From Rhodococcus ruber NBRC 15591 (GTDB lineage Bacteria; Actinomycetota; Actinomycetes; Mycobacteriales; Mycobacteriaceae), in NCBI RefSeq assembly GCF_001894945.1, contig NZ_BCXE01000004.1, forward strand, positions 1 to 64,000: a DNA stretch of 64,000 bases, read 5' to 3'. Below, piece by piece: positions 1 through 64,000 of the stretch; the stretch's first letter is position 1, and each line of letters opens with the position of its first letter. The position numbers were made by a program, and so were the translations under genes. Under the pieces are notes generated by a model. It was not told the DNA's origin, searched no databases, and worked only from the letters and a program-made list of their open reading frames with translations.

Positions 1-12
1 ACAAGAAAAGAG

Positions 13-1176
13 TCAGGCCGACGGCGTCGACACGAGCACCTCACGGCTGCCGTCCCATTCGACGAGCACACCCGGGGTCCGCATGTCGTGGCCCTCGAAC
101 GTGATCTCGCCCTGCGCACCGTCGAAGCCCTCCGCGGTGACCTGCTCGAGGCCGCGCTGGATGTCCTCGCGGGACGCGCCGCCGGACGCCTTGATCGCCC
201 GGGCCAGCAGCCAGGCGGCATCGTACCCCTCGGCCGCGTAGTTCAGCGGGTCCTCGTTGTACTTCGCCCGGTACGCCGCGACGAACTTCTGGGACGACGC
301 TGCCGGCTGGTCGAGGGTGAAGTTGGCGGTCCAGAACATGCCCGCCCCGTCCGCCCCCGCCGGGACGAGGTTCTTCGCGCCGGCGCCGGTCTGGCCCAGC
401 ACCGGTCCCGTGTACCCGGCCTGACGCAACTGCCGCATGGCCGTGGCGTTCTGGGCGCCGGTGAGCAGCATCGCCACCGCGTCGGGCCGCTCCCCGGCGA
501 TCTTCGTCGCCGACGACGCGAAGTCCTGGGTGGTGTTCTGCACGGACGTGGTCGAGACGATCTCGTAACCGTGCTCGGACTGCCCCTCCGGAAGGTTCTT
601 CTCCGCCATCTCCGCCAGCGCCGGGTTGGCGGCGTTGAACAGCACGCTGACCCGCTCGGCCCCGAGGTCCTCGAGGTGAGCCAGGGAGGTGCCGATGTGC
701 GTGGTCTGCGGCGGCGTCGCCCGGAAGGTGTAGTCGCCGCCGAGCACACCGTCGCTGGCGGACTGCGTGTAGACGGTCGGCAGCTTCGCCCGGTCCACGA
801 TCGGGGAGATCGCGATGGCCTGAGCGCTGGAGATGCCGCCGAGCAGCGCGCTGACCGACCGGTCCGCCGTCGCCTCCGTCGCCTGGCTCACGGCGGTCTG
901 CGTGTCGCTGGCCGCGTCCCGGCTCTCGAGCACGAGCTTCGACTCACCGAGGAACCCACTGCTGTTGACCTGTTCGACGGCGAGTTCGATGCCCCGGAAC
1001 TGGGGCAGGCCACCGAAGGCGGTCAGACCGGTCTTGTCGGTCACCGAGACGACCTTGATCTCGGCGGGCATCTCGCCGGACCCGACGGTCCCGCCGCCGC
1101 CCGACCCGCACGCGGTGGTCAGGGCGAGACCGGCGACACCGGCGAACGCGGCGACGGCAATACGTGTGTTCTTCAT
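13..1176 (-). CDS. ABC transporter substrate-binding lipoprotein, branched-chain amino acid (LivK) type
   Basis: A 387-residue periplasmic-binding-type protein. The N-terminus is a lipoprotein signal: two positive residues, a hydrophobic stretch, then a TTACG lipobox with Cys at about 23, followed by a Gly/Ser linker, so it should be anchored outside the membrane. The body shows the type I Leu/Ile/Val-binding fold pattern (KVVSVTDKTG near the start, RGIELAVEQVN, then SQATEATADRSVSALLGGISS). It is the last gene of a minus-strand operon, 17 bases after the second ATPase gene, and is clearly paralogous to the binding protein at 4688-5872. The true ligand cannot be read from sequence; LivK-like proteins bind amino acids, amides, urea or aromatic acids. 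The ATG at 1176 is followed directly by the signal peptide. Confidence 0.93.
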   Translation of the reverse strand: MKNTRIAVAAFAGVAGLALTTACGSGGGGTVGSGEMPAEIKVVSVTDKTGLTAFGGLPQFRGIELAVEQVNSSGFLGESKLVLESRDAASDTQTAVSQATEATADRSVSALLGGISSAQAIAISPIVDRAKLPTVYTQSASDGVLGGDYTFRATPPQTTHIGTSLAHLEDLGAERVSVLFNAANPALAEMAEKNLPEGQSEHGYEIVSTTSVQNTTQDFASSATKIAGERPDAVAMLLTGAQNATAMRQLRQAGYTGPVLGQTGAGAKNLVPAGADGAGMFWTANFTLDQPAASSQKFVAAYRAKYNEDPLNYAAEGYDAAWLLARAIKASGGASREDIQRGLEQVTAEGFDGAQGEITFEGHDMRTPGVLVEWDGSREVLVSTPSA

Positions 1177-1193
1177 TCTCTTCCGTTCTCGGT

Positions 1194-1919
1194 TCAGTTG
1201 TCGGTTCCGGTCAGCGCGGCTTCACCGAGGAAGGCCAGCACCACCGACGAGTGGTTGCGCGCCTCGTCGACCGGCCCGGAGTACACCGATTCACCGCGGT
1301 TGACGACGACGACGTCGTCCGCGATCCGCATGCCGGCCTCGGCGTTCTGCTCGACCATGAGGACGCCGATGCCACGGTCCGCGATGGTGCGCACGCTGGC
1401 CATGACGCGGTCGACCACGGCGGGGGCCAACCCCATGGACGGCTCGTCCATGAGGATGTAGTCGGGCTGCGACATGAGGCTGCGGCCGAAGGCGAGCATC
1501 TGCTGCTCGCCGCCGCTGAGCAGGCCGGCGGGGCCGGACTGCCGTTCCTCCAGGATGGGGAACATCTCGAACACGGTCCGCATCGACTCCTCGCGGGCCT
1601 TCTTCGACGCCACCAGGCCGCCGATCTTGAGGTTCTCGTACACGGTGAGCGAACCGAACACCTTGCGTCCCTCGGGCACCAGCGAGATGCCGCGCTTGAG
1701 GATCCGGTGGGCGGGCCATCCCTTGATCGACTCCCCGTCGACGAGGACGTCGCCGGAGGTGGGCGTGGTCAGGCCTGCGACGGTGCGCAGCGTGGTGGTC
1801 TTGCCGGCGCCGTTGGCACCGAGGACGAGCGTCACCCGTCCCGGCCGCGCGGTGACGGACACCCCGCGTACCGCACTGACCTTGCCGTAATCGACGTGCA
1901 GATCACGAATCTCGATCAT
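1194..1919 (-). CDS. livF: ABC transporter ATP-binding protein, LivF type
   Basis: A 241-residue ATPase of the branched-chain amino acid importer family. Walker A is GANGAGKTT (about 34-42), the signature is LSGGEQQ (about 134) and Walker B is ILMDEPS; the H-loop region is replaced by the LivF-typical LMVEQNAE. I place the start at the ATG at 1919 (MIEIRDLHVDYGK) rather than further upstream, because family homology begins there and the upstream residues overlap livG out of frame. The start overlaps the end of livG by 17 bases, implying translational coupling. It should pair with LivG to drive the LivHM pore. Confidence 0.93.
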   Translation of the reverse strand: MIEIRDLHVDYGKVSAVRGVSVTARPGRVTLVLGANGAGKTTTLRTVAGLTTPTSGDVLVDGESIKGWPAHRILKRGISLVPEGRKVFGSLTVYENLKIGGLVASKKAREESMRTVFEMFPILEERQSGPAGLLSGGEQQMLAFGRSLMSQPDYILMDEPSMGLAPAVVDRVMASVRTIADRGIGVLMVEQNAEAGMRIADDVVVVNRGESVYSGPVDEARNHSSVVLAFLGEAALTGTDN

Positions 1920-2721
1920 CGTTGTCCTGCTTTCCGAGGTAGGCCTCGCGCACCGCCGGATCGCGCACCACGTCGGCGGGGGCACCGGAGGCGATGAGCT
2001 GTCCGGAGTTCATGGCGAACAGGTGATCGCAGACGTCCACCATCATCTGCACGTCGTGTTCGACGATCAGCTGGGTGAGTCCTTCCGCACGCAGGTCGGA
2101 CATCAACCGGCCGATCTCCTCGCGTTCGAAGCGATTCATGCCGGCGGTGGGTTCGTCGAGCAGCAGCAGCTTCGGCGACATCACGATCGCGCGGGCGATC
2201 TCGACCCGGCGCTGCAGGCCGTACGAGAGCTGACCCGGACGCAGCTTCTCCTTGCCGTCGAGTCCGGTGCGTTCGAGCGCGGTGTGCACGGCCGCCTCGG
2301 CGGCGTCGCGCTCGGTACTGTCGACCCGTCGCCACCACCGTCGCGGTCCCGCGATCAGGTCGTGCCCGAGCTGGACGTTCTCGTGCACGGTGAGATCGTC
2401 GAGGAGGCGGACCGTCTGGAAGGTGCGTCCGATGCCGAGCCGGGCCACCTGCTCGGGCCGGACGCCGGAGAAGTCGCGGTCCTCGAAGTACATCGATCCA
2501 CGGGTCAGGGGCGTGAGCCGGGTGACGGCGCCGAGCAGGGTGCTCTTGCCCGAACCGTTGGGCCCGAGGATTCCGGAGATCAGACCGCGCTCGAGACCGA
2601 GGGTGATGCCGTCGACGGCCTTGATGCCGCCGAAGTGGACCGCGAGGTCCTCGACCCGCAGCACCTGGTCCGGAACCCGCCGGCCGGGAACGCCCTCGTG
2701 GGGAACGGCTTCGGTGGTCAT
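1903..2721 (-). CDS. livG: ABC transporter ATP-binding protein, LivG type
   Basis: A 272-residue ATPase. Walker A is GPNGSGKST (about 53-61), the LivG-type signature is LSYGLQRRVEIAR, Walker B is LLLLDEPTAGMN, and the switch His lies in LIVEHDVQMM. About 20 residues precede the conserved VEDLAVHFGGIKAV start of the fold, slightly longer than usual, so a start downstream of 2721 is possible. The ATG at 2721 overlaps the stop of livM by four bases (ATGA). Partner of LivF in a heteromeric importer. Confidence 0.93.
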   Translation of the reverse strand: MTTEAVPHEGVPGRRVPDQVLRVEDLAVHFGGIKAVDGITLGLERGLISGILGPNGSGKSTLLGAVTRLTPLTRGSMYFEDRDFSGVRPEQVARLGIGRTFQTVRLLDDLTVHENVQLGHDLIAGPRRWWRRVDSTERDAAEAAVHTALERTGLDGKEKLRPGQLSYGLQRRVEIARAIVMSPKLLLLDEPTAGMNRFEREEIGRLMSDLRAEGLTQLIVEHDVQMMVDVCDHLFAMNSGQLIASGAPADVVRDPAVREAYLGKQDNDDRDS

Positions 2722-3704
2722 CGCGATTCTCCTGTCGGGGCGGAGTGGGCGCCGGTGCCCGCGAGTTCGGCACCGAGTTCGGCGGCGGCCTCGTCGTCGG
2801 CGGCGTCGGCGCGACGTTCCGCTTCGGCCTCGTCCTCGAGCGCCGCGCTGTCGCGGCGGGCAGCGCGGCGACGGTACAGGTCGGTGACGACGCCGGTGAT
2901 GCCGCCGGGCATGAAGATCGCGGCGATGGCGACGATGATGCCGTAGACGATGCTCTGGTAGGTGCCCACCTGCTCGAGCATCACCGGCAGCCAGGTGAAG
3001 ATGAGGGCACCGATGAGCACGCCGAGCCAGGACCGGGAGCCACCGACGATGATGATCGTCAGCGCGAGCACGATCAGCGGGAAGCCGATGTTCTCCGGGG
3101 CGATGGCCGTCATCATCAGGATGTTCAGGGCGCCACCGAGCGCGCCGAGCACACCGCTGATCACGAAGGACATCCGGCGGTAGCGGGCGACGTTGATGCC
3201 CATGGCCGAGGCGAGTTCCGGGTCTTCGCGGACCGCCTCGATGCGCCGGCCCATGCTGCCGCGCTCGCTGAAGATCATCGCTGCGACGACGACGGCGCAG
3301 ACGACGGCCAGGTGCGGAACGGAGATCTCCGGGGTGGTGAGCACGCCGAACAGGCCGACCGAGCCACCGGTGAGTTCACCGCCGTTGTGGGCGACGACGG
3401 TGACGATCATGACGAACGCGACGGTGGCCATGGCCAGGTACAAGCCGGTGAGACGTTGCAGGATCAGCGAGAGCAGGTATCCGGTGACCGCGCAGATCGC
3501 GACGATGGCGGCGGTCGCGGAGATCGCGTCGAACCCGTAGTGCAGCACGAAGATCGCGGTGCCGTAGGAGCCCATGCCGTAGAACGCGGCGCCGGCGAAG
3601 GAGAACACTCCCATCCGGAACTGGATCTGGATGCTCAGCGCGAGCAGCAGGACCGTGAACGTGCTCTGGATGAGGACGATGTTGGAGAAGTAGAAGTCGC
3701 TCAT
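2718..3704 (-). CDS. livM: ABC transporter permease, LivM type
   Basis: A 328-residue integral membrane protein with about nine hydrophobic segments and the conserved permease motif around GLNILMM...GFPLIVLALTIIIVGGSRSWLG. The C-terminal ~40 residues are a charged Glu/Ala/Arg-rich cytoplasmic tail (DEAEAERRADAADDEAAAEL), longer than in typical LivM proteins and low in complexity. It shares four-base overlaps with livH upstream and livG downstream. It forms the membrane pore together with LivH. Confidence 0.92.
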   Translation of the reverse strand: MSDFYFSNIVLIQSTFTVLLLALSIQIQFRMGVFSFAGAAFYGMGSYGTAIFVLHYGFDAISATAAIVAICAVTGYLLSLILQRLTGLYLAMATVAFVMIVTVVAHNGGELTGGSVGLFGVLTTPEISVPHLAVVCAVVVAAMIFSERGSMGRRIEAVREDPELASAMGINVARYRRMSFVISGVLGALGGALNILMMTAIAPENIGFPLIVLALTIIIVGGSRSWLGVLIGALIFTWLPVMLEQVGTYQSIVYGIIVAIAAIFMPGGITGVVTDLYRRRAARRDSAALEDEAEAERRADAADDEAAAELGAELAGTGAHSAPTGESR

Positions 3705-4591
3705 ACCCGTCGCACCTCCTTCCTTCCGAAGATGCCCTGCGGCCGCAGCAGCAGAACCACGAGGATGAGGCCGAAGCCGACGGCGTCGACCCAGCCGCCC
3801 CCGGTGTAGCGGAGCACCAGGACCTCGGAGAACGCGAGCACCATGGCGCCGAGGGCGGCGCCGCCGGTGCTGCCCACGCCGCCGAGGATGATGATGGCGA
3901 ATGCCTTGATGAGCAGGGTTTCACCGCTCTCGGCCGTGATGGCGCCGAGGTTGTAGGTGAGCAAGGCACCGGCGAGACCGGCGAGGCCGCCCGACACCGC
4001 CATGGTGAGCAGGGACAGCTGGCGCCGCTTGACGCCCATCAGTTCGGCGGTCTCCGAGTCCACGCCGATCGCCCGCAGGGCGAGGCCGTGGCTGGTGTTC
4101 TTGAGCCAGAAGGAGATCGCCAGCGTGAGGATCAGGGCGCAGCCGAGCACGATGAGTCCCGTGCTCGTCAGTCGCAGGCCGCCGAGGGTGTAGACCGACG
4201 TCTCGTACGAGCTGCCGAGGAAGCCGAACGGCTCGCTCAGCGTGCGGAACTGCACGATCGCCACCGGGATGGTGCCGATTCCGATACCGCCGATGAGGAT
4301 CTGCAGCTCGGCCGTCCGCTGGTTCTTGGCCCGGCGCAGGATCGGCTGGAACGCGAAGACGTCGATGGCCGCGGAGAGCGCGGCGCCGACCACGACGGAG
4401 ATCAGGCAGACGGTGACGAGCCCGAGCCCGACGTTGGAGACGATCTGGGAGGCCACGAACGCGGAGAACATGAAGATCCCGCCGTGGGCGAAGTTGAGGA
4501 TGTCGATCGTTCCCCAGGAGATGCTCATTCCCAGGCAGAAGAGCAGGTAGATGGAGCCGAGCACGAGTGCGTCGATCACCAGCTGTGACAT
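3701..4591 (-). CDS. livH: ABC transporter permease, LivH type
   Basis: A 296-residue membrane protein with about eight hydrophobic segments. It shows the LivH N-terminus (LVLGSIYLLFCLGMSISWGTI), an EAA-like loop before GVDSETAELMGVKRRQLSL, and GGVGSTGGAALGAM near the C-terminus. It follows the binding-protein gene ending at 4688 after a 96-base gap in which I see no strong hairpin, so the operon probably runs from the binding protein through livH, livM, livG and livF to the second binding protein. Confidence 0.92.
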   Translation of the reverse strand: MSQLVIDALVLGSIYLLFCLGMSISWGTIDILNFAHGGIFMFSAFVASQIVSNVGLGLVTVCLISVVVGAALSAAIDVFAFQPILRRAKNQRTAELQILIGGIGIGTIPVAIVQFRTLSEPFGFLGSSYETSVYTLGGLRLTSTGLIVLGCALILTLAISFWLKNTSHGLALRAIGVDSETAELMGVKRRQLSLLTMAVSGGLAGLAGALLTYNLGAITAESGETLLIKAFAIIILGGVGSTGGAALGAMVLAFSEVLVLRYTGGGWVDAVGFGLILVVLLLRPQGIFGRKEVRRV

Positions 4592-4687
4592 GACCCCTGC
4601 CTTCCTCCGGCCGGGTTGCCCCGGTGACTGTGCGATGTTCCGGTCATTCGTCGAACTCCTTGGTGCACGGGTGCGGTGAGGTCCGCA

Positions 4688-5872
4688 CTATTCCGTCGAT
4701 TCCTGGCCGTCGAGCAGCACTTCTTCCGTGCCGTTCCATTCGACGAGCACGCCGTCGACGCGCATGTCGTTGCCTTCGAAGCGCACCGGCCCGAGCGCGC
4801 CGTCGAAGCCCTCGGCCACGACCTGCTCGAGACCGCGCTGCAGGTCGTCGCGGGACGCACCGCCCGAGTTCTTGGCGGCGTGGGCGAGCATCCAGGTCGC
4901 GTCGTAGCCCTCGGCGGCGTAGTTCAGCGGGTTCTCCCCGTTGTACTTGGCGCGGTACGCCTCGACGAACTGCTGGGACGTCTCGTCCTTCTGGTGGAAG
5001 CTGAAGTCGGTGGCCCAGTACATTCCGGCTCCCGCGGCTCCCGCGGGGGCGAGGTTGCCCGCGCCGGCGGCCGGGTTGCCGACGACGGGGCCGGTGTAGC
5101 CCGCCTGACGCAGCTGCGACATGGCGGTGGAGTTGCCGGCACCGACGAGCAGGACGATCACGGCGTCGGGATTCTCGCCGGCGATCTTCGTTGCGGTGGT
5201 GCCGAAGTCCTGGGTGGTGGCCTGGACGGAGGTGCTCGACAGGATCCGGTAGCCGTACTTGTCCTGGCCCTCGGGGATGGTCTTCTCCCCGAGTCCCGCG
5301 AGGGTGACGTTGCCCGCGTTGTAGAGCACGCTCACGGTCTCGACGCCCTGCTGCTGCAGCCGCTCGAGCGCCTTGACGAAGTAGGTCTCCATCGGCGCCG
5401 TCGCGCGGTAGGTGTAGTCGCCGATGACGACGCCCTCGCTGCCGGACTGGGTGAAGATCGTCGGCAGCCCGGCTCGCTCCACGAGCGGGGCGATCGCGAC
5501 GGCGTGGGCGCTGAGGACCGGGCCGAGGAGGGCACTGACGCTCTTGTCGGTCAGCGCCTCCGTGGCCTGACTGACGGCGGTCTGCGTGTCGCTCGCCGAA
5601 TCACGCTTCTGCAGAACGATCTTCGAATCGCCCAGATATTCCTGGTCGTTGATCTCCTGGATGGCGAGCTCGATGCCCCTGAGCTGACTGTTCCCGACGT
5701 ACGCCGTGGTGCCGGTCTGGTCGGTCACGGAGACGACCTTGATCTCGGCCGGTAGATCACCGTCGGCGACGGTGCTGTTCCCCCCGGAACTGCAGGCGGC
5801 CGCGAAGAGGACGCCGAACGCGCTCGCGGCACCGAGCAGGCGGCGCCGGACTTTCCGGTCGACTCGAGACAT
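4688..5872 (-). CDS. ABC transporter substrate-binding lipoprotein, LivK type (second paralogue)
   Basis: A 394-residue binding lipoprotein: RRRLLGAASAFGVLFAAACSSGG carries the signal peptide and lipobox (Cys about 27), followed by DLPAEIKVVSVTDQTGT, nearly the same block as in the paralogue at 13-1176. I choose the ATG at 5872 because GGAAGGTG lies 5 bases upstream; the frame is open to an ATG at 5905, but that ATG sits inside an AT-rich dyad that looks like an operator. First gene of the importer operon. The two paralogues may widen substrate range through one pore. Ligand unknown. Confidence 0.92.
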   Translation of the reverse strand: MSRVDRKVRRRLLGAASAFGVLFAAACSSGGNSTVADGDLPAEIKVVSVTDQTGTTAYVGNSQLRGIELAIQEINDQEYLGDSKIVLQKRDSASDTQTAVSQATEALTDKSVSALLGPVLSAHAVAIAPLVERAGLPTIFTQSGSEGVVIGDYTYRATAPMETYFVKALERLQQQGVETVSVLYNAGNVTLAGLGEKTIPEGQDKYGYRILSSTSVQATTQDFGTTATKIAGENPDAVIVLLVGAGNSTAMSQLRQAGYTGPVVGNPAAGAGNLAPAGAAGAGMYWATDFSFHQKDETSQQFVEAYRAKYNGENPLNYAAEGYDATWMLAHAAKNSGGASRDDLQRGLEQVVAEGFDGALGPVRFEGNDMRVDGVLVEWNGTEEVLLDGQESTE

Positions 5873-5890
5873 GTGTGCACCTTCCGGTCG

Positions 5891-5906
5891 AATGATATGC
5901 ATCATT
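5891..5906 (-). promoter_or_regulatory. AT-rich inverted repeat upstream of the importer operon
   Basis: AATGAT-ATGC-ATCATT, a perfect 6-base dyad with a 4-base spacer, lies 19 bases upstream of the chosen start of the binding-protein gene, in a strikingly AT-rich patch. A related sequence stands in front of the MFS gene at 8817 (14 of 17 bases identical). A repressor operator is the simplest reading; the regulator is not identified. Confidence 0.5.
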
Positions 5907-5977
5907 AGTCGTGATGCCCGTCACAGTAGAGCCACGTGCGGGAAATGTCCAGAGTTCGATCCGAACATGCGCAGGAA

Positions 5978-7228
5978 TTATCGGCGGGTGGGGACGGCTA
6001 CGGGAGCCACGGCGACGGCCGGCGCCCACCGCCCCCGCCCTGCTGCCGCGACGGCCACGCAGAACAGCACAAAAATCGTTACCGCACCGGCGGATCCGTA
6101 GGAGTAGCCCCACGCGGACGACAGCGCGCCGGCCACCAGGATCATCACCGCCGCGAAGCCGTACGACGAGCATGCATACAGCGACGTGCTCCTCCCCTGC
6201 TCCACCGGCGTCATCCCGGCGGTGAGCAGGATGAGGCCCTGCGCGTAGGCGAACCCCTGGCCGATGCCCCACAGGAAGCTGCCGGCCAGCACCGGCCACA
6301 ACGTGTGCGCGAGGAGCCCGGCGGCGACGAGCACGCCGCCGCCGGCGAGCAGGAGCAGGCACAGGCCGGGCCCCGGGGCGCGGCCCGCGGCCCGGGCGAC
6401 GTAGGGACCCAGCCAGGCGGTGACGAGCAGGATGATGGCCGCGAGGACGCCGATCACCATCAACTCGGATCCGATCCCGTCCCGCAACGCGGACGGCAGC
6501 ACGCCGACGGCGATGCCGCCGACAGTCCACCCGGCCGCCCCCAATCCGTAGGCGGGCAACGCGTTCCGGGACGACCCGACGTCCGGGTGGGACGGGAGAG
6601 GCCCGGGCGGCCGGGAGGGCTCGTCGTGCCGGAGGGCGGCGAGCCGGCGCCTGCTGCGCCACAGCGCGGCGGCGAGCAGCAGTCCCGAGAGCACGAGCGA
6701 GACGGCATGCAGCCGGTATATGAGCACGGTGGGTTCCGGAAGCAACTGGGCGACGGTGGCCGCGGCGACCAGACCGAGGAACGAGCCGGCGATCGCGCCG
6801 GTCGCCGCGAGGGTGCGGCCCGCGTCACCGCGCGCCGCCACGGCCAGCGTGGCGGCGGATCCCGTTGCGAGCCCGACACATGTTCCGGTCAGCGCGCGAC
6901 CGACGAAGAGCAGCCAGGCCGTATCCGCCCCGGACCACAGGGCGACGTCGCCGAGCAGCCCGACGACGAGCGCCCCGGGCAGAACGGCCCACGCGAACCG
7001 CCCGAGCGAGGTCCGGCTCACGAGCAGGAACATCGACACCAGGGCGACGAAGTACGTCACGAACAGGGCGGCCAGCACGAACGGGGACAGGCCCAGATGA
7101 TCCTCGTACAACGGGAGGATCGGCCCCGGAATGTTGGACCCGACGACGGCGAACGTGAAGGCGGCCGCCACCGCGGCTCCGAGGAGCACCGAACCCCGGC
7201 CGGGTCGGTCCGCCCGGACCGCGATCAT
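5978..7228 (-). CDS. MFS transporter
   Basis: A 416-residue major facilitator with about 12 hydrophobic segments (AAVAAAFTFAVVGSNIPGPILPLYED at the start; later TAGMTPVEQGRSTSLYACSSYGFAAVMILVAG). The ATG at 7228 overlaps the ferredoxin stop by four bases. The longer frame upstream of it is a shadow of the ferredoxin gene. Substrate unknown; the family exports drugs or small acids by proton antiport. About a dozen residues at the C-terminus are Ala/Val/Pro-rich and carry no motif. It is similar in kind to the MFS at 7609-8817. Confidence 0.85.
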   Translation of the reverse strand: MIAVRADRPGRGSVLLGAAVAAAFTFAVVGSNIPGPILPLYEDHLGLSPFVLAALFVTYFVALVSMFLLVSRTSLGRFAWAVLPGALVVGLLGDVALWSGADTAWLLFVGRALTGTCVGLATGSAATLAVAARGDAGRTLAATGAIAGSFLGLVAAATVAQLLPEPTVLIYRLHAVSLVLSGLLLAAALWRSRRRLAALRHDEPSRPPGPLPSHPDVGSSRNALPAYGLGAAGWTVGGIAVGVLPSALRDGIGSELMVIGVLAAIILLVTAWLGPYVARAAGRAPGPGLCLLLLAGGGVLVAAGLLAHTLWPVLAGSFLWGIGQGFAYAQGLILLTAGMTPVEQGRSTSLYACSSYGFAAVMILVAGALSSAWGYSYGSAGAVTIFVLFCVAVAAAGRGRWAPAVAVAPVAVPTRR

Positions 7229-7542
7229 GCCCGTACGGGCAGACTCTTCACCGACGGCGGGTCGTACTCGGTCTTTCCGATCTTGGAAGCGCCGCCCGGC
7301 GAGCCGATCTCGACGAAGAAGTCGGCATTGATCTGGGTGTAGCCGGCGCGGTCCTCGGGGACGTCGTCCTCGAAGAAGATGGCCTCGACGGGGCAGACCG
7401 GCTCGCACGCGCCGCAGTCGACGCATTCCTCCGGGTTGATGTACATCATCCGGCCGCCCTCGTAGATGCAGTCCACCGGACACTCTTCGATGCAGGCCTT
7501 GTCGAGGACGTCGACACAGGGCTCGGTGATGGTGTAGGTCAC
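7225..7542 (-). CDS. fdxA: 7Fe ferredoxin (FdxA type)
   Basis: A 105-residue ferredoxin. CIEECPVDCIYEG and CVDCGACEPVCPVEAI give the cysteine set for one [3Fe-4S] and one [4Fe-4S] cluster, and the C-terminal tail ends SKIGKTEYDPPSVK, as in actinobacterial FdxA. The start is the GTG at 7542 (VTYTITEPCVD), which has GGAGGAG 8 bases upstream and matches the family start; the ATG at 7566 would add eight unconserved residues. It is translationally coupled to the MFS gene downstream, an unusual partner. Likely an electron donor to a monooxygenase or reductase. Confidence 0.93.
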   Translation of the reverse strand: MTYTITEPCVDVLDKACIEECPVDCIYEGGRMMYINPEECVDCGACEPVCPVEAIFFEDDVPEDRAGYTQINADFFVEIGSPGGASKIGKTEYDPPSVKSLPVRA

Positions 7543-7574
7543 TGCGCACTCCTCCGATTCGATCACCGCGTGAT

Positions 7575-7601
7575 TTAAGTCATAATCATATTCATTGATT
7601 G
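7575..7601 (-). promoter_or_regulatory. AT-rich promoter/operator region of the ferredoxin-MFS pair
   Basis: The gap between the MFS stop (7609) and fdxA holds an AT-rich island containing AATCA-N7-TGATT, a perfect 5-base dyad. It shares the TAATCAT half with the site at 8829. Probably the promoter and operator of fdxA; the exact -10/-35 cannot be fixed by eye. Confidence 0.35.
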
Positions 7602-7608
7602 CGGGGTG

Positions 7609-8817
7609 TCAATGGGTGTCGGCTGCGAGTGCCTCGACGACCGGCCTGCGGCGCATCACCGCGACCCCGGCTCCGCACACGCAGGCCAGGAAGAACCCGC
7701 AGAAGGCGTAAGTCGCGGGACGCAAGCCGATTCCGTCCGCCAGAAACCCCAGACCGAGGATTCCCGACCCGACGGTGGCGTATCCGGCGAGCCACACCAT
7801 GGACACCACCTCGGCGGTCCGCCCCTCCGGGGCGTACCCGCGTGCGAGGGTGAGCCCGGCGAGCTGCGCCAGGCTCTGGCCCAGACCCGCCGCGACCGCC
7901 GCCACGACGATCACGGGCACCGAGGCGGCGCCGACCGCCGCGGCGATGAGCACCGCGGCCAGGGCGGAGACCGAGAGTCCCACCACCGCGACCCGGTAGA
8001 TGCCCATCCGCCGGACGAGGAACTGAGCCCCGGCACCGGCACCGAAGACGACGAACGACACCGCGCCGGCGAGGGTGCGGCTGTCGTTGCCGAGCAGGTC
8101 GGCGATCAGGGCCGGGCCGAGGGAGATGAACAGCCCCGCCAGCGCGAAGGGGCTGCCGGCCACGGCCATGGCCAGCACGACGGTTCCCGCGATCTCGCGC
8201 GGGATACTCGGCAGCTGCACCCAGCGCCCGCTCACCCCGGCCGGGCGACCGCCGACGGCGGTCAGCGGTATCGCGGCTGCCGCCAGGGGAACGATCAGCA
8301 CCAGGAAGACCAGGTGGGTGGGCGCCGGCGCCACGTCGGCCAGCACCCCGGAGAGCAGCGGCCCCACGGCCGACCCGGCGACGGGTGCTGCGCTCGCATA
8401 CAGCGCCGCGCGCCCGCCGCGACCGGGGCCGAACGCGTCGGCGATCGCCGCCGATCCCGCCGCGCCGAATGCCCCCGAGGCGAGGCCGATGAAGAACCGC
8501 CCCGTCTCGAGCCACAGCGGCGTGCGGGCCGTCGCGAACACGAGGCAGGCCACGATCGCGAGGCCCAGGGCCGGCAGCAGGACGGCTCGCCGCCCGAACC
8601 GGTCCGACGCGCGCCCACCGAACACCAGCGCCACCACCGATCCGACGATGTAGCTGACGAAGATGAGGCTGACCGTGCTGGGTGGGAACCCCATCTCGCG
8701 CTGCCACACCACGTACAGCGGGGCCGGGGCGTTGCTCGCGGCGAACACGAGGAACACCGAGAGTGCGATCCACGACGGCCGGGCCACCCGGCGCCTTTCC
8801 AGAATCCCGACCGACAC
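7609..8817 (-). CDS. MFS transporter
   Basis: A 402-residue major facilitator with about 12 membrane segments. Conserved elements include VALVFGGRASDRFGRRAVLL (the loop 2-3 MFS motif A, G-x-x-x-D-R-x-G-R-R) and ASAAPVAGSAVGPLLSGVLAD. The GTG start at 8817 is preceded by AGGGAGG. It precedes fdxA and the second MFS in the same direction and has its own AT-rich dyad upstream. Substrate unknown; efflux is the usual role. Confidence 0.88.
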   Translation of the reverse strand: MSVGILERRRVARPSWIALSVFLVFAASNAPAPLYVVWQREMGFPPSTVSLIFVSYIVGSVVALVFGGRASDRFGRRAVLLPALGLAIVACLVFATARTPLWLETGRFFIGLASGAFGAAGSAAIADAFGPGRGGRAALYASAAPVAGSAVGPLLSGVLADVAPAPTHLVFLVLIVPLAAAAIPLTAVGGRPAGVSGRWVQLPSIPREIAGTVVLAMAVAGSPFALAGLFISLGPALIADLLGNDSRTLAGAVSFVVFGAGAGAQFLVRRMGIYRVAVVGLSVSALAAVLIAAAVGAASVPVIVVAAVAAGLGQSLAQLAGLTLARGYAPEGRTAEVVSMVWLAGYATVGSGILGLGFLADGIGLRPATYAFCGFFLACVCGAGVAVMRRRPVVEALAADTH

Positions 8818-8828
8818 GCGGCCTCCCT

Positions 8829-8845
8829 ATTGATATGAATGATTA
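8829..8845 (-). promoter_or_regulatory. AT-rich putative operator upstream of the MFS gene
   Basis: ATTGATATGAATGATTA (plus strand) lies just upstream of the Shine-Dalgarno sequence of the MFS gene at 8817. It matches the dyad at 5891-5907 in 14 of 17 positions, which suggests a shared regulator for the importer and the exporter. Confidence 0.45.
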
Positions 8846-8921
8846 GCCTAGAGAGTGGCACATTACCGGCGCCCGTGGAGCGAATTGCCGGACCGTACGA
8901 TGGCGGACTCCCGACAGAAAG

Positions 8922-9689
8922 GTGCCGCCTGTGGACCCCGAGGCCGACCCGTCCACACCGCTCGAGTCCTTCGCCTCCGCCGTCCGCGCCGGCTGGCACG
9001 CCGTCAGCGCGGTGAGCGAACCCGCACCGGCCGGACTCGTCGTCCTCACCGCGGCCGTCGCGCTGGTGCTGGTATCGGTGCGACCGCTGTGGCTGGTGAC
9101 CCGGCACGTGATCACCCAGGCCCACGAAGGCTCGCATGCGCTCGTCGCCCGGCTCGTCGGCCGGCGGCTGGCGGGCATCCGCCTGCACAGCGACACCTCG
9201 GGAGTGACCGTGTCCTCCGGCAATCCGCGCGGTCCGGGCATGATCGCGACCGCGTTCGCCGGGTACACCGGCCCGGCCGTGCTCGGGTTCGTCGCCGCGA
9301 CGCTCCTCACCACCGGCCGGCCCGCGGCGGTGCTGTGGTCGGTACTCGCGGCCCTCGCCCTGCTGATCCTGTTGATCCGCAACTTCTTCGGATTCGTCTC
9401 GGTGCTCGCGGTCGGTGCGGTGATCGGAGTCGCCGCGTACTACGGCGACGAGCTGGTGCGCTACACCGTCGCGTACCTGACGACCTGGGTGCTGCTGTTC
9501 GGCGCCACCCGGCCGGTCCTCGAACTGGCGCGCACCCATCGGCGCGGCCGCGGGCAGGGTTCCGACGCCGATCAGCTGCGCTGGCTCACCCGCGTACCGA
9601 CGGCCGTGTGGATCGTGGCGTTCGCGGTCGTCACGCTCGGCACCGCGGCATACGGCACCGCACGGATCGTCGCGGCGCAGGTGCCGTGA
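8922..9689 (+). CDS. M50-type (site-2-like) membrane metalloprotease homologue
   Basis: A 255-residue membrane protein with the zinc-protease motif HEGSH (about 68-72) at the end of a hydrophobic region, followed by further hydrophobic segments, as in the M50B-like family of actinobacteria. No clear NPDG-type second metal motif is visible, so activity is not assured. A GTG at 8922 opens the frame; a second GTG at 8931 has AAAGGTG at a better distance and may be the real start. It stands divergent from the MFS gene and converges with the cyclase gene, with no gap. Confidence 0.75.
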   Translation: MPPVDPEADPSTPLESFASAVRAGWHAVSAVSEPAPAGLVVLTAAVALVLVSVRPLWLVTRHVITQAHEGSHALVARLVGRRLAGIRLHSDTSGVTVSSGNPRGPGMIATAFAGYTGPAVLGFVAATLLTTGRPAAVLWSVLAALALLILLIRNFFGFVSVLAVGAVIGVAAYYGDELVRYTVAYLTTWVLLFGATRPVLELARTHRRGRGQGSDADQLRWLTRVPTAVWIVAFAVVTLGTAAYGTARIVAAQVP

Positions 9690-10340
9690 TCACGGTTCGA
9701 GTTCGATCGCCACGGCCCGCACCGGCGCACCGTCCGCGCCCTGCAGCCGCAGCGGAAGGAGACTGATCAGCGGATCGGGAAAGTCGACGAGTTCGAGGTT
9801 GCACAGGTTCTCGCACACGATGCCGCCGGCCGCGGCGACGAGCCGATGCGCGGAAAAGTCGGCGCCCAGAGCGGAGTCGATGCTCGGGGCGTCGAGGCCG
9901 ATGGCGTGCACGCCGCGTTCGAGCACCCACCGGCACGCGTCCGCCGCCAGGTAGGGATGCTCGAAGTAGGTATCGGTGTCGTAGTGCTCGGCCCAGCCGG
10001 TATGCACGAGGACGATGTCGCCGGGCCCCGGCTCCGGCCCGCCGGCGAGGTGCCGCGGGGTCACGGCGGTACGCGGCGGCAGGCCCCGCACGTCCAGGAC
10101 GACTCCCCGGCCGACGAAGCGGTCGAGGGGAACCTCGTCGATCGGGGCGGCCCGGGCGCGCATGTGCAGCGGCGCGTCGACGTGGGTTCCGGTCTGCGAA
10201 CCCATCTCGATCCGCAGCAGGTTGTACCCGTCGCGCTCGAGCGTCGCGTGCGGGCTCAGCACCGGGACGGGATCTCCGGGATAGACCTGGGTGTCGCCGG
10301 AGACGGTCCGGCTCAGGTCGACGATCCGGCGCACGCGCAT
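9690..10340 (-). CDS. Cyclase family / kynurenine formamidase-like hydrolase
   Basis: A 216-residue protein with the family's metal-binding motif GTHVDAPLH, the N-terminal IVDLSRTVSGDTQVYPGDP and the central DIVLVHTGWAEHY. These enzymes hydrolyse N-formylkynurenine or related formamides and lactones with a divalent metal. No other tryptophan-catabolic gene is adjacent, so the substrate is open. It abuts the protease gene tail to tail. Confidence 0.85.
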   Translation of the reverse strand: MRVRRIVDLSRTVSGDTQVYPGDPVPVLSPHATLERDGYNLLRIEMGSQTGTHVDAPLHMRARAAPIDEVPLDRFVGRGVVLDVRGLPPRTAVTPRHLAGGPEPGPGDIVLVHTGWAEHYDTDTYFEHPYLAADACRWVLERGVHAIGLDAPSIDSALGADFSAHRLVAAAGGIVCENLCNLELVDFPDPLISLLPLRLQGADGAPVRAVAIELEP

Positions 10341-10439
10341 GCGCCGATGCTAGACCCGGTGCGATCGACCCCGTGCGATCGTGCCCCGTCGATGCGTCGC
10401 AGGCCCGGGCGTCGGTCCGGGGCTCTCGCGCCAGGGGCG

Positions 10440-11858
10440 CTATCGTGCGGGCCGCAGGTGGTGCCGGTCGGCACGGTCGATGGTGAACGCCGCGACGAGC
10501 ACACCGAGCACCACCCCGACGAGCGTGTCGGCGATCCGGCTCATCGCGATCTCCGGGCCCAGGTTCTCGCCGAGCCCGGTGAGCAGCAGTGCCATCGCGG
10601 TCACCGCAACGGACGTCGCGGCATAGTTCTTCATCACGTACAGCTCGGCGACGACCTGCAGCACCACGATCGCCAGCGCGTACGGCCAGTAATCCAGGGA
10701 CAGCGCGATCAACGCCGCCGCCAGCACGGCGCCCGCGACGTTGCCGAGCAGACGCTGGATCGCCCGCTGCACCGTCTGCCGGTAGTTGACGCCCTGCAAC
10801 GCGGCCATCGCCCCCATCGTCGCCCACAGCGGGTGGTGCAGACCCGCCGCGGCGGCGAACCAGCCCGCCAGGAGCGAGGCGAGGAGCACCCGGGCCGCGC
10901 CGACGAGGATCGCGCGGTCCCGCAACCGTGGGACGCCCTCACGCACGAATCCGACGGGCCGTGCGAGGACGGGTGTTCCGGTCCCGTCGACACGGGGAAT
11001 GGCGATGTCGCGCCGGACCTTCCGAAATTCGACCTCGAATCGGGCGAATTCGGCCACCCGATCGGGCACGGCGTCGGACTCGGCCTCGTCGACGACCGTG
11101 CCGGCCGCGGCGAGCAGCGCGAGGAGTTCGTGGGTGTGCGCGTCCGCCCGACGGGAGCCGAGCGCGACGACGTCGTGAGCCCGGGCGATCGCGGCGTGGG
11201 CGCCCGGCACCGCGCGGTGGCCGTCGCGCTCGATTGCCGAGACCGCCGCGAGGGCGCGGGCGACGGCGATTCGTGCGGGCCCGTGCGGGTGATACAGGGC
11301 GGGAACCATCGAGATCACCCATCCCACAACGACTCCCACGGAGGCGGCAACGACCGCGTCCCGTACGTCCGTGGCGGTGCGCGCGAATCCGGCTGCGCCG
11401 GCGGCCGCGAAGACCAGGATGACCGGTCCCGGCCCGGACAGCCGGAAGGCCCCCAGAACCCAGAAGGCGAACCCGGCCGCTACCGAGAGCGCCGCAATCT
11501 GCATCCCCATCGGCACCGTGGCCGCGCCGACACCGGCGCCGAGTGCGACGTAGCCGACCACACCGAGTCCGACCATCGCCATCTTTCCGGCCAGTCGCGG
11601 ATAGGGCTCGTAGCGTCCGAAGGCCGAGGCGAGCGCGCCGAGGGCGGCGAATCCGGCCAGGTGCGGCAGGTGCAGGAGGCCGCCTCCGACGAGCGCGACG
11701 AGCACCGCCGATCCCACGCGCAGCGCAGGCGCCACGGTGGCGTCGGCACTGCGGAATTCGAGCGCCTCGCGCCACGCGGCAGGCGACAGCGAATGCGCGA
11801 GCGCGGTCGTCGAGTGCCTGAGACGGTTGTGGTCTGGGATCGGGAGGGAGGGGCGCAC
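10440..11858 (-). CDS. FUSC-family inner-membrane transporter (aromatic-acid exporter-like)
   Basis: A 472-residue protein with two membrane blocks of 5-6 segments each (LRVGSAVLVALVGGGLLHLPHLAG onward, and LLASLLAGWFAAAAGLHHPLWATMGAMAALQGVNYRQTVQRAIQRLLGN) separated by a cytoplasmic domain. The second block is the classic fusaric-acid-resistance/YccC motif. The GTG at 11858 has only a poor ribosome site, and an AT-rich stretch lies just upstream, so a leaderless start is possible. Divergent from a MarR gene that probably controls it. Confidence 0.85.
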   Translation of the reverse strand: MRPSLPIPDHNRLRHSTTALAHSLSPAAWREALEFRSADATVAPALRVGSAVLVALVGGGLLHLPHLAGFAALGALASAFGRYEPYPRLAGKMAMVGLGVVGYVALGAGVGAATVPMGMQIAALSVAAGFAFWVLGAFRLSGPGPVILVFAAAGAAGFARTATDVRDAVVAASVGVVVGWVISMVPALYHPHGPARIAVARALAAVSAIERDGHRAVPGAHAAIARAHDVVALGSRRADAHTHELLALLAAAGTVVDEAESDAVPDRVAEFARFEVEFRKVRRDIAIPRVDGTGTPVLARPVGFVREGVPRLRDRAILVGAARVLLASLLAGWFAAAAGLHHPLWATMGAMAALQGVNYRQTVQRAIQRLLGNVAGAVLAAALIALSLDYWPYALAIVVLQVVAELYVMKNYAATSVAVTAMALLLTGLGENLGPEIAMSRIADTLVGVVLGVLVAAFTIDRADRHHLRPAR

Positions 11859-11930
11859 CGCTCCAGTGTAGATATTTCAGAGATAAATTAAATGTGAATT
11901 GAGTGTGAGACTCCTCGCTAGGATGGACCC

Positions 11931-12443
11931 ATGTCGGACACCGCCCAGCCCGAGGACTTCGTGGACCACGTTCGGCTCGGCTGGGCCGAGACGCACCCCG
12001 GCTTCGACACCCGCCCGATCGACGTCATCGGCCGTATCACCCGGATCAGTTCCCTCGCCCTCTCCCAGCTCGACCGGGAACTCGTGCCGAGCGGTGTCAC
12101 ACGCCCCGAGTTCGAAGTGCTGTGCGCGCTGGCGCGCAGCAACACGCCGCTGCGTGCCAGCGAGGTCACGTCGGTCACCGGGTTGAGCGGCGCCTCCACC
12201 ACCAAGCACGCCGACCGCCTCGTGGGGCTCGGGCTGGTCGAGCGCCGGCGTTTCGAGCGCGACGGCCGCGTCGTCCTGCTCTCCCTCACCGAAGCGGGCC
12301 GCGCCGTGGTCGACGCCGAGTTCCCCCGACGCGTCGAACGTGAGCGCCGCATGCTCGACGGCTTCACCGACGACGAACTCGACACCCTCACCGCGCTGCT
12401 GCGACGACTCACCCGCGCAGTCGAGGACCACACCCGGCACTGA
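11931..12443 (+). CDS. MarR-family transcriptional regulator
   Basis: A 170-residue winged-helix regulator: RPEFEVLCALARS, then LRASEVTSVTGLSGASTTKHADRLVGLGLVERRRFERDGRVVLLSLTEAGR is the complete MarR helix-turn-helix and wing. The ATG at 11931 has AGGATGG 5-8 bases upstream. It is divergent from the FUSC exporter with 72 bases between, the usual layout of a MarR repressor released by a phenolic ligand that the exporter removes. The ligand is unknown. Confidence 0.9.
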   Translation: MSDTAQPEDFVDHVRLGWAETHPGFDTRPIDVIGRITRISSLALSQLDRELVPSGVTRPEFEVLCALARSNTPLRASEVTSVTGLSGASTTKHADRLVGLGLVERRRFERDGRVVLLSLTEAGRAVVDAEFPRRVERERRMLDGFTDDELDTLTALLRRLTRAVEDHTRH

Positions 12444-12452
12444 GGCGAGCCG

Positions 12453-12926
12453 TCAGGGCATCTCGACCGTCTCGGCACGCTCGATCTCTCCGAGCGCGCG
12501 ACGCAGGTACGTGCCCGGGTCCGCCCGGCGGGCCGCCAGCAGGTCGGCCAGCACGACCAGGCCGGCCTGCAGGTACTCGTCGGGACGAGCCTTCGGTGCG
12601 TCGGGATCCGACACCCCGAGGGTGCCGGTGAGCACGGCCACCACCGTGTCCGGGTGCAGCGACGGCAGCCACGCGGCCCCCGTGCGCGCGCTGCGCTCGA
12701 ACACCGCCTGCACGTCCTCGCCGGCCAGGCCGTCCGGGTGCAGCTCCTCGAGCAGCTCGCGCATCATCGTCGCATGCACGCCGGCGACCTGTTCGTACGG
12801 CAGCGCTACCAGCTCGGTCGTCGCGTCCTCCCAGGCCGGGACCGAGCGCGTCCGGGCGGCGGCGAGCGCCGCGCTGGTGTGCTCCGCGATTTCCCGCGCC
12901 AGCTGCGGCCAGTGCGTGGGCCACAC
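12453..12926 (-). CDS. Conserved hypothetical alpha-helical protein
   Basis: A 157-residue, soluble, mostly helical protein (WPQLAREIAEHTSAALAAARTRSVPAWEDATTELVALPYEQVAGVHATMMRELLEELHPDG). I recognise no domain. It converges on the MarR gene with a 9-base gap and lies downstream of the DUF72 gene on the same strand. Base composition is like that of its neighbours. Coding support rests on length, an uninterrupted frame and codon bias only. Confidence 0.6.
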   Translation of the reverse strand: MWPTHWPQLAREIAEHTSAALAAARTRSVPAWEDATTELVALPYEQVAGVHATMMRELLEELHPDGLAGEDVQAVFERSARTGAAWLPSLHPDTVVAVLTGTLGVSDPDAPKARPDEYLQAGLVVLADLLAARRADPGTYLRRALGEIERAETVEMP

Positions 12927-13004
12927 GGTGTCCTCCTCGGGTCGCCGATGCTCCCGGCGAGCGCCGGCGCGTCACGACGAGCGTGCCATGCGGCACCGAC
13001 ACGG

Positions 13005-13820
13005 TCAGCCGACGCGGCGCTGCAGTTCGAGCGCATCCCAGGGCGCGTAGCCCTTGATGTCGTTGTCGAAGTACACGTACACGTCGCGCCCCTCGGAGCG
13101 CCAGCCACGGACCCGCGCCGCCCACTCGTCCAAGGTGTCGGGGGCGTACCCGCTCGCGTACAGCTCGGTGTCTCCGTGCAGTCGCACGTAGACGAAGTCG
13201 GTGGTGGCCTCGGTCAGGAACGGGAACCGCCCGGCCGTGTCGGCGACGACGAGGGCGACGCCGAGGCGGGCCAGCAGTGCCGCCGCGTCCGGGTCCGTGA
13301 AGCTCGGGTGCCGCACCTCGAGCGCGTACCGGAGGGGCCGATCCGCCTCGGTTTCCGTCCACGCCCGATCGTCGGGAACCTTCTCGGTGTGGCGCACGGC
13401 GAGTGCCGCGGCCTCGGTCGTCGAGGCGGGCAACCGCTCGACGAACGCGGCGATCCGCTCCGGCTCGAATGCCAAGGAGGGCGGCAGTTGCCACAGCACG
13501 GGCCCCAGCTTCGGGCCGAGGGCGAGCACACCGGACGCGAAGAAGTTGGCGAGGGCGTCGTCGACGTCGACGAGGCGCTTCATGTGGGTGACGTACCGGC
13601 CGCCCTTGACGGCGAAGACGAACCCGTCCGGTGTCTCGTCCCGCCACCGCAGGAAGCTCGACGGCCGCTGCAACGCATAGAAGGTGCCGTTGATCTCGAT
13701 CGATCCGAACCGCTCCGCGGCGTACTCGAGTTCGCGGCGCTGCACCAGCCCCGCCGGGTAGAAGTCACCGCGCCATTCGGCGTACCGCCAGCCGGAGATT
13801 CCGATCCGCACCTGAGCCAT
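13005..13820 (-). CDS. DUF72 (YecE) family protein
   Basis: A 271-residue TIM-barrel-like protein with the DUF72 hallmarks: RIGISGWRYAEWRGDFYPAG at the N-terminus, EINGTFYALQRPSSFLRW, FVFAVKGGRYVTHMKRL and the C-terminal VYVYFDNDIKGYAPWDAL. The family is widespread and its reaction is not established; some members associate with nucleases or Fe-S biology. Monocistronic by appearance, divergent from the HdeD-like gene. Confidence 0.9.
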   Translation of the reverse strand: MAQVRIGISGWRYAEWRGDFYPAGLVQRRELEYAAERFGSIEINGTFYALQRPSSFLRWRDETPDGFVFAVKGGRYVTHMKRLVDVDDALANFFASGVLALGPKLGPVLWQLPPSLAFEPERIAAFVERLPASTTEAAALAVRHTEKVPDDRAWTETEADRPLRYALEVRHPSFTDPDAAALLARLGVALVVADTAGRFPFLTEATTDFVYVRLHGDTELYASGYAPDTLDEWAARVRGWRSEGRDVYVYFDNDIKGYAPWDALELQRRVG

Positions 13821-13934
13821 CGCTCCACGGTAACGCTCGTCACGACTGGGAATCGGATCGTCATTCGGCAGGCGGGGGGAACCGTACGGGCCTACGCTGT
13901 GCCCGAACTACGAGACCGCATCCTAGGAGTGGCC

Positions 13935-14522
13935 GTGTCCGAGAGAGCGTTCACCGCAAACGATCAGTTCAGTCCCCTGTTCAAACAGATGTGGTGGTTG
14001 GTGCTGATCCGGGGCATCCTCGCCGTGTTGTTCGGTGTCGTCGCCCTGGTGTGGCCGGGGATCACCGTCTGGGCCCTCGTGGTGGTATTCGGCATCTACG
14101 CCATCGTCGACGGCGTCGTACTCGTCTACCACTCGATTCGCGACCGGGCCCGCCTCGACGGCTGGGGCTGGTGGCTCGCGATGGGCCTGGTCTCCATCGC
14201 CGCCGGCATCGTCGCCCTCGTCTGGCCCGCGGCCACCGCACTCGTGGTGCTGTACATCATCGCGTTCTACGCGATCCTGTTCGGCGTCACCGGCATCATC
14301 GGTGCGCTGAGCTTCCGGAAGGTCCCGAACTCGGGATGGGGGTGGTCGCTCTTCGCCGGCATCCTTGCGGTTCTGTTGGGTGTCGTGCTGCTGATCTTCC
14401 CCGGCAGCGGGATCATCAGCCTCATCTGGCTGTTGGGTATCTACGCCATCCTCTTCGGCGTGCTGCTGATCGTCGTGGCCTTCCAGGTCCGGAAGGTGGC
14501 GAAGGAGGCCGGGCTCGTGTGA
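13935..14522 (+). CDS. HdeD/DUF308-family membrane protein
   Basis: A 195-residue protein made of three repeats of paired membrane helices (LIRGILAVLFGVVALVWPGITVWALVVVFGIYAIVDG; MGLVSIAAGIVALVWPAATALVVLYIIAFYAILFG; FAGILAVLLGVVLLIFPGSGIISLIWLLGIYAILFG), the DUF308 pattern of HdeD. HdeD in enteric bacteria is an acid-resistance protein; a role in membrane stress is inferred. The start is the GTG at 13935, with AGGAG five bases upstream. Confidence 0.85.
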   Translation: MSERAFTANDQFSPLFKQMWWLVLIRGILAVLFGVVALVWPGITVWALVVVFGIYAIVDGVVLVYHSIRDRARLDGWGWWLAMGLVSIAAGIVALVWPAATALVVLYIIAFYAILFGVTGIIGALSFRKVPNSGWGWSLFAGILAVLLGVVLLIFPGSGIISLIWLLGIYAILFGVLLIVVAFQVRKVAKEAGLV

Positions 14523-14530
14523 GCCCGGCC
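14507..14530 (+). terminator. Hairpin terminator overlapping the HdeD-like stop codon
   Basis: GGCCGGGCTC and GAGCCCGGCC form a perfect 10-base stem around a GTGT loop; the stop codon lies at the loop edge. There is no U-tract, as is common in actinobacteria. It also lies close to the end of the convergent PPOX gene. Confidence 0.55.
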
Positions 14531-14553
14531 CCGGGGCCGGCGGCGGGACTGTG

Positions 14554-14964
14554 TCAGGCCGCATCCTTCAGCCGGCCCCACGCATGCCAGCGGTCGATCT
14601 CGATCCAGGCACTGACGCGCGGCCGGTTGCGCACCCCGTAGGGCGTGCCGGTGTAGTGCCGCGCGACGCGGTCGATGTCGGTCAGCTCGGGGTCGTCGAC
14701 GAACTCGACGACCCGCCCCTGGAGGCTCACGTGCGTCACCCAGTCCGCCGGGTCCATCGCGCTCAGGCTGACCCGGGGATCTCGGCGCAGATGCTCGAGC
14801 CGCTTGCGCTCGGCGTCCATGTTCACCAGGATCCGGCCGTTCTCGAACAGGTACCAGGTGGGCACCGACACCGGATGTCCGTCGGCCCGCACCGTACTGA
14901 TGGTGGCGTAGTTCGGCTGAGCGAGCATCTCGGCGACGGCCTGCGGCAGCGGAGGTCTGGGCAC
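14554..14964 (-). CDS. PPOX-class F420/FMN-dependent oxidoreductase-like protein
   Basis: A 136-residue split-barrel flavin/deazaflavin-binding protein: PNYATISTVRADGHPVSVPTWYLFENGRILVNMDAERKRLEHLRRDPRVSLSAMD is the typical PPOX block, and the C-terminus has RPRVSAWIEIDRWHAWG. I start it at the GTG at 14964 (VPRPPLPQAVAEML), preceded by GAGAGGA; the frame upstream to 15144 overlaps the opposite-strand GYD gene and shows no homology. Substrate unknown. Confidence 0.85.
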   Translation of the reverse strand: MPRPPLPQAVAEMLAQPNYATISTVRADGHPVSVPTWYLFENGRILVNMDAERKRLEHLRRDPRVSLSAMDPADWVTHVSLQGRVVEFVDDPELTDIDRVARHYTGTPYGVRNRPRVSAWIEIDRWHAWGRLKDAA

Positions 14965-15118
14965 GGCAGTGGTCCTCTCGTCGGAAAGGTCGGGCGGTTC
15001 GGTCACGAACCTACGCCGGTTCGGGGCGAAACCGCCCCACGAGGGCGCGAGCGGGTCGACGATGGAGGGGGCACCGAGCCCGGCCGTGGAATGGCCCGAC
15101 AGCCGAGGAGTCGAGAAC

Positions 15119-15439
15119 ATGCCGAAGTACCTGTGGCAGGTCACCTACACCCCCGAGGGCGCGCAGGGTCTGCTCTCCGAGGGTGGTTCCGTCCGTAGTT
15201 CCGCCATCACCGAGATGGTCGAGAGTGTCGGTGGCAGCGTCGAGTCCGTACACTTCGCGCTCGGCGGGCACGACCTCTACGTCATCGGGGACGTGCCCGA
15301 CGATCTCGCCGCGGCCACGCTCGAGTTCCGCACCCGTGCGTCGGGTATCGCGCGTTCCGTGCCGATCCGGCTGCTCACCCCTCAGGAGATGGACGACGCG
15401 GTGCATCGCAACGCCGCGTACCGGACGCCGGGGCACTGA
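15119..15439 (+). CDS. GYD-domain protein
   Basis: A 106-residue protein with the GYD-type ferredoxin-like fold: PKYLWQVTYTPEGAQGLLSEGG, VESVHFALGGHDLYVIGDVPDD and a closing RLLTPQEMD. The ATG at 15119 follows GAGGAG. The longer frame from 14969 is antisense to the PPOX gene. The family is small, single-domain and of unknown function. Confidence 0.85.
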   Translation: MPKYLWQVTYTPEGAQGLLSEGGSVRSSAITEMVESVGGSVESVHFALGGHDLYVIGDVPDDLAAATLEFRTRASGIARSVPIRLLTPQEMDDAVHRNAAYRTPGH

Positions 15440-15481
15440 GCGGGACCGAGCGGGACGCTCCCTGCCGGTCGGATCGCCGGG

Positions 15482-16345
15482 TCAGAGCAGGTCGAGGAAC
15501 AGACGCGCGGCGGTGGAGGACGGGGCCGGGTCGCGGCACACCAGCGCCAGTGTGCGGTGCGGCGGCCCGGGCCGCAGCCCGATGCGGTGCAGGCCGCTGC
15601 GTCGCGCGATCGGTTCGGGGATGACCGCGACCCCGAGACCGTGGCGGACGAGATCGAGCAGGCGATCCATGTCCCCGACGCGGAACGTCACGTCGCGGTG
15701 CACGCCCGCGCGGACGAACAGCGCATCCACGGTGGTCTGCAGTCCGGTGCCGGCCTCGAATTCGATGAACGGGTACGGCTGCAGCCCGGCCGGATCGGTC
15801 TCCGCGACGGCGGCCAGCCGGTGGCCGGGTGCGACCACGGCGACCAGTTCCTCGGTGTAGGTGCGCAACGCGACGAGCCCGGGCGGCAGCGGACGCGCGT
15901 CGAGGGCGACGAACGCCAGGTCCAGTTCTGCCGTGACGAGGGCGTCGAACAGTTCGGTGGTGGTCGCCTCTCGCAGGGCCACTTCGATACCCGGGTGGGC
16001 GCGGTGCAATTGCGCGAGCAGCGACGGCAGGTCCGCGGCCCGGAATGTCTGCACGGTACCCACCGCGAGGGTGCCGGTCTCGCCGCTTTCCAGTCTCGCC
16101 ACGGCTGCGCGGGCCTCCGCGGCCTCGCGTAGCAGCCGCTGCGCGTAGGGATAGAGGGTCCTGCCCGCCGCGGTCGGGAGCACCGACCGGGTGGTGCGCT
16201 CGAACAGCGGCGCCCCGAGTTCGTGCTCGAGCGCGCGCACGGACGCACTGAGCGCCGACTGCGACAGGTGCACCGACTCGGCGGCCCGGGTGAAGTGCCC
16301 GTGCTCGGCGACGGCCACGAAGTGCCGCAACTGCCGAAGTTCCAT
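15482..16345 (-). CDS. LysR-family transcriptional regulator
   Basis: A 287-residue regulator. The N-terminal winged helix is MELRQLRHFVAVAEHGHFTRAAESVHLSQSALSASVRALE, followed by a linker helix and a two-lobe effector domain beginning GTLAVGTVQTFRAADLP. It is divergent from the MFS gene starting at 16422, with 76 bases between, the usual layout for LysR control of its target and itself. The inducer is unknown. Confidence 0.93.
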   Translation of the reverse strand: MELRQLRHFVAVAEHGHFTRAAESVHLSQSALSASVRALEHELGAPLFERTTRSVLPTAAGRTLYPYAQRLLREAAEARAAVARLESGETGTLAVGTVQTFRAADLPSLLAQLHRAHPGIEVALREATTTELFDALVTAELDLAFVALDARPLPPGLVALRTYTEELVAVVAPGHRLAAVAETDPAGLQPYPFIEFEAGTGLQTTVDALFVRAGVHRDVTFRVGDMDRLLDLVRHGLGVAVIPEPIARRSGLHRIGLRPGPPHRTLALVCRDPAPSSTAARLFLDLL

Positions 16346-16380
16346 TCATCGACTCTATCGCTCGGATTCATCGATTCATC
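16344..16380. promoter_or_regulatory. Repeated ATTCATCGA boxes in the LysR-MFS divergent promoter
   Basis: ATTCATCGA occurs at 16344-16352 and again at 16366-16374, two helical turns apart. The second copy is part of a perfect tandem GATTCATC-GATTCATC (16365-16380). Same-face repeats in a LysR intergenic region are likely regulator-binding sites. Confidence 0.45.
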
Positions 16381-16421
16381 CCGTTGGACACATCAATGCC
16401 GGGGCTCGCAGGATCGGTGCC

Positions 16422-17699
16422 ATGCAGTCCCCGTCCACCGGCGCCCCGACCGCCGACACCCCGACCACGCGCATGCCCCGCCGGCTCGTCGTCGCGATGG
16501 CCCTGGCCTCCGGCCTGGTTGTGGCCAACAGCTACTACGCCCAGCCGCTCGTCGGCGCCGTCGCCGACAGCCTCGACGCCTCCACCACACAGGTCGGATG
16601 GGTGGTCACCGCGGGCCAGATCGGGTACGCCGCCGGTCTGGCGCTGCTGGTGCCGCTGGGCGACATGGTCGAACGGCGGCGGCTGCTGCGACGCATGCTC
16701 GTGCTCACCGCCGCCGGCCTGCTGGTCATGGCCTGGGCACCGAGCTGGCAGATCCTCGCAGTCACGGCCGTGCTCGTCAGCACCGGATCGGTCGTCGGCC
16801 AGATCCTCGTCCCGTTCGCCGCATCCCTGGCCCGGGACGACGAACGCGGACGTGTGATCGGAAACGTGATGACCGGCCTGCTGCTCGGCATTCTCCTCTC
16901 CCGCGTCGTGGCGGGCCTGGTGGCCGAGATCGCCGGGTGGCGAGCGGTGTTCGTGCTGGCCGCGGTGCTGATGCTCTGCACCGTGCTGCTGGTGCGGACC
17001 CTTCCGGTCCTGCCCCCGGCGACCACCGCCGGCTACCGCACGGTGCTCGCCTCGGTGGTGCACTTGATCCGCTACGAAGCGGTGCTCCGCAGCCGGATCG
17101 CCTACGGTGCCCTGACCTACGCCTCGTTCGGGGTGTTCTGGACCAGCGTCGGCTTCCTGCTGGCCGGGCCGGGGTACGGGTGGTCCGAGGCCCGCATCGG
17201 GATCTTCACCCTCGTCGGGGTCGCCGGCGCGCTGGCAGCACGGACGGCCGGCATCTTCGCCGACCGCGGCTACGCCCGCCGGCAGACGGGTCTGTTCGTC
17301 GCGGTCACCGCGGTCAGCTTCGTGTTCCTCGCCTTCGGCGAACACCACGTGCTGGCACTCGCGGTGGGCGTCGCCCTGCTGGACCTGGGTATCCAGGGAA
17401 CGCACATCAGCAACCAGAGCCTGATCCAGCCGTTGCGGCCCGACGCCCGCAGCCGCCTCAACACCGCGTACATGACGTCCTACTTTCTGGCCGGCGCCCT
17501 CGGCAGCGCGCTGTCCACGGCCGCCTACCTCACCGGCGGATGGCTCGCGGTGTGCGTCCTCGGAGCGGTCTTCCCCACTGCGGGTTTCGCCCTCTTCGCC
17601 GGGGAACACCTGATGCAGCACCGGCGCACCCCGGCCGCGGAAACACGCGGCGACGGAGACCCGACGGAGGTGCGGAGGCAATCGGGTCCGGACGCGTGA
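16422..17699 (+). CDS. MFS transporter
   Basis: A 425-residue major facilitator of the drug:H+ antiporter-1 type: ANSYYAQPLVGAVADSLDASTTQVGWVVTAGQIGYAAGLALLVPLGDMVERRRLL is the N-terminal block, with motif A-like GDMVERRRLLRR, and about 12 membrane segments follow. The start is the ATG at 16422; upstream codons overlap the LysR gene. Probably the regulated target of the divergent LysR protein. Substrate unknown. Confidence 0.88.
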   Translation: MQSPSTGAPTADTPTTRMPRRLVVAMALASGLVVANSYYAQPLVGAVADSLDASTTQVGWVVTAGQIGYAAGLALLVPLGDMVERRRLLRRMLVLTAAGLLVMAWAPSWQILAVTAVLVSTGSVVGQILVPFAASLARDDERGRVIGNVMTGLLLGILLSRVVAGLVAEIAGWRAVFVLAAVLMLCTVLLVRTLPVLPPATTAGYRTVLASVVHLIRYEAVLRSRIAYGALTYASFGVFWTSVGFLLAGPGYGWSEARIGIFTLVGVAGALAARTAGIFADRGYARRQTGLFVAVTAVSFVFLAFGEHHVLALAVGVALLDLGIQGTHISNQSLIQPLRPDARSRLNTAYMTSYFLAGALGSALSTAAYLTGGWLAVCVLGAVFPTAGFALFAGEHLMQHRRTPAAETRGDGDPTEVRRQSGPDA

Positions 17700-17743
17700 G
17701 ACTGTGCATCGCAACGTGATCCGTCGCCCTCGGTGGGCAGCCT

Positions 17744-18379
17744 TCAGCTCGAGGCGGGACGATCGCTCAGTACCAGCCGGCACACGTCCTCGACGTTGCG
17801 CAGCGCCTCGGCGAATCTGATGCGATCCGTCGTCCACAGGACCAGCGAATTGAGCATGGTGCTGCCGATCGCCAGCGAGGCCAGCCGTGCCCGCTCGGCC
17901 GGAATTCCCTCCATCGCTTCGAGGACGGCCGAGCGGTTGACCGCCGACCGCTCGACCAGTGTCTCCACCACATACGGATCCCTGCAGGTCTGCAGCTCGA
18001 CCTCCAGGCGGGCGAAGTACGGGCCCCGTTGGAACGCCTTCATCTGCCGCCCGTACAACCGGACGACGCGCTCCACCACATCCCCCGCCCGGGCGTCGCG
18101 GTCGGGGCGGCGCCGGCGCTCGGCGGCGAGCCGCTGCGACAGGCGGTCGTTCCATGCCGCCATCGCGGCGGCGAGCAGTTGCGGCTTGGCCGGGAAGTAT
18201 CGGTACAGGGTGCCGAGCGCCACCCCGGAACGCTCGGCCACGTCCCGCATCTGGATGCTGTCGGGACTCGTCTCCTCGAGCATCTCGACGACGGTCTCGG
18301 TGATCCGGCTGCGTCGCCGCAGTTGTGCGGGGGTCATGTCGTCCGGGCTCATGGGTACACCGGCGGCTGCGGAACTCAC
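17744..18379 (-). CDS. TetR-family transcriptional regulator
   Basis: A 211-residue TetR protein. The helix-turn-helix is MRDVAERSGVALGTLYRYFPAKPQLLAAAM; the C-terminal domain includes QRGPYFARLEVELQTCRDPYVVETLVERS, which resembles the KstR/TetR_C subgroup linked to lipid and steroid catabolism. Divergent from the SDR gene at 18755 across a 375-base region with palindromes, so it probably represses that gene. Confidence 0.9.
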   Translation of the reverse strand: MSSAAAGVPMSPDDMTPAQLRRRSRITETVVEMLEETSPDSIQMRDVAERSGVALGTLYRYFPAKPQLLAAAMAAWNDRLSQRLAAERRRRPDRDARAGDVVERVVRLYGRQMKAFQRGPYFARLEVELQTCRDPYVVETLVERSAVNRSAVLEAMEGIPAERARLASLAIGSTMLNSLVLWTTDRIRFAEALRNVEDVCRLVLSDRPASS

Positions 18380-18754
18380 CTGCGCAGACTAGCGCGGCCC
18401 CGCGGCAGCGACGACAGGGTCACAGAGGGCGGACCGGTCGCCGTAGCCGCGTCGAGCACCCGTGTGGAGCGTCGGTAGAGCGAGCATGATCCCGCCCCCA
18501 GGTCCCGGTCAGCGGAATAGAATCACGTTCTTTTATTCGTCGTCGTATACATGGAATATGCAGCTGAACCACTTCTGTATCGGCGAGGCGGGACCGACCC
18601 CTTCCTCGACAGAAGAAGAATCTGATTCTATTGTGCCGACCGAGCGGCAGGATCGGTCGCCGCGGGGTGGACCACGCTGCAGGAACAGTCCGCACCTGCG
18701 CGGACCCGTCGCACCGGCCCGTGGGACCGGCATCCACCGAAACGAGGAGACGTT
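18380..18754. promoter_or_regulatory. 375-base divergent intergenic region with two palindromic boxes
   Basis: No gene seen. GAATAGAATC-ACG-TTCTTTTATTC (18515-18538) is an imperfect 24-base dyad, and AGAATC-T-GATTCT (18617-18629) is a perfect 6+1+6 palindrome. The boxes share AATAGAATCA (18516-18525), which reappears as its exact reverse complement at 18623-18632. The region is AT-rich for this genome and probably contains the promoters of the TetR and SDR genes. Confidence 0.55.
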
Positions 18755-19678
18755 GTGAGCGACACCGACCTGACCGGCCGCACGGCCGTGGTGACGGGAG
18801 CCGGGTCCGGCCTGGGCCGGGCCGAGGCGCTCGCACTCGCCGAACGGGGCGCAGCCGTCGTAGTCAACGACATCGGAGCTGCTGCACACACCGTCGCCAC
18901 CGAGATCGAGGCGCGCGGCGGCAGGGCGATCGCCGTCGAAGGTGACGTCCGAGCCTGGTCGATCGGCGACCGCCTCGTCGACGCGGCCGTCGAACAGTTC
19001 GGCAGCCTCGACGTCGTGGTGAACAACGCGGGCATCATCCGCGACGCGATGCTGGTCAACATGACCGAGGAGAAGTGGGACGACGTGATCCGCGTGCATC
19101 TGAAGGGGCACGCGGCGCTGACCACCGCGGCGGCGAGATACTGGCGTGCGGAGTCGAAATCGTCGGGCTCCCCGGTGTACGGGCGGCTGATCAACACCAC
19201 CTCGGAGGCGTTCCTCTTCGGCGGGGCGGGGCAATCGAACTACGCCGCCGCCAAGTCCGGAATCGTCGCTCTCACCCTGGCAGCCGCGCACGGACTTTCC
19301 CGGTACGGGGTGACCGCCAACGCGATCGCGCCGAGGGCGCGCACGGAGATGACCGCGCACGTCTTCGACGAAGACCCGTCCGGATCGGCCGTCGACATCC
19401 TGGCCCCCGAGCGGGTGGCGACCTTCGTGGCCTACCTGGCGTGTCCGGCGGCGAGCCGCGTGAACGGTCAGGTCTTCGTCGTCTACGGCGACATGGTGGC
19501 GCTGATGGCTCCCCCGACGGTGGAGAATCGATTCACCGCCGGCTCCGGGGTCTTCACCCTCGACGAACTCGACGCGCAGGTCTCCGGGTACTTCGCCGAC
19601 CGCCCCGCCGACCGGACGTTCTCCGCCCGCAGCGTCGCAGCCCTGGACACCACCGGCGTGCGTACCAAGCTCTCGTGA
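18755..19678 (+). CDS. Short-chain dehydrogenase (17beta-HSD4/hydroxyacyl-CoA dehydrogenase type)
   Basis: A 307-residue SDR with TGAGSGLG (14-21), NNAG in VVNNAGIIRD, catalytic Ser in INTTSEA and YAAAK. The layout resembles the dehydrogenase part of peroxisomal multifunctional enzyme 2 and the actinobacterial SDRs that oxidise 3-hydroxyacyl-CoA esters, with a C-terminal extension of about 50 residues after the core. The GTG at 18755 follows GAGGAG. Given the beta-oxidation genes nearby, oxidation of a steroid-type hydroxyacyl-CoA is plausible. Confidence 0.88.
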   Translation: MSDTDLTGRTAVVTGAGSGLGRAEALALAERGAAVVVNDIGAAAHTVATEIEARGGRAIAVEGDVRAWSIGDRLVDAAVEQFGSLDVVVNNAGIIRDAMLVNMTEEKWDDVIRVHLKGHAALTTAAARYWRAESKSSGSPVYGRLINTTSEAFLFGGAGQSNYAAAKSGIVALTLAAAHGLSRYGVTANAIAPRARTEMTAHVFDEDPSGSAVDILAPERVATFVAYLACPAASRVNGQVFVVYGDMVALMAPPTVENRFTAGSGVFTLDELDAQVSGYFADRPADRTFSARSVAALDTTGVRTKLS

Positions 19679-19731
19679 CGGCACCGATCGTCATCCGGCG
19701 GCGCCGCCGCGCCGGCCCGCGTAGCGCACCA

Positions 19732-19745
19732 AGCAAGTGCTAGGT
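19732..19745. promoter_or_regulatory. KstR2-like operator (one mismatch) before the IclR gene
   Basis: AGCAAGTGCTAGGT matches the published KstR2 motif AnCAAGnnCTTGnT at every fixed position except one, and matches the perfect site at 31032-31045 in 12 of 14 bases. It lies 25 bases upstream of the IclR start. Confidence 0.5.
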
Positions 19746-19770
19746 AACGTGAGCCGAAGGAGGTCAGACA

Positions 19771-20604
19771 TTGACTGTGATGCGTAGTGACTCGATTCCG
19801 GTGTCGGACATGCCGCGTGAGCAGCGCCCCAGCGTGGCGGAGCGGTTCACCCAGATCCTCGACGTGTTCACATCCGGTCCCGACCGGATGTTCCTCGAGG
19901 AGATCACGGCCGCCACCGGACTGCCCCGCTCGACCGTCTTCCGCCTGCTGACCCAGCTCGTCGACCTCCACTGGGTCGAACACGACTCCCGCGGATACGG
20001 ACCCGGGCTGCGGATGCAGACGATGGCCCGGCCCCGGGACTACTCACAGCTGCGCGCCGCGGCCGCGGGGATGCTCAACGACCTGCAGATCGGCACCGGC
20101 GGGGTCGCGCACCTGACGGTGCTGGAAGGCTCGTCCGTGTACTTTCTCGACCGGATCGGGGGCGCGGCCAGCGCGGGCATCCCTTCCCAGGTCGCGGCCC
20201 GGCTTCCGGCCGAGAGCACCGTCAGTGGAAGGGCACTGCTCGCCGGCCTCGAGCCGGAGCGGGTCGACGCTCTCATGACGGCCGGGCCGCACGTCCGGTC
20301 CCGCGCCGATCTGTCGGCACTGCACGACCGTCTGAACCGGGTGCGCCAGCGGCAGGGCCTCGCGTTCGTGCCCGGCCACTCGTGCCCCATGTCCATCAGC
20401 GCGGTCGCCGCACCGGTCGTCGGCCCCGACGGCGTCGTGGGCGCGATCTCGGTGGCGTGCCGCGGAACGGTCGAACTCGCCCACATCGCACCGATGGTCT
20501 GGGCCGCCGCACGCCGCACCTCGCGGATGCTCACCCCCGGCCGCTCCGGTTCCACCGCGCGGACCCGCCTGGCGCACCGAACACGTGTGGGTGTCGCGAA
20601 CTAG
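19771..20604 (+). CDS. IclR-family transcriptional regulator
   Basis: A 277-residue regulator: winged helix EEITAATGLPRSTVFRLLTQLVDLHWVEHDSRGYGPGLRM, then the IclR effector domain (AAAGMLNDLQIGTGGVAHLTVLEGSSVYFLDRIG; RLPAESTVSGRALLAGLEPE; SISAVAAPVVGPDGVVGAISVA). The start is the rare TTG at 19771, 7 bases after a strong GAAGGAGG. It follows the SDR gene in the same direction by 92 bases and may respond to a CoA-thioester or acid of the adjacent pathway. Confidence 0.9.
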   Translation: MTVMRSDSIPVSDMPREQRPSVAERFTQILDVFTSGPDRMFLEEITAATGLPRSTVFRLLTQLVDLHWVEHDSRGYGPGLRMQTMARPRDYSQLRAAAAGMLNDLQIGTGGVAHLTVLEGSSVYFLDRIGGAASAGIPSQVAARLPAESTVSGRALLAGLEPERVDALMTAGPHVRSRADLSALHDRLNRVRQRQGLAFVPGHSCPMSISAVAAPVVGPDGVVGAISVACRGTVELAHIAPMVWAAARRTSRMLTPGRSGSTARTRLAHRTRVGVAN

Positions 20605-20611
20605 AACGCGA

Positions 20612-20640
20612 CGGCGCGCCGGACGTCGTCCGGCGCGCCG
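20612..20640. terminator. Strong bidirectional hairpin between convergent operons
   Basis: CGGCGCGCCGGAC and GTCCGGCGCGCCG pair perfectly over 13 bases around a GTC loop, between the IclR stop (20604) and the thioesterase stop (20683). It marks the end of the long minus-strand operon. Confidence 0.75.
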
Positions 20641-20682
20641 CGAATTCACTTTTCCTGCATGCTGTTCCGTCGACGGAACCGG

Positions 20683-21288
20683 TCATTCCTCGACGCGGAC
20701 GAACACTCCCCGCGCCTCGACCGTGCGCTCACCGCGGCATTCGATCCAGCCCTCGGCGACGGTCTTCCGGCCCTCGGTCTCGACGATCCGCGAATACAGA
20801 TCCAGCGGCTCGTCGAGCGGCGTGCGGCGCAGGTAGCGCAGGTCGAGCGACGCCGTCAGCGAACGGCTGCCCCGGGCCTGCATGAGGGTGCCGAGCATGC
20901 AGTCCAGCAGGTGAGCGCTGAACCCGCCGTGCACGCTGTCGGGCGGACCCTCGTGCAGGGCGTTCGCGACCAGCCGGGCCCGCGCCTCGTCCGTGCCGAA
21001 GTGGATCTCGAGCGGAATGCCCATCGGGTTGTGGGTGAACAGCGCCCACGGCTCGCGCCCACCCGTGTCCCGGGACCGCGACGGACCGTCGAACGGGGGA
21101 CGCAGCACCCGCGAGCGCGGTCGCACGCCGAGGGTCTCGGCCAGTTCGGCGATCGTTGCGCGGGCGGCGCGGACGGTCTCGGTGTCCGCCGTCGTGGTCG
21201 CCGCGGCCAGCATCAGCGCGCGAGTCGCGGCGACGAGTTCCGCGGACGCCTCCCGCAGGTCCGCGGGCACATCGATGGTGCGGGTCAT
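20683..21288 (-). CDS. PaaI/hotdog-family acyl-CoA thioesterase
   Basis: A 201-residue protein with a helical N-terminal half and a hotdog domain carrying the PaaI-type motif PDSVHGGFSAHLLDCMLGTLM, then SLTASLDLRYLRRTPLDEPL. Such enzymes hydrolyse acyl-CoA esters and may rescue CoA trapped in stalled intermediates. The ATG at 21288 follows GAGGA and overlaps the stop of a 29-codon frame by four bases. Last gene of the side-chain degradation operon. Confidence 0.85.
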   Translation of the reverse strand: MTRTIDVPADLREASAELVAATRALMLAAATTTADTETVRAARATIAELAETLGVRPRSRVLRPPFDGPSRSRDTGGREPWALFTHNPMGIPLEIHFGTDEARARLVANALHEGPPDSVHGGFSAHLLDCMLGTLMQARGSRSLTASLDLRYLRRTPLDEPLDLYSRIVETEGRKTVAEGWIECRGERTVEARGVFVRVEE

Positions 21289-21374
21289 CGGGAGTCCTCT
21301 CCGGCGATCCGGCGCGTGAGCGCCGAGCCGATGCCGGCGTCGGTGACGAGCGTCGGGCGCCCGGGATGCGTCAT
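21285..21374 (-). CDS. Putative 29-residue small protein or SDR remnant
   Basis: An ATG at 21374 overlaps the stop of the dehydrogenase gene by four bases (ATGA), and the frame's own TGA overlaps the thioesterase ATG by four bases. The peptide begins MTHPGRPTLVTDAGIGSA and ends GEDSR. It recalls the first strand and glycine loop of an SDR (LVTxxxGIGSA), so it could be a decayed Rossmann enzyme kept as a coupling leader, or a real micropeptide. No homologue is known to me. Confidence 0.4.
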   Translation of the reverse strand: MTHPGRPTLVTDAGIGSALTRRIAGEDSR

Positions 21375-22498
21375 GCGGGTGCCCCGATCCTGGGTGCAGA
21401 CCCGAGGACGTCGCCCAGCTCGGCCGCGGTGGCGTCCGCACCGCCGAGGCTGAAGCACAGCTGCCGTCCCCACAGGAAGTAGCGGTGGATCGGGTAGTCC
21501 ACGTCCGCTCCGATACCGCCGTGCAGGTGCTGCGTCGCGTGCACCACCCGCAGACCGCCTCGCGACGCCCACCATTTGGCGACGAGGACCGCGGATTCGG
21601 CCTCCTGCTCCCGTCCGGCGTCGAGCAGCCACGCCGCCCGCCGGGTGGTGAGCCGGATCGCCTCGGTGTCGAGGTAGGCGTCGGCGGCGCGCACCGCCAC
21701 GGCCTGATTGGTCGACAGCGGCCGACCGAACTGGACTCGCTGCGAGGTGTATTCGGCCGTCGTCTGCAGCGCCTGCGCGCACACGCCCAGCTGCACCGCC
21801 GCGAGCGCGAGCTGGATCCGGCGGCGCACCCAGGCGACCGTCTCCGCGCCGTCGCCCGGCAGACGATCGGCCGCGGGCACGACGACGTCGTCGAACCGGA
21901 GGTTGGCGAAGCTGCCGCGGTCGGTGGCGGCGACCGGTTCCACCGTGACGCCGTCCGCCCCGGTCGGTATCACTGCGACGGCGAGCGATCCGTCGTCGCA
22001 CCGGACCGGCACGGTCGTGGCGGCGGCCACGGCCGCGGCGGGCACGCCGGCGACGGTTCCGCTGACGACCAGGTCGTCGCCCTTGCTCACCGCAGACAAC
22101 GAGGTGAGTTCACCGTAGGGTGCGTCGAACGCGGCGACGACCGGTCGGGAGCCGTCCACGATGCCGGGCACCAGCCGTTCGACCTGCTCGGCCGTGCCGA
22201 ACCGGACGATCGCCGACGCGGCCGCCGTCACCGACCACAGCGGCACCGGCGCCACGTGCCGGCCCTGCTGCTCGAGCACGGTGATCAGGCCGAGCAGACC
22301 CATCCCGGCGCCACCGGACTCCTCCGGCACCGCGATGCCGAGCAGACCGGCGTCGGCCAGGGCGCTCCACAGCTTCGCGTCGAAGCCGCCCTCGTTCTTC
22401 TCCACCTCGACGACCCGCTCGACCGGCGCGAGCTGCCGGAAGAGCTGGGACGCCAGGTCCTGCACACTCGTCAGGTCCTCGTCGAGTTCGAAATCCAT
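21371..22498 (-). CDS. Acyl-CoA dehydrogenase family protein, FadE28/ChsE1-like (probable non-catalytic subunit)
   Basis: A 375-residue acyl-CoA dehydrogenase homologue. FAD/CoA-fold elements are visible (GIAVPEESGGAGMG; SQRVQFGRPLSTNQAVAVRAADAY; HLHGGIGADVDYPIHRYF), but no catalytic Glu is seen at either usual place: helix G reads RRRIQLALAAVQLG and the C-terminal loop SLGGADA. In the Mycobacterium ChsE1-ChsE2 heterotetramer one subunit likewise lacks the base. It is adjacent to its likely partner at 22500 (one-base gap), so a heteromeric dehydrogenase of the steroid side chain is inferred. Confidence 0.85.
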   Translation of the reverse strand: MDFELDEDLTSVQDLASQLFRQLAPVERVVEVEKNEGGFDAKLWSALADAGLLGIAVPEESGGAGMGLLGLITVLEQQGRHVAPVPLWSVTAAASAIVRFGTAEQVERLVPGIVDGSRPVVAAFDAPYGELTSLSAVSKGDDLVVSGTVAGVPAAAVAAATTVPVRCDDGSLAVAVIPTGADGVTVEPVAATDRGSFANLRFDDVVVPAADRLPGDGAETVAWVRRRIQLALAAVQLGVCAQALQTTAEYTSQRVQFGRPLSTNQAVAVRAADAYLDTEAIRLTTRRAAWLLDAGREQEAESAVLVAKWWASRGGLRVVHATQHLHGGIGADVDYPIHRYFLWGRQLCFSLGGADATAAELGDVLGSAPRIGAPA

Positions 22499-22499
22499 G

Positions 22500-23708
22500 T
22501 CAGCTCCTCGTGCTGGTGGGGGCGTCGGTGCGGCGACGGGCGGCGAGCGTCATGCCGAGGCACTTGGCGGCGACGATCTCGCGCATCACTTCGTTGGTGC
22601 CGCCGCCGAAGGTGTTGTTCTGGGCTCTGCGCGCCAGGGTTTCGACGCGTCCCTCGACGACGGCTCCGGGGCTGCCGGGCCGCAGCAGGCCACGGACGCC
22701 GAGGATCTCCTGCATCTTGCCGTAGGCGGTGACGACCGCCTCCGTCCCGAAGATCTTGGCAGCGGCGGAGTCTCCGCCGCCGAGCGTGTTCGCAGCGACG
22801 TCCGCGACGAGCCGGAGGTTGACGAGATCGGCGGCGCTGAGCAGTGCGTACGTCTCCGCCAGATTGGTGCGCACCCAGGGCAGGTCGTAGACGGTCCCGG
22901 GGCCCAGGGGCTCGGACTGCGCCCAGGCGAGCACGGCGTCGTACAGCTCGTTCGCGATGCCGCCGCGGGCCGCGAGCGCGACCCGCTCGTGGTTGAGCTG
23001 GTTGGTGATCAGGTCCCAGCCCTGGTTCAGCTCGCCCACGACGTTGGTCAGCGGCACGCGGACGTCGTCGTAGTAGGTGGCGGAGGTGCTGATGCCACCG
23101 ACGGTGTGGATCTCGGTCACCGAGAACCCGGGCGCCGACGTCGGTACCAGCACCACCGAGATGCCCTGGTGCCGCGGTGCGTCCGGGTCGGTGCGGACGG
23201 CCAGCCAGATCCAGTCCGCGTAGACGCCGGCGCTGGTGAAGATCTTGTTGCCGTTGATGACCAGTTCGTCGCCCTCGATGCGGGCGCGGGTCTGCAGCGA
23301 GGCGAGGTCGGTGCCCGCGTTCGGTTCGGTGTAGCCGATCGCGAAGATGAGTTCACCGGCCAGGATCGGCGGTAGGAAGAAGTCCTTCTGCGCCTGGGTC
23401 CCGTGCTTCATCAGCGCCGGCGCGACGGTGTTGAGAGTGACCAGCGACAGCGGTGCGCCGGCCCGGATCACCTCGTCGTAGAACACGTACAGGGCCTCGG
23501 GATCCTCTCCCCGCCCGCCGTATTCGGTGGGCCAGCCGAGACCGAGCCACCCGTCGCGGCCCATCCGTCGCAGGATGCGGTCGAACACGGGTCCGCCCTC
23601 GGTCTGGTCGGCGAGGGCGCGCCGGTCGTCGTCGTCGATGATCTCGGCGAAGTAGTTGCGTAATTCGGTGCGGAGCCGACGTGAATCGTCGGACAGTTCC
23701 GGGTGCAT
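22500..23708 (-). CDS. Acyl-CoA dehydrogenase, FadE29/ChsE2-like (probable catalytic subunit)
   Basis: A 402-residue acyl-CoA dehydrogenase: WLGLGWPTEYGGRG, IGYTEPNAGTDLASLQTRA (FAD site), INGNKIFTSAGVYADWIWLAVRTD and a closing NTFGGGTNEVMREIV. A Glu in helix G (NQLNHERVALAARGG) stands where the isovaleryl-CoA and steroid-type enzymes carry their base. The ATG at 23708 is chosen because homology starts there. Together with the base-less neighbour at 21371 it should form an alpha2beta2 enzyme that desaturates a short steroid side chain. Confidence 0.88.
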   Translation of the reverse strand: MHPELSDDSRRLRTELRNYFAEIIDDDDRRALADQTEGGPVFDRILRRMGRDGWLGLGWPTEYGGRGEDPEALYVFYDEVIRAGAPLSLVTLNTVAPALMKHGTQAQKDFFLPPILAGELIFAIGYTEPNAGTDLASLQTRARIEGDELVINGNKIFTSAGVYADWIWLAVRTDPDAPRHQGISVVLVPTSAPGFSVTEIHTVGGISTSATYYDDVRVPLTNVVGELNQGWDLITNQLNHERVALAARGGIANELYDAVLAWAQSEPLGPGTVYDLPWVRTNLAETYALLSAADLVNLRLVADVAANTLGGGDSAAAKIFGTEAVVTAYGKMQEILGVRGLLRPGSPGAVVEGRVETLARRAQNNTFGGGTNEVMREIVAAKCLGMTLAARRRTDAPTSTRS

Positions 23709-23740
23709 AGCCCCTCCAGGTGGATGTGGTGTGGTCGGTG

Positions 23741-25942
23741 TCAGCGCGGCAGTCCCAGCACGCGACGGGCGATCACGTTCAGCTGGATCTCGATGGTGCC
23801 GCCGCCGAAGAGCACCGCGGGCAGACCGAGGTGGTCGAGCATGTGTCCGTCGTCGTCGGCGGCGCCGAGCGGACCGAGCAGCGAGACCAGCCCGCGCGAG
23901 CCGTCGCGTTGGGCGAGGGCACTGAAGACCTTCTGCACGCTGATCTCCGCCCCGGCGTCGAGACCGGACAACCGGCGCAGCACGCTGCGCAGGTTCATCG
24001 CCGACAGGGCCATCTCGCGGCCGGTGTTGCGGCCGAGGACGCGCAGTGCGTCGTCGCGGGCGGCGGCGTAGCGGCCCGACTCGACGACGTCGCGCACCCG
24101 TGCGGCCGCACCGTGCTCGAGCTGTGCGCCCATGCTGAGCCGTTCGTTGGCGAGGGTGGTCACCGCGAGGCGCCAGCCCTGCCCCGGTTCCGAGACCAGG
24201 CAGTCGTCGGGGACGAAGACGTCGTCGAAGAACACCTCGTTGAACTCCGCCCGCCCGGTCGCCTGCCGCAGCGGTCGCACGTCGAGCCCGTCGCTGCGCA
24301 TGTCGACGAGGAAGTACGAGATGCCCTCGTGCTTGGGCGCATCGGGGTCGGTGCGAGCCAGGCAGATGCCCCAATCCGCCTCGTGCGCCATCGAATTCCA
24401 CACCTTCTGTCCGGTGAGGACCCAGCCGCCGGCCACCTTGCGGGCGCGGGTGGACAGCCCGGCGAGGTCCGAGCCGGCGCCCGGCTCGCTGAACAGCTGG
24501 CACCAGACGATCTCGCCGCGCAGGGTGGGGGTGACGAAACGCCGCTGCTGGTCCTCGGTGCCGTGCCGCAACAGGGTGGGCAGGGCCCACTCGCCGATGA
24601 CGGTGGTCGGCAGTTCGAGGCCGCGGCGCGCGAATTCGTCTGCGATCACGGCCTGTTCCTGCGGTCCGGCCGCGAGGCCGTAGGGCCGAGGATAGTGCGG
24701 CGCGACGAGTCCGGCCTCGGCGAGCCGGGCACGACGTGCCCCGCCGCGTGCCGGCGCCCAGCCGTCGCTGCGCACCGCGTCGTCCGGCAGTGCCCGTACT
24801 TCGTCGAGGACGGCACCGACCTGCGCACGCAGCTCCGGTAGCGCATCGGCTTCGACGAAGGAGAAGTCACGCTCGCCGGACAGCGCGAGCTCACCGAGCC
24901 GGCGCGCCCAGACGTCCTCCGGACCGGCGACGGAGGCGATCGACAGTGCCCGTCGCCAGTACAGGTGCGCGTCGTGTTCCCAGGTGAATCCGATACCGCC
25001 GAGCAGGGTGACGCATTCGAGCGCCACGTCCACGGCCGCCGGGACGGCCGTCAGCCCCGCCTGCGCTGCCGCGAGACGCTGCTGCTCCCGGTCCTGCCCG
25101 ACCGACCGGGCGGCGTCCCATGCCGCCGCGCGGGCGATCTCGCTGCGCACCAGCATCATCGCGGCCTTGTGCTGCACGGCCTGGAAGCTGCCCACGGGTC
25201 GGCCGAACTGGTGGCGGTTGCGGACGTGGTCGACGGCGGTGTCCAGCGCCCACGCCGCGATTCCGGCGGCCTCGGCGCCGAGCACGGTGTTGACGATCAG
25301 CTGCACGTCGTCGTCGGCGATCGCCGGGAGCAGGTGCTCGGGTGTGATCGCCGCTGCGGACAGTCGCAGTCGTCCCACCGATCGGGTGAGGTCCACGCCG
25401 TCGGCGGTCTCGATCTCCCCGGCGGTGGGTGGGAGCCGGAACCACACGGGTGCGCCGTCGGCGGTGGCGCGCACGATCACCTCGTCGGCGCCCGGCAACC
25501 CGAGCACCGGCTCGGAGACACCGGTGACCGTCCATCCCCGCCCCGACGCGGTCGCGACGAGGCCGGGGGTGGTGACGGCGGCGCCGGTCGCGCCCTCGGC
25601 GAACCGCCGCAGCAGGTCCGCGACGAGGCCCTCGGGCGGGAGGGTGGCGACCAACGCCCCGGCCAGTACGGTCGGCACCCACGGGCCGGGAACGAGGGCG
25701 CGGCCGAACTGCTCCGCCACGACCGCGAGTTCCGGCAGTCCCGCCCCACCGCCGCCGTGCTCCTCGGGCAGGTGCAGGGCGTGCAGGCCCTGCGCGACGC
25801 ACGCATCCCAGATCTCCGGCCGCTTGCCCGCCGCCAGGTCGGCGAATGCGGCGCGGGTGCGTTCGATCGGGGCGTGGCGACGGGCGAGGCCCGCGACGGA
25901 GTCGGCGAGGTCGCGGTGGTCGGCGTCGAGTGCGATCGTCAT
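23741..25942 (-). CDS. Two-domain acyl-CoA dehydrogenase, FadE34/ChsE3-like
   Basis: A 733-residue fusion of two acyl-CoA dehydrogenase units, about 1-365 and 366-733. The first has HLPEEHGGGGAGLPELA and NRHQFGRPVGSFQAVQHKAAM but a degenerate substrate loop; the second has the full set (LFSEPGAGSDLAGLSTRARKVAGGWVLTGQKVWNSMAHEADWGI) and ends FGGGTIEIQLNVIARRVLGL. FadE34 of Mycobacterium has this same double layout and acts on five-carbon steroid side chains. It starts three bases after the thiolase stop. Confidence 0.88.
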   Translation of the reverse strand: MTIALDADHRDLADSVAGLARRHAPIERTRAAFADLAAGKRPEIWDACVAQGLHALHLPEEHGGGGAGLPELAVVAEQFGRALVPGPWVPTVLAGALVATLPPEGLVADLLRRFAEGATGAAVTTPGLVATASGRGWTVTGVSEPVLGLPGADEVIVRATADGAPVWFRLPPTAGEIETADGVDLTRSVGRLRLSAAAITPEHLLPAIADDDVQLIVNTVLGAEAAGIAAWALDTAVDHVRNRHQFGRPVGSFQAVQHKAAMMLVRSEIARAAAWDAARSVGQDREQQRLAAAQAGLTAVPAAVDVALECVTLLGGIGFTWEHDAHLYWRRALSIASVAGPEDVWARRLGELALSGERDFSFVEADALPELRAQVGAVLDEVRALPDDAVRSDGWAPARGGARRARLAEAGLVAPHYPRPYGLAAGPQEQAVIADEFARRGLELPTTVIGEWALPTLLRHGTEDQQRRFVTPTLRGEIVWCQLFSEPGAGSDLAGLSTRARKVAGGWVLTGQKVWNSMAHEADWGICLARTDPDAPKHEGISYFLVDMRSDGLDVRPLRQATGRAEFNEVFFDDVFVPDDCLVSEPGQGWRLAVTTLANERLSMGAQLEHGAAARVRDVVESGRYAAARDDALRVLGRNTGREMALSAMNLRSVLRRLSGLDAGAEISVQKVFSALAQRDGSRGLVSLLGPLGAADDDGHMLDHLGLPAVLFGGGTIEIQLNVIARRVLGLPR

Positions 25943-25945
25943 GGC

Positions 25946-27082
25946 CTACATCCGTTCCAGAATCATGCACGTCGTGGCGGCGGACGCGCAGATGGCGATC
26001 ATCGCGACCTGCCGGTCCCGGCGTTCGAGCTCGTCGATCGCGGTGGCCAGCAACCGGATTCCCGTCGCGCCGGCCGGGTGGCCGAGGGCGATGGCACCGC
26101 CGCCGACGTTGAGCACGTCCGGGTCGACCTCGAGCACCTCGGCGAACGACATCGGCACCGCGGCGAAGGCTTCGTTGACCTCGAACAGGTCCACGTCGGC
26201 GACCGTCATCCCGGTGCGGTCGAGCAGCATCTGCGCCGCAGCCACCGGGCCGTCGAGCATGAACTCGGTGTCGCCGCCGATGACGCACTGCGCGAGCAGC
26301 CGGGCCCGCGGCGCCGCGCCGAGTTCTCGTGCCCTGTCCTCGGACATCAGGACCGCGGCGCTCGCCCCGTCGGACACCTGCGACGAGGTGCCGGCGGTGT
26401 GCAGGCCGCCCTCGATCGTGGGACGCAGCCGCGCGAGCGCCTCCGTGCTGGTCTCGCGCAGTCCCTGGTCCCGGGTGACGGTGCTGCTGCCGTCGTCGCC
26501 GGGGACGGCGACGGGGATGATCTGCCGGTCGAACCACCCGGCGTCCCAGGCGTCGCGCGCCCGTTGCTGCGACCTCAGGCCGAACGCGTCGAGGTCCTCG
26601 CGGGCGAAGCCGCGGTGCCGGGCGATGCGGTCGGCCGCGGTGTACTGGTCGGGGGTGTCCACCGACCACGACGCCGGTCGCGGGGTGCCGGCGCCGGTGC
26701 CGACCTTGTAGGTGAGCGGGACCCGCGACATCAGCTCGACGCCGCACGCCAGGCCGACCTCGAGGGTGCCGAGCGCGATCTGCCCGGCGACGAGATGCAC
26801 CGCCTGCAGCGCGGTGCCGCACTGGGCGTCGATGGTGGTGGTCCCGGTGTGGGAGGGCAGGCCGACGTGCATCCACGCGGTGCGGGTGATGTTGCCGAAC
26901 TGCTCCCCGATCGGGGTGACACACCCGCCGACGGCCTGCTCGACGAGGGCGGCGTCGAGGCCGAGCCGGTCGAGCACGCCGCGTTGCGCGAGTCCGAGCA
27001 ACTCGGCGGCGTGCAGACCGGAGATCCAGCCGTCGCGCTTGCCGAAGGGGGTGCGTGCGGCGTCGACGATCACGGGTTTCAT
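25946..27082 (-). CDS. Thiolase (acetyl-CoA acyltransferase, FadA5/FadA6-like)
   Basis: A 378-residue thiolase. The nucleophile Cys is C88 in DAQCGTALQ; also visible are VNEAFA and GGGAIALGHPAGATG. The last catalytic block, normally CxGGG, is replaced by ICASAATTCM, so the second Cys is kept without the Gly-rich turn. The ATG at 27082 has GGAGG 7 bases upstream and overlaps the stop of a 41-codon frame by four bases. It should cleave a 3-ketoacyl-CoA to release acetyl- or propionyl-CoA. Confidence 0.88.
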   Translation of the reverse strand: MKPVIVDAARTPFGKRDGWISGLHAAELLGLAQRGVLDRLGLDAALVEQAVGGCVTPIGEQFGNITRTAWMHVGLPSHTGTTTIDAQCGTALQAVHLVAGQIALGTLEVGLACGVELMSRVPLTYKVGTGAGTPRPASWSVDTPDQYTAADRIARHRGFAREDLDAFGLRSQQRARDAWDAGWFDRQIIPVAVPGDDGSSTVTRDQGLRETSTEALARLRPTIEGGLHTAGTSSQVSDGASAAVLMSEDRARELGAAPRARLLAQCVIGGDTEFMLDGPVAAAQMLLDRTGMTVADVDLFEVNEAFAAVPMSFAEVLEVDPDVLNVGGGAIALGHPAGATGIRLLATAIDELERRDRQVAMIAICASAATTCMILERM

Positions 27083-27204
27083 GCGGGTACCTCCGGTCGG
27101 GTCCACTGTCGGTTGTCGAGGCCGTGGATCTCGAGCCCTGATTCGTCGACCAGGCCGGGGCCGGCGGTGATCCGGCCGGTGAAACGGGACGGCACGACGG
27201 TCAC
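27079..27204 (-). CDS. Putative 41-residue small protein coupled to both neighbours
   Basis: A GTG at 27204 overlaps the stop of the ColD-like gene (GTGA), and the frame ends with a TGA that overlaps the thiolase ATG (ATGA). The peptide starts VTVVPSRFTGRITAGPG and ends NRQWTRPEVPA. It has no membrane segment and I know no homologue. Exact start/stop interlock on both sides argues for translation; it might be a micropeptide subunit or only a coupling frame. Confidence 0.45.
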   Translation of the reverse strand: MTVVPSRFTGRITAGPGLVDESGLEIHGLDNRQWTRPEVPA

Positions 27205-28406
27205 CGCCACTTCGCGGCGAAGGCGTGGATCGCGCCGGTCACGCGGGTGACCTCCTCGTCGGAGAGCCCGTGACTCATGCCCAGCGTCATGCCGCGTTCG
27301 AACACCGCATCGGCCTCGGGCAGCCCCTCGTCGGGCACGCGGTGCTCGACGCCCGCCATCATGGGATGGCGGGTGATGTTGCCGCTCCACACGGTTCGGG
27401 TGTCGATGCCCTGCGCTTCGACGAACTCCTGCAGGTCACTGCGGGAGAACGGGGCGTCGGCGGAGACCGTGACGGGATAGCACAGCCAGGCGGTGTCGAG
27501 GCCGTCGGTTTCGACCGGCGTGCGGAAGAACTCGGGGTAGGCGCCGTATGCGGCGGTGAACTCCGCGAAGGTCTTGCGGCGCCGCTCGTAGTTCTGCGCG
27601 AGCTTGTTCAGCTGCACGACGCCGTAGGCGGCGCCGAGTTCGGACGGTTCGAAGTTCCACGGCAGCAGATCGAAGATGAAGTCGTTGTCGTAGTCGACCC
27701 CGTCCAGATCCTCCCGGAAGACGCGTCCACCCCCGTTGCCGAACAGGTTCGGCTCGGAGCGACGTCCCCAGCGGCGAAGCAGGAGTGCACGATCACGGGT
27801 CTGCTCGTCGTCCATCATGACCATGCCGCCGGTGCCGGCACACGTGATGATGTGGGCCATGGAGAAGCTGGTGACGCTCAGGTCGGCACGCGCGCCGGTG
27901 GGCGTGCCGTGCAGCCGGGCACCGAGGGTGTCGCAGGTGTCCTCGATCACCTTCAGGCCGTGCCGGTCGGCGACGGTCCGGATCGCGTCCCAGTCGGGGC
28001 AGTTGCCGGCGAGGTTCGGGACGAGCACGGCGCTGGTGCGGTCGGTGACCATCGCCTCGATCTTGGTGACGTCGACGTTGAACGTGTCCGGTTCGACGTC
28101 GACGAAGACCGGTACCAGGCCGGCGCGCACGAGGGGCGCGACGTCGGTGGAGAAGGTCAGCGGCGAGGTGATGACCTCGCTGCCCTTCGGCAGGTCGAGC
28201 AGCTCGACCGCGAGGTACAGGCCGGACGATCCGGAGTTGCACATCACGCCGTACTGCTTCCCGGACAGCTCGGGGATGCGGCGTTCGAGCTCGAAGACGT
28301 TCTTGCCGATGCGCAGCCCCTGATGGCCGCTGCGCAGGACGTCGACCACCGCTCGGATTTCGTCCTCGCCGTGGGTGGCGCGGGCATAGGTGATGCGTTC
28401 GGTCAT
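27201..28406 (-). CDS. DegT/DnrJ/EryC1-fold PLP enzyme of the lysine-less ColD/RfbH type
   Basis: A 401-residue fold-type I PLP protein. It shows CNSGSSGLYLAVELL (phosphate site), GLVPVFVDVEPDTFNVDV and IEDTCDTLGARLHG, with the cofactor Asp at about 156. The site of the Schiff-base Lys reads SFSMAHIITCAGTGG, that is His185 where aminotransferases have Lys, as in ColD and the E1 3-dehydrases (family pattern SFYPAHHIT). The region after RRWGRR lacks the Cys set that binds [2Fe-2S] in E1. ColD-type enzymes use PLP plus glutamate to remove a hydroxyl next to a ketone. Its place inside a steroid-type degradation operon is unexpected; the substrate is unknown. Confidence 0.85.
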   Translation of the reverse strand: MTERITYARATHGEDEIRAVVDVLRSGHQGLRIGKNVFELERRIPELSGKQYGVMCNSGSSGLYLAVELLDLPKGSEVITSPLTFSTDVAPLVRAGLVPVFVDVEPDTFNVDVTKIEAMVTDRTSAVLVPNLAGNCPDWDAIRTVADRHGLKVIEDTCDTLGARLHGTPTGARADLSVTSFSMAHIITCAGTGGMVMMDDEQTRDRALLLRRWGRRSEPNLFGNGGGRVFREDLDGVDYDNDFIFDLLPWNFEPSELGAAYGVVQLNKLAQNYERRRKTFAEFTAAYGAYPEFFRTPVETDGLDTAWLCYPVTVSADAPFSRSDLQEFVEAQGIDTRTVWSGNITRHPMMAGVEHRVPDEGLPEADAVFERGMTLGMSHGLSDEEVTRVTGAIHAFAAKWR

Positions 28407-28435
28407 GTTCGGACTTTCTCTGGATGGGTGGTCGG

Positions 28436-29635
28436 TCAGTTGTCGGCGGAGAGCACGAGTGCGCTGTGCGGCACCGGGGAGCCGCCCGTGACCAGAACGT
28501 TCGACACGTCCTTGCCGGGCTGGTTCACCGACGTACCGCGGATCAGGCGCACGCCCTCGGCGATTCCGTTGACGCCGTGGATGTATCCCTCGCCGAGTTG
28601 TCCGCCGTGGGTGTTGACGGGCAGGCGGCCGTCGAGTTCGAGGTTGCCGTCCGCGATGAAGTCCTTGGCCTCGCCGCGGCCGCAGAACCCGTACTCCTCG
28701 AGTTGCAGCAGCACCATCGGGGTGAACGCGTCGTAGAGGATCGCGGCGTCGATGTCGTCCGGATCGATGCCGGCCTGATCCCACAGCTGCCGTGCCACCA
28801 GCTCGACCTCGGGCATCTCGTCGATGTCCTCGCGGTAGTAGCTGCTCATGGAGATCTGCTGGGGTCCGACGCCTTGCGCGGCGGCGGAGACGACGGCCGG
28901 CGGGTGCGGCAGGTCGCGGGCCCGCTCGGTGCTGACGATCACCAGGGCCTGGCCGCCGTCGCTCTCCTGGCAGCAGTCGAGGAGCCGCAGCGGGTCGGCG
29001 ATCATCCGGGAGTTCTGGTGGTCGTCGAGGGTGATGGGCCGCTCGTAGAACCAGGCCCTGGGGTTGACGGCGGCGTGCTTGCGCGAGAGCACGGAGATGC
29101 GGCCGAAGTCGGCGCTGGTCGCCCCGTACTTGTGCATGTAGCGCCGGGCGAGGAACGCCTCCTGCTGGGCGGGGGTGAGCAACCCGTAGGGGTTGATCCA
29201 GTTGCGGTATTCCTGGTCGGTGTTGGCCGTGTAGGCGAACGGCGGCGGGCCGGCGCCGAACCGGGTGCCGGAGCGTTCGTTGAAGGCCCGGTAGACGACC
29301 ACGACGTCGGCGACCCCACTGGCCACGGCGAGCGCCGCCTGCTGCACGGGTGCGCACGCGCCGCCGCCGCCGTGCGGGATGCGGCTGAAGAACGTCAGTT
29401 CGGGGATGCCGAGTGCCCGGGCGACCGCGATCTCGGGGTTGGTCTCCATCGTGAACAGCGCGAAGCCGTCCACCTCCTCGACGCCGATCTGCGCGTCCTC
29501 GAGCGCGGCGAGCACGCTCTCGCAGGCCAGCTGCCATTCGCTGCGCCCGGAGTTCTTGGAGAACTCGGTGGCGCCGATACCCGCGATCGCCGCCTTGCGG
29601 GCGAAACCCCCGTCGGGAATTGCCTTGCCGCTCAT
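28436..29635 (-). CDS. ltp2: Ltp2-type thiolase-fold aldolase (lipid-transfer protein)
   Basis: A 399-residue thiolase-fold protein without the thiolase Cys motifs. GIGATEFSKNSGRSE, YRAFNERSGTRFG, LLDCCQESDGG, YDAFTP and INTHGGQLGEGYIHG are the hallmark blocks of Ltp2 (Rv3540c family), which with a DUF35 partner cleaves the 17-hydroxy steroid side-chain CoA ester by retro-aldol reaction to give a 17-ketone and propionyl-CoA. The two Tyr residues reported as catalytic in Ltp2 fall in YDAF and GEGYIHG here. Overlaps the MaoC gene upstream by four bases. Confidence 0.92.
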   Translation of the reverse strand: MSGKAIPDGGFARKAAIAGIGATEFSKNSGRSEWQLACESVLAALEDAQIGVEEVDGFALFTMETNPEIAVARALGIPELTFFSRIPHGGGGACAPVQQAALAVASGVADVVVVYRAFNERSGTRFGAGPPPFAYTANTDQEYRNWINPYGLLTPAQQEAFLARRYMHKYGATSADFGRISVLSRKHAAVNPRAWFYERPITLDDHQNSRMIADPLRLLDCCQESDGGQALVIVSTERARDLPHPPAVVSAAAQGVGPQQISMSSYYREDIDEMPEVELVARQLWDQAGIDPDDIDAAILYDAFTPMVLLQLEEYGFCGRGEAKDFIADGNLELDGRLPVNTHGGQLGEGYIHGVNGIAEGVRLIRGTSVNQPGKDVSNVLVTGGSPVPHSALVLSADN

Positions 29636-30042
29636 CGTGTCTGTCCTTCGTACGGTGCGACGGTGACCTCGGCGGTCACATGTGTTCCTCGGGCGTTGCG
29701 GCCGAGCACCTCGACGGTGACGGCGCCGGCGTCGACGCGGGTCACCGTCCCGGTCAGGCGCATGGTGTCGCCGGGAAAGTTGGGGACGCCCAGCCGCAGT
29801 GCGACGCGGCGGATGCGGGCGGCCGGCCCGGCCCAGTCGGTGATGTAGCGGTCGACGAATCCGTTCGTCGAGTTGATGCTCATGAAGATGTCGGGCGTGC
29901 CGCGCTTTTCGGCTGCACCCGGATCGTGGTGCACATCCTCGAAATCCTGGGAGGCGATCGCGGTGGCGACGATGGTGCTGCGGTCGAGCGGTAGGTCCAG
30001 TGCCGGCAGTTCGGTGCCGACGGACACGGTCGGCAGGCTCAT
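29632..30042 (-). CDS. MaoC-like hydratase small subunit (ChsH1-like)
   Basis: A 136-residue single hotdog domain: LDRSTIVATAIASQDFEDVHHDPGAAEKRGTPDIFMSINSTNGFVDRYITDW holds the hydratase-2-like D-x-x-x-x-H arrangement (DFEDVHHD), followed by PNFPGDTMRLTGTV. In Mycobacterium ChsH1 pairs with the MaoC part of ChsH2 to hydrate the enoyl-CoA side chain. Four-base overlaps with both neighbours indicate tight coupling. Confidence 0.88.
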   Translation of the reverse strand: MSLPTVSVGTELPALDLPLDRSTIVATAIASQDFEDVHHDPGAAEKRGTPDIFMSINSTNGFVDRYITDWAGPAARIRRVALRLGVPNFPGDTMRLTGTVTRVDAGAVTVEVLGRNARGTHVTAEVTVAPYEGQTR

Positions 30043-30449
30043 GCGGCACCCCCGCCCGGAAGGCGCAGCTGCGGCAGGATTTCGCCGTGCGCGTGCTCGG
30101 CGAAGCCGACCTCGAGCTCCATGCCGATCCGCAGCCGGTCGTGCTCGACCCCGGCGATGTCGGCGACGATCCGGATGCCCTCCTCGAGGTCGATCAGCCC
30201 GACCGCGAGGGGATAGTCGAAGGACGGGTCCTTCGGGTGGTGGATCACGGTCCAGCTGTGCAGGGTGCCGCGGCGCGACGACTCGACGGTGTCCCACTTG
30301 AAGGAGCGGCACTTCGGGCACGCCGGTCCCGGCGGATGCCGGAGTGCGCCGCAGTCGCTGCAGCGCTGGATCTCGAGCCTGCCCTCGCGGGCGGCTGCGA
30401 ACCAGAACTCGTTGTCCTGGGTGATCGTCAACCTGGGAACGGCCGTCAT
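30039..30449 (-). CDS. DUF35 / OB-fold zinc-ribbon protein (ChsH2 C-terminal-domain homologue)
   Basis: A 136-residue protein with an N-terminal helix, a rubredoxin-like zinc ribbon (CSDCGALRHPPGPACPKC) and an OB fold (GTLHSWTVIHHPKDPSFDYPLAVGLIDLEEG). In the Mycobacterium Igr operon this domain is fused to a MaoC domain as ChsH2 and is needed by Ltp2; here it is a separate gene, one base overlapping the MaoC-like gene upstream. It probably forms the Ltp2-DUF35 aldolase complex. Confidence 0.9.
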   Translation of the reverse strand: MTAVPRLTITQDNEFWFAAAREGRLEIQRCSDCGALRHPPGPACPKCRSFKWDTVESSRRGTLHSWTVIHHPKDPSFDYPLAVGLIDLEEGIRIVADIAGVEHDRLRIGMELEVGFAEHAHGEILPQLRLPGGGAA

Positions 30450-31012
30450 CACGCCTCCTCGGTGGTGTTCGGGTCGAAGCGGAGCAACCGGAATCGCTCC
30501 TCGACGAGCAGGTCGCCGTGCTGGTTCTCGTAGCGCTTGTGCAGGGTGACGAAGCAGCCGCGGCCGAGGCCGGTGCGTTTGACCGGGGAGATCGACTCGA
30601 TGGTGAAGTGCGCGGTGACGTGGTCGCCCCGGACGAGTTCGCGGTGGTAGTCCTGCTCGACGTTGGTGGCGACCACGGAGGTGAAGCCGTGCCGGTCCAG
30701 CAGAGTCATCAGCTCGGAGTAGGCGAAGTCCTCGGTCCGTCCTTCGGTGCGCAGCCGCTGCACCTCGCGCCAGCGCCGGTAGCCGGCCATCACCCACGTC
30801 GAGATCATCGCGGGCGGGCACACTACGTCCGGTCGCCCAGTCGCGCGGGCCGCGTCCCGGTCGACATAGACGGGGTTGTAGTCGTCGTGGGCCTCGACCC
30901 AGTTCCGGATCATCGCCTCGTCGACGGCGTACCGGGCCACCCGGGCGGGCTCGGCCACCCGCCCGACGTACTGCTCGAACTCCCGTTCCAACTCCTGTTC
31001 CAGCGTCGGCAC
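30449..31012 (-). CDS. MaoC/FAS1-dehydratase-like hotdog protein (ChsH2 N-terminal-domain homologue)
   Basis: A 187-residue protein matching the N-terminal MaoC-like half of ChsH2: IRNWVEAHDDYNPVYVDRDAARATGRPDVVCPPAMISTWVMAGYR, then FTSVVATNVEQDYHRELVRGDHVTAHFTIESISPVKRTGLGRGCFVTLHKRY. I start it at the GTG at 31012, with AAAGG 10 bases upstream and a KstR2-like operator directly before it. First gene of the long operon. Partner of the ChsH1-like protein. Confidence 0.85.
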   Translation of the reverse strand: MPTLEQELEREFEQYVGRVAEPARVARYAVDEAMIRNWVEAHDDYNPVYVDRDAARATGRPDVVCPPAMISTWVMAGYRRWREVQRLRTEGRTEDFAYSELMTLLDRHGFTSVVATNVEQDYHRELVRGDHVTAHFTIESISPVKRTGLGRGCFVTLHKRYENQHGDLLVEERFRLLRFDPNTTEEA

Positions 31013-31031
31013 GTCCGCACCACCTTTCTTG

Positions 31032-31045
31032 AGCAAGCGCTTGGT
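31032..31045. promoter_or_regulatory. Perfect KstR2-type operator
   Basis: AGCAAGCGCTTGGT fits the published KstR2 motif AnCAAGnnCTTGnT at every fixed position and lies 20 bases upstream of the operon's first start codon, between it and the divergent TetR gene. A TetR dimer bound here would control both directions. Confidence 0.75.
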
Positions 31046-31153
31046 GCAGTACGGTAGGCGCGGATGCCCCGCCGGGACGGCCCGTTCCCACTCAGTTGGA
31101 ACGGACGGCAGAAAACTCGAGCCGAACCGGCGAAACGGAAGGGAAAAGTGACC

Positions 31154-31732
31154 ATGACGTCGGACCGACGCGACGAGATCATGCGGCTCGCGGCCGAACT
31201 CTTCGCAACCAAGGGGATCGCCCCCACGACGGTCCGCGACATCGGCGAACGCGCCGGAGTGTTCTCCGGAAGCCTGTACCACTTCTTCAGATCGAAGAAT
31301 GCGATCGTCGCCGAGATCCTCAGCGGCTTCATGGCCGACATCGACCAGCGCTTCCGGCGCGTGGTGGAGACATCGACGAGCGCGCGCGAGACGGTGCGCG
31401 GCCTGATTCGGCAAACGCTCGCCGTGATCGAGGAACATCCCCATCCGACGGCGATCTACCAGCAGAACCGGCAATACCTGCGCGACAACGGCCTGCTCGA
31501 CGTCGTCGACGCGCCGTCACGCACGGTGCGTGACTACTGGCTCACCGCCCTCGCAGCCGGTGTCGCCGACGGCAGCTTCCGCTCCGACATTCCCGCCGAG
31601 GTCTTCTACCGCACCGTGCGGGACACACTGTGGGCGAGCATGCACTGGCCGGGACGCGACGACTACACGACGGACGAGTTCACCGACCTGCTCGTCGCGC
31701 TGTTCTTCGGGGGCTTCGCGGAGGAGAAATGA
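31154..31732 (+). CDS. TetR-family regulator, KstR2-like
   Basis: A 192-residue TetR protein: RDEIMRLAAELFATKGIAPTTVRDIGERAGVFSGSLYHFFRSKNAIVAEILSGFM is close in pattern to KstR2 (TTVRDIxxxAGxxSGSLYHxFxSK), and the C-terminal domain has VFYRTVRDTLWASMHW, as in KstR2 (VYRFIRDTTWVSVRW). Start taken at the ATG at 31154; a GTG at 31148 is also possible. Divergent from the operon with the matching operator. In KstR2 the effector is a CoA thioester of the C/D-ring fragment; here the ligand is inferred to be a CoA thioester too. Confidence 0.9.
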   Translation: MTSDRRDEIMRLAAELFATKGIAPTTVRDIGERAGVFSGSLYHFFRSKNAIVAEILSGFMADIDQRFRRVVETSTSARETVRGLIRQTLAVIEEHPHPTAIYQQNRQYLRDNGLLDVVDAPSRTVRDYWLTALAAGVADGSFRSDIPAEVFYRTVRDTLWASMHWPGRDDYTTDEFTDLLVALFFGGFAEEK

Positions 31733-31754
31733 CGCCGTGCTCGCGGGCGTGGCG

Positions 31755-32960
31755 CTACGCCCCGTCGGGCCGGGCCGACGGCGCCGGCGTCCCCGCCTGG
31801 GCATCCAGGAGCGCGTCGATGCTGCCGGGTCCCAGCCCGAGTTCCGCCAGAACCTCGCGGGTGTGCTGCCCATGCTGCGGCGCCGGGCGCGCCCCGGTGT
31901 ACGTCCCGTCCCAGCGCAACGGGGAGCGCGCCGTCGGTACCGCACCGACACCGGGCTGTTCGACGCGTTCGATCACGGCATACTCGCGGGCGGCCACCTC
32001 GTCCATGGTCCGGTACGGCGCCCACAGCACCCGGCTGCCGGACAGTTCCTTCTCGATCTCGGCGAGCGTGCGCGCCGCGAACCACGGACGCAGGATCGCG
32101 GTGATCTCGTCCCGCACAGCGTAGCGGTCGCCCTCGTCGGCGAATCGCAGCCCGCGATGCCGTTCGAGTGCCGCGAACACCTCGGCGGTGCCGGTGACCT
32201 CGACGAGCCCCCGCCACTGGGCGGCGGTGAGGCCGACGACCATGACGGCACGGCCGTCGGCGGTGGCGAAATCCGAGCCGTAGCTGCCGTACAGCGCGTT
32301 GCCCTGCCGCTCCCGGCCGGACCCGCGTTCCTCCGCCTCGGCCAGCCAGCCCATGCTCGCGACCGCGGACACCGCGACGTCCTCGAGGGCGAGTTCGAGG
32401 TAGGCGCCCTCACCCGTGCGATCCCGCCGCCGCAGCGCGGCGACGATGCCCAGGGCCGCCTGCACCCCGGTGATCAGGTCCCAGGCCGGGAGCACGTGGT
32501 TCACCGGGACCGTCCCGTCGACGGGTCCGGTCATCAGGGGCAGCCCGACCGCGGCGTTGACGGTGTAGTCCACCGCCGGCGAGCCGTCGGCGTTGCCGGC
32601 GATGTGCAGGTGGATCAGGTCGGGCCGCCGTGCGGCGAGCACGTCGTGCGCGAGCCAGGGCGCGCGGGCCGCGTTCTCGAGCACGATGCCCGCCTCGGCG
32701 ATCAGGTCGGTGACGACGGCGCGGCCGTCCTCGCTGCGCAGATCCACCGCGACGGACCGCTTCGCCTGGTTCAGGCCCGTCCAGTACAGGCTCGCCCCCG
32801 ACCCCGCGAGGGGCCAGCGACCACCGTCGACCGCGCCACCGAGCGGGTCCACACGGATCACGTCCGCGCCGAGCTCGGCGAGGATGCGCCCGGCGGTCGG
32901 TCCGGCGACGAAGCTGGACAGGTCGACGACGCGCACCCCGTCGAGCGGGCGCGTCGTCAT
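31755..32960 (-). CDS. Class III CoA-transferase (CaiB/BaiF family)
   Basis: A 401-residue CoA transferase. The N-terminus MTTRPLDGVRVVDLSSFVAGPTAGRILAELGADVIRVDPLGG is diagnostic, and GLNQAKRSVAVDLRSEDGR follows. The catalytic Asp region lies around PAWDLITGVQAALGIVAALRRRDRTGEGAYLELAL. These enzymes move CoA between acids and could activate a steroid or aliphatic acid without ATP. It overlaps the thiolase gene by four bases and is the last gene of its operon. Confidence 0.88.
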   Translation of the reverse strand: MTTRPLDGVRVVDLSSFVAGPTAGRILAELGADVIRVDPLGGAVDGGRWPLAGSGASLYWTGLNQAKRSVAVDLRSEDGRAVVTDLIAEAGIVLENAARAPWLAHDVLAARRPDLIHLHIAGNADGSPAVDYTVNAAVGLPLMTGPVDGTVPVNHVLPAWDLITGVQAALGIVAALRRRDRTGEGAYLELALEDVAVSAVASMGWLAEAEERGSGRERQGNALYGSYGSDFATADGRAVMVVGLTAAQWRGLVEVTGTAEVFAALERHRGLRFADEGDRYAVRDEITAILRPWFAARTLAEIEKELSGSRVLWAPYRTMDEVAAREYAVIERVEQPGVGAVPTARSPLRWDGTYTGARPAPQHGQHTREVLAELGLGPGSIDALLDAQAGTPAPSARPDGA

Positions 32961-34192
32961 GCCACCCTCTCGAAGATCGCCGTCAACCCCTGCCCACCGC
33001 CGATGCACATCGTCTCGAGTCCGTACCGCGCTCCGCGGCGGTCGAGTTCGCGCAGCAGCGTGGCGAGGATGCGCACGCCGGTCGCCCCGACCGGGTGACC
33101 GAGCGAGATTCCCGAGCCGTTGACGTTGGTCCGCTCGAAATCGGCTGCCGTGAAGCCCCACTCGCGGGTCACCGCCAGCGCCTGCGCCGCGAACGCCTCG
33201 TTGAGTTCGATCAGGTCGATGTCGGCGAGCGTGAGACCGGCCCGCTTCAGGGCCTTCTCGGTCGAGGGCACCGGTCCGATGCCCATCTCGGCCGGTGCGA
33301 CGCCGGCCACCGCCCACGTGACCAGCCGGCCCAGCGGTCGCAGGCCGAGCCGCTCCGAATGGGCGCGGGTCGTGACGAGACACGCTGCGGCACCGTCGTT
33401 CTGACCGCTGGCGTTACCTGCGGTCACCGTCGCCTCCGGGTCCTGCGCCGCCATGATCGGCCGGAGCCTGGCGAGGGTGTCGACGGTGGTGTCGGCCCGC
33501 GGGTGCTCGTCCCGGTCCACGACCCGGTCGTCACCCTTGCGCTGGGGCACGGACACCGGCACGATCTCCTCCGCGAACACCCCCGAGTCGATCGCCGCCA
33601 CCGCACGCCGATGCGACTCGACCGCCAGTTCGTCCTGTTCGCGACGACCGATCCCGTACTTGCGGCGCAGGTTCTCCGCGGTCTCGAGCATCCCGCCGGG
33701 CACGGGATGGTTTCGCCCGCCGGCGGTCACACGGCCACGAGCGAGCCGGTCGTGCAGCGCGGCCGGCGCGCCCTTGGCGCCCCACCGCATCGATTCGGTG
33801 TAGTACTCGGCGCGGCTCATGGATTCGACGCCACCGGCGATCACGACGTCGGCCACGCCCGTCTGCACGCGCATCGCGGCGTCGAGCACGGCCTGCAGCC
33901 CGGACCCGCACCGCCGGTCGAGTTGCAGGCCCGGCACGGTCACCGGCAGGCCCGCGTCGAGCGCGGCGACGCGGCCGATCGCGGGGGCCTCCCCGTTGGG
34001 GTAGCACTGGCCGAAGATCACGTCGTCCACCGATTCCGGGTCGATCCCGGTGCGGGACATCAGCTCCGAGATCACCTGGGCGGCGAGGTCGGTGGCGGGC
34101 ACGTCGACGAACACCCCACCGTACCGGCCGACGGGCGTGCGCAGGGGCTCGCAGATCACCACGTCGTCGGCGGTCGCATCAGTTGTCGTCAT
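32957..34192 (-). CDS. Thiolase (acetyl-CoA C-acyltransferase)
   Basis: A 411-residue canonical thiolase: nucleophile C95 in DRRCGSGLQ, then LNEAFAAQ, GSGISLGHPVGATG and the intact CIGGGQG. Compared with the thiolase at 25946 it has all motifs, so the two are unlikely to be redundant. The start at 34192 overlaps the acyl-CoA ligase stop by 14 bases. It performs the thiolytic step of a beta-oxidation cycle. Confidence 0.92.
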   Translation of the reverse strand: MTTTDATADDVVICEPLRTPVGRYGGVFVDVPATDLAAQVISELMSRTGIDPESVDDVIFGQCYPNGEAPAIGRVAALDAGLPVTVPGLQLDRRCGSGLQAVLDAAMRVQTGVADVVIAGGVESMSRAEYYTESMRWGAKGAPAALHDRLARGRVTAGGRNHPVPGGMLETAENLRRKYGIGRREQDELAVESHRRAVAAIDSGVFAEEIVPVSVPQRKGDDRVVDRDEHPRADTTVDTLARLRPIMAAQDPEATVTAGNASGQNDGAAACLVTTRAHSERLGLRPLGRLVTWAVAGVAPAEMGIGPVPSTEKALKRAGLTLADIDLIELNEAFAAQALAVTREWGFTAADFERTNVNGSGISLGHPVGATGVRILATLLRELDRRGARYGLETMCIGGGQGLTAIFERVA

Positions 34193-35879
34193 GTCGGAAG
34201 TCCCTTTCCCGGTCGGTCCAGTCCTGCGCCCACTCGCGCAGTTCCACGGCACGGATCTTGGTGCCGTTGCCGCCCACCGTCGTGGGCATCGCCTCGATGA
34301 CGTGAATCATCGTGGGCACCTTGAACGCGGCGAGCGTTTCGGCACACCAGGCCTTCAGCGACGTCGCATCGAAGTCGGCCGGGGCGTCGTCGGCGGGGAC
34401 GACGAAACCCACGGCCCGGGTGTAGCCGCCGTCGCCGGTGATGCCGACGACCTTGGCCGTCCGCACCCCGGGGTGCTCGGCCAGCCGGTGCTCGATCTCG
34501 GCCGGGTCCACGAGAAATCCCCGCAGCCGCAGCACGTCTCCCATCCGGCACACGTAGGTGCAGCCGCCGTCGCCGGTCGCGACAGCGAGATCGCCGCTGC
34601 GGAACCAGCCGTCGGCGGTGAACGCGCGCGCGGCGGCGTCGGGGTTGCCGAGGTAGGCGTCGACGACGTTGGGGCCGCGCAGTTGCAGCTCGCCCTGCTC
34701 GCCGTCCGGAAGCACCCGGTCGTCGAGCGGGTCGGCGATACGCACCCGGATCGCCGGATCGACCGGCCGGCCGCCGCCGTTCCAGCGCACCGACTCCGGG
34801 TCGTCGTCCGACCAGAGCAGGGTCAGCGCGAACACCTCGGACGAGCCGAACACCCCCGAGGTGTGGGCGGCGAACTCGTCGCGGGCCCAGCGGGCGATCT
34901 CGTGGGAGCGGCCGAGGAAGTCGGCGATGCCGAGCCACTTCAGTGCGGACAGGTCGGCGCGCACTTCGCCGTGCCACGTGTCGTACAGGCGTCCGAACAG
35001 GTCGTCGCCGCCGACCACGTGCGTCACGTGCAGGTGCTCCATGCGGCGCAGCGTCGCCGCCGCGTCGAAGACCGGCTCCATGAGCAGCGTGGCGCCCCCG
35101 GCGAGGGCGGCCATCGCGGTGCTGTAGCCGAACACGCCGGACACCGGCAGCACGCACAGCGCGACGTCGCCGGGGGCGACCCGCATGATCGCGGCGTCCG
35201 CGCGGGCGTGCCGCACCACCGCGGAGTCCCGGTGCGCCGCGAGCTTCGGGGTGCCGGTGGAGCCGGAGGTGGTGAACGCGACGGCCAGCGGATCCGCCGG
35301 ATCGTCCTCCGTCCCGGCCGGGGTGGGCACGGCGGTGTCCGGGGTGTCCGGGACGCGCACCCCGCGGGTGTCGCCGCTGCCCGCCCACCAGGAGCCCGCG
35401 CCGAGATCGAATCCGGTCGGATCGCCGGCGTCGGTGCCGGGGCCGCCCACGACGGCGACCGCGGGGGGCGGCACCGCCGCGGTGCCCGCCGCGTCGCGCA
35501 GGGTGCCGAACAGGTCGAGCCCGTGGAAACCGGCCGCGACGGCCACGACCGCGGGCCGCGCGGCCGTGAGGATGTGGGCCACCTCCCCGGTGTTGTAGCG
35601 GGTGTTGACCCCGATGACGTGGGCGCCGAGCGCGGCGGCCGCGAACTGCCAGACGAGCGCGTCGGACCAGTTGGGGAGCAGGACGGCGACGCACCGGCCG
35701 CGCTCGACGCCGACGGCCTCGAGTTCGGTCCGCAGCGCCTGCGCGCGGCGGCGAAGCTCGGCCCGAGTGCAGGCCAGCAGCCGGCCGTCGGCGACGTCGT
35801 AGGTGACCACGGCGTCCGGATCGGCGGCGACGAGGTCGTCGAGGAAGGCGGCGAGCCCCGCGGTGGTCGTGGCGGTCAC
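34179..35879 (-). CDS. AMP-dependent acyl-CoA synthetase/ligase
   Basis: A 566-residue ANL-family ligase: P-loop TTSGSTGTPKLAAH, then FGSSEVFAL in place of the usual YGxTE, RSGDLAV, and LRLRGFLVDPAEIEHRLAEHPGVRTAKVVG. The catalytic Lys region near the end reads GNGTKIRAVELREWA. It makes acyl-CoA from an acid, ATP and CoA. The GTG at 35879 overlaps the hydrolase stop by four bases. Substrate unknown; a steroid or cyclic acid is suggested by context. Confidence 0.88.
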   Translation of the reverse strand: MTATTTAGLAAFLDDLVAADPDAVVTYDVADGRLLACTRAELRRRAQALRTELEAVGVERGRCVAVLLPNWSDALVWQFAAAALGAHVIGVNTRYNTGEVAHILTAARPAVVAVAAGFHGLDLFGTLRDAAGTAAVPPPAVAVVGGPGTDAGDPTGFDLGAGSWWAGSGDTRGVRVPDTPDTAVPTPAGTEDDPADPLAVAFTTSGSTGTPKLAAHRDSAVVRHARADAAIMRVAPGDVALCVLPVSGVFGYSTAMAALAGGATLLMEPVFDAAATLRRMEHLHVTHVVGGDDLFGRLYDTWHGEVRADLSALKWLGIADFLGRSHEIARWARDEFAAHTSGVFGSSEVFALTLLWSDDDPESVRWNGGGRPVDPAIRVRIADPLDDRVLPDGEQGELQLRGPNVVDAYLGNPDAAARAFTADGWFRSGDLAVATGDGGCTYVCRMGDVLRLRGFLVDPAEIEHRLAEHPGVRTAKVVGITGDGGYTRAVGFVVPADDAPADFDATSLKAWCAETLAAFKVPTMIHVIEAMPTTVGGNGTKIRAVELREWAQDWTDRERDFRHDDN

Positions 35880-36733
35880 GACAGCACCTCCGTGGTGGCG
35901 GCACGTAGCTCGGTGAGCCAGGCGTCGGCGAGCGCGGCGAAGTCGTCGACCTCCTCCATCGGGTAGTGGCCGATGCCGTCGAGCCGGGTGAACCGTGCGC
36001 GGCCGGGCGAGATCTCGTTGATCCGGTCGGCGAGGTCCGCGACGGCGTCCGGCTCGAGCCACGGGTCGTCCGAGCCGACGACGAGGTGCAGGGGGCAGGT
36101 CAACTGCGACAGCCGGTCGCGGACGTCGTGGGTGCCCCAGCCGATGAGGTCGGACGAGGAGATCTCCGGGTCCTCCCGCTTGTGCATGAGGGCGATCCGG
36201 TGCGCCGTCGCGACGGGTACCGAACGCCCGACGGAGGCGAGGGTGCCGAGGTAGGTCCGTTCGGCGCGCGACGGCCCGGCGACGTCCTCGAGTTCGCGCC
36301 GCAGACCGGCGACGTTGACCCGGCCCGGAGCGGCCTCGGCCTCCATCGCGACGGCGCCGGCGAGCGGCCGCTCGGGCCGGGTGGCGAGCTCGAGGGTCAG
36401 CTTGCCCCCGATGGAGCAGCCGAGCACGTACGGCCGGTGCACGTCGAGCGCGTCGAGCAGCGCGCCGAGCCAGTCGCCGTAGGTGGTGAGGCTGGTGACC
36501 GGTCCGGCCGGGGCCGGCTCGGAGCGGCCGTGGCCGGGCAGGTCGGGCACGAGGACGCGGTAGCCGCGGACGGCGAGGTCGCGGGCGACGTGCCGCCACT
36601 GCACTCCGCTCTGGCCGGCGGTGTGCAGGCACAGCACGGTGGGCAGCGTGTCGGCGGCGGGAGTCCCTTCGGGCGTGACGATCTCGACGAACCCGAGGGC
36701 TCCGTCGATGTCCAGGTAGCGGGCCTCGATCAT
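35876..36733 (-). CDS. Alpha/beta-fold hydrolase
   Basis: A 285-residue hydrolase: oxyanion region LCLHTAGQSGVQW, nucleophile elbow GCSIGG (Ser107), acid in VVGSDDPWLEPD and His in GIGHYPMEE complete the triad. The fold is that of C-C bond hydrolases, esterases and lactonases. Its position between a ligase and a hotdog/SCP2 gene, with four-base overlaps on both sides, suggests it opens an ester, lactone or diketone during the same pathway. Confidence 0.87.
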   Translation of the reverse strand: MIEARYLDIDGALGFVEIVTPEGTPAADTLPTVLCLHTAGQSGVQWRHVARDLAVRGYRVLVPDLPGHGRSEPAPAGPVTSLTTYGDWLGALLDALDVHRPYVLGCSIGGKLTLELATRPERPLAGAVAMEAEAAPGRVNVAGLRRELEDVAGPSRAERTYLGTLASVGRSVPVATAHRIALMHKREDPEISSSDLIGWGTHDVRDRLSQLTCPLHLVVGSDDPWLEPDAVADLADRINEISPGRARFTRLDGIGHYPMEEVDDFAALADAWLTELRAATTEVLS

Positions 36734-37473
36734 GAGCGGGCCTTTCTCGCGACGGCACGGGCGTGGCCGATGATCAGGTTCAGCGGCTTGGTGAGCCGGA
36801 GGTACTCGTATCCGTCTCCGGTGGCGGAGAATTCGCCACCGATCGCGCGGCGCATGAAGTCGTCGCGCGCACCGAGGACCAGGTCGACCCACAGGTGGTC
36901 GGGTGCGACGAACGTGAAGGTGGCACCGTGCGGGGTGCGGCGGGTGACGTCGACGATGCGGCCACGGTAGATCCGCAGGTGCACCTCGCGGTCGCCGCTG
37001 CGCAGGCCGACGGTGCCGTCCCAGGTGGCCAGCGACGAGGCGAAGGCCGGATCGTCGGCGAGGCTGCCGCGCAACAACTCTCCCCACGCAGGGGTGCAGA
37101 AGTCGAGCTCGGTGGCGGTCGCGGCCGGCGAGTCGAGCTGCCAGGTCTCGGTCCCCTCCTCGCGGACGGCGCCGGTGGCGTCGAGCACACGGACGAACCG
37201 CTCGGCGGTGGCGCCCTCGACGCGGGTGACGACGGCCTCCGACCGGATCCGGTCCACCGCCGTGACCGGCGCGATCGCCGTCCAGCGCAGACGTGTGCGG
37301 TGCGCGGCCGGCACGCGCGGGGTGAGCAGCTCGGCGGCCACGGTTCCGAGGGCGAACGTTCCTGTGGGGAGGACGATTCCGGACTCGGAAAGCAGCTCGG
37401 AGGTCATCCGGACGGGAGCGGCGGTACGATCGCCGACGCGGACGGTGGGCGATGCGGTCACGGTGGTGCTCAT
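36730..37473 (-). CDS. Hotdog-like plus SCP2-like two-domain protein
   Basis: A 247-residue protein. Residues 1-120 look like a hotdog/MaoC-type thioester-binding domain (TGTFALGTVAAELLTPRVPAAHRTRLRWTAIAPV); residues 125-247 look like a sterol-carrier-protein-2-like domain (AFASSLATWDGTVGLRSGDREVHLRIYRGRIVD...GGEFSATGDGYEYLRL). I do not recognise this pairing as a named family. A lipid or steroid thioester carrier or enzyme is a reasonable inference. Four-base overlaps on both sides. Confidence 0.7.
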   Translation of the reverse strand: MSTTVTASPTVRVGDRTAAPVRMTSELLSESGIVLPTGTFALGTVAAELLTPRVPAAHRTRLRWTAIAPVTAVDRIRSEAVVTRVEGATAERFVRVLDATGAVREEGTETWQLDSPAATATELDFCTPAWGELLRGSLADDPAFASSLATWDGTVGLRSGDREVHLRIYRGRIVDVTRRTPHGATFTFVAPDHLWVDLVLGARDDFMRRAIGGEFSATGDGYEYLRLTKPLNLIIGHARAVARKARS

Positions 37474-38666
37474 GCGGTTTCCGGCCTTCCGAGCAGCTCG
37501 TCGGAGATGATGCGCATCTGGATCTCGCTGGTGCCTTCGAAGATCTTCGTCAGGCGGGCGTCGCGCCAGTGTCGTTCGACCTGGAAGTCGGTGGTGTAGC
37601 CGGCGCCGCCGTGGATCTGCACCGCCTCGCTGGTGACCTGCTCGGCCATCTCGGTGGCGACGAGCTTGCACATCGACGCCTCGAGCGAGCAGCGGCGTCC
37701 GGTGTCGATGTCGGTGGCGACGGAGTACATGAGCTGGCGGGCCGCCTCGATGTCGGCCGCCATCTTCGCGATCTTGAACCGCAGGTGCTGGAAGTCGCCG
37801 ATGGGCCGGCCGAACTGACGCCGGGTGTGCACGTAGGCGATCGAGTCCTCGAGGGCCGCGCGGGCGAGGCCGATCGCGCGGGCGGCGGTGTGGGCGCGGC
37901 CGACCTCGAGCCCGGAGACGGCGAGGTAGAAGCCCTTTCCTTCCTCGCCGAGCATCTTGTCGGCGGGGATGCGGAAGTTGTCGAACGACAGTTCCCAGGT
38001 ACTCCAGCCGAAGTAACCGATCTTGCGGACCTTGGTGCCCGAGATCCCCTCCGGGAAGACGCCGCGCTGCTTCTCGACGAGGAACGCGCTGATTCCCCGG
38101 TGCGGCTTGGCCGGATCCCTGTGCGGATCGGTGCGGGCGAACAGCACCAGGTAGTCGGCCTCGTCGGCGTAGGTGCACCACATCTTCGTGCCGTTGACGA
38201 CCCATTCGTCGCCGTCGCGGACGGCCCGGCAGGAGATGTTGGCGACGTCGGAGCCGGCCTCCGCCTCGGACAGCGCGTACGCGCCGAGGTATTCGCCGCG
38301 GGCCACCTTCGGGAGCAGGGCTGCCTCCTGCGCGGGGGTGAAGCCGCCGCCCATGCCGTTACCGCGGGCGAGCAGCCCCGATACGCTCATCCAGGCCCGG
38401 GACAGTTCCTCGGCGACCAGGCAGTACTCGAACACGCCGAGGCCGAGGCCGCCGTGCTCCTCGGGGATCATGATGCCGAAGAACCCGATCTCGGCCATCT
38501 CCTTTTTCAGCGAGTCGGGGATGGTGCCCTGGACGGGGTCGAGTTCGTTGGCGACGGGCAGCACCTTCGTCATGGCGAAGTCGCGGGCGAGGTCGCGGAT
38601 GGCGAGGCGCTCTTCGGTGAGGTACCGCGGGGTGTCGGTGCGCGGCTGCGACGGCCGGTGGGTCAT
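37470..38666 (-). CDS. Acyl-CoA dehydrogenase
   Basis: A 398-residue acyl-CoA dehydrogenase with all usual marks: FGIMIPEEHGGLGLG, YALSEAEAGSDVANI, GTKMWCTYADEADYLVLFARTD, RRQFGRPIGDFQHLRFKIAKMAAD, IHGGAGYTTDFQVERHWRDARL and IFEGTSEIQ, whose Glu is the expected catalytic base. First gene of the minus-strand operon that ends with the CoA transferase. Substrate chain length cannot be read from sequence. Confidence 0.92.
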   Translation of the reverse strand: MTHRPSQPRTDTPRYLTEERLAIRDLARDFAMTKVLPVANELDPVQGTIPDSLKKEMAEIGFFGIMIPEEHGGLGLGVFEYCLVAEELSRAWMSVSGLLARGNGMGGGFTPAQEAALLPKVARGEYLGAYALSEAEAGSDVANISCRAVRDGDEWVVNGTKMWCTYADEADYLVLFARTDPHRDPAKPHRGISAFLVEKQRGVFPEGISGTKVRKIGYFGWSTWELSFDNFRIPADKMLGEEGKGFYLAVSGLEVGRAHTAARAIGLARAALEDSIAYVHTRRQFGRPIGDFQHLRFKIAKMAADIEAARQLMYSVATDIDTGRRCSLEASMCKLVATEMAEQVTSEAVQIHGGAGYTTDFQVERHWRDARLTKIFEGTSEIQMRIISDELLGRPETA

Positions 38667-38684
38667 TGGGGACTCCCTCGATGA

Positions 38685-38712
38685 ACCAGAATCTGGTCAT
38701 TAACGCTTGTTC
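38685..38712. promoter_or_regulatory. Operator-like palindrome and shared box upstream of the dehydrogenase operon
   Basis: ACCAGA-A-TCTGGT (38685-38697) is a perfect 6+1+6 palindrome. It is followed by TTAACGCTTGTTC (38700-38712), whose reverse complement GAACAAGCGTTAA recurs with one change before the SnoaL gene at 39444. Both probably bind the TetR protein encoded at 38754-39356. Confidence 0.55.
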
Positions 38713-38753
38713 ACCCAGTAGAGCACGACGCCGACCACGCGTCAACGGCCGGT

Positions 38754-39356
38754 TCAGGACGGGCGGTAGCCGAGCAGGTTGAGGGCGTACCGGCCGTAGT
38801 CGCCGGCCACCTCGGTGGCGCTCAGCGGCCCGTCGGGCCGGAACCACAGCGGGATCCCGGCGCACATCGTCAGCACGGCGGTCACCGCCTGATGCACGTG
38901 CGGAACCTCGAAGACGCCCAGCTCGACACCCTTTTCCGCGATGTCGACGAACAGCTGCTCCTGGGCGTCGCGCGAGCCCACGACCCGCTTGCGGTCCACC
39001 TCGCCCAAGTACCGCAGCTCGGTGTTCGCCACCAGGCACTCGCGCGGGTTGCGGGCGGTGAACAGCGCATGCGCCACCACTGCGGTCCGCCACTGCTCGG
39101 CGGGATCGGGGCCGGCCTTGCGCAGGGCGGTACGCGTGGCGGTGAACTGCTCGTCGCTGGCCGCGCGGAGGATCTCGACGAGCAGCTCCGACTTGTTCTC
39201 GAAGTGGTTGTAGACGTTCGCGGCGCTGCAACCAGCACGGTTGGCGATCGTGCGCATCGTGGCGCCGTGGAAACCGGCCGCGAAGAACTCGTCGAGCGCC
39301 GCGTCGAGGATCCGTTCGCGGACGCCCACCAGGGCCGTGCCCGATCGAGTGTTCAT
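38754..39356 (-). CDS. TetR-family transcriptional regulator
   Basis: A 200-residue TetR protein: RERILDAALDEFFAAGFHGATMRTIANRAGCSAANVYNHFENKSELLVEILR is the DNA-binding domain, and the C-terminal half matches the TetR_C groups that sense acyl-CoAs. I take the ATG at 39356 (MNTRSGTALVGVRERIL). It sits between the dehydrogenase operon and the SnoaL/symporter operon, whose promoters share one sequence box, so it probably controls both. Confidence 0.9.
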   Translation of the reverse strand: MNTRSGTALVGVRERILDAALDEFFAAGFHGATMRTIANRAGCSAANVYNHFENKSELLVEILRAASDEQFTATRTALRKAGPDPAEQWRTAVVAHALFTARNPRECLVANTELRYLGEVDRKRVVGSRDAQEQLFVDIAEKGVELGVFEVPHVHQAVTAVLTMCAGIPLWFRPDGPLSATEVAGDYGRYALNLLGYRPS

Positions 39357-39443
39357 GAGGTGCAGGGTAGAGGTCCGGGTCGCGACCAGCAAGAAGGCCG
39401 TCTTGACGTGTCCATTGCGCTCCGTTTATGGTCCACCTCACAT

Positions 39444-39456
39444 GAACATGCGTTAA
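39444..39456 (+). promoter_or_regulatory. Box GAACATGCGTTAA upstream of the SnoaL/symporter operon
   Basis: Identical in 12 of 13 bases to the box at 38700-38712 read on the other strand, with an AAC-N4-GTT core. It lies 22 bases before the SnoaL start codon, in the divergent TetR promoter region. Confidence 0.55.
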
Positions 39457-39478
39457 CCACTTCGTCGAAGGACGCACT

Positions 39479-39973
39479 GTGACCACCCTCCCCGATCTCA
39501 CGCTCGCCGAGCGGATCGCCCGCCTCGAGGACCTCGAGGCGATCCGTTCGCTCGACGCCCGCTACTGCCGCCATCTCGACGACGGCGACTGGGACGCCCT
39601 GATGGACCTGTTCACCGACGACGGCGAGTTCGACGGCCTGTCCCGTCCCCGCGGCAAGGCCGAGATGCGCGAGTTCTTCGCCGGCCTCGCCGCCGGCGGA
39701 CTGACGACGTTCTGGCACTTCATCACGAACATGGAGATCGACCTCGACCGCGACCGCGCCACCGTGCGGTCGTTCCTGTGGCAGCCCTGCGTCACCGACG
39801 GCGCCCCCGCGATCGCCGCCGGCCGCTACACCGACGAGGTCGTCAAGGTCGACGGCCGCTGGCGCTACCGGGTCAAACAGGTCCGCTTCCACTTCTTCGG
39901 CCCGCTCGAACAGGGCTGGGACGAGAACCTGTTCGCGCTCGAGACGGCGCGGCGCGCGGCGGTGCGACCGTGA
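39479..39973 (+). CDS. SnoaL/NTF2-like protein
   Basis: A 164-residue NTF2-fold protein: LTLAERIARLEDLEAIRSLDARYCRHLDDGDWDALMDLFTDDGEFDG is the typical SnoaL_4 start, and WHFITNMEIDLDRDRATVRSFLW and GRYTDEVVKVDGRWRYRVKQVRFHFF follow. The fold hosts isomerases, dehydratases and lyases such as steroid delta-isomerase-like proteins. The GTG start at 39479 follows GAAGGA. First gene of an operon with the symporter; the DUF485 gene overlaps it by four bases. Confidence 0.85.
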   Translation: MTTLPDLTLAERIARLEDLEAIRSLDARYCRHLDDGDWDALMDLFTDDGEFDGLSRPRGKAEMREFFAGLAAGGLTTFWHFITNMEIDLDRDRATVRSFLWQPCVTDGAPAIAAGRYTDEVVKVDGRWRYRVKQVRFHFFGPLEQGWDENLFALETARRAAVRP

Positions 39974-40305
39974 CCGAACTGCGCACGCAACCGACCTGGA
40001 GCGCGATGCTCGCCCTGCCCGAGGTCGTCGAACTGCGCCGCCGTCGGCGCACCGTGACCAACTCCCTCGGCGGCCTCGCGATCGTCCTCTTCGCGTCCTT
40101 CCTCGTCGGCTTCGCCTACTTCCCCGGCTTCCTCGGCGAGACCGAACTGCTCGGCGTGCCCCTCTCGCTGTGGGTCGTGTTCTCCCAGTTCGCCGGGACG
40201 TGGGTGCTCGTCTACGCCTACTTCCGGCTCACCCGCACCTACATCCAGCCCGCCGCCGACGCCGCCGTCGCGGCCGTCCTCGAGAACCAGGAGCGTGCGG
40301 CATGA
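39970..40305 (+). CDS. DUF485 small membrane protein (symporter partner)
   Basis: A 111-residue protein with two membrane segments (LGGLAIVLFASFLVGFAYFPG and LSLWVVFSQFAGTWVLVYAYFRLT), the pattern of YjcH/DUF485, which in many bacteria is encoded before an acetate-type SSS symporter. The GTG at 39970 overlaps the SnoaL stop; its own stop overlaps the symporter ATG. Likely an accessory subunit of the transporter. Confidence 0.85.
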   Translation: MTELRTQPTWSAMLALPEVVELRRRRRTVTNSLGGLAIVLFASFLVGFAYFPGFLGETELLGVPLSLWVVFSQFAGTWVLVYAYFRLTRTYIQPAADAAVAAVLENQERAA

Positions 40306-41918
40306 CCGGCGACGCCGACTACCTCGCCATCGCGATCTGCGCGGCGGTGATCTCGCTGACCCTGTGGGTCACGTTCGCCGTGTCCCGGCGGGCCCGCAGC
40401 GCCGACGGGTTCTTCGCCGCCGGCCGCTCGATCTCGAGCTGGCAGAACGGTTTCGCGATCGCCGGTGAATTTATCTCGGCCGGAAGCTTTCTCGGCACCA
40501 CCGGCCTGATCTTCTACAAGGGCGTCGACGGTGCGGTCATCCTCTGCACCTCGGTGGTCTCGTTCCTGCCCGTGCTGTTCCTGCTCGCGGAGAAGATGCG
40601 CAACGTGGGCAAGTACACCCTCGCCGATGTGCTCGTGTTCCGCACCGAGGCACGCAGTGTGCGAATCGTCGTGGCACTGAGCACCATCGCCACCGGCACC
40701 TTCGTGTTGCTCGCGCAACTCGTCGCGGCCGGGGTGCTGCTCGAGTCGGTCTCCGGCATCCCGTTCTGGCTGTCCGTCATCGTCGCCGGCACCCTCATGG
40801 GCATCTACGTCTTCGTCGGCGGCATGCTCGCCACCACGTGGGTGCAGGTCATCAAGTCCACGATCCTGTCGGTCCTCGCCGTCGCGGTCGGCCTGGGCAT
40901 CCTCGCGCAGTTCGGGTTCAGCTTCCCGAAGGTCCTCGACACCGCGACCGACCACGCGGTCGCGGGCGAAGCCGTCCTGTCCCCCGGCCTGATCTTCGGG
41001 CAGACCAGCGCGCTGAACCTCGTGTCGTACTCGCTGGCGTTCGCGCTCGGCACCGCGGGCATGGCGCACATCCTGATCCGCTTCTTCACCGTCCCCGAGG
41101 CGAGCACCGCCCGGCGCTCGCTGGGCTGGACCGTCGCGCTGTGCAGCATGTTCTACCTCGTCGTCATCGTCATGGGCTTCGGCGCCGCCGCCCTGCTGGG
41201 CGACGAGGGCGCCGATCGGGTCGGCGCCGGGGGCAACCTCGCGGCGCCCGTGCTCGTCACCGAACTCGGTGGCGGCGTGGGCACGATCGGCGGCTCGATC
41301 GCCCTCGCGATGGTCGCGGCGGTCGCCTTCGCGAGCATCGTCGCCGTCGTCGCCGGCGTGGTGATCTCCGCCGCGGGCACCTTCGCCCGCGACATCTGGC
41401 CGGCGCTGACCCGCACGCCGCCGGTGGACGAACTCGACGTCGCGGCGCGCACACGCGAGGAGAACGCGCAGGCCCGCGTCGCCCGGTTCGGTGCCGTCGC
41501 ATTCAGCGTCGTCGCAATAGTGCTGACCATGCTGATCGGTGACGACACCAACATCACCTACTTCATGGGCATGGCGTTCATGGTGGCCGGCAGCGCCCAC
41601 CTGCCGTCGCTGGTGCTCAGCCTGAACTGGCGGCGCTTCAACAGCACCGGCGCCGTGTGGGGAATCCTCACCGGCCTGATCTCGACCGTCGTCAGTCTCA
41701 TGTTCACCGAGGCGCTGTGGCTCGGCAGCGGACCGGCCCCCCTGACGATCCAGCTGCCGGTGATCGTCACCATGCCGCTCGGCCTGGCCGCGTGCGTCGT
41801 CGGCTCACTCGTGGCCGAGAATCGGCGCGGACGCTCCGCACACGAGGACGAGAAGTTCGCGGAGATGCTCGTGCGCGCCGAGACCGGCATCGGGGCGGAG
41901 GTCGCGACCGCCCACTGA
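40302..41918 (+). CDS. Sodium:solute symporter (ActP/monocarboxylate type)
   Basis: A 538-residue SSS-family protein with about 13 membrane segments: RSADGFFAAGRSISSWQNGFAIAGEFISAGSFLGTTGLIFYKG is the ActP-like sodium-site region, with GTAGMAHILIRFFTVPEASTARRSLGW further on. Members take up acetate, pyruvate and other short acids. Its co-operon SnoaL gene and shared operator with the dehydrogenase operon suggest that it imports an acid used by that pathway. Confidence 0.9.
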   Translation: MTGDADYLAIAICAAVISLTLWVTFAVSRRARSADGFFAAGRSISSWQNGFAIAGEFISAGSFLGTTGLIFYKGVDGAVILCTSVVSFLPVLFLLAEKMRNVGKYTLADVLVFRTEARSVRIVVALSTIATGTFVLLAQLVAAGVLLESVSGIPFWLSVIVAGTLMGIYVFVGGMLATTWVQVIKSTILSVLAVAVGLGILAQFGFSFPKVLDTATDHAVAGEAVLSPGLIFGQTSALNLVSYSLAFALGTAGMAHILIRFFTVPEASTARRSLGWTVALCSMFYLVVIVMGFGAAALLGDEGADRVGAGGNLAAPVLVTELGGGVGTIGGSIALAMVAAVAFASIVAVVAGVVISAAGTFARDIWPALTRTPPVDELDVAARTREENAQARVARFGAVAFSVVAIVLTMLIGDDTNITYFMGMAFMVAGSAHLPSLVLSLNWRRFNSTGAVWGILTGLISTVVSLMFTEALWLGSGPAPLTIQLPVIVTMPLGLAACVVGSLVAENRRGRSAHEDEKFAEMLVRAETGIGAEVATAH

Positions 41919-41922
41919 CGAC

Positions 41923-41965
41923 GACGGGCACCCGCACCCGGGCGATGCGAGTGCGGGTGCCCGTC
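41923..41965. terminator. Strong bidirectional hairpin terminator
   Basis: GACGGGCACCCGCAC (41923-41937) and GTGCGGGTGCCCGTC (41951-41965) pair perfectly over 15 bases with a 13-base loop, five bases after the symporter stop and just before the convergent small gene. Confidence 0.8.
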
Positions 41966-41968
41966 ATG

Positions 41969-42157
41969 TCAGGGCAGGTCGAACAGCGTCGGATGGTCCT
42001 GCTGCGCCTGCTCCGCGAGCACCGCGCCGTGTCTCTCGCACATCTCGCGGGCGATGTGCTCGGGGCACGCGAGTTCGCGACCGATCTGCTCCCAGTCCCA
42101 CCCGGACGCGTGCAGTTCCCAGGCGACGCGGCCGTCTTCGTCCCAGAGTGCCGACAT
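41969..42157 (-). CDS. Small hypothetical protein
   Basis: A 62-residue, acidic, Trp-rich frame (ALWDEDGRVAWELHASGWDWEQIGRELACPEHIAREMCERHG). It has a small helix-turn-helix-like look (WEQIGRELACPEHIAREM), but no family is recognised. GGGAG lies 13 bases before the ATG, a weak ribosome site. It lies right after the hairpin that ends the symporter operon. Confidence 0.5.
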   Translation of the reverse strand: MSALWDEDGRVAWELHASGWDWEQIGRELACPEHIAREMCERHGAVLAEQAQQDHPTLFDLP

Positions 42158-42250
42158 GGGCCGATACTGCTCCCGGAAACCGCGAGCACCAAGGACATCC
42201 GACCGCGTGTCGCCGATCGCCGCGATTCGGCGGCGACCTCGCGCCCGAAA

Positions 42251-42288
42251 GTGCTTCCTGCGCGCGTCCTCACGCGCGCATCGAGCAC
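42251..42288. repeat. Dispersed hairpin repeat, copy 1
   Basis: GTGCT...TGCGCGCGT-CCTC-ACGCGCGCA...AGCAC folds into a perfect 9-base inner stem and a 5-base outer stem. A 38-base element at 62649-62686 has the same length, ends and shape, with about 29 of 38 positions identical. It could also end the DinB transcript. Confidence 0.55.
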
Positions 42289-42316
42289 CGCGGCGCGCGG
42301 CGCAGCGACGACTCGG

Positions 42317-42847
42317 CTACTCGAAGGTCATCCCCGCGTCGGCGCCCTGCTGCCTGGTGGTGTTCGCGCCGTCGAGGGATTCGCGGATGATGTCGGCGTG
42401 GCCGCTGTGGTGGGCGGTCTCCCGGATGATGTGCAGCAGCACCTTCCGGGCGCTCCACCACTGCCGCTCCGGGGCCCACGGCGCGGTCGGCAGCGGCACC
42501 GGCAGGTCGAGGTCCTCGAGGCCGGCGACGAACGCCTCCGTCTCCTTCGCGATCGCCTCGTACCGTTCGAGCAGTCCGGCGACCGTGTCGTCGTCGCGCA
42601 TGAAGTACTGCTCCATCGCGGACTCCATGTCGAACTCGGCGGTGTCGTCGAGTGTGCGGATGGTGTCGATCCAGTGCTGCTCGGTGGTCGCGACGTGCCT
42701 GAGCAGCCCACCGAGGGTCAGCTCGCTGACGGTGCTGCGGGTGCGGGCCTGCTCGTCGTCGAGGTCGCGGAGGGTGATCAGGAACGTCTTCCGCTGTTCG
42801 GCCAGGATGTCGAGGATGTCGGCGCGTTCTCCGGTCGGCTCGGTCAT
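42317..42847 (-). CDS. DinB-family protein (DUF664, possible mycothiol-dependent enzyme)
   Basis: A 176-residue four-helix-bundle protein: LTLGGLLRHVATTEQHWIDTIR, then WWSARKVLLHIIRETAHHSGHADIIRESLDG. The three His positions that bind a metal in DinB proteins are visible (RHVA, IRETAHHSGH). Actinobacterial members include mycothiol S-transferases. The ATG at 42847 is the family start; the longer frame upstream is not conserved. Confidence 0.88.
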   Translation of the reverse strand: MTEPTGERADILDILAEQRKTFLITLRDLDDEQARTRSTVSELTLGGLLRHVATTEQHWIDTIRTLDDTAEFDMESAMEQYFMRDDDTVAGLLERYEAIAKETEAFVAGLEDLDLPVPLPTAPWAPERQWWSARKVLLHIIRETAHHSGHADIIRESLDGANTTRQQGADAGMTFE

Positions 42848-42933
42848 CTCGTTTTCCGCCCTTCGTGAGATCGATTCTCCTGCTACGACGACGGTAGGCG
42901 GGAATGCGGACGAGTTCGGTCCTCGATCGGAAG

Positions 42934-43116
42934 TCAGGTGGCGAAGAAGACCGCGCCGGTCACCGGGACGAGGGTCAGGAACAGGACCGACAGGACGAAC
43001 AGCGTGATCGTCAGCTTCCGGTTCCATCCGCCACGGGTCCCGCTCGCGGCGAGCACGAAGAGCACGAATCCGATGCAGATGGACACGATGCCCACGATCA
43101 CAGGTGTCTCGATCAT
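42934..43116 (-). CDS. Small two-helix membrane protein
   Basis: A 60-residue frame with two clear hydrophobic segments (VIVGIVSICIGFVLFVLAAS and LTITLFVLSVLFLTLVPVTGAVFF) joined by a basic turn GTRGGWNRK. The amino-acid pattern is convincing for a membrane protein, but no family is recognised and the ribosome site is weak. Confidence 0.6.
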   Translation of the reverse strand: MIETPVIVGIVSICIGFVLFVLAASGTRGGWNRKLTITLFVLSVLFLTLVPVTGAVFFAT

Positions 43117-43197
43117 CTGTTCATCATCGCGGAGGGCCGCACCCGGCGCCGACGGGGGCGGCGCCGGGGACGGCGACGTCCCCGACGCCGGCCGCGC

Positions 43198-43338
43198 TCA
43201 GCCCGGGCAGTGGATGGTCACGTGGCCGCATCTGACGGACGGGCTCGCAGTGGCGGCGTTCGCGGCGCCTGCGGTACCGACGACGACGGCGAACAAGGTC
43301 GCGACGACCGCGACGGTGGTGCGGATCCGGGTCTTCAT
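43198..43338 (-). CDS. Tiny secreted peptide with two cysteines
   Basis: A 46-residue frame: MKTRIRTTVAVVATLFAVVVG starts a textbook Sec signal peptide, with an ANA cleavage site at 26-28, leaving an 18-residue mature peptide ending in HVTIHCPG with Cys37 and Cys44. AGGAG stands 6 bases before the ATG, so translation is well supported. Role unknown; a disulphide-bonded secreted peptide or a metal-binding peptide (His39, His43) is possible. Confidence 0.65.
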   Translation of the reverse strand: MKTRIRTTVAVVATLFAVVVGTAGAANAATASPSVRCGHVTIHCPG

Positions 43339-43482
43339 GGCAGTCTCCTGACGATGGTGCGGGACGGGGTTCGCCCATCGTCGGCCGCCGTCCGGAGCCG
43401 CGACAGGCACCCTGTGGTGCCGATGCGGCCACCCCGGATCGCCTGCGGAGCGCAGGACCACCCCGAGGCGGATCATGAAGCC

Positions 43483-43905
43483 ATGACGACCGCCCCTTCC
43501 GCGACGACCGTTGCGACCATCGCCGAGGCCGCCGAGCGCACCGGTCTGACCACCCACACCCTCCGCTATTACGAGCGCGACGGCCTCATGCTCCGCGAGA
43601 TCGGCCGTTCCTCCTCCGGCCACCGGCTCTACACCGAGGACGACCTCGCCTGGGTGGTGTTGCTGACCCGGCTGCGGGCGACGGGCATGCCGATCCGCGA
43701 GATCCGCGAGTACGCGGCCCTCTGCCGGGCCGGCAGCGGCAACGAACAGGACCGCCTCGCGCTGCTCCGCGCGCACCGGGCACGGGTGCTCACCCAGCTC
43801 GATCAGGTGACCGAGCACCTCGCCGCGATCGACGGCAAGATCGACATCTATCGCTCCCGGACGAGCGGCCTCGACGACGGACCGTGCGAGAGCGCTCGCG
43901 CTTGA
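43483..43905 (+). CDS. MerR-family transcriptional regulator
   Basis: A 140-residue MerR protein: TIAEAAERTGLTTHTLRYYERDGLMLREIGRSSSGHRLYTEDDLAWVVLLTRLRATGMPIREIREYAALCR is the full DNA-binding domain, followed by the dimer helix. There are no paired metal-site Cys residues, so it belongs to the aldehyde/oxidant-sensing type (AdhR/NmlR-like). The stop codon lies within the -35 element of the next gene's promoter. Confidence 0.9.
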   Translation: MTTAPSATTVATIAEAAERTGLTTHTLRYYERDGLMLREIGRSSSGHRLYTEDDLAWVVLLTRLRATGMPIREIREYAALCRAGSGNEQDRLALLRAHRARVLTQLDQVTEHLAAIDGKIDIYRSRTSGLDDGPCESARA

Positions 43906-43932
43906 CTTCGAGCGCGCTCGAAGGTCTTGACT
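43902..43932 (+). promoter_or_regulatory. MerR-type promoter of the aldo/keto reductase gene
   Basis: The -35-like TTGACT (43902-43907) and a second TTGACT at 43927-43932 as a -10 are separated by 19 bases. Between them is a perfect 18-base palindrome CTTCGAGCG-CGCTCGAAG (43906-43923). A long spacer spanned by a dyad is the MerR activator signature. Transcription would start about at the ATG, giving a nearly leaderless mRNA. Confidence 0.7.
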
Positions 43933-43939
43933 CGACGCC

Positions 43940-44959
43940 ATGACCACGAACAACACCTCTCGGCCCCCACTCGGCACCCGCACGCTCGGCACCGCGTCGC
44001 CGCTGACGGTCTCGGCGATGGGGCTCGGATGCATGGGCATGTCCGAGTTCTACGGCGCCGGGGACGAGGCCGATGCCGTCGCCACGATTCACCGGGCCCT
44101 CGAACTCGGCGTGACGTTGCTCGACACCGCCGACATGTACGGCCCGTTCACCAACGAGAAGCTCGTCGGCCGCGCCGTCGCGGATCGCCGCGACCGCGTG
44201 GTCCTCGCGACCAAGTTCGGCAACGAGCGCGCCGAGGACGGCACCCGCCTCGGCGTCAACGGCCGGCCCGAGTACGTCCGCACGGCCTGCGACGCGTCGC
44301 TCCGCCGCCTCGGCGTCGACCACATCGATCTCTACTACCAGCACCGTGTGGACAGGACCGTGCCGATCGAGGACACCGTCGGCGCGATGGCCGAACTGGT
44401 GCAGGCCGGGAAGGTCCGCCATCTGGGTCTGTCGGAGGCATCCGCGGAGACGATCCGCCGGGCCCACGCCGTCCACCCGATCACCGCGTTGCAGACCGAG
44501 TATTCGCTGTTCACCCGCGACATCGAGGACGAGATCCTGCCGACTCTGCGTGACCTCGGCATCGGGCTCGTGCCGTATTCGCCGCTCGGGCGCGGCATCC
44601 TGACGGGCGCGATCACGGCACCGTCCGATCTCGAGAGCTCGGATTCTCGCCGCACCGCCTATTTCCCGCGATTCCAGGGTGCGGCGCTGGAGGCGAACCT
44701 GGCGCTCGTGGCCGCCGTCCGCCGCCTGGCCCGGTCCGAGAACTGCACCCCTGGTCAGCTGGCACTGGCATGGGTCCTCGCTCAGGGTGACGACGTGGTC
44801 CCCATCCCCGGGACGAAGCGGGTGCGTTTCCTCGAGGAGAACATCGCGGCCGTGGACGTGTCGCTCACCGCGGAGGTGCTGGGCGCGATCGAGTCGGCGG
44901 TGCCCCGGGAGGCGGTCGCCGGGGCGCGCTACGGGGACATGTCCAGCATCGACGCGTGA
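43940..44959 (+). CDS. Aldo/keto reductase
   Basis: A 339-residue AKR of the YajO/IolS-like group: [16 protein letters not shown], then [21 protein letters not shown] holds the catalytic Asp and Tyr, the Lys is in [10 protein letters not shown] and the His in YYQHRVD. NADPH loop: [13 protein letters not shown] and [16 protein letters not shown]. It probably detoxifies aldehydes under control of the upstream MerR protein. Confidence 0.93.
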
Positions 44960-44965
44960 GCGACG

Positions 44966-44992
44966 CGTCGCCCGCCGGGGACGGGCGACGCC
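44966..44992 (+). terminator. Hairpin terminator after the aldo/keto reductase gene
   Basis: GCGTCGCCCG (44966-44975) and CGGGCGACGC (44983-44992) form a perfect 10-base stem with a CCGGGGA loop, seven bases after the stop. No U-tract. Confidence 0.65.
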
Positions 44993-45007
44993 CACGCCGA
45001 TCCTCCG

Positions 45008-45054
45008 TGCAAGCGATTACATCCACCCTTGACAAAGCGATGTAACCGCTTGCA
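45008..45054 (+). promoter_or_regulatory. Paired LacI-type operators flanking a TTGACA -35 box
   Basis: TGCAAGCGATTACA (45008-45021) and TGTAACCGCTTGCA (45041-45054) each fit the LacI-family consensus TGnAAnCGnTTnCA and are inverted copies of each other. Their centres are 33 bases apart, about three helical turns. TTGACA lies between them at 45029-45034. This is almost surely an autoregulated promoter of the LacI gene and the genes downstream. Confidence 0.8.
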
Positions 45055-45086
45055 CAGTGGGGGGACCCCACCCCGGAGGAGGACCC

Positions 45087-46082
45087 ATGGCGACGCTTCG
45101 CGAGGTCGCGGCGCGCGCCGGCGTCTCGACCGCCACGGTCTCCCGTGTGTTCTCCCGGCCGGAAGCGGTCAGTCCCGACACCCGCGCGAAGGTGTTCGCC
45201 GCGGCAGAGGCACTGTCCTTCACCCCGAATCCCACCGCCCGCTCGCTCGCCCTCGGCCGCACCCACAACCTGGGCTTCCTCGTCCCCGACATCCGCAATC
45301 CCGTGTTCGGTCCCGCCGTCGAAACCGCGCAGGACCGGGCGCGCAAGCGCGGCTACTCCCTCTTCGTCGCGGCGGGCGAAGGCCGGTCCGCCGACGAACT
45401 CGACCTCGTCCGGGCGATCGCCCGGCAGGTCGACGGACTGGTGCTCATCGCCCCCCGCATGTCCGACGCCGACCTCGAGGATCTCGCACGGGTCACCCCC
45501 GTCGTGCTGGTCAACCACACCTGCGGGCAGCTGCCCGCCGTGTTGCTGACCTCCGACGACGGCATGTCCCAGGCGGTGGACCACCTCGCCGACGCCGGGC
45601 ACACCGCCGTCACATACCTCGGCGGTCCCGACTACTGGCTCGCCCAGCGGCGGCGCCTGACCGCCTTCACCACGGCCTGCGCCGCCCGGGGCATCACCGG
45701 CACGGTGCTCGGCCCCCTCGAGCCCGACTTCGTCGCCGCGGGCCGGAACGCGGCCGACGAACTGGTCGACGCCGGCACGACGGCCGTCGTCGCGTACAAC
45801 GATCAGGCCGCCGTCGGCCTCATGCAGGGCTTCGCCGAGCACGGACTGCGCGCGGGCCGCGACTACTCGGTCGTCGGATTCGACGACTCGTGGCTCTGCG
45901 AGATGACCTCGCCGCCGCTGACCACCGTGCATCTGGCATTCGACGAGGCCGGTGTGGCGGCCATCGATCTGCTGTGCGACGTACTCGACGGAAAGACCAC
46001 ACCGGACGCCGGACCCGTGGAACTCGGCACCCACCTCGTCGTGCGTTCGAGCACCGTGACCGCCGGCCTGCCCGTCGGCTGA
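45087..46082 (+). CDS. LacI-family transcriptional regulator
   Basis: A 331-residue LacI protein: ATLREVAARAGVSTATVSRVFSRPEAVSPDTRAKVFAAAEALSFTPNPTARSLALGRT is the DNA-binding and hinge region, then a periplasmic-binding-type effector domain (LGFLVPDIRNPVFGPAVETAQ; SVVGFDDSWLCEMTSPPLTTVH). The ATG at 45087 follows GGAGGAGG. It heads the aroQ-dehydratase cluster, so quinate, shikimate or a downstream acid is the likely inducer. Confidence 0.93.
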   Translation: MATLREVAARAGVSTATVSRVFSRPEAVSPDTRAKVFAAAEALSFTPNPTARSLALGRTHNLGFLVPDIRNPVFGPAVETAQDRARKRGYSLFVAAGEGRSADELDLVRAIARQVDGLVLIAPRMSDADLEDLARVTPVVLVNHTCGQLPAVLLTSDDGMSQAVDHLADAGHTAVTYLGGPDYWLAQRRRLTAFTTACAARGITGTVLGPLEPDFVAAGRNAADELVDAGTTAVVAYNDQAAVGLMQGFAEHGLRAGRDYSVVGFDDSWLCEMTSPPLTTVHLAFDEAGVAAIDLLCDVLDGKTTPDAGPVELGTHLVVRSSTVTAGLPVG

Positions 46083-46137
46083 CAGACCGTTTCGGGGCAC
46101 TGCCTCGGAATTCGAAGAAAGCGAAGGAGATTCGTTC

Positions 46138-46596
46138 ATGACCTCGGTGCTCGTACTCAACGGCCCCAACCTCAATCTGCTCGGCACCCGCGAGCCCGGT
46201 GTGTACGGCGCGCAGACCCTCGAGGACGTGGAGACCCTGTGCCGCAACGTCGGCAAGGAACTCGGCGTCGACATCGACTTCCGGCAGTCCAACCACGAAG
46301 GCGTCCTGATCGATGCGCTCCACGACGCGGGCGCCGCGGTCGCCCGCGGGGAATCCCTGGGCGTGGTGTTCAACGCGGGTGCCTACACGCACACCTCGGT
46401 GGCCCTGCACGATGCGATCAAGGGCGCGCACGTGCCGCTCATCGAGGTGCACATCTCCAACGTTTATGCCCGCGAGGAGTTCCGCCACCACTCCTACATC
46501 TCCCCGGTCGCCTCCGGGATCATCGTCGGCCTCGGCGTCGCCGGCTACGAATGGGCGCTGCGCGCACTCGTCGCCCAGCGCACGACGCAGGCGTAA
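46138..46596 (+). CDS. aroQ: Type II 3-dehydroquinate dehydratase
   Basis: A 152-residue type II dehydroquinase: VLVLNGPNLNLLGTREPGVYG (with the catalytic Tyr and the flexible loop Arg), FRQSNHEGVLIDALHDA, VFNAGAYTHTSVALHDAI and IEVHISNVYAREEFRHHSYISPVASGIIVGLG, all catalytic blocks intact. GAAGGAG precedes the ATG. It dehydrates 3-dehydroquinate to 3-dehydroshikimate; next to a dehydroshikimate dehydratase and a LacI gene it is more likely the catabolic (quinate) than the biosynthetic copy. Confidence 0.95.
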   Translation: MTSVLVLNGPNLNLLGTREPGVYGAQTLEDVETLCRNVGKELGVDIDFRQSNHEGVLIDALHDAGAAVARGESLGVVFNAGAYTHTSVALHDAIKGAHVPLIEVHISNVYAREEFRHHSYISPVASGIIVGLGVAGYEWALRALVAQRTTQA

Positions 46597-46737
46597 CCGG
46601 CGCCGTCACCGACCCCTCGCGCGCGTGACCCGCAGCGAGCCGTCCGAACCGATACCGCCGCGGCGAACCCGCCCCGGCGTACCGGTCCCCGATTCCGCGG
46701 TCGCCCGCCCAGGCGGCCGTCGTGGAGGAGCCCGACC

Positions 46738-48567
46738 ATGACCCATCCCCGTCCTGGAACCAAGCGCGCCAAGGCAATTGCCACGGTGTGCCTGTCCGGC
46801 ACCCTCGAGGACAAGCTCGTCGCCGCCGCCCACGCCGGCTTCGACGACATCGAACTGTTCGAACCCGACCTGCTCGGCTCCCCGCTCACGCCCGCGGGAG
46901 TGCGCGAGCGCTGCGCCGAGCTCGGGTTGAGCATCCCGCTGTATCAGCCCTTCCGCGACTTCGAGGCCGTCCCGGCCGAGATCCACGCCCGCAACATGCG
47001 CCGCGCGCGGCACAAGTTCGACGTGATGGAACAACTCGGCACCGACCTCGTGCTGGTGTGCTCGTCGGTCTCGCCGCACACCGTCGACGACGTCGACCTC
47101 GCCGCCGCGCAGCTGCGGGAACTGGCGGATGCGGCGGCGCAGCGCGGTTTGCGGATCGCCTTCGAGGCCCTGGCGTGGGGCCGCCACGTGAACACCTGGC
47201 AGCGCTCGTGGGAGATCGTGCGCCGGGCCGACCATCCGGCCCTCGGCCTGTGTCTCGACAGCTTCCACATCTTCTCCCGCACCAAGGACGTCGCCGGCAT
47301 CGCGGACATCCCGGGCGAGAAGATCTTCTTCCTGCAACTCTCCGACGCACCGGAGATGGACATGAACGTCCTGCAGTGGAGTCGCCACTACCGGGTGTTC
47401 CCGGGCGAGGGCGAGTTCGATCTCGCCGGGCTCGTCGGGCACGTCCTCGCGGCCGGTTACACCGGTCCGCTCTCGCTCGAGGTGTTCAACGACGTGTTCC
47501 GCCAGTCGGCGCCGGTGCCGACGGCGACCGACGCGATGCGCTCGCTGCTCGATCTGGAACTGCGTCTCGACGGTGACCCCGACCCGGTGCAGGTGCGTGG
47601 GCACGCGTTCACGGAGATCGGCACCCCGCCCACCGCCGCGGAGCCGGTCCGTGCGGCTCTCGCCTCGCTCGGCTTCACCCACTCGGGCCGGCATCACAGC
47701 AAGCCGGTGGAGCTGTGGGAGCAGGGGGACGCGCGGGTGCTGGTGAACACCTCGAACCCCGCCCACAGCGCGGCCGAGGGCGCGGCCGTCACGGCTCTGG
47801 GGATCGAGGTCGCGGACGTCGGCGCCGTCACCCGGCACGCCCACGAGCTGCTGGCACCGCAGCTGGCACGGGTCGTCGGCCCCGGAGAGGCACCGCTGTC
47901 CGCGGTGGTCTCCCCGGACGGCACCGCCCTGTTCCTGTCGTCCGGAGACCACGGTACCGCCGATTGGCGCAACGACTTCCGTCCCACCGGTACGACGCCG
48001 TCGACGGCGGTGGGCGTGCGGTGCACCGAGTACGTCGAGCTGACCCAGGCCTACGACCGCTTCGACGAGGCCACGCTGTTCTACCGCTCGGTGCTGGGCC
48101 TGACCGACGCCGAGTCCGCCGAATACGCGGGGCCGTTCGGCCTGGTGCGCAGCCGCGTCCTCGCCGCGGACGGCTTCGAGGTCGGCCTGGTCGCCCCCGT
48201 CCTCCGGCGCGGGGAATGGGCGCCGGGCGTGCGGCACCCCCAGCACATCGCGTTCGGCGTCGACGATGCAGTGGAATCTGCCCGCGCCCTGCGCGATTCG
48301 GGAGCGCCGGTGCTCGAGATCCCCCGCAACTACTACGACGATCTGGATGCGCGCCTGGCCCCGGATCCGGAACTACTTGCCGCCCTTCGGGAATACAACG
48401 TGCTCTACGACCGGGACGAGGACGGCGGCGAGCTGTTCCAGGTGTTCACCAAGGTCGTCAGCGCCCGGGTGTTCTTCGAACTGGTGCAGCGGCGCGGCGG
48501 CTACCGGGGTCACGGCACCGTCAACGCCCCGATCCGCATGGCCGCGCATGCGGCCGCGCGACGCTGA
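46738..48567 (+). CDS. 3-Dehydroshikimate dehydratase, sugar-phosphate-isomerase/HPPD-like fusion (QuiC type)
   Basis: A 609-residue two-domain protein. Residues 1-275 are a xylose-isomerase-like TIM barrel (ATVCLSGTLEDKLVAAAHAGFDDIELFEPDL; GLCLDSFHIFSRTKD; ISLEVFND-type end at LSLEVFNDVFRQ); residues 290-609 are a 4-hydroxyphenylpyruvate-dioxygenase-like vicinal-oxygen-chelate domain (YVELTQAYDRFDEATLFYRSVLGL; HIAFGVDDAVESARAL; ELFQVFTKV). This layout is that of the bacterial QuiC1/AsbF-HPPD fusion making protocatechuate from 3-dehydroshikimate. GGAGGAG precedes the ATG. Confidence 0.9.
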   Translation: MTHPRPGTKRAKAIATVCLSGTLEDKLVAAAHAGFDDIELFEPDLLGSPLTPAGVRERCAELGLSIPLYQPFRDFEAVPAEIHARNMRRARHKFDVMEQLGTDLVLVCSSVSPHTVDDVDLAAAQLRELADAAAQRGLRIAFEALAWGRHVNTWQRSWEIVRRADHPALGLCLDSFHIFSRTKDVAGIADIPGEKIFFLQLSDAPEMDMNVLQWSRHYRVFPGEGEFDLAGLVGHVLAAGYTGPLSLEVFNDVFRQSAPVPTATDAMRSLLDLELRLDGDPDPVQVRGHAFTEIGTPPTAAEPVRAALASLGFTHSGRHHSKPVELWEQGDARVLVNTSNPAHSAAEGAAVTALGIEVADVGAVTRHAHELLAPQLARVVGPGEAPLSAVVSPDGTALFLSSGDHGTADWRNDFRPTGTTPSTAVGVRCTEYVELTQAYDRFDEATLFYRSVLGLTDAESAEYAGPFGLVRSRVLAADGFEVGLVAPVLRRGEWAPGVRHPQHIAFGVDDAVESARALRDSGAPVLEIPRNYYDDLDARLAPDPELLAALREYNVLYDRDEDGGELFQVFTKVVSARVFFELVQRRGGYRGHGTVNAPIRMAAHAAARR

Positions 48568-48573
48568 CCGCCG

Positions 48574-49578
48574 CTACCGGGCCTCACCCACCGCCTGCGC
48601 GAGTGCCGCGAGGGTCTGGGCACCCGTGTAGCGCGGCTGCCAGCCGAGCTGCGTCCGGGCCTTCGTCGTGTCCATCACGACGGACGTGCGGCCGGTGTGG
48701 ATCCACTCGATCATCGAGGGCATGAACGGCAGCCGCGCCACCACGGCCGACGCCGCCGTCGCGACCGCGGCGGGGACGCGGATCGGCTGGGCGCCGAGCG
48801 CGGTCGCCACCTCCGACAGCGACACCACCCCCTCCCCGGCGATGTTGTACGCGCCGGGCGGCCCGTCGGACGTCACCGCCGCGACCACGGCGCTCGCCAC
48901 GTCGTCGTGGTGCACGAGCTGGAGCGGATGGCCGGGGTCGGGGAACACCGGGCGCGGCAGGGGCAGGGCACCGACGGCGTGGCGGACGGTCTCGGGCACG
49001 TGCTCGGCGAGCTGCCGCCACGGCATGGCGTCGGCCAGGGCGGTCGCGTTCGGTCCCGCGACGATGCACGGCCGCAGCACGAACACCTCGAGATCCGATC
49101 CGCGGGTGACCTCGCCGAGGACGCGCTCGAGTTCGGCCTTCTGTTCGGAGTAGTAGTGCTCGTGCGAGCCGCGGGTGGGCACGTCCTCCGAGAGCGGGGT
49201 CGGATTGTCGGGGTGATAGCCGTACGCGGCGACGGACGAGGTGTACACGAGGCGTCGCGGCCGGGCCGCGGCGACCGTGGCTTCGAAGACGTTGCGGGTG
49301 CCCGCGATGTTGATCCGGTGACTCTCGGTGCGCGAACCCATGATGACGAACGCCAAATGCACGACGACGTCGGCCTCCGCGACGAGGGCGTCGACGGCGC
49401 TGCGGTCGAGGATGTCACCCTGCCGGTACTCGGTCTTGGTCCACCCGTGTGCGGCCGGGTCGAACGGGCTTCGTGCCATGCCGAGGATCCGGTCGATGCG
49501 CGGATCCTGTTCGAGGGCCGCGACGGCGGCTCTGCCGATCTCGCCGGTAGGTCCGGTGACCGCAACTGTCGTGCCCAT
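48574..49578 (-). CDS. NAD-dependent epimerase/dehydratase family protein (extended SDR)
   Basis: A 334-residue extended SDR: VAVTGPTGEIGRAAV is the nucleotide motif, DVVVHLAFVIMG, YTSSVAAYG and YYSEQK (catalytic Tyr/Lys). The C-terminal half is substrate-specific (LQLVHHDDVASAVVAAV). Substrate unknown; related to actinobacterial sugar-epimerase and hydroxysteroid-dehydrogenase-like proteins. It converges on the dehydratase gene with a 6-base gap. Confidence 0.88.
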   Translation of the reverse strand: MGTTVAVTGPTGEIGRAAVAALEQDPRIDRILGMARSPFDPAAHGWTKTEYRQGDILDRSAVDALVAEADVVVHLAFVIMGSRTESHRINIAGTRNVFEATVAAARPRRLVYTSSVAAYGYHPDNPTPLSEDVPTRGSHEHYYSEQKAELERVLGEVTRGSDLEVFVLRPCIVAGPNATALADAMPWRQLAEHVPETVRHAVGALPLPRPVFPDPGHPLQLVHHDDVASAVVAAVTSDGPPGAYNIAGEGVVSLSEVATALGAQPIRVPAAVATAASAVVARLPFMPSMIEWIHTGRTSVVMDTTKARTQLGWQPRYTGAQTLAALAQAVGEAR

Positions 49579-49685
49579 GAGAATCCCCTCGCTCGTGCCG
49601 TCGTCCGTGCGACCCGTACCGCGTTCCCGGGCCGGTCGAGGAGCAAACCTCCGGTCCGGCGCCTGCCATTAGACTCTCCGCGACC

Positions 49686-50705
49686 GTGGACAGGGGGCGA
49701 ATCGTGGACGACGGTGGATCGACGCAGATCGGCGACGGGGTGTGGGCGTTCGTGCGGGCGCCGGGCGGCTGGGGCGAGGCGAACACCGGGCTCGTCGTCG
49801 ATGCGGGCACGGCGTCACTGGTGGTGGACACCGCGTGGGACACCCGTCTGGCGCGCCGGATCGCGGAGGCGCAGCAGCCGCTGGTGGCGCGGGCACCGAT
49901 CACCGAGGCCGTCAATACCCACTCGGACGGCGACCACTGGTGGGGCAACGACACGCTGCCGGCGGCGACCCGCATCACGACCAGTGCGGCCGCGCTGCGC
50001 GGCATGCGCGAGGATCTGCCGCCGGCCGCGGTGACGGCGCTGGCGACGGCGGGCCGGTGGCTGGGCGCGGTGCCCGGCCGGGTCGGCGCCGCGGCCGCCT
50101 ACATGCGCCGGATTCCGGGCGGCGCCCACCTGCCGTGGCGGTCGCCCCGGCTGCCAGACCACACCTTCGACACCGGTCTGCGGCTCGAGGTGGGACAACG
50201 TCCGGTGGCGTTGGAACGGCTCGGGCCGTGCCACACCGCCGGGGACGCGATCGTGCACGTGCCGGACGCCGGCGTGGTCTTCGCCGGCGATCTGCTGTTC
50301 GTCGGCTCGACCCCGATTCTGTGGCACGGGCCGCTCGAGAACTGGATTGCCGCGATGGATCGGCTGCTGGCGCTGGACGCCGACGCCTACGTGCCGGGCC
50401 ACGGACCGTTGTGCGGACCGGACGAGATCCGCGAACTGCGCGCCTACTGGGTGTGGCTCGAGCAGGCCGGCCGGGAACAGCACGCGCGCGGCGCCGGGCC
50501 GCTCGAGGCGGCCCGGCGGCTGGTGCGCGATCCCGAATTCGTCCGGTGGGGCGACTGGATCCACCCGGAGCGGATCGTCCTGAGCCTGAGCACGCTGTTC
50601 CACGGGTGGGGCGGGCATCCCCCGGCGCCGCCCACCGTCGCGCGACGGGCCGGGGCGTTCGCCGACGCCGAGACGCTGCTACGCGAGTCGTCCGTCACGC
50701 GGTGA
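49686..50705 (+). CDS. Metallo-beta-lactamase-fold hydrolase
   Basis: A 339-residue MBL-fold protein: VNTHSDGDHWWGN is the HxxxDH zinc motif (T-H-S-D-G-D-H), GPCHTAGDAIVHVPDAGVVFAGDLLF gives the later His and Asp, and VPGHGPLCG the last His. The C-terminal region is helical. GTG at 49686 chosen; an in-frame GTG at 49704 is possible. Divergent from the epimerase gene. Substrate unknown (lactonase, thioesterase-like or other). Confidence 0.87.
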   Translation: MDRGRIVDDGGSTQIGDGVWAFVRAPGGWGEANTGLVVDAGTASLVVDTAWDTRLARRIAEAQQPLVARAPITEAVNTHSDGDHWWGNDTLPAATRITTSAAALRGMREDLPPAAVTALATAGRWLGAVPGRVGAAAAYMRRIPGGAHLPWRSPRLPDHTFDTGLRLEVGQRPVALERLGPCHTAGDAIVHVPDAGVVFAGDLLFVGSTPILWHGPLENWIAAMDRLLALDADAYVPGHGPLCGPDEIRELRAYWVWLEQAGREQHARGAGPLEAARRLVRDPEFVRWGDWIHPERIVLSLSTLFHGWGGHPPAPPTVARRAGAFADAETLLRESSVTR

Positions 50706-50751
50706 CGGGCACGCTGACAGGTCGAACCGAGCGACGAGCCCTCTCTCGTGC

Positions 50752-52779
50752 TCATTCGAGATCGGGAGCAACCGGTTCGCCCAGAGGCGCGGGCTTGGGC
50801 GCTGCCGGCACCCATCCCCTCAGTGGCTGGACGACACCGGCGTAGAACGCATCGGTGGACGACGTCACGCTGGTGATGAACCCGGCGGCGGTTCCCGACC
50901 GTCGGCCTCCCATGGGAAAGCTCTGCTGAAGGGTGAAACTGACGATCCGGCCGTCCCTCCCTTCGGTCAGGATCTTGGAATCCGCACGGACGGCGTCGAG
51001 ATGTTCACAGGTCTCGTTGCCGCGCTCGGAGAACACTGCTTCCACCTGGACATCACCCGGTGCGTCCTTCAGCTGTTTCAGCAACCAGGCCAGGCGACGT
51101 GCCGAAGTGCCCTCGTCAGGAGCGTCGATGGTGGTCCGGCACCGAACGCGGTTGGTTCGGAGATCGGCTACTACTACGAGATCGCCGGCCGTTTCCGGAA
51201 TACGGAGAAGAGCTTCGAGAGTGCCCTCGGACGCCAGCTTCTCTGCGAAGTAGGCGTTCCGCGCACTCGGGTCGTTGCCGTACCGACGAGGCAGAACATG
51301 TTTGACAGTCACGCCCAATTCAGCGGTCAACCGGAGTGACAGATGCCGTGCCAGAGACACCCAGGTATCCGCCACCGCTGCGGCCTTCTTGTCACCCGCA
51401 CGCAAAGTTCCTGAAGCCACGGCATCCCGGACCCCTACCCAATGGCGACCCATGTCGACGAATTCGGCCGCACCGGATCGAGGGTGGTCCAGGTAGCGGA
51501 GGAACTCGCCGAGAACCCACGTCTGCAGTGCATCGTCGATACCCCCGTGGGACAAGAGCATGCGAGCTTCGTGCGCTACCTCGGACCAGGACAGATGCCG
51601 CAGCGCCACCTTGGCGAGTTTGCGGCGGTCGACCTCGACCGGAAGCTCGCCTGCACTGGCAGGGATGTCGTTCGACAGACTGACGACAACGTCGTACTTG
51701 TTCTTCCGCGCGACGTCGAGATAGTTCTCCAACTGGTCCCGTCGGAGTTTGCCGTTCCCCGTCTTGACCTCCAGTAGCGCTGTCCAGAGTTTGGCGCCAC
51801 GCGACACCTTCAGCACGGCGTCGGGAATCACCTTCGACTCGCCCTGGGCGTACTGCACTTCGCAGTAACCCTCGAACGCGCCTGCCGGCGCCCCGACTCG
51901 GGAGCAGATGGCACGGGCAAAAGGACGTACCGCCTGCATAGTCGCCACAAGCGCGGACGTTGCCCTGCGTTCCTGCTCTTCGCCTCCGCCTACTCCGGCT
52001 ACGGAGAAGAGTCGCGCGGGCTGCCACGCGTCGTGCTCTGCGAGCTTTAACTCGATCGGCTTCGCTTTCGCGGCAGCTCGCCTGGCGGTTCGTACCCCGC
52101 GCCGCTTCGTCGCAGGCGCGGCAGGTGTGACGGTACGGTCCTCGACGACATCCGCGACCGGAGCAGTCGGTGCGACCCCGCCGTCGACGAGAGTGGATTC
52201 AGGCACTGTGACGGAGGAACCGGAGTCGTGCGCCGGTTCCTCCGGTTCCTCGTCGATGTCGACGCCGAAATCCGTGGCGAGCGCGGCCAGACCGGAATCC
52301 CATCCCTGTCCGACTGCACGTACCTTCCATTCTCCGTTGCGTCGATAGATCTCCCCGAAAACGAAGGCGGCTTCGCTGGTCGCATCTGCCGTCATGTACT
52401 CCGCCACCGGACGACCCGAAGGGTCGACCACTCGCAGGGTGAGCTTCCCCAGGTCTCCGAAGCTCCCGGTACCGACACTTCCGGCGAGCGCCACGGTGTG
52501 TACGTCGGCGGGCACGTCCGAGAGAACTACAGCGATCCGTGCCTGCACTCCCTCCTCGGTTGTACTCGTGCCGAGGAACCGTACGGACCCGTCAGCGGAC
52601 TCCGGCTGGTTGTAGAAGACGAAGTCCTCGTCCGAGCGCACCTTTCCTTCGGACCCGAGCAACAGCGCCGAAGCATCGACCTCGACCTCCGATTCGGCCC
52701 ACCCGACGACCACGTCGATCTGCGACAGTTCACTCGGCAGAGCGATGTTCTGTCCCTTGGACAGAATCGGAGATGTCAC
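50752..52779 (-). CDS. TerD-domain protein fused to a PD-(D/E)XK nuclease-like domain
   Basis: A 675-residue protein. Residues 1-178 are a TerD domain (SEGKVRSDEDFVFYNQPES; GEWKVRAVGQGWDSGLAALATDFGVD), but the Ca2+-site GDDE block is absent, so it looks degenerate. A low-complexity linker (180-245) follows. Residues 250-420 contain IPD (Asp320), then LLEVKTGNGKLRRDQLENYL with Glu337 and Lys339, a restriction-like PD-(D/E)XK set plus a Q-x-x-x-Y helix. The C-terminal 200 residues are unrecognised. The GTG at 52779 follows AGGGAG. Probably an effector of the Ter stress system. Confidence 0.8.
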   Translation of the reverse strand: MTSPILSKGQNIALPSELSQIDVVVGWAESEVEVDASALLLGSEGKVRSDEDFVFYNQPESADGSVRFLGTSTTEEGVQARIAVVLSDVPADVHTVALAGSVGTGSFGDLGKLTLRVVDPSGRPVAEYMTADATSEAAFVFGEIYRRNGEWKVRAVGQGWDSGLAALATDFGVDIDEEPEEPAHDSGSSVTVPESTLVDGGVAPTAPVADVVEDRTVTPAAPATKRRGVRTARRAAAKAKPIELKLAEHDAWQPARLFSVAGVGGGEEQERRATSALVATMQAVRPFARAICSRVGAPAGAFEGYCEVQYAQGESKVIPDAVLKVSRGAKLWTALLEVKTGNGKLRRDQLENYLDVARKNKYDVVVSLSNDIPASAGELPVEVDRRKLAKVALRHLSWSEVAHEARMLLSHGGIDDALQTWVLGEFLRYLDHPRSGAAEFVDMGRHWVGVRDAVASGTLRAGDKKAAAVADTWVSLARHLSLRLTAELGVTVKHVLPRRYGNDPSARNAYFAEKLASEGTLEALLRIPETAGDLVVVADLRTNRVRCRTTIDAPDEGTSARRLAWLLKQLKDAPGDVQVEAVFSERGNETCEHLDAVRADSKILTEGRDGRIVSFTLQQSFPMGGRRSGTAAGFITSVTSSTDAFYAGVVQPLRGWVPAAPKPAPLGEPVAPDLE

Positions 52780-52890
52780 GGCAAGCTCCCTGAGTCGTCG
52801 GTGTCGGTCTACACGAAGGCGTGGCCCCCTGAAGGGATCGCTGCCGGCCCGATATTCGTTGCAACCAAGTGCCGCCCTCGGTCGACAGCG

Positions 52891-53571
52891 CTACTTGCGG
52901 CCCGGCGCCCAGTTCATGCCCCAGCCGTAGGCACGATCGAGGTCGGACTGGCTGCCGTCGACGTATTCGACGAGCCGCGAGACGCTGATCTCGCGGCCGG
53001 TGTTCTGCAGCATCGCGATGGCACAGATCCGTGCACCGTTGTTCGGCGAGTCGAGGCGCACCTCGATCTGCGGCCCGGAGGGCGGCGTGAGGGTGACGAC
53101 GCCGTCCACTGCCGCCCAGTTCGGGGCGCCCTCGTAGATCATCGCGAAGATCAGGATCCGGCGGAATCGTTCGGGTTGTCCCAGGTCGATGCGCATGGTC
53201 TCACCGGCGGAGACGGCGCCGGTGCGGTCGTCGCCGTCCAGCGCGATGAACGGAGGTTTCTGCAGCGCACCGAAGCTGTTGCCGAGGGCCTGGACGACAC
53301 CCTTCGAGCCGTCGGCGAGCTCGTAGAGGCAGCCGAGGTCGAGGTCGACGCCGCGGCCCGCCGCGCCGCCGGTGAGCTTGGCGAGGAATCCCTTCTTCGG
53401 TGGGGTCGGGGATCCGGTCTGTGACCAGTTCAGGTTCACCAGGGTGATCCCGCTTCCGGACTTGGCGAGATCGACCGTCGGGGCTGCCTTGGTGAGGCTG
53501 ATCTTGCTCGGGTCGACTCCGCCCGTGCTGTCGCCGGGGTTCTTCGGGGGCCGGGTGTAATCGATTGCCAT
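52891..53571 (-). CDS. TerA-like tellurium-resistance family protein
   Basis: A 226-residue protein: KISLTKAAPTVDLAKSGSGITLVNLNW, then VDLDLGCLYELADGSKGVVQALG, IALDGDDRTGAVSAGETMRIDL, and a C-terminal EVRLDSPNNGARICAIAMLQNTGREISVSRLVEYVDGSQSDLDRAYGWGMNWAPG. These blocks match the TerA/TerD superfamily, with acidic clusters for Ca2+. It sits between the nuclease fusion and the DUF475 gene, all on the minus strand. Confidence 0.85.
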   Translation of the reverse strand: MAIDYTRPPKNPGDSTGGVDPSKISLTKAAPTVDLAKSGSGITLVNLNWSQTGSPTPPKKGFLAKLTGGAAGRGVDLDLGCLYELADGSKGVVQALGNSFGALQKPPFIALDGDDRTGAVSAGETMRIDLGQPERFRRILIFAMIYEGAPNWAAVDGVVTLTPPSGPQIEVRLDSPNNGARICAIAMLQNTGREISVSRLVEYVDGSQSDLDRAYGWGMNWAPGRK

Positions 53572-53598
53572 GGCTGGAACCTTTCCCTGGATACGAGA

Positions 53599-53639
53599 AC
53601 GGGAACCCGCGATTGATCGAACCGATCGCGGGTTCCCGT
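53599..53639 (-). terminator. Terminator hairpin downstream of the DUF475 gene
   Basis: ACGGGAACCCGCGAT (53599-53613) and ATCGCGGGTTCCCGT (53625-53639) pair perfectly over 15 bases with an 11-base loop, 13 bases beyond the DUF475 stop. It separates that gene from the TerA-like gene. Confidence 0.8.
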
Positions 53640-53652
53640 CGATGTCGTGCGG

Positions 53653-54741
53653 TCAGGCGGCGACGGACGCCTTCGTCTCCTGACGATTGCGCCGGATGCT
53701 GCTGGCGAACGCGGCGCCGATGAGCGCGACCCCCACCAGACCCGTGATGATCTCGTTCACGTGATGGCCGATCGAGTACAGCAGGATGAACGCGAGCGCA
53801 CCGATCGCCCAGTGCGCGCCGTGCTCGAGGTAGCGGTACTCCGACAGGGTGCCCTTGCGGACGAGAAACACCGTGATCGAGCGGACGAACATCGCGCCGA
53901 TGAAGCCGAGGCCCAGCGCGATGATGATCGGATCGGAGGTGATGGCGAACGCGCCGATCACGCCGTCGAAGGAGAACGACGCGTCGAGCACCTCGAGGTA
54001 GAGGAACAGGAAGAATCCGGCCTTGCCGGTGGCCTTGGCCAGCTGGGTGGGCCCGCCGGTGCCTTCTTCCTCACCTTCCTCGGGGATGTGGAACATCTCG
54101 CCGAGGCCGTTGACGGCGATGTAGGTGATCATGCCGAGTACGCCGGCGATCATCACCGTGGCGACCTTGTCCTCGGGGGCGAGGATCGTGGCGGTCAGCA
54201 CGAGCAGCACCGACGCGACGACGACCTCGAGCTGGTCGAGCTTGCCGGCCCGCGCGAGCGGACGCTCGAGCCACGCGAGCCACTTGATCTCGCGTTCCTC
54301 GAAGATGAAGTTCAGGAACAGCATCAGCAGGAACATGCCACCGAAGCCGGCGATCTGCGGGTGTGCTTCGGTGATGATCGTCTCGTAGCTGGGGCTTCCG
54401 TCGGGGAAGTACGCGGCGTCGTTCGGCGGTGGGTTGAGGGCGAGGTCGAGTGCCTCGACCGGACCGAGGCCGGAGGCGATCCACACGATGAGCAGCGGGA
54501 AGATCAGCCGCATACCGAACACGGCGATGAGGATGCCGATGGTGAGGAAGATCTTCTGCCAGAACTCGCTCATCCGCTGCAGCACGGTGGCGTTGATGAC
54601 CGCGTTGTCGAACGAGAGCGAGACCTCGAGGACGCCGAGGATCGCGGCGAGGAACAGTGCCTGGGGTCCGCCGTAGAGGAAGGCGACCACCAGGGACACG
54701 ACGGTGACGGCGAACGATATGCCGAAAATGCGCAGAACCAC
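53653..54741 (-). CDS. DUF475/TerC-like integral membrane protein
   Basis: A 362-residue membrane protein with about nine segments. LEVSLSFDNAVINATVLQRM near the start and LEVLDASFSFDGVIGAFAITSDP later are the paired acidic D-N/D-G motifs of the TerC-like superfamily, thought to move metal ions such as Mn2+ or Ca2+ in exoenzyme loading. A charged loop (EEGEEEGTGG) divides the halves. The DUF475 subgroup is common in actinobacterial Ter loci. Confidence 0.88.
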   Translation of the reverse strand: MVLRIFGISFAVTVVSLVVAFLYGGPQALFLAAILGVLEVSLSFDNAVINATVLQRMSEFWQKIFLTIGILIAVFGMRLIFPLLIVWIASGLGPVEALDLALNPPPNDAAYFPDGSPSYETIITEAHPQIAGFGGMFLLMLFLNFIFEEREIKWLAWLERPLARAGKLDQLEVVVASVLLVLTATILAPEDKVATVMIAGVLGMITYIAVNGLGEMFHIPEEGEEEGTGGPTQLAKATGKAGFFLFLYLEVLDASFSFDGVIGAFAITSDPIIIALGLGFIGAMFVRSITVFLVRKGTLSEYRYLEHGAHWAIGALAFILLYSIGHHVNEIITGLVGVALIGAAFASSIRRNRQETKASVAA

Positions 54742-54817
54742 GAAGCGTGGCCTTTCTGTCTGGATCGGGCGGTGCAGGGTGGTTACTGCAGCAAACTATC
54801 GGTGACCCAAGGAAAGC

Positions 54818-54843
54818 GGCCCCCGGCGACGAAGCCGGGGGCC
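54818..54843 (-). terminator. Terminator hairpin downstream of terD
   Basis: GGCCCCCGGC (54818-54827) and GCCGGGGGCC (54834-54843) form a perfect 10-base stem with a GACGAA loop, 23 bases beyond the TerD stop; on the minus strand it is followed by the pyrimidine-rich GCTTTCCTT. Confidence 0.8.
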
Positions 54844-54865
54844 GGATCCGGGGTCCGGAGGAACG

Positions 54866-55441
54866 TCAGACGTTGACGCCGTAGTCACGGGCGATGCCCG
54901 CCAGGCCGGACGCGTAGCCCTGGCCGATGGCGCGGAACTTCCACTCCGCACCGTGCCGGTACAGCTCACCGAAGACCATGGCGGTCTCGGTGGACGCGTC
55001 CTCCGACAGGTCGTAGCGGGCCAGTTCGTTGCCGTTGGCGCGGTCGACGACGCGGATGTAGGCGTTGCGGACCTGGCCGAACGACTGGCTACGGGAGTCG
55101 GCGTCGTAGATCGAGACCGGGAAGAAGATGCTCTCGATGTTCGCCGGCACGGCGGTCAGGTCGACGTTGACGACCTCGTCGTCGCCCTCGCCCTCACCCG
55201 TGCGGTTGTCGCCGATGTGCTCGATCGAGCCGTCCGGGGACTTGAGGTTGTTGAAGAAGACGAAGTGCTGGTCCGAGACCACCTTCTTGTCGGCGCCGGT
55301 CGCGATCGCGCTGGCGTCGAGGTCGAAGTCGGCACCGGTGGTGCTGCGGATGTCCCAGCCGAGGCCGACGGCCACGGCGGTGAGGTTCGGCGCTTCCTTG
55401 GTGAGGGAAACGTTGCCGCCCTTGGTCAAGCTGACGCCCAT
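54866..55441 (-). CDS. terD: TerD family calcium-binding stress protein
   Basis: A 191-residue canonical Ter[82 protein letters not shown] (both Ca2+-site blocks, DxDxD and GDDE, are intact) and [27 protein letters not shown]. It is the only single-domain, fully conserved TerD in the locus. Divergent from the metabolic Ter block, with a 155-base shared promoter region. Confidence 0.95.
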
Positions 55442-55596
55442 GCGGGGTCCTTTCGATCTGTCGGTCCGGACGAGGTGCCCGGGCGGGCACGCCCGATTTG
55501 CGCGTGTCCCACCACCCTAATAGCTGATGCGCGCCCACGCCCCCGCGCTCCGCATGCACACGGGACCGAAGGGCGCGGACCAGTACCATTCGGGGC
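55442..55596. promoter_or_regulatory. Divergent promoter region of the two Ter blocks
   Basis: A 155-base gap between terD (minus) and the helical-protein gene (plus). AAAGGACC precedes terD as a ribosome site. I see no strong dyad; the region presumably holds both promoters. Confidence 0.4.
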
Positions 55597-56796
55597 GTGG
55601 CGAGCCGATGGACGCGCCGCCTCTTCGGCGGTGGGAGCACCGACGATCCGGTGGCGCTGCGCGCCTACGACGCGATGGTCGCCGCGTTCCTCGACATGGA
55701 CCGGCGCCAGTCCGTCGCCGAGGCCGGAGTCACGGCCTCGCACGAACTCGCCCCGCAGCGCGGCCTGCGGCGGGAATGGGAACCCGTCCGCGAAGCGTGC
55801 TACCGCGCGGCCGAGACGTACCTGCACCTCTCCCGCACCGAACCGTCCGATCCGCTCGCCCCCGCTCCGGCCTACGAACAGGCCCTGCAGCAGATCGGTC
55901 TCGCCACCCGCACCCTCGACGAGTTCTACGACCGCCACCGCGCGCACCTCGAGCACTCGGTCGCGGTGGCCCGGACCGTGCCGCAGCTCGCCCGGCAGGT
56001 CCGTACCGAGGCGCAGGCCGCGGCGGCACTGGTGACCGCACCCGAGCATGCGGCATACGCCGACTACCCGTCCGTGCGGGCCGCGGCGGACACGCTCGAC
56101 GCGGAGATCCGGGCGCTCGATTCGGCCGTGGGAACCGGGGCGGTCCGAACCGCGGCACGACGAGCCGAGGAGGCGGCGACCGCCCTGCGCCGCGCCCTCG
56201 CGCAGGCACCGGACCGAGCCGAGTCCGCCCGGAAGGCTGTGGCATCGGTCACCACCCGGCTGTCTGCGGTCCGCACCCGTGCCGAGAGCCTGGCGCCGGC
56301 GTTCTCGGCGCTGCTGCGCGAGTTCAACGCCGCCAGCTCGGCCGACCTGGCCGGCAACGAACGCGCCGCCCGCGAGTTCCTCGACCGGGCCGACGCCGAC
56401 GTGTCCGCGGCGCGAACGGCAGCGGCCGCGAACCGGCCCGAACAGGCGCTGGAGCTGACCGCGGCGGCCCGGGCATCGCTCACCCAGGCCGAACGGTACG
56501 TCGACGCCGTCACCGACCGGCTGTCCGTCCTCCGCGAGGTCCGCCGTGATCCGGCCGCGAAGGTGGAGCAGGTACGGTTCCGTCTGCGCGACGCGCAACA
56601 ACTCGCGGTCCAACGGGGGTTGACCGCAGAATGGGGTTCGGTGCTCGACGCGCAGCTCGATCGGATCGACAGGGCAGTCGGTTCGCTCACCGGAGTACAC
56701 CCCGACTACTGGGCGTACGTCCGGGAGCTCGACGCCGTTTCGCGCTTCATCGCCGGTGTGGTGCAACGAATGAGAGGACGAACGGACGAGGTATGA
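55597..56796 (+). CDS. Helical Ter-associated protein, function unknown
   Basis: A 399-residue, almost wholly alpha-helical, Ala/Arg/Glu-rich protein with long coiled-coil stretches (LARQVRTEAQAAAALVTAPEHAAYADYPSVRAAADTLDAEIRALDSAV; TAARRAEEAATALRRALAQAPDRAESARKAVASVTTRL). No catalytic motif. It opens with GTG at 55597 and overlaps the lyase gene by four bases, so it belongs to the Ter metabolic operon. A scaffold or phage-shock-like role is conceivable. Confidence 0.7.
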   Translation: MASRWTRRLFGGGSTDDPVALRAYDAMVAAFLDMDRRQSVAEAGVTASHELAPQRGLRREWEPVREACYRAAETYLHLSRTEPSDPLAPAPAYEQALQQIGLATRTLDEFYDRHRAHLEHSVAVARTVPQLARQVRTEAQAAAALVTAPEHAAYADYPSVRAAADTLDAEIRALDSAVGTGAVRTAARRAEEAATALRRALAQAPDRAESARKAVASVTTRLSAVRTRAESLAPAFSALLREFNAASSADLAGNERAAREFLDRADADVSAARTAAAANRPEQALELTAAARASLTQAERYVDAVTDRLSVLREVRRDPAAKVEQVRFRLRDAQQLAVQRGLTAEWGSVLDAQLDRIDRAVGSLTGVHPDYWAYVRELDAVSRFIAGVVQRMRGRTDEV

Positions 56797-57983
56797 GTGG
56801 GGGAACCTTCACCGACATGCGCACGATGCATCATTTCCACCACCTCGACGGCGCGGCCCGGGACACCTTGTTCCTGCATCCGCCGCAACCGTTCTCCGAT
56901 GCCGACGAGCGTGAGCGGCTCGCCGTCGCGCTCGGGGCGACCCTGTACGTGCCCGCCACCCGCTCGGATCTCGCCGCCACGGTCGCGCGCCGCGGCGGGG
57001 AGGGCGTCGCCTCGATGGTGATCGACCTCGAGGACGCCGTCGCCGATCACGAGGTCGAGGACGGCCTGCGCAACGCGGTCGCCACCCTCGACGCCCTCGC
57101 CGGCACCGCCGCCGCGACGATGCTGCTGTTCGTCCGGGTGCGCACCCCCGACGGTGTCGACCGCATCGCCGACACCCTGGGACCGGGCGTCGCCGCGCTG
57201 ACCGGATTCGTCCTGCCCAAGTTCACCGCGGCGTCGGGTCCGGCGTTCCTCGACGCCGTGGCTGCGGCCTCGGAACGGCTGGGCAAGCCGCTGTACGCGA
57301 TGCCGGTGCTCGAATCCGCCGAGCTGGTGCACCGGCAGACCCGCGACGGCGAACTCCAGCAGATCGCCGCGCTCCTCGCCGGGCACCGCGACCGCGTGCT
57401 GGCCGTGCGGATCGGCGCCACCGACATGTGCGGCACCTTCGGCATCCGCCGCGACCGCGACCTGACCATCTACGACGTGCGGGTCGTGGTCGACGTCATC
57501 GCCGACGTCGTCAACTACCTGGGCCGCACCGACGGCACCGGATTCGTCATCACCGGTCCGGTCTGGGAGTACTTCGCCGATCACGAGCGCATGTTCCGCC
57601 CGATGCTGCGGGCCACGCCGTTCGCCGAGCACGACGCGGTGCTGTTCCGGCAGCAGCTCGTCAGCCGGGATCTCGACGGCCTGCTGCGGGAGATCGCCCT
57701 GGACCGGGCGAACGGCATCCAGGGCAAGACCGTGATCCACCCCTCGCACGTGGCGGCCGTGCACGCGCTGTCCGCCGTGACGCACGAGGAGTACCACGAC
57801 GCGATCGACATCCTCGGCGGTGACGCGGGCGGCGTACAGGCCTCCGGATACCGCAACAAGATGAACGAGCGGCGCCCGCACCGCACCTGGGCGGAGCAGA
57901 CGTTGCTGCGCGCGTCGGTGTTCGGCGTCACCAACAAGGGAGTGACTTTCGTGGACCTGCTGACGGCACTGGTGGACCGGTGA
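56793..57983 (+). CDS. HpcH/HpaI aldolase/citrate-lyase-like protein of the Ter operon
   Basis: A 396-residue TIM-barrel lyase: YVPATRSDLAATVARRGGEGVASMVIDLEDAVADHEVEDG (metal and Arg site), GFVLPKFTA, MPVLESAELVHR and RIGATDMCGTFGIRRDRDLTIYDVRVVVDVIADVVNYLG. This is the C-C-bond lyase known from Ter-linked biosynthetic operons. The ATG at 56793 overlaps the upstream stop. The long extension upstream is not part of the gene. Confidence 0.88.
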   Translation: MSGGTFTDMRTMHHFHHLDGAARDTLFLHPPQPFSDADERERLAVALGATLYVPATRSDLAATVARRGGEGVASMVIDLEDAVADHEVEDGLRNAVATLDALAGTAAATMLLFVRVRTPDGVDRIADTLGPGVAALTGFVLPKFTAASGPAFLDAVAAASERLGKPLYAMPVLESAELVHRQTRDGELQQIAALLAGHRDRVLAVRIGATDMCGTFGIRRDRDLTIYDVRVVVDVIADVVNYLGRTDGTGFVITGPVWEYFADHERMFRPMLRATPFAEHDAVLFRQQLVSRDLDGLLREIALDRANGIQGKTVIHPSHVAAVHALSAVTHEEYHDAIDILGGDAGGVQASGYRNKMNERRPHRTWAEQTLLRASVFGVTNKGVTFVDLLTALVDR

Positions 57984-59251
57984 TCACCGGAGTGCGGTCG
58001 CCTTGGGCGACGGAACAGTTCGGGCTCGAGCTGCAACACCTGGCGTCGGCCACCGGCGACACCGTGCCGGACCTCGTCGTGCCGGGACTGCGCCGCAATC
58101 CTCGTCGCGCGCACCTGCTGGTCTCCACCGTCCTCGGCAAGCACATCCCCACCGAACCGGCCGCGGTGATCGGCGCGGGCGACCGGCTCGGCGATCTCGT
58201 CGCGGACCTGCTCGGCTCCGCCGCGTCCGATGCGGTGGTCCTCGGTTTCGCGGAAACCGCAACGGGACTGGGCCATTGCGTGGCGAGCCGGTTGCGGGCA
58301 CGTTGCTACCTGCACTCCACCCGCCGCGACGTGCCCGGCGCCGGCACCTTCGCCGGATTCGAGGAGGGCCACTCGCACGCCACGTCGCACCTGCTCCAGC
58401 CGACGTCGCCGGAACTGTTCGCCAACGACGCGCCGCTGGTCCTGGTGGACGACGAGATCTCCACCGGGGCAACTGCGGTCGATGCCATCCGGGCCCTGCA
58501 CCGGCACAGTCCCCGCGCCCGGTACGTCGTCGCGTCGCTGGTGGACATGCGCACCGCCGAACACCGTCGCGCCGTCGCCGAAGCGGCCGCCGGGCTCGGT
58601 GTCCGCATCGACCACGTGAGCCTTGCGACGGGGCACACCGTTCTCCCCGGCGGACTCACCGAGCGGGTGGGCGCGCTACCGGACCCGGACCTGAATCCGG
58701 TTGCGCCGGAACGCGGCACCGTCGACTTCGTCACGCTGCCGTGGCCGGCGACCGTGCCCGACGGCGGCCGGCACGGGTTCCTGCACACCGACACCACGGC
58801 CTTCGACACCGCGATCGACCGCACCACCGACGCCGTGACCACCGCCCTGACCCCGGGACGCCCGGTCGTCGTCGTGGGTCACGAGGAACTGATGTACCTG
58901 CCGCTGCGCATCGCCGACGCGCTCGCCGGCAGGGGGGTTGCCACGCGATTCCAGACCACCACCCGTTCCCCCGCATACGTCCGGGACGTGCCCGGCTACC
59001 CCCTGCGCCGCGGATTCACCTTCACCGCACCCGAACCGGACGACGTCCCGCGCTATCTCTACAACGCGCGGTGGCCGGAAGGGGAAGGCGCACAGCTGCT
59101 GCTCGTGCTCGACGACCCCGCCGACACCGACCGTCTGCGCGCCGACGGTGGCCTGCTCGACGTGCTGACCGCCGCCGGGGAGGACGTGGTCGTGGCCGTC
59201 GTGCCCGCCACCGATCCCGCCGTGCTGCGCGCCGACCGGGAGGAACGATGA
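57980..59251 (+). CDS. Phosphoribosyltransferase with C-terminal TRSP domain
   Basis: A 423-residue protein. The PRPP-binding loop is LVLVDDEISTGATAVDAIRAL (about 150-170), preceded by AAVIGAGDRLGDLVADLLG. The C-terminal part has HEELMYLPLRIADALAGRGVATRFQTTTRSPAYVRDVPGYPLRRGFTF, containing the namesake TRSP motif. Such PRTase-TRSP proteins occur in Ter operons and are thought to make or bind a ribosylated metabolite. GTG at 57980 overlaps the lyase stop by four bases. Confidence 0.88.
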   Translation: MITGVRSPWATEQFGLELQHLASATGDTVPDLVVPGLRRNPRRAHLLVSTVLGKHIPTEPAAVIGAGDRLGDLVADLLGSAASDAVVLGFAETATGLGHCVASRLRARCYLHSTRRDVPGAGTFAGFEEGHSHATSHLLQPTSPELFANDAPLVLVDDEISTGATAVDAIRALHRHSPRARYVVASLVDMRTAEHRRAVAEAAAGLGVRIDHVSLATGHTVLPGGLTERVGALPDPDLNPVAPERGTVDFVTLPWPATVPDGGRHGFLHTDTTAFDTAIDRTTDAVTTALTPGRPVVVVGHEELMYLPLRIADALAGRGVATRFQTTTRSPAYVRDVPGYPLRRGFTFTAPEPDDVPRYLYNARWPEGEGAQLLLVLDDPADTDRLRADGGLLDVLTAAGEDVVVAVVPATDPAVLRADREER

Positions 59252-60354
59252 CGACCCCGTTGACCGGGCCCGGCTTCGGCTCCTACGCCCCGGACGAGGT
59301 GAGCTGGCTCCTCAAGGACCTCTCACACGTCGCACTCGAGGCCGACGTCGCCGAACGCGAGCGCCGCATCCAGGCGGGCCTCGCCCACTACGCCGAGTCG
59401 CTGCCGATCGAATACCAACCCGATGCCGCCTACCGCGAGCTGTTCGACAAGGTGCTCGCCGCGACGGCGGGGCGCCTCGCGCACGCCGTCGGCACCGTCA
59501 CCGAACTGCTGCTCGCCGAACGGGGCCGGGACCTGACGCTCGTATCGCTGGCCCGCGCAGGCACTCCCGTCGGGATCCTGATCCGCCGCTGGGCGCAGCG
59601 GCACCACGGACTGAACCTGCCGCACTATGCGGTGTCGATCGTGCGGGGCCGTGGGATCGACTTCGCCGCCCTCGACCACGTGACGGCACGGCACGATCCG
59701 GCCTCGGTGGTGTTCGTCGACGGCTGGACCGGCAAGGGCGCCATCGCCCGGGAACTCACGGCGGCCCTGGCCGAGTACCGGGCCGCGGGCGGCCCGGAGC
59801 TTTCCGACGACCTCGCCGTGCTCGCCGACCCCGGGTACTGCGTGCGGACCTACGGCACCCGCGACGACTTCCTCATCGCCTCGGCATGCCTGAATTCCAC
59901 CGTGTCCGGACTGGTTTCACGCACCGTCCTCAACGACACCCTGATCGGTCCGGGCGAGTTCCACGGCGCGAAGTTCTACGCCGAACTCGCCGGCGAGGAC
60001 GTCTCGGCCGTCCTCCTCGACACCGTCGCGGCCGAGTTCGGCGACCGGGACGCCGCGGTCACCGCCGCCGGGAACATCCTGCGCTCCGATCGCACCCCCA
60101 CGTGGGCGGGCTGGGAGTCGGTGGAGAAAGTGCGGGCCGAGTACGGCATCTCCACCGTCAACCACGTCAAACCCGGTGTCGGCGAGACCACCCGGGTGCT
60201 GCTGCGGCGCGTGCCGTGGCGGGTGCTGGTCCGCGAGGCCGACGCCGAGGAGCACGCGCACATCCGGATGCTCGCCGCAGCCCGCGACGTGCCGGTGGAT
60301 GTCGTTCCCGACCTGGCGTATTCGTGCATGGGCCTGATCAAGGATCTGCCGTGA
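59248..60354 (+). CDS. StiP-family cysteine-protease-like/PELOTA-type protein
   Basis: A 368-residue protein: SYAPDEVSWLLKDLSHVALEADVAERERRIQAGLAHYAESLPIEYQPDAAYRELFD is the conserved StiP start, then LLAERGRDLTLVSLARAGTPVGILIRRW and VVFVDGWTGKGAIARELTAAL (a PRTase-like loop), with Cys in ASACLNSTVSGLVSRTVLN. The C-terminal 80 residues (VNHVKPGVGETTRVLLRRVPWRVLVRE) resemble the PELOTA RNA-binding-like domain. Coupled to both neighbours by four-base overlaps. Confidence 0.85.
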   Translation: MTTPLTGPGFGSYAPDEVSWLLKDLSHVALEADVAERERRIQAGLAHYAESLPIEYQPDAAYRELFDKVLAATAGRLAHAVGTVTELLLAERGRDLTLVSLARAGTPVGILIRRWAQRHHGLNLPHYAVSIVRGRGIDFAALDHVTARHDPASVVFVDGWTGKGAIARELTAALAEYRAAGGPELSDDLAVLADPGYCVRTYGTRDDFLIASACLNSTVSGLVSRTVLNDTLIGPGEFHGAKFYAELAGEDVSAVLLDTVAAEFGDRDAAVTAAGNILRSDRTPTWAGWESVEKVRAEYGISTVNHVKPGVGETTRVLLRRVPWRVLVREADAEEHAHIRMLAAARDVPVDVVPDLAYSCMGLIKDLP

Positions 60355-61247
60355 CCACCACCCTCGTCGCCACCGACCTCGACCGCACGATGATCTACTC
60401 GCGCGCCGCGATGGGCGAATCGCCCGTCCCGGACGGCGATCTGGTGTGCGTCGAGCACTACGACGGCGCGCCCCTGTCGTACCTGACCGTCACGTCCGCG
60501 CAGGGCCTGCGCGACCTGGCCGCCGCGGCGGTGGTGGTGCCGACCACCACGCGCACCCCGGAACAGTTCCGGCGCATCGACCTGCCCGGTGCGCCGTGGC
60601 GGTACGCGATCACCAGCAACGGCGGCATGATCCTCGCCGACGGGGTACCGGACGCCGGTTGGCGGCAGGCAGTGGACACGGCCGTGCGCACCGAGGGCGC
60701 CGGACTCGACGAGGTCACCGCCGAACTGCGCCGCCGCATCTCCGACGACTGGGTGCACAAGTTCCGGGTCGCCGACGAACTGTTCTGCTATCTCGTGATC
60801 GACGTCGCCGCGCAGCCCGTCGGCTTCCTCGACGAATGGGACCACTGGTGCCGGCGCCGCGGATGGAACGCGTCTCAGCAGGGCCGCAAGCTGTACACGA
60901 TGCCGTCGGCGGTGTGCAAGAGCCGCGCGGTCGCCGAGGTCCGCCGACGTCTGGTCGACGACGGCACGCTCGTCCCGGACGCCGTCGTACTCGCCGCCGG
61001 GGACGGCGCGCTCGACGCCGAGATGCTGACCGCCGCCGACGCCGCGATCCGGCCGCGCCACGGCGAACTCGAGGCGCTGGACTGGCGGCACCCGACACTG
61101 ACGGTGACCCGGCAGGCGGGGATCCGGGCCGGCGAGGAGATCCTCGCCTGGTTCGCCCGATCCGCCCGGATCGGCGCGGCTTCGTACAGTGACAATGACG
61201 CCCCGCATTTCCCGAGACAGAGTTACCCGAGACAGAGTTACCAGTAA
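60351..61247 (+). CDS. HAD-superfamily hydrolase of the Ter operon
   Basis: A 298-residue HAD phosphatase: motif I is ATDLDRTMI (D-x-D-x-T-like with R), motif II ITSNGG, Lys in KLYTMPSAVCKSRAV, motif IV AAGDGALDAEML. GTG at 60351 overlaps the StiP stop. The last residues (FPRQSYPRQSYQ) are encoded by a 15-base tandem repeat and are not family-conserved, so the native C-terminus has probably been replaced or extended. Confidence 0.85.
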   Translation: MTTTLVATDLDRTMIYSRAAMGESPVPDGDLVCVEHYDGAPLSYLTVTSAQGLRDLAAAAVVVPTTTRTPEQFRRIDLPGAPWRYAITSNGGMILADGVPDAGWRQAVDTAVRTEGAGLDEVTAELRRRISDDWVHKFRVADELFCYLVIDVAAQPVGFLDEWDHWCRRRGWNASQQGRKLYTMPSAVCKSRAVAEVRRRLVDDGTLVPDAVVLAAGDGALDAEMLTAADAAIRPRHGELEALDWRHPTLTVTRQAGIRAGEEILAWFARSARIGAASYSDNDAPHFPRQSYPRQSYQ

Positions 61248-61285
61248 CAGTGTTTCCAGTAACAGTGTTTCCAGTAACAGTGAGG
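61211..61285 (+). repeat. Five tandem 15-base repeats across a gene junction
   Basis: Two copies of CCCGAGACAGAGTTA (61211-61240) are followed by two of CCAGTAACAGTGTTT and one of CCAGTAACAGTGAGG (61241-61285). They cover the HAD stop codon and the ribosome-site region of the double-TerD gene. The 15-base unit keeps reading frames in phase. Confidence 0.9.
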
Positions 61286-61294
61286 ACCCCACCC

Positions 61295-62578
61295 GTGCCC
61301 GTATCTCTCGCCAAGGGTCAGAACGGCCCCCTCACCGCCACCGACGTCGTCGTCTCGCTCGAGCTGACCACCCCGGCCGACCTGTCTGCCCTGTTGGTCA
61401 AGCCCGACGGCAAGGTGCGCTCCGACGCCGACTTCGTCTTCTTCAACCAGCCCACCGGGCCGGGGGTGCGGCTCGTGCCGGGCGCTCCCGGACAGGCCGC
61501 CTCGCTGGCCGTGTCGCTGAACCAGGTGCCGGCGGACATCGACCAGGTGCGTGCGGTCATCACCCTCGACGACGCGTCGAGCAGCTTCGGCCGCTTCGCC
61601 CCGCCGACCGCGCGGGTCGCCGACACCGCGGGCACCGTCCTCTACGAGTACCGGATCGACGGACTGAGCAGCGAGTCGATCGTGATCGCCCTCGAGCTGT
61701 ACCGGCGGCAGGGCACCTGGAAGGTCCGAGCCGTCGGCCAGGGCTACGCGGGCGGATTCGCCGCCCTCGTGACCGACCACGGCGTGAGCGTCGACGACGC
61801 GCCGGCCGCCGCCCCGCAACCGGCGCAGCCCGTCCCGCCTGCACCCCCGGCAGCGCCGCCCGTCCCGCCGGCCTACGCCACCCCGCCGGCGACCGCCCCG
61901 CAGCCCTACCCGCAGCCGGCCCCGCCGCAGCCGTACGTGCAGGCCTCCGCGCCGCAACCGGCGCCGGACGCCCAGCCCGAGGTCAGCCTCACCAAGAGCC
62001 GGCCCGTCAGCCTCGTCAAGGGCCAGAAGGTCACCCTCCGCAAGGAGGGCGGCGTGGCCCTGACCTACCTGCGCATGGGGCTGGGCTGGGACCCGGTCGC
62101 GAAGCGGGGCCTGTTCGGCAATCGTGCCGCCGACATCGACCTCGACGCGTCGGCTGTGCTGTTCGCCGACCAGAATCTCGTCGACGTCGCGTACTACGGG
62201 CAGCTGCGCTCCAAGGACGGCTCGATCCAGCACCAGGGCGACAACCTCACCGGCGAGGGCGCCGGCGACGACGAGGTCGTGCTCGTCGACCTCACCCGCG
62301 TACCCGCCCACATCACGACCGTCATGTTCATCGTCACCTCGTACAAGGGCCACACCTTCGAGCAGGTCGCGAACGCGTTCTGCCGGCTGGTGGACGGCAC
62401 CAACAACGCCGAGCTGGCCCGCTACACCCTGCAGGGCGGCATGCCGTTCACCGGCATGGTGATGGCCAAGGTGTACCGGCAGGGGCAGGACTGGAAGCTC
62501 CAGGCCATCGGCGAGGGGATCCAGGCCAAGCATCCCGGTGAGGCCGCGCCGCAACTCGGCCGGTTCCTGGTGTCCTGA
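61295..62578 (+). CDS. Double TerD-domain protein with proline-rich linker
   Basis: A 427-residue protein. Residues 1-170 are a TerD-like domain lacking the Ca2+ motifs (KVRSDADFVFFNQPTGPG; TWKVRAVGQGYAGGFAALVTDHGVSVD), 172-230 a Pro/Ala-rich linker (QPVPPAPPAAPPVPPAYA and more), and 240-427 a complete TerD domain (DIDLDASAVLFADQ; SIQHQGDNLTGEGAGDDEVVLVDL). GTG at 61295 with GAGG upstream; alternative upstream starts would run through the tandem repeat as FPVTVFPVTV. It resembles the N-terminal domain of the nuclease fusion at 50752. Confidence 0.88.
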   Translation: MPVSLAKGQNGPLTATDVVVSLELTTPADLSALLVKPDGKVRSDADFVFFNQPTGPGVRLVPGAPGQAASLAVSLNQVPADIDQVRAVITLDDASSSFGRFAPPTARVADTAGTVLYEYRIDGLSSESIVIALELYRRQGTWKVRAVGQGYAGGFAALVTDHGVSVDDAPAAAPQPAQPVPPAPPAAPPVPPAYATPPATAPQPYPQPAPPQPYVQASAPQPAPDAQPEVSLTKSRPVSLVKGQKVTLRKEGGVALTYLRMGLGWDPVAKRGLFGNRAADIDLDASAVLFADQNLVDVAYYGQLRSKDGSIQHQGDNLTGEGAGDDEVVLVDLTRVPAHITTVMFIVTSYKGHTFEQVANAFCRLVDGTNNAELARYTLQGGMPFTGMVMAKVYRQGQDWKLQAIGEGIQAKHPGEAAPQLGRFLVS

Positions 62579-62603
62579 CGCCGTGACGGGGAGATTCACG
62601 GCG
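62579..62603 (+). terminator. Hairpin after the double-TerD gene
   Basis: CGCCGTGA (62579-62586) and TCACGGCG (62596-62603) pair perfectly over eight bases directly after the stop codon. Moderate strength, no U-tract. Confidence 0.5.
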
Positions 62604-62648
62604 CTGGGGCGCTGAGCCCGGGGTCGAACCGGACATCCGCGCGGGGTT

Positions 62649-62686
62649 GTGCTCCTTGCGCGCGTCCGTACCCGCGCAAGAAGCAC
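62649..62686. repeat. Dispersed hairpin repeat, copy 2
   Basis: GTGCTCCTTGCGCG and CGCGCAAGAAGCAC are inverted with 13 of 14 pairing around a 10-base loop. Same 38-base length, GTGCT...AGCAC ends and GCGCGCGTCC core as the element at 42251-42288. The rest of 62579-62851 shows no gene. Confidence 0.55.
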
Positions 62687-62851
62687 TTCTACGCGCAGGG
62701 ACAGTCGCCCATTGCCCGACCCCCGACATAGGCACTCGCTATCGGTCGCTGTGGATCTTGGACTTTGTCCCCTCGACGCGGCGGTGGTCGACTGATCGGG
62801 CACGGCGGGCCCGGCATCGAGGCGCTCGCCGAACGGAACGAGGAGTGTGAT

Positions 62852-64000
62852 GTGAGCGGTCTGCACCTTCCGCAGCGGGTCCGGCAGCACGCGGCGGAAC
62901 GGCCGGACGCACTCGCACTGACCTGCGGCGACACCACCGTCACCTTCGCCGAGCTCGACGGGCGCACCAACCGGGTCGCGACCGCCCTGAACGGGCTGGC
63001 CCGGCGCGGCGGGCGGATCGGGGCCCTGCTGCGCATGCGCCTCGAGGCCGCCGAGACGTTCGTCGCCTGCGGGAAGGCGGGGCTGGTGTTCGTCCCCCTG
63101 AACTGGCGGCTCACCCCGGCGGAGGCCGCCCGCATCGCCGAGGACGCGGAACTCGACGTGCTCGTCGTCGAATCCGGGTTCGCCGCGGCAGCGGAGGCGA
63201 TCCGTGCCGCGCTGCCCGGCCTGCCCGTCGTCCTCGTCGACGCCGAACCCGGCGACGAGCTGCTGCCGGGGGCGTGGACGTGGCAACGACTCGCCGGTAG
63301 CGGCACGGACGACGATCCCGGCCGCGGCGACGATCCCGACGCGGTCCTGTTGCAGCTCTACACCTCCGGCACCACCGGCACGCCGAAGGGCGTGCTCATC
63401 ACGCACCGCAACCTCCACAACGACGAGGAGGGGCAGCGCATCTACCACTGGCAGCCCGAGTCGGTGGCGCTGAACGCGATGCCGCTGTTCCACATCGCCG
63501 GCGCCGGCTGGCTGAGCACCTGCCTGTCCGCCGGGGTGCACGCCGTCCTGCTCGGCGAGTTCCATCCGCGCACCGTCGCCTCGCTCGTCGAGCAGCATGG
63601 CATCACCCACGCGTTCCTGGTGCCCGCGACCGTGCAGATGCTGCTCGACCTGCCCGACCTGGACTCGTTCGACCTGTCGAGCCTGCAGCTGATCTTCTAC
63701 GGCGCCTCCCCGGTCACCCCGACGATGCTGCGGCGCGCCGTGCGCACCCTCGGCTGCGGCTTCGTCCAGCGTTACGGGATGACGGAGACGAGCGGGTCCG
63801 TCACCGCACTGCGCGTCGAGGACCACGACCCGACCGGTCCGCGCTCCTACCTGCTGCGCTCGGCGGGCCGCCCGATGCCCGGGGTGGAGATCGCCATCCG
63901 CGACGTCGTGACCGGGGAGGACCTGCCGGTCGGACAGTCCGGCGAGATCGTGTGCCGCTCCCGGCACAACACGTCCGGCTACTGGCGGCGCCCGGAGGAG
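62852..64000 (+). CDS. AMP-dependent acyl-CoA ligase (3' end outside the window)
   Basis: The first 383 codons of an ANL-family ligase, open to the last base. Visible motifs: ALTCGDTTVTFAELDGRTNRVA, FVPLNWRLTPAE, P-loop LYTSGTTGTPKGVLITH, MPLFHIAGAGW and QRYGMTETSG. Homology begins at the GTG at 62852, preceded by GAGGAG; the Arg/Lys-containing C-terminal domain is missing. It is the second ligase of the window and could begin another lipid or steroid catabolic cluster. Confidence 0.92.
   Translation, partial: MSGLHLPQRVRQHAAERPDALALTCGDTTVTFAELDGRTNRVATALNGLARRGGRIGALLRMRLEAAETFVACGKAGLVFVPLNWRLTPAEAARIAEDAELDVLVVESGFAAAAEAIRAALPGLPVVLVDAEPGDELLPGAWTWQRLAGSGTDDDPGRGDDPDAVLLQLYTSGTTGTPKGVLITHRNLHNDEEGQRIYHWQPESVALNAMPLFHIAGAGWLSTCLSAGVHAVLLGEFHPRTVASLVEQHGITHAFLVPATVQMLLDLPDLDSFDLSSLQLIFYGASPVTPTMLRRAVRTLGCGFVQRYGMTETSGSVTALRVEDHDPTGPRSYLLRSAGRPMPGVEIAIRDVVTGEDLPVGQSGEIVCRSRHNTSGYWRRPEE

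Follow-up and report, generated by a model that had tools for sequence, protein, structure and literature searches.

What is an enzyme of the kind otherwise known from deoxysugar synthesis doing in an operon that looks as if it were made for steroid side-chain degradation? The question is raised by one gene in the window, i.e. the stretch of 64,000 nucleotides of Rhodococcus ruber NBRC 15591 (contig NZ_BCXE01000004.1) that was analysed here. The gene lies at 27201..28406 on the (-) strand and is a single open reading frame of 401 amino acids with a terminal stop; the boundaries given by the first-pass annotation, which was silent on the strand, are exact. Its product is a DegT-family PMP/PLP enzyme with His in place of the usual Lys: it matches the DegT/DnrJ/EryC1/StrS family (PF01041) with 262.9 bits against a gathering threshold of 19.8, and its best PDB match is E1 (3bcx). 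A decayed or chance reading frame can be ruled out, since comparison with four orthologues gives dN/dS values of 0.11-0.14, i.e. purifying selection. Its GC content (0.678; GC3 0.91) is close to that of the neighbouring Ltp2 and MaoC genes and below that of the thiolase and double dehydrogenase genes (0.73), so a recent transfer is not clearly indicated by base composition. There is no second copy in the genome: used as a query, the window protein matches only itself at a threshold of 0.001.

The first step is to decide what stands at the cofactor. The motif SFSMAHIITCAGTGG (residues 180-194; 27825..27869, (-) strand) contains His185 (codon 27852..27854, (-) strand) at the position of the Schiff-base Lys that characterizes the DegT aminotransferases. 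This substitution, the starting point of the first-pass annotation, is borne out by structure-sequence alignments and by an alignment of 99 rows: 83 from the clade of the window protein (itself and 82 loci), 5 alphaproteobacterial, 7 E1-like, 2 ColD-like and 2 Lys-bearing outgroup rows, without duplicates of loci already included (L001-L011, L017, L018, L025-L035). The loci from relatives are the best 80 of at least 582 matches. Both phmmer and the profile place His185 on a residue of E1 for which 3bcx has His and 3bb8 has Lys; we take these to be His220 and its H220K variant. The position is invariably His in all 44 A2 sequences and His in 97 of the 99 rows, Lys being found only in the two outgroup rows. 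A Lys at the cofactor would, according to the same annotation, have overturned its reading; none is aligned there in the phmmer, profile or 99-row alignments, and a misaligned Lys can thus be dismissed. The printed alignment with ColD is off by one residue at this point because the loop of ColD is shorter. From the SF-x3-[H/K] spacing common to E1, the window protein and the aminotransferases, however, His185 may be equated with His188 of ColD.

The iron-sulphur ligands tell a more mixed story. The [2Fe-2S] ligands of E1 are Cys251, Cys253 and Cys261, located in one stretch, and Cys193 as the fourth. The stretch that holds the three ligands contains no Cys in any of the 83 clade rows or the 5 alphaproteobacterial rows, and 3-4 Cys in each of the 7 E1-like rows. 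The column of the fourth ligand, on the other hand, is Cys throughout the clade (83/83; Cys158 in the window protein) and also in both ColD-like rows. The earlier claim that the Cys set is missing therefore holds for three positions and fails for the fourth: with Cys158 kept and the three others lost, the ligand set is incomplete and not absent altogether. The clade does not have all four of the Cys residues typical of E1/RfbH, and the window protein shares with ColD the combination of His for Lys and an incomplete Fe-S ligand set. Other residues of the cofactor region that are shared with E1 are retained, namely D156/D159 and the TR...GN..R.P segment.

The first-pass annotation had also called the protein ColD/RfbH-like, and here the mechanism and the ancestry have to be separated. 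When the A2 profile is compared with solved structures, E1 (3bcx) is at the top with 280 bits and ColD is next with 197, a score similar to those of the best Lys-bearing aminotransferases (197-195 bits); in a single-sequence search ColD even ranks below several Lys-bearing aminotransferases. Since the protein is nearer to E1/RfbH than to ColD, the likeness to ColD lies in the incomplete Fe-S ligand set and not in descent. In our tree (quick maximum likelihood, SH-aLRT support, no bootstrap) all 83 clade rows group together with a support of 98, and the alphaproteobacterial sequences branch as their sister group (99). The window protein falls into clade A (23 rows, 99), to which locus L058 is sister; clade B (22 rows, 97) follows. 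The titles in the clade are mostly actinobacterial, with a few MAGs named only "bacterium" or Deltaproteobacteria (L103). The ColD-like proteins of L016 and L116 are separate from the clade, with long branches flagged there, and the tree leaves the deepest forks (those leading to E1 and ColD) open, with long-branch warnings. Recruitment from a sugar enzyme fits this tree, given that the alphaproteobacterial sister group comes from sugar operons.

The clade is also set apart by a few residues. Position 88 (codon 28143..28145, (-) strand) is Asp in 83/83 clade rows and Thr in all 14 sugar-type His rows (5 alphaproteobacterial, 7 E1-like, 2 ColD-like). Position 340 (codon 27387..27389, (-) strand) is Trp in 83/83 clade rows, Phe in the 12 alphaproteobacterial and E1-like rows and Val in the 2 ColD-like rows. 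Residues 27-30 (GHQG; 28317..28328, (-) strand) mark the site of an insert, three residues long with respect to the E1-like and alphaproteobacterial proteins in 82/83 clade rows, and two with respect to the ColD-like ones. Judged from sequence, D88, W340 and the insert look like a change of specificity on a retained catalytic site.

Which substrate might this specificity serve? Immediately upstream of the gene, at 28436..29635, (-) strand, there is a retro-aldolase of the thiolase fold (PF22691) that passes the "lipid-transfer protein" model NF005892 with 654.9 bits (cut-off 469); the name Ltp2 is our own reading of this model. It is preceded by a MaoC-like hydratase (29632..30042, (-) strand; PF01575, 28.3 bits, cut-off 27), presumably ChsH1-like, by a separate gene for an OB-fold/zinc-ribbon protein that corresponds to the C-terminal part of ChsH2 (DUF35; 30039..30431, (-) strand; PF01796, PF12172) and by a hydratase subunit with a FAS1-like dehydratase region (30449..31036, (-) strand; PF13452). 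A TetR regulator (31148..31732, (+) strand; PF00440) is divergent from this core operon. On the other side of the gene lies a FadA5-like steroid 3-ketoacyl-CoA thiolase (25946..27106, (-) strand; NF005889, 577.9 bits, cut-off 515), so that the placement between Ltp2 and thiolase genes is just as first annotated. It is followed by a 733-residue protein with two acyl-CoA dehydrogenase stretches (23741..25942, (-) strand), for which no NCBIfam model reaches its cut-off and which we take to be FadE34/ChsE3-like, and by two acyl-CoA dehydrogenase subunits with Pfam matches, at 22500..23708 (run on the longer in-frame span 22500-23723) and at 21371..22498, both on the (-) strand, presumably ChsE2-like and ChsE1-like, respectively. 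The Ltp2-type aldolase, the FadA5-type thiolase and the ChsH2-type OB-fold/zinc ribbon expected of an igr-type side-chain operon are thus all present. The genome has two further Ltp2 copies (68% and 65%; loci C23 and C34), which makes the window operon its third steroid-type side-chain operon, and only that of the window carries a DegT-family gene. KshA is matched over its full length by three proteins of the genome and weakly by a fourth, and there are also KstD-like proteins (72, 46 and 34%).

This arrangement is conserved. Among the matches listed, Ltp2 is immediately upstream of the DegT gene in 22/22 clade A loci, with gaps of 19-122 bases according to our own gene caller, the genera represented being Rhodococcus, Nocardia, Nocardioides, Geodermatophilus, Blastococcus, Actinomadura, Streptosporangium and Tomitella. 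The common order is hydratase, OB-fold, MaoC, Ltp2, DegT, often an SDR, thiolase, double acyl-CoA dehydrogenase and an acyl-CoA dehydrogenase pair. The OB-fold and/or MaoC gene was not called in L047, L050 and L052, L039 begins within the operon, and the thiolase or double dehydrogenase has moved in L037, L043 and L044. A TetR homologue is found at the matching place in 16/22 loci. No operon genes accompany L058, the sister of clade A, and the adjacency to Ltp2 is confined to clade A, Ltp2 being nearby in 1/22 clade B and 1/37 clade C loci. The phylogeny and operon survey of His-site DegT proteins that had been proposed as a check thus yields a distinct clade with a steroid-type operon conserved in clade A.

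One could argue that the protein is an ordinary RfbH-like nucleotide-sugar 3-dehydratase that sits in a catabolic operon by chance, since RfbH is its best NCBIfam model, E1 its top PDB match, and the sister clade is found in rfbF-rfbG operons. However, the 250.4 bits reached on the RfbH model NF011936 are far under the cut-off of 423, while an E1-like protein of a relative attains 617 bits. The residues peculiar to the clade and the Ltp2 linkage speak against it too, as does the sugar context: homologues of rfbF/rfbG are near 5/5 alphaproteobacterial sister loci and near none of the 82 clade loci (3.6 to 31 kb, among the matches listed). The CDP-sugar surroundings of E1/RfbH are therefore absent, a stray sugar gene can be rejected, and the homologues do not occur mainly in sugar operons, which the first-pass annotation had named as a second way in which it could be wrong. 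The statement holds for the sequence covered, as much of clade C is represented by short contigs (3.6-21 kb). PF00483, a nucleotidyl-transferase family, is found in 2 of 105 clade C neighbours, and 10 candidates that were scanned did not belong to it. We consider a chance guest from sugar metabolism extremely improbable.

The reading that we prefer, and to which we give an even chance, is that the protein is a PMP-dependent alpha-hydroxyketone dehydroxylase, i.e. that steroid catabolism has recruited a nucleotide-sugar 3-dehydratase. From gene context and from the chemistry of the family we infer a dehydration, a steroid as substrate and, as discussed below, C16 as the position. The constant company of Ltp2 could also be explained in another manner, by a His-site B6 enzyme with a different chemistry (e.g. 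beta-elimination, or a helper of the retro-aldol reaction) or by a non-catalytic partner in the Ltp2 complex. The function of the clade does rest on inference, the gene is beside ltp2 throughout clade A, and PMC8708139 describes Ltp2 as acting in a complex with the OB-fold domain of ChsH2. Against this, the cofactor residues shared with E1 (His185, D156/D159, TR...GN..R.P) are kept, and clades B and C retain the gene mostly in loci that have no Ltp2 nearby; we regard such a role as highly improbable.

Whether the substrate is a steroid at all can be judged from the other clades and from the distribution of the gene. KstD or KshA homologues are present in 8/22 clade B loci, including L075, which is the source of the KstD query; two clade B neighbours (L063, L075) pass the 3-ketosteroid-delta-1-dehydrogenase model NF009479, and two KshA domains are found in the Pfam tally of 111 clade B neighbours (of 127 proteins; 17/22 loci, with 5 near-copy loci omitted). 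The 105 clade C neighbours (of 121 proteins; 21/37 loci, with 8 near-copy loci omitted as well as L097, L099, L100, L102, L106 and L110, where no DegT gene was called) are led by SDRs, amidohydrolases, MarR regulators and CoA enzymes, and a KstD-like protein occurs in 1/37 and KshA in 0/37 loci. As these are mostly general catabolic genes, the steroid link is weak in clade C. Of 101 relatives, 11 have a member of the clade (at least 60% identity), two members being incomplete (in G004 it is in pieces, in G055 it lies at a contig end); all 11 genomes have KshA, as opposed to 46 of the 90 relatives without a member (Fisher p 0.002, confounded by kinship). The sample of the phylum, which has two genomes in common with that of the relatives, shows a member in 6/396 genomes; KshA is present in 5 of these 6 and in 30 of the 390 others, again confounded by kinship. 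The genome without KshA is G200, and one of the five, G360, has only a weak match (3.7e-8).

These data bear on the idea that the same B6 chemistry is applied to a non-steroid cyclic or terpenoid compound that is degraded via a steroid-type side-chain operon. In its favour, among the neighbours scanned in clades B and C are amidohydrolases, SDRs, luciferase-like monooxygenases and enzymes of CoA metabolism, which make up no full steroid set, and on plasmid pLRE138 of R. erythropolis (L019) there are iolC and sugar-oxidoreductase genes some kilobases away. On the other hand, the thiolase of the window passes a steroid model, the OB-fold protein matches ChsH2 domains, KstD and KshA are among the clade B neighbours and KshA is present in the genome of every member-bearing relative, so we think a non-steroid substrate unlikely. 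The recruitment into steroid-type catabolism put forward in the first-pass annotation is accordingly supported in part, by the Ltp2 linkage of clade A, by the KstD/KshA loci of clade B and by the sister group from sugar operons, and does not extend with the same force to clade C.

For the position of the leaving hydroxyl, the best guide is the neighbour. The retro-aldol step of Ltp2 yields a C17 ketone, and carbon 16 is the sole D-ring site alpha to this ketone on a hydrogen-bearing carbon, which is why we favour the 16-hydroxyl. That the 16-hydroxyl beside the C17 ketone left by Ltp2 is the actual site is a tentative proposal, with a likelihood well short of even. PMP would form a ketimine with the ring ketone, His185 would remove the C4' proton, and the hydroxyl on the carbon next to the ketimine would depart; hydrolysis would then give PLP and an enamine, the enamine would shed ammonia to leave the deoxygenated ketone, and PMP would be restored by glutamate. 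According to PMC8987622, such a cycle is that of ColD, the characterised member without an Fe-S cluster, and His-for-Lys 3-dehydratases are described from deoxysugar biosynthesis.

An alternative with the same chemistry places the reaction on another vicinal pair: an SDR would oxidise one alcohol of a 6,7-diol (hyocholate/muricholate) or a 2,3-diol (ecdysteroid/maslinic acid), and the enzyme would remove the other hydroxyl. Oxidation of an alcohol to the activating ketone would lead one to expect an adjacent SDR, and in some loci of each of the clades A, B and C the gene does have as its neighbour an SDR of one family (48-100% identical to the L038 protein). The SDR is directly downstream in 17/22 clade A loci (18 if the two-piece SDR of L044 is counted; in L045 it is upstream), two genes downstream in 6/22 clade B loci and within two genes in 5/37 clade C loci, in one of them on the opposite strand. 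As it recurs in all three clades, the SDR and the dehydratase may be the older pair. The window operon has the gene types that two rounds of beta-oxidation of a side chain would require, as with C24 acids, which also favours this alternative. However, in the window, L036, L037 and L042 the gene has no such SDR next to it, the best match in the genome of the window reaches only 39% over 218 residues, and a step in ring A or B needs no tie to the Ltp2 that is found in every clade A locus. We therefore rate a different vicinal pair as rather unlikely. That the link to Ltp2 is unbroken and the SDR dispensable agrees with a ketone supplied by Ltp2 in clade A; for clades B and C, an SDR could make the ketone from a 16,17-diol. 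With the 16-hydroxyl as the preferred site, its removal would let 16-oxygenated steroids into the ordinary 17-ketone pathway.

We know of no earlier vitamin-B6-dependent step in steroid catabolism. A PMP/His dehydratase that takes the 16-hydroxyl off 16-hydroxy-17-ketosteroids would be the first one, a possibility that we put forward with slightly more reserve than the site itself. An orphan reaction of this kind has been proposed. In PMC12502722, a sewage consortium converts estriol to estrone via 16alpha-hydroxyestrone, and the loss of the C16 hydroxyl is ascribed, from metabolites and without an enzyme, to a putative dehydroxylase; the authors state that to their knowledge such a reaction was unreported in microbial oestrogen metabolism. 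This consortium was later dominated by Croceicoccus estronivorus, as given in a review (PMC12507874). Since it was dominated by Croceicoccus and not by strains known to carry the gene, nothing ties the reaction observed to the DegT gene. Croceicoccus is an alphaproteobacterium. Literature searches (titles and abstract openings) returned no report of the DegT gene in steroid catabolism; neither "aminotransferase" nor "DegT" is mentioned in PMC7807495, PMC8708139, PMC6498646, PMC4810484 and PMC10653915, "aminotransferase" is not mentioned in PMC9782250 and PMC12502722, and no mention of 6- or 16-hydroxylated bile acids was found in PMC8399759. The DegT gene is a concrete candidate for the loss of the C16 hydroxyl from 16alpha-hydroxyestrone, the oestrogen metabolite of the sewage cultures. 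If the proposal is true, the dehydroxylation postulated in the bacterial conversion of estriol to estrone would gain an enzyme, and sterols, sapogenins and bile acids with oxygen at C16 would become accessible to the common 17-ketone pathway. A well-understood mechanism would then have found a new use, in a conserved clade from catabolic operons of steroid type.

It is instructive to compare the system with those already known. The operon resembles the igr/cas-type side-chain operons, which we take to be chsE1-chsE2-chsH1-chsH2-ltp2, in its acyl-CoA dehydrogenase pair, hydratases, ChsH2-type OB-fold, Ltp2 and FadA5-type thiolase. It differs from them in that the OB-fold and hydratase parts are split into separate genes in the window, and in the presence of the DegT-family gene. 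The protein itself resembles E1/RfbH, the CDP-6-deoxy-L-threo-D-glycero-4-hexulose-3-dehydrase (3bcx), in the His at the Lys position, the TR...GN..R.P segment near the C-terminus and Cys158, and departs from it in the loss of three of the four [2Fe-2S] Cys, the score below the RfbH cut-off, the lack of rfbF/rfbG homologues nearby, the three-residue insert, and D88 and W340 in place of the Thr and Phe of E1. The closest relatives in the sugar world are the RfbH-like enzymes of alphaproteobacterial plasmids (Sinorhizobium, Ensifer, Leisingera, Roseibium, Palleronia), which are 46-49% identical, have the same His and the same extra loop residue, and have also lost the three Cys of E1. Unlike the window protein, they have no insert, carry Thr for D88 and Phe for W340, and are encoded near rfbF and rfbG in all five cases. 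With ColD, the GDP-4-keto-6-deoxy-D-mannose 3-dehydratase (2gms, 3gr9), the protein has in common the His for Lys, and presumably the absence of an Fe-S cluster and the cycling of PMP by glutamate; it differs in its lower similarity, in the shorter active-site loop of ColD and in the separate branch in the tree, and the ColD-like gene of L116 adjoins gmd and a GDP-fucose synthase gene. The window protein is thus not an RfbH, by its Fe-S ligands, score and context, and not a ColD, by phylogeny and context, although by analogy it probably works like ColD.

Upstream of the core operon, the side-chain degradation operon in which the DegT-family gene directly follows Ltp2, the window carries CaiB, thiolase, AMP-ligase, hydrolase and acyl-CoA dehydrogenase genes on the reverse strand (31755-38666). 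Homologues of this block with 84-98% identity adjoin the core operon in R. aetherivorans (L036), whereas no close counterpart was found in clade A's remaining 21 loci within the flanks examined. The R. ruber genome contains three separate loci with the retro-aldolase Ltp2, located on contigs C4 (the window), C23 and C34. Note that in the window the hydratase and OB-fold (ChsH2-type) parts are encoded by two short, separate genes, whereas on C23 and C34 the matches to both parts fall in genes of 314-351 aa.

In clade A, the SDR beside the DegT-like gene of Nocardioides alcanivorans (L044:11224-12028) was recovered by tblastn in two pieces that overlap and differ in frame, the result of a frameshift or an assembly error. 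In clade B, six loci (L065, L066, L068, L069, L070 and L072) have closely related amidohydrolases, 91-100% identical to the L066 copy, and an SDR is positioned two genes past the clade B gene. In L066 there is one more amidohydrolase, together with a double acyl-CoA dehydrogenase. L068 is the only one of these six with Ltp2 nearby. The six loci share a small catabolic cluster that has no name.

Two records among the homologues deserve a remark. The sequence of L106, titled as a Bifidobacterium breve MAG, is placed by the tree among Microthrix-like sequences, and the species label looks wrong. A single actinobacterial MAG contig (L108) carries two DegT-like genes, 49% and 56% identical to that of the window and spaced two genes apart.

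In the alphaproteobacterial sister group, the RfbH-like gene encodes an enzyme that lacks three Cys of E1, and rfbF and rfbG are found near it in all five loci (L021-L024 and L122), four of which also have a SAM methyltransferase homologue. This sugar 3-dehydratase may be independent of E3.
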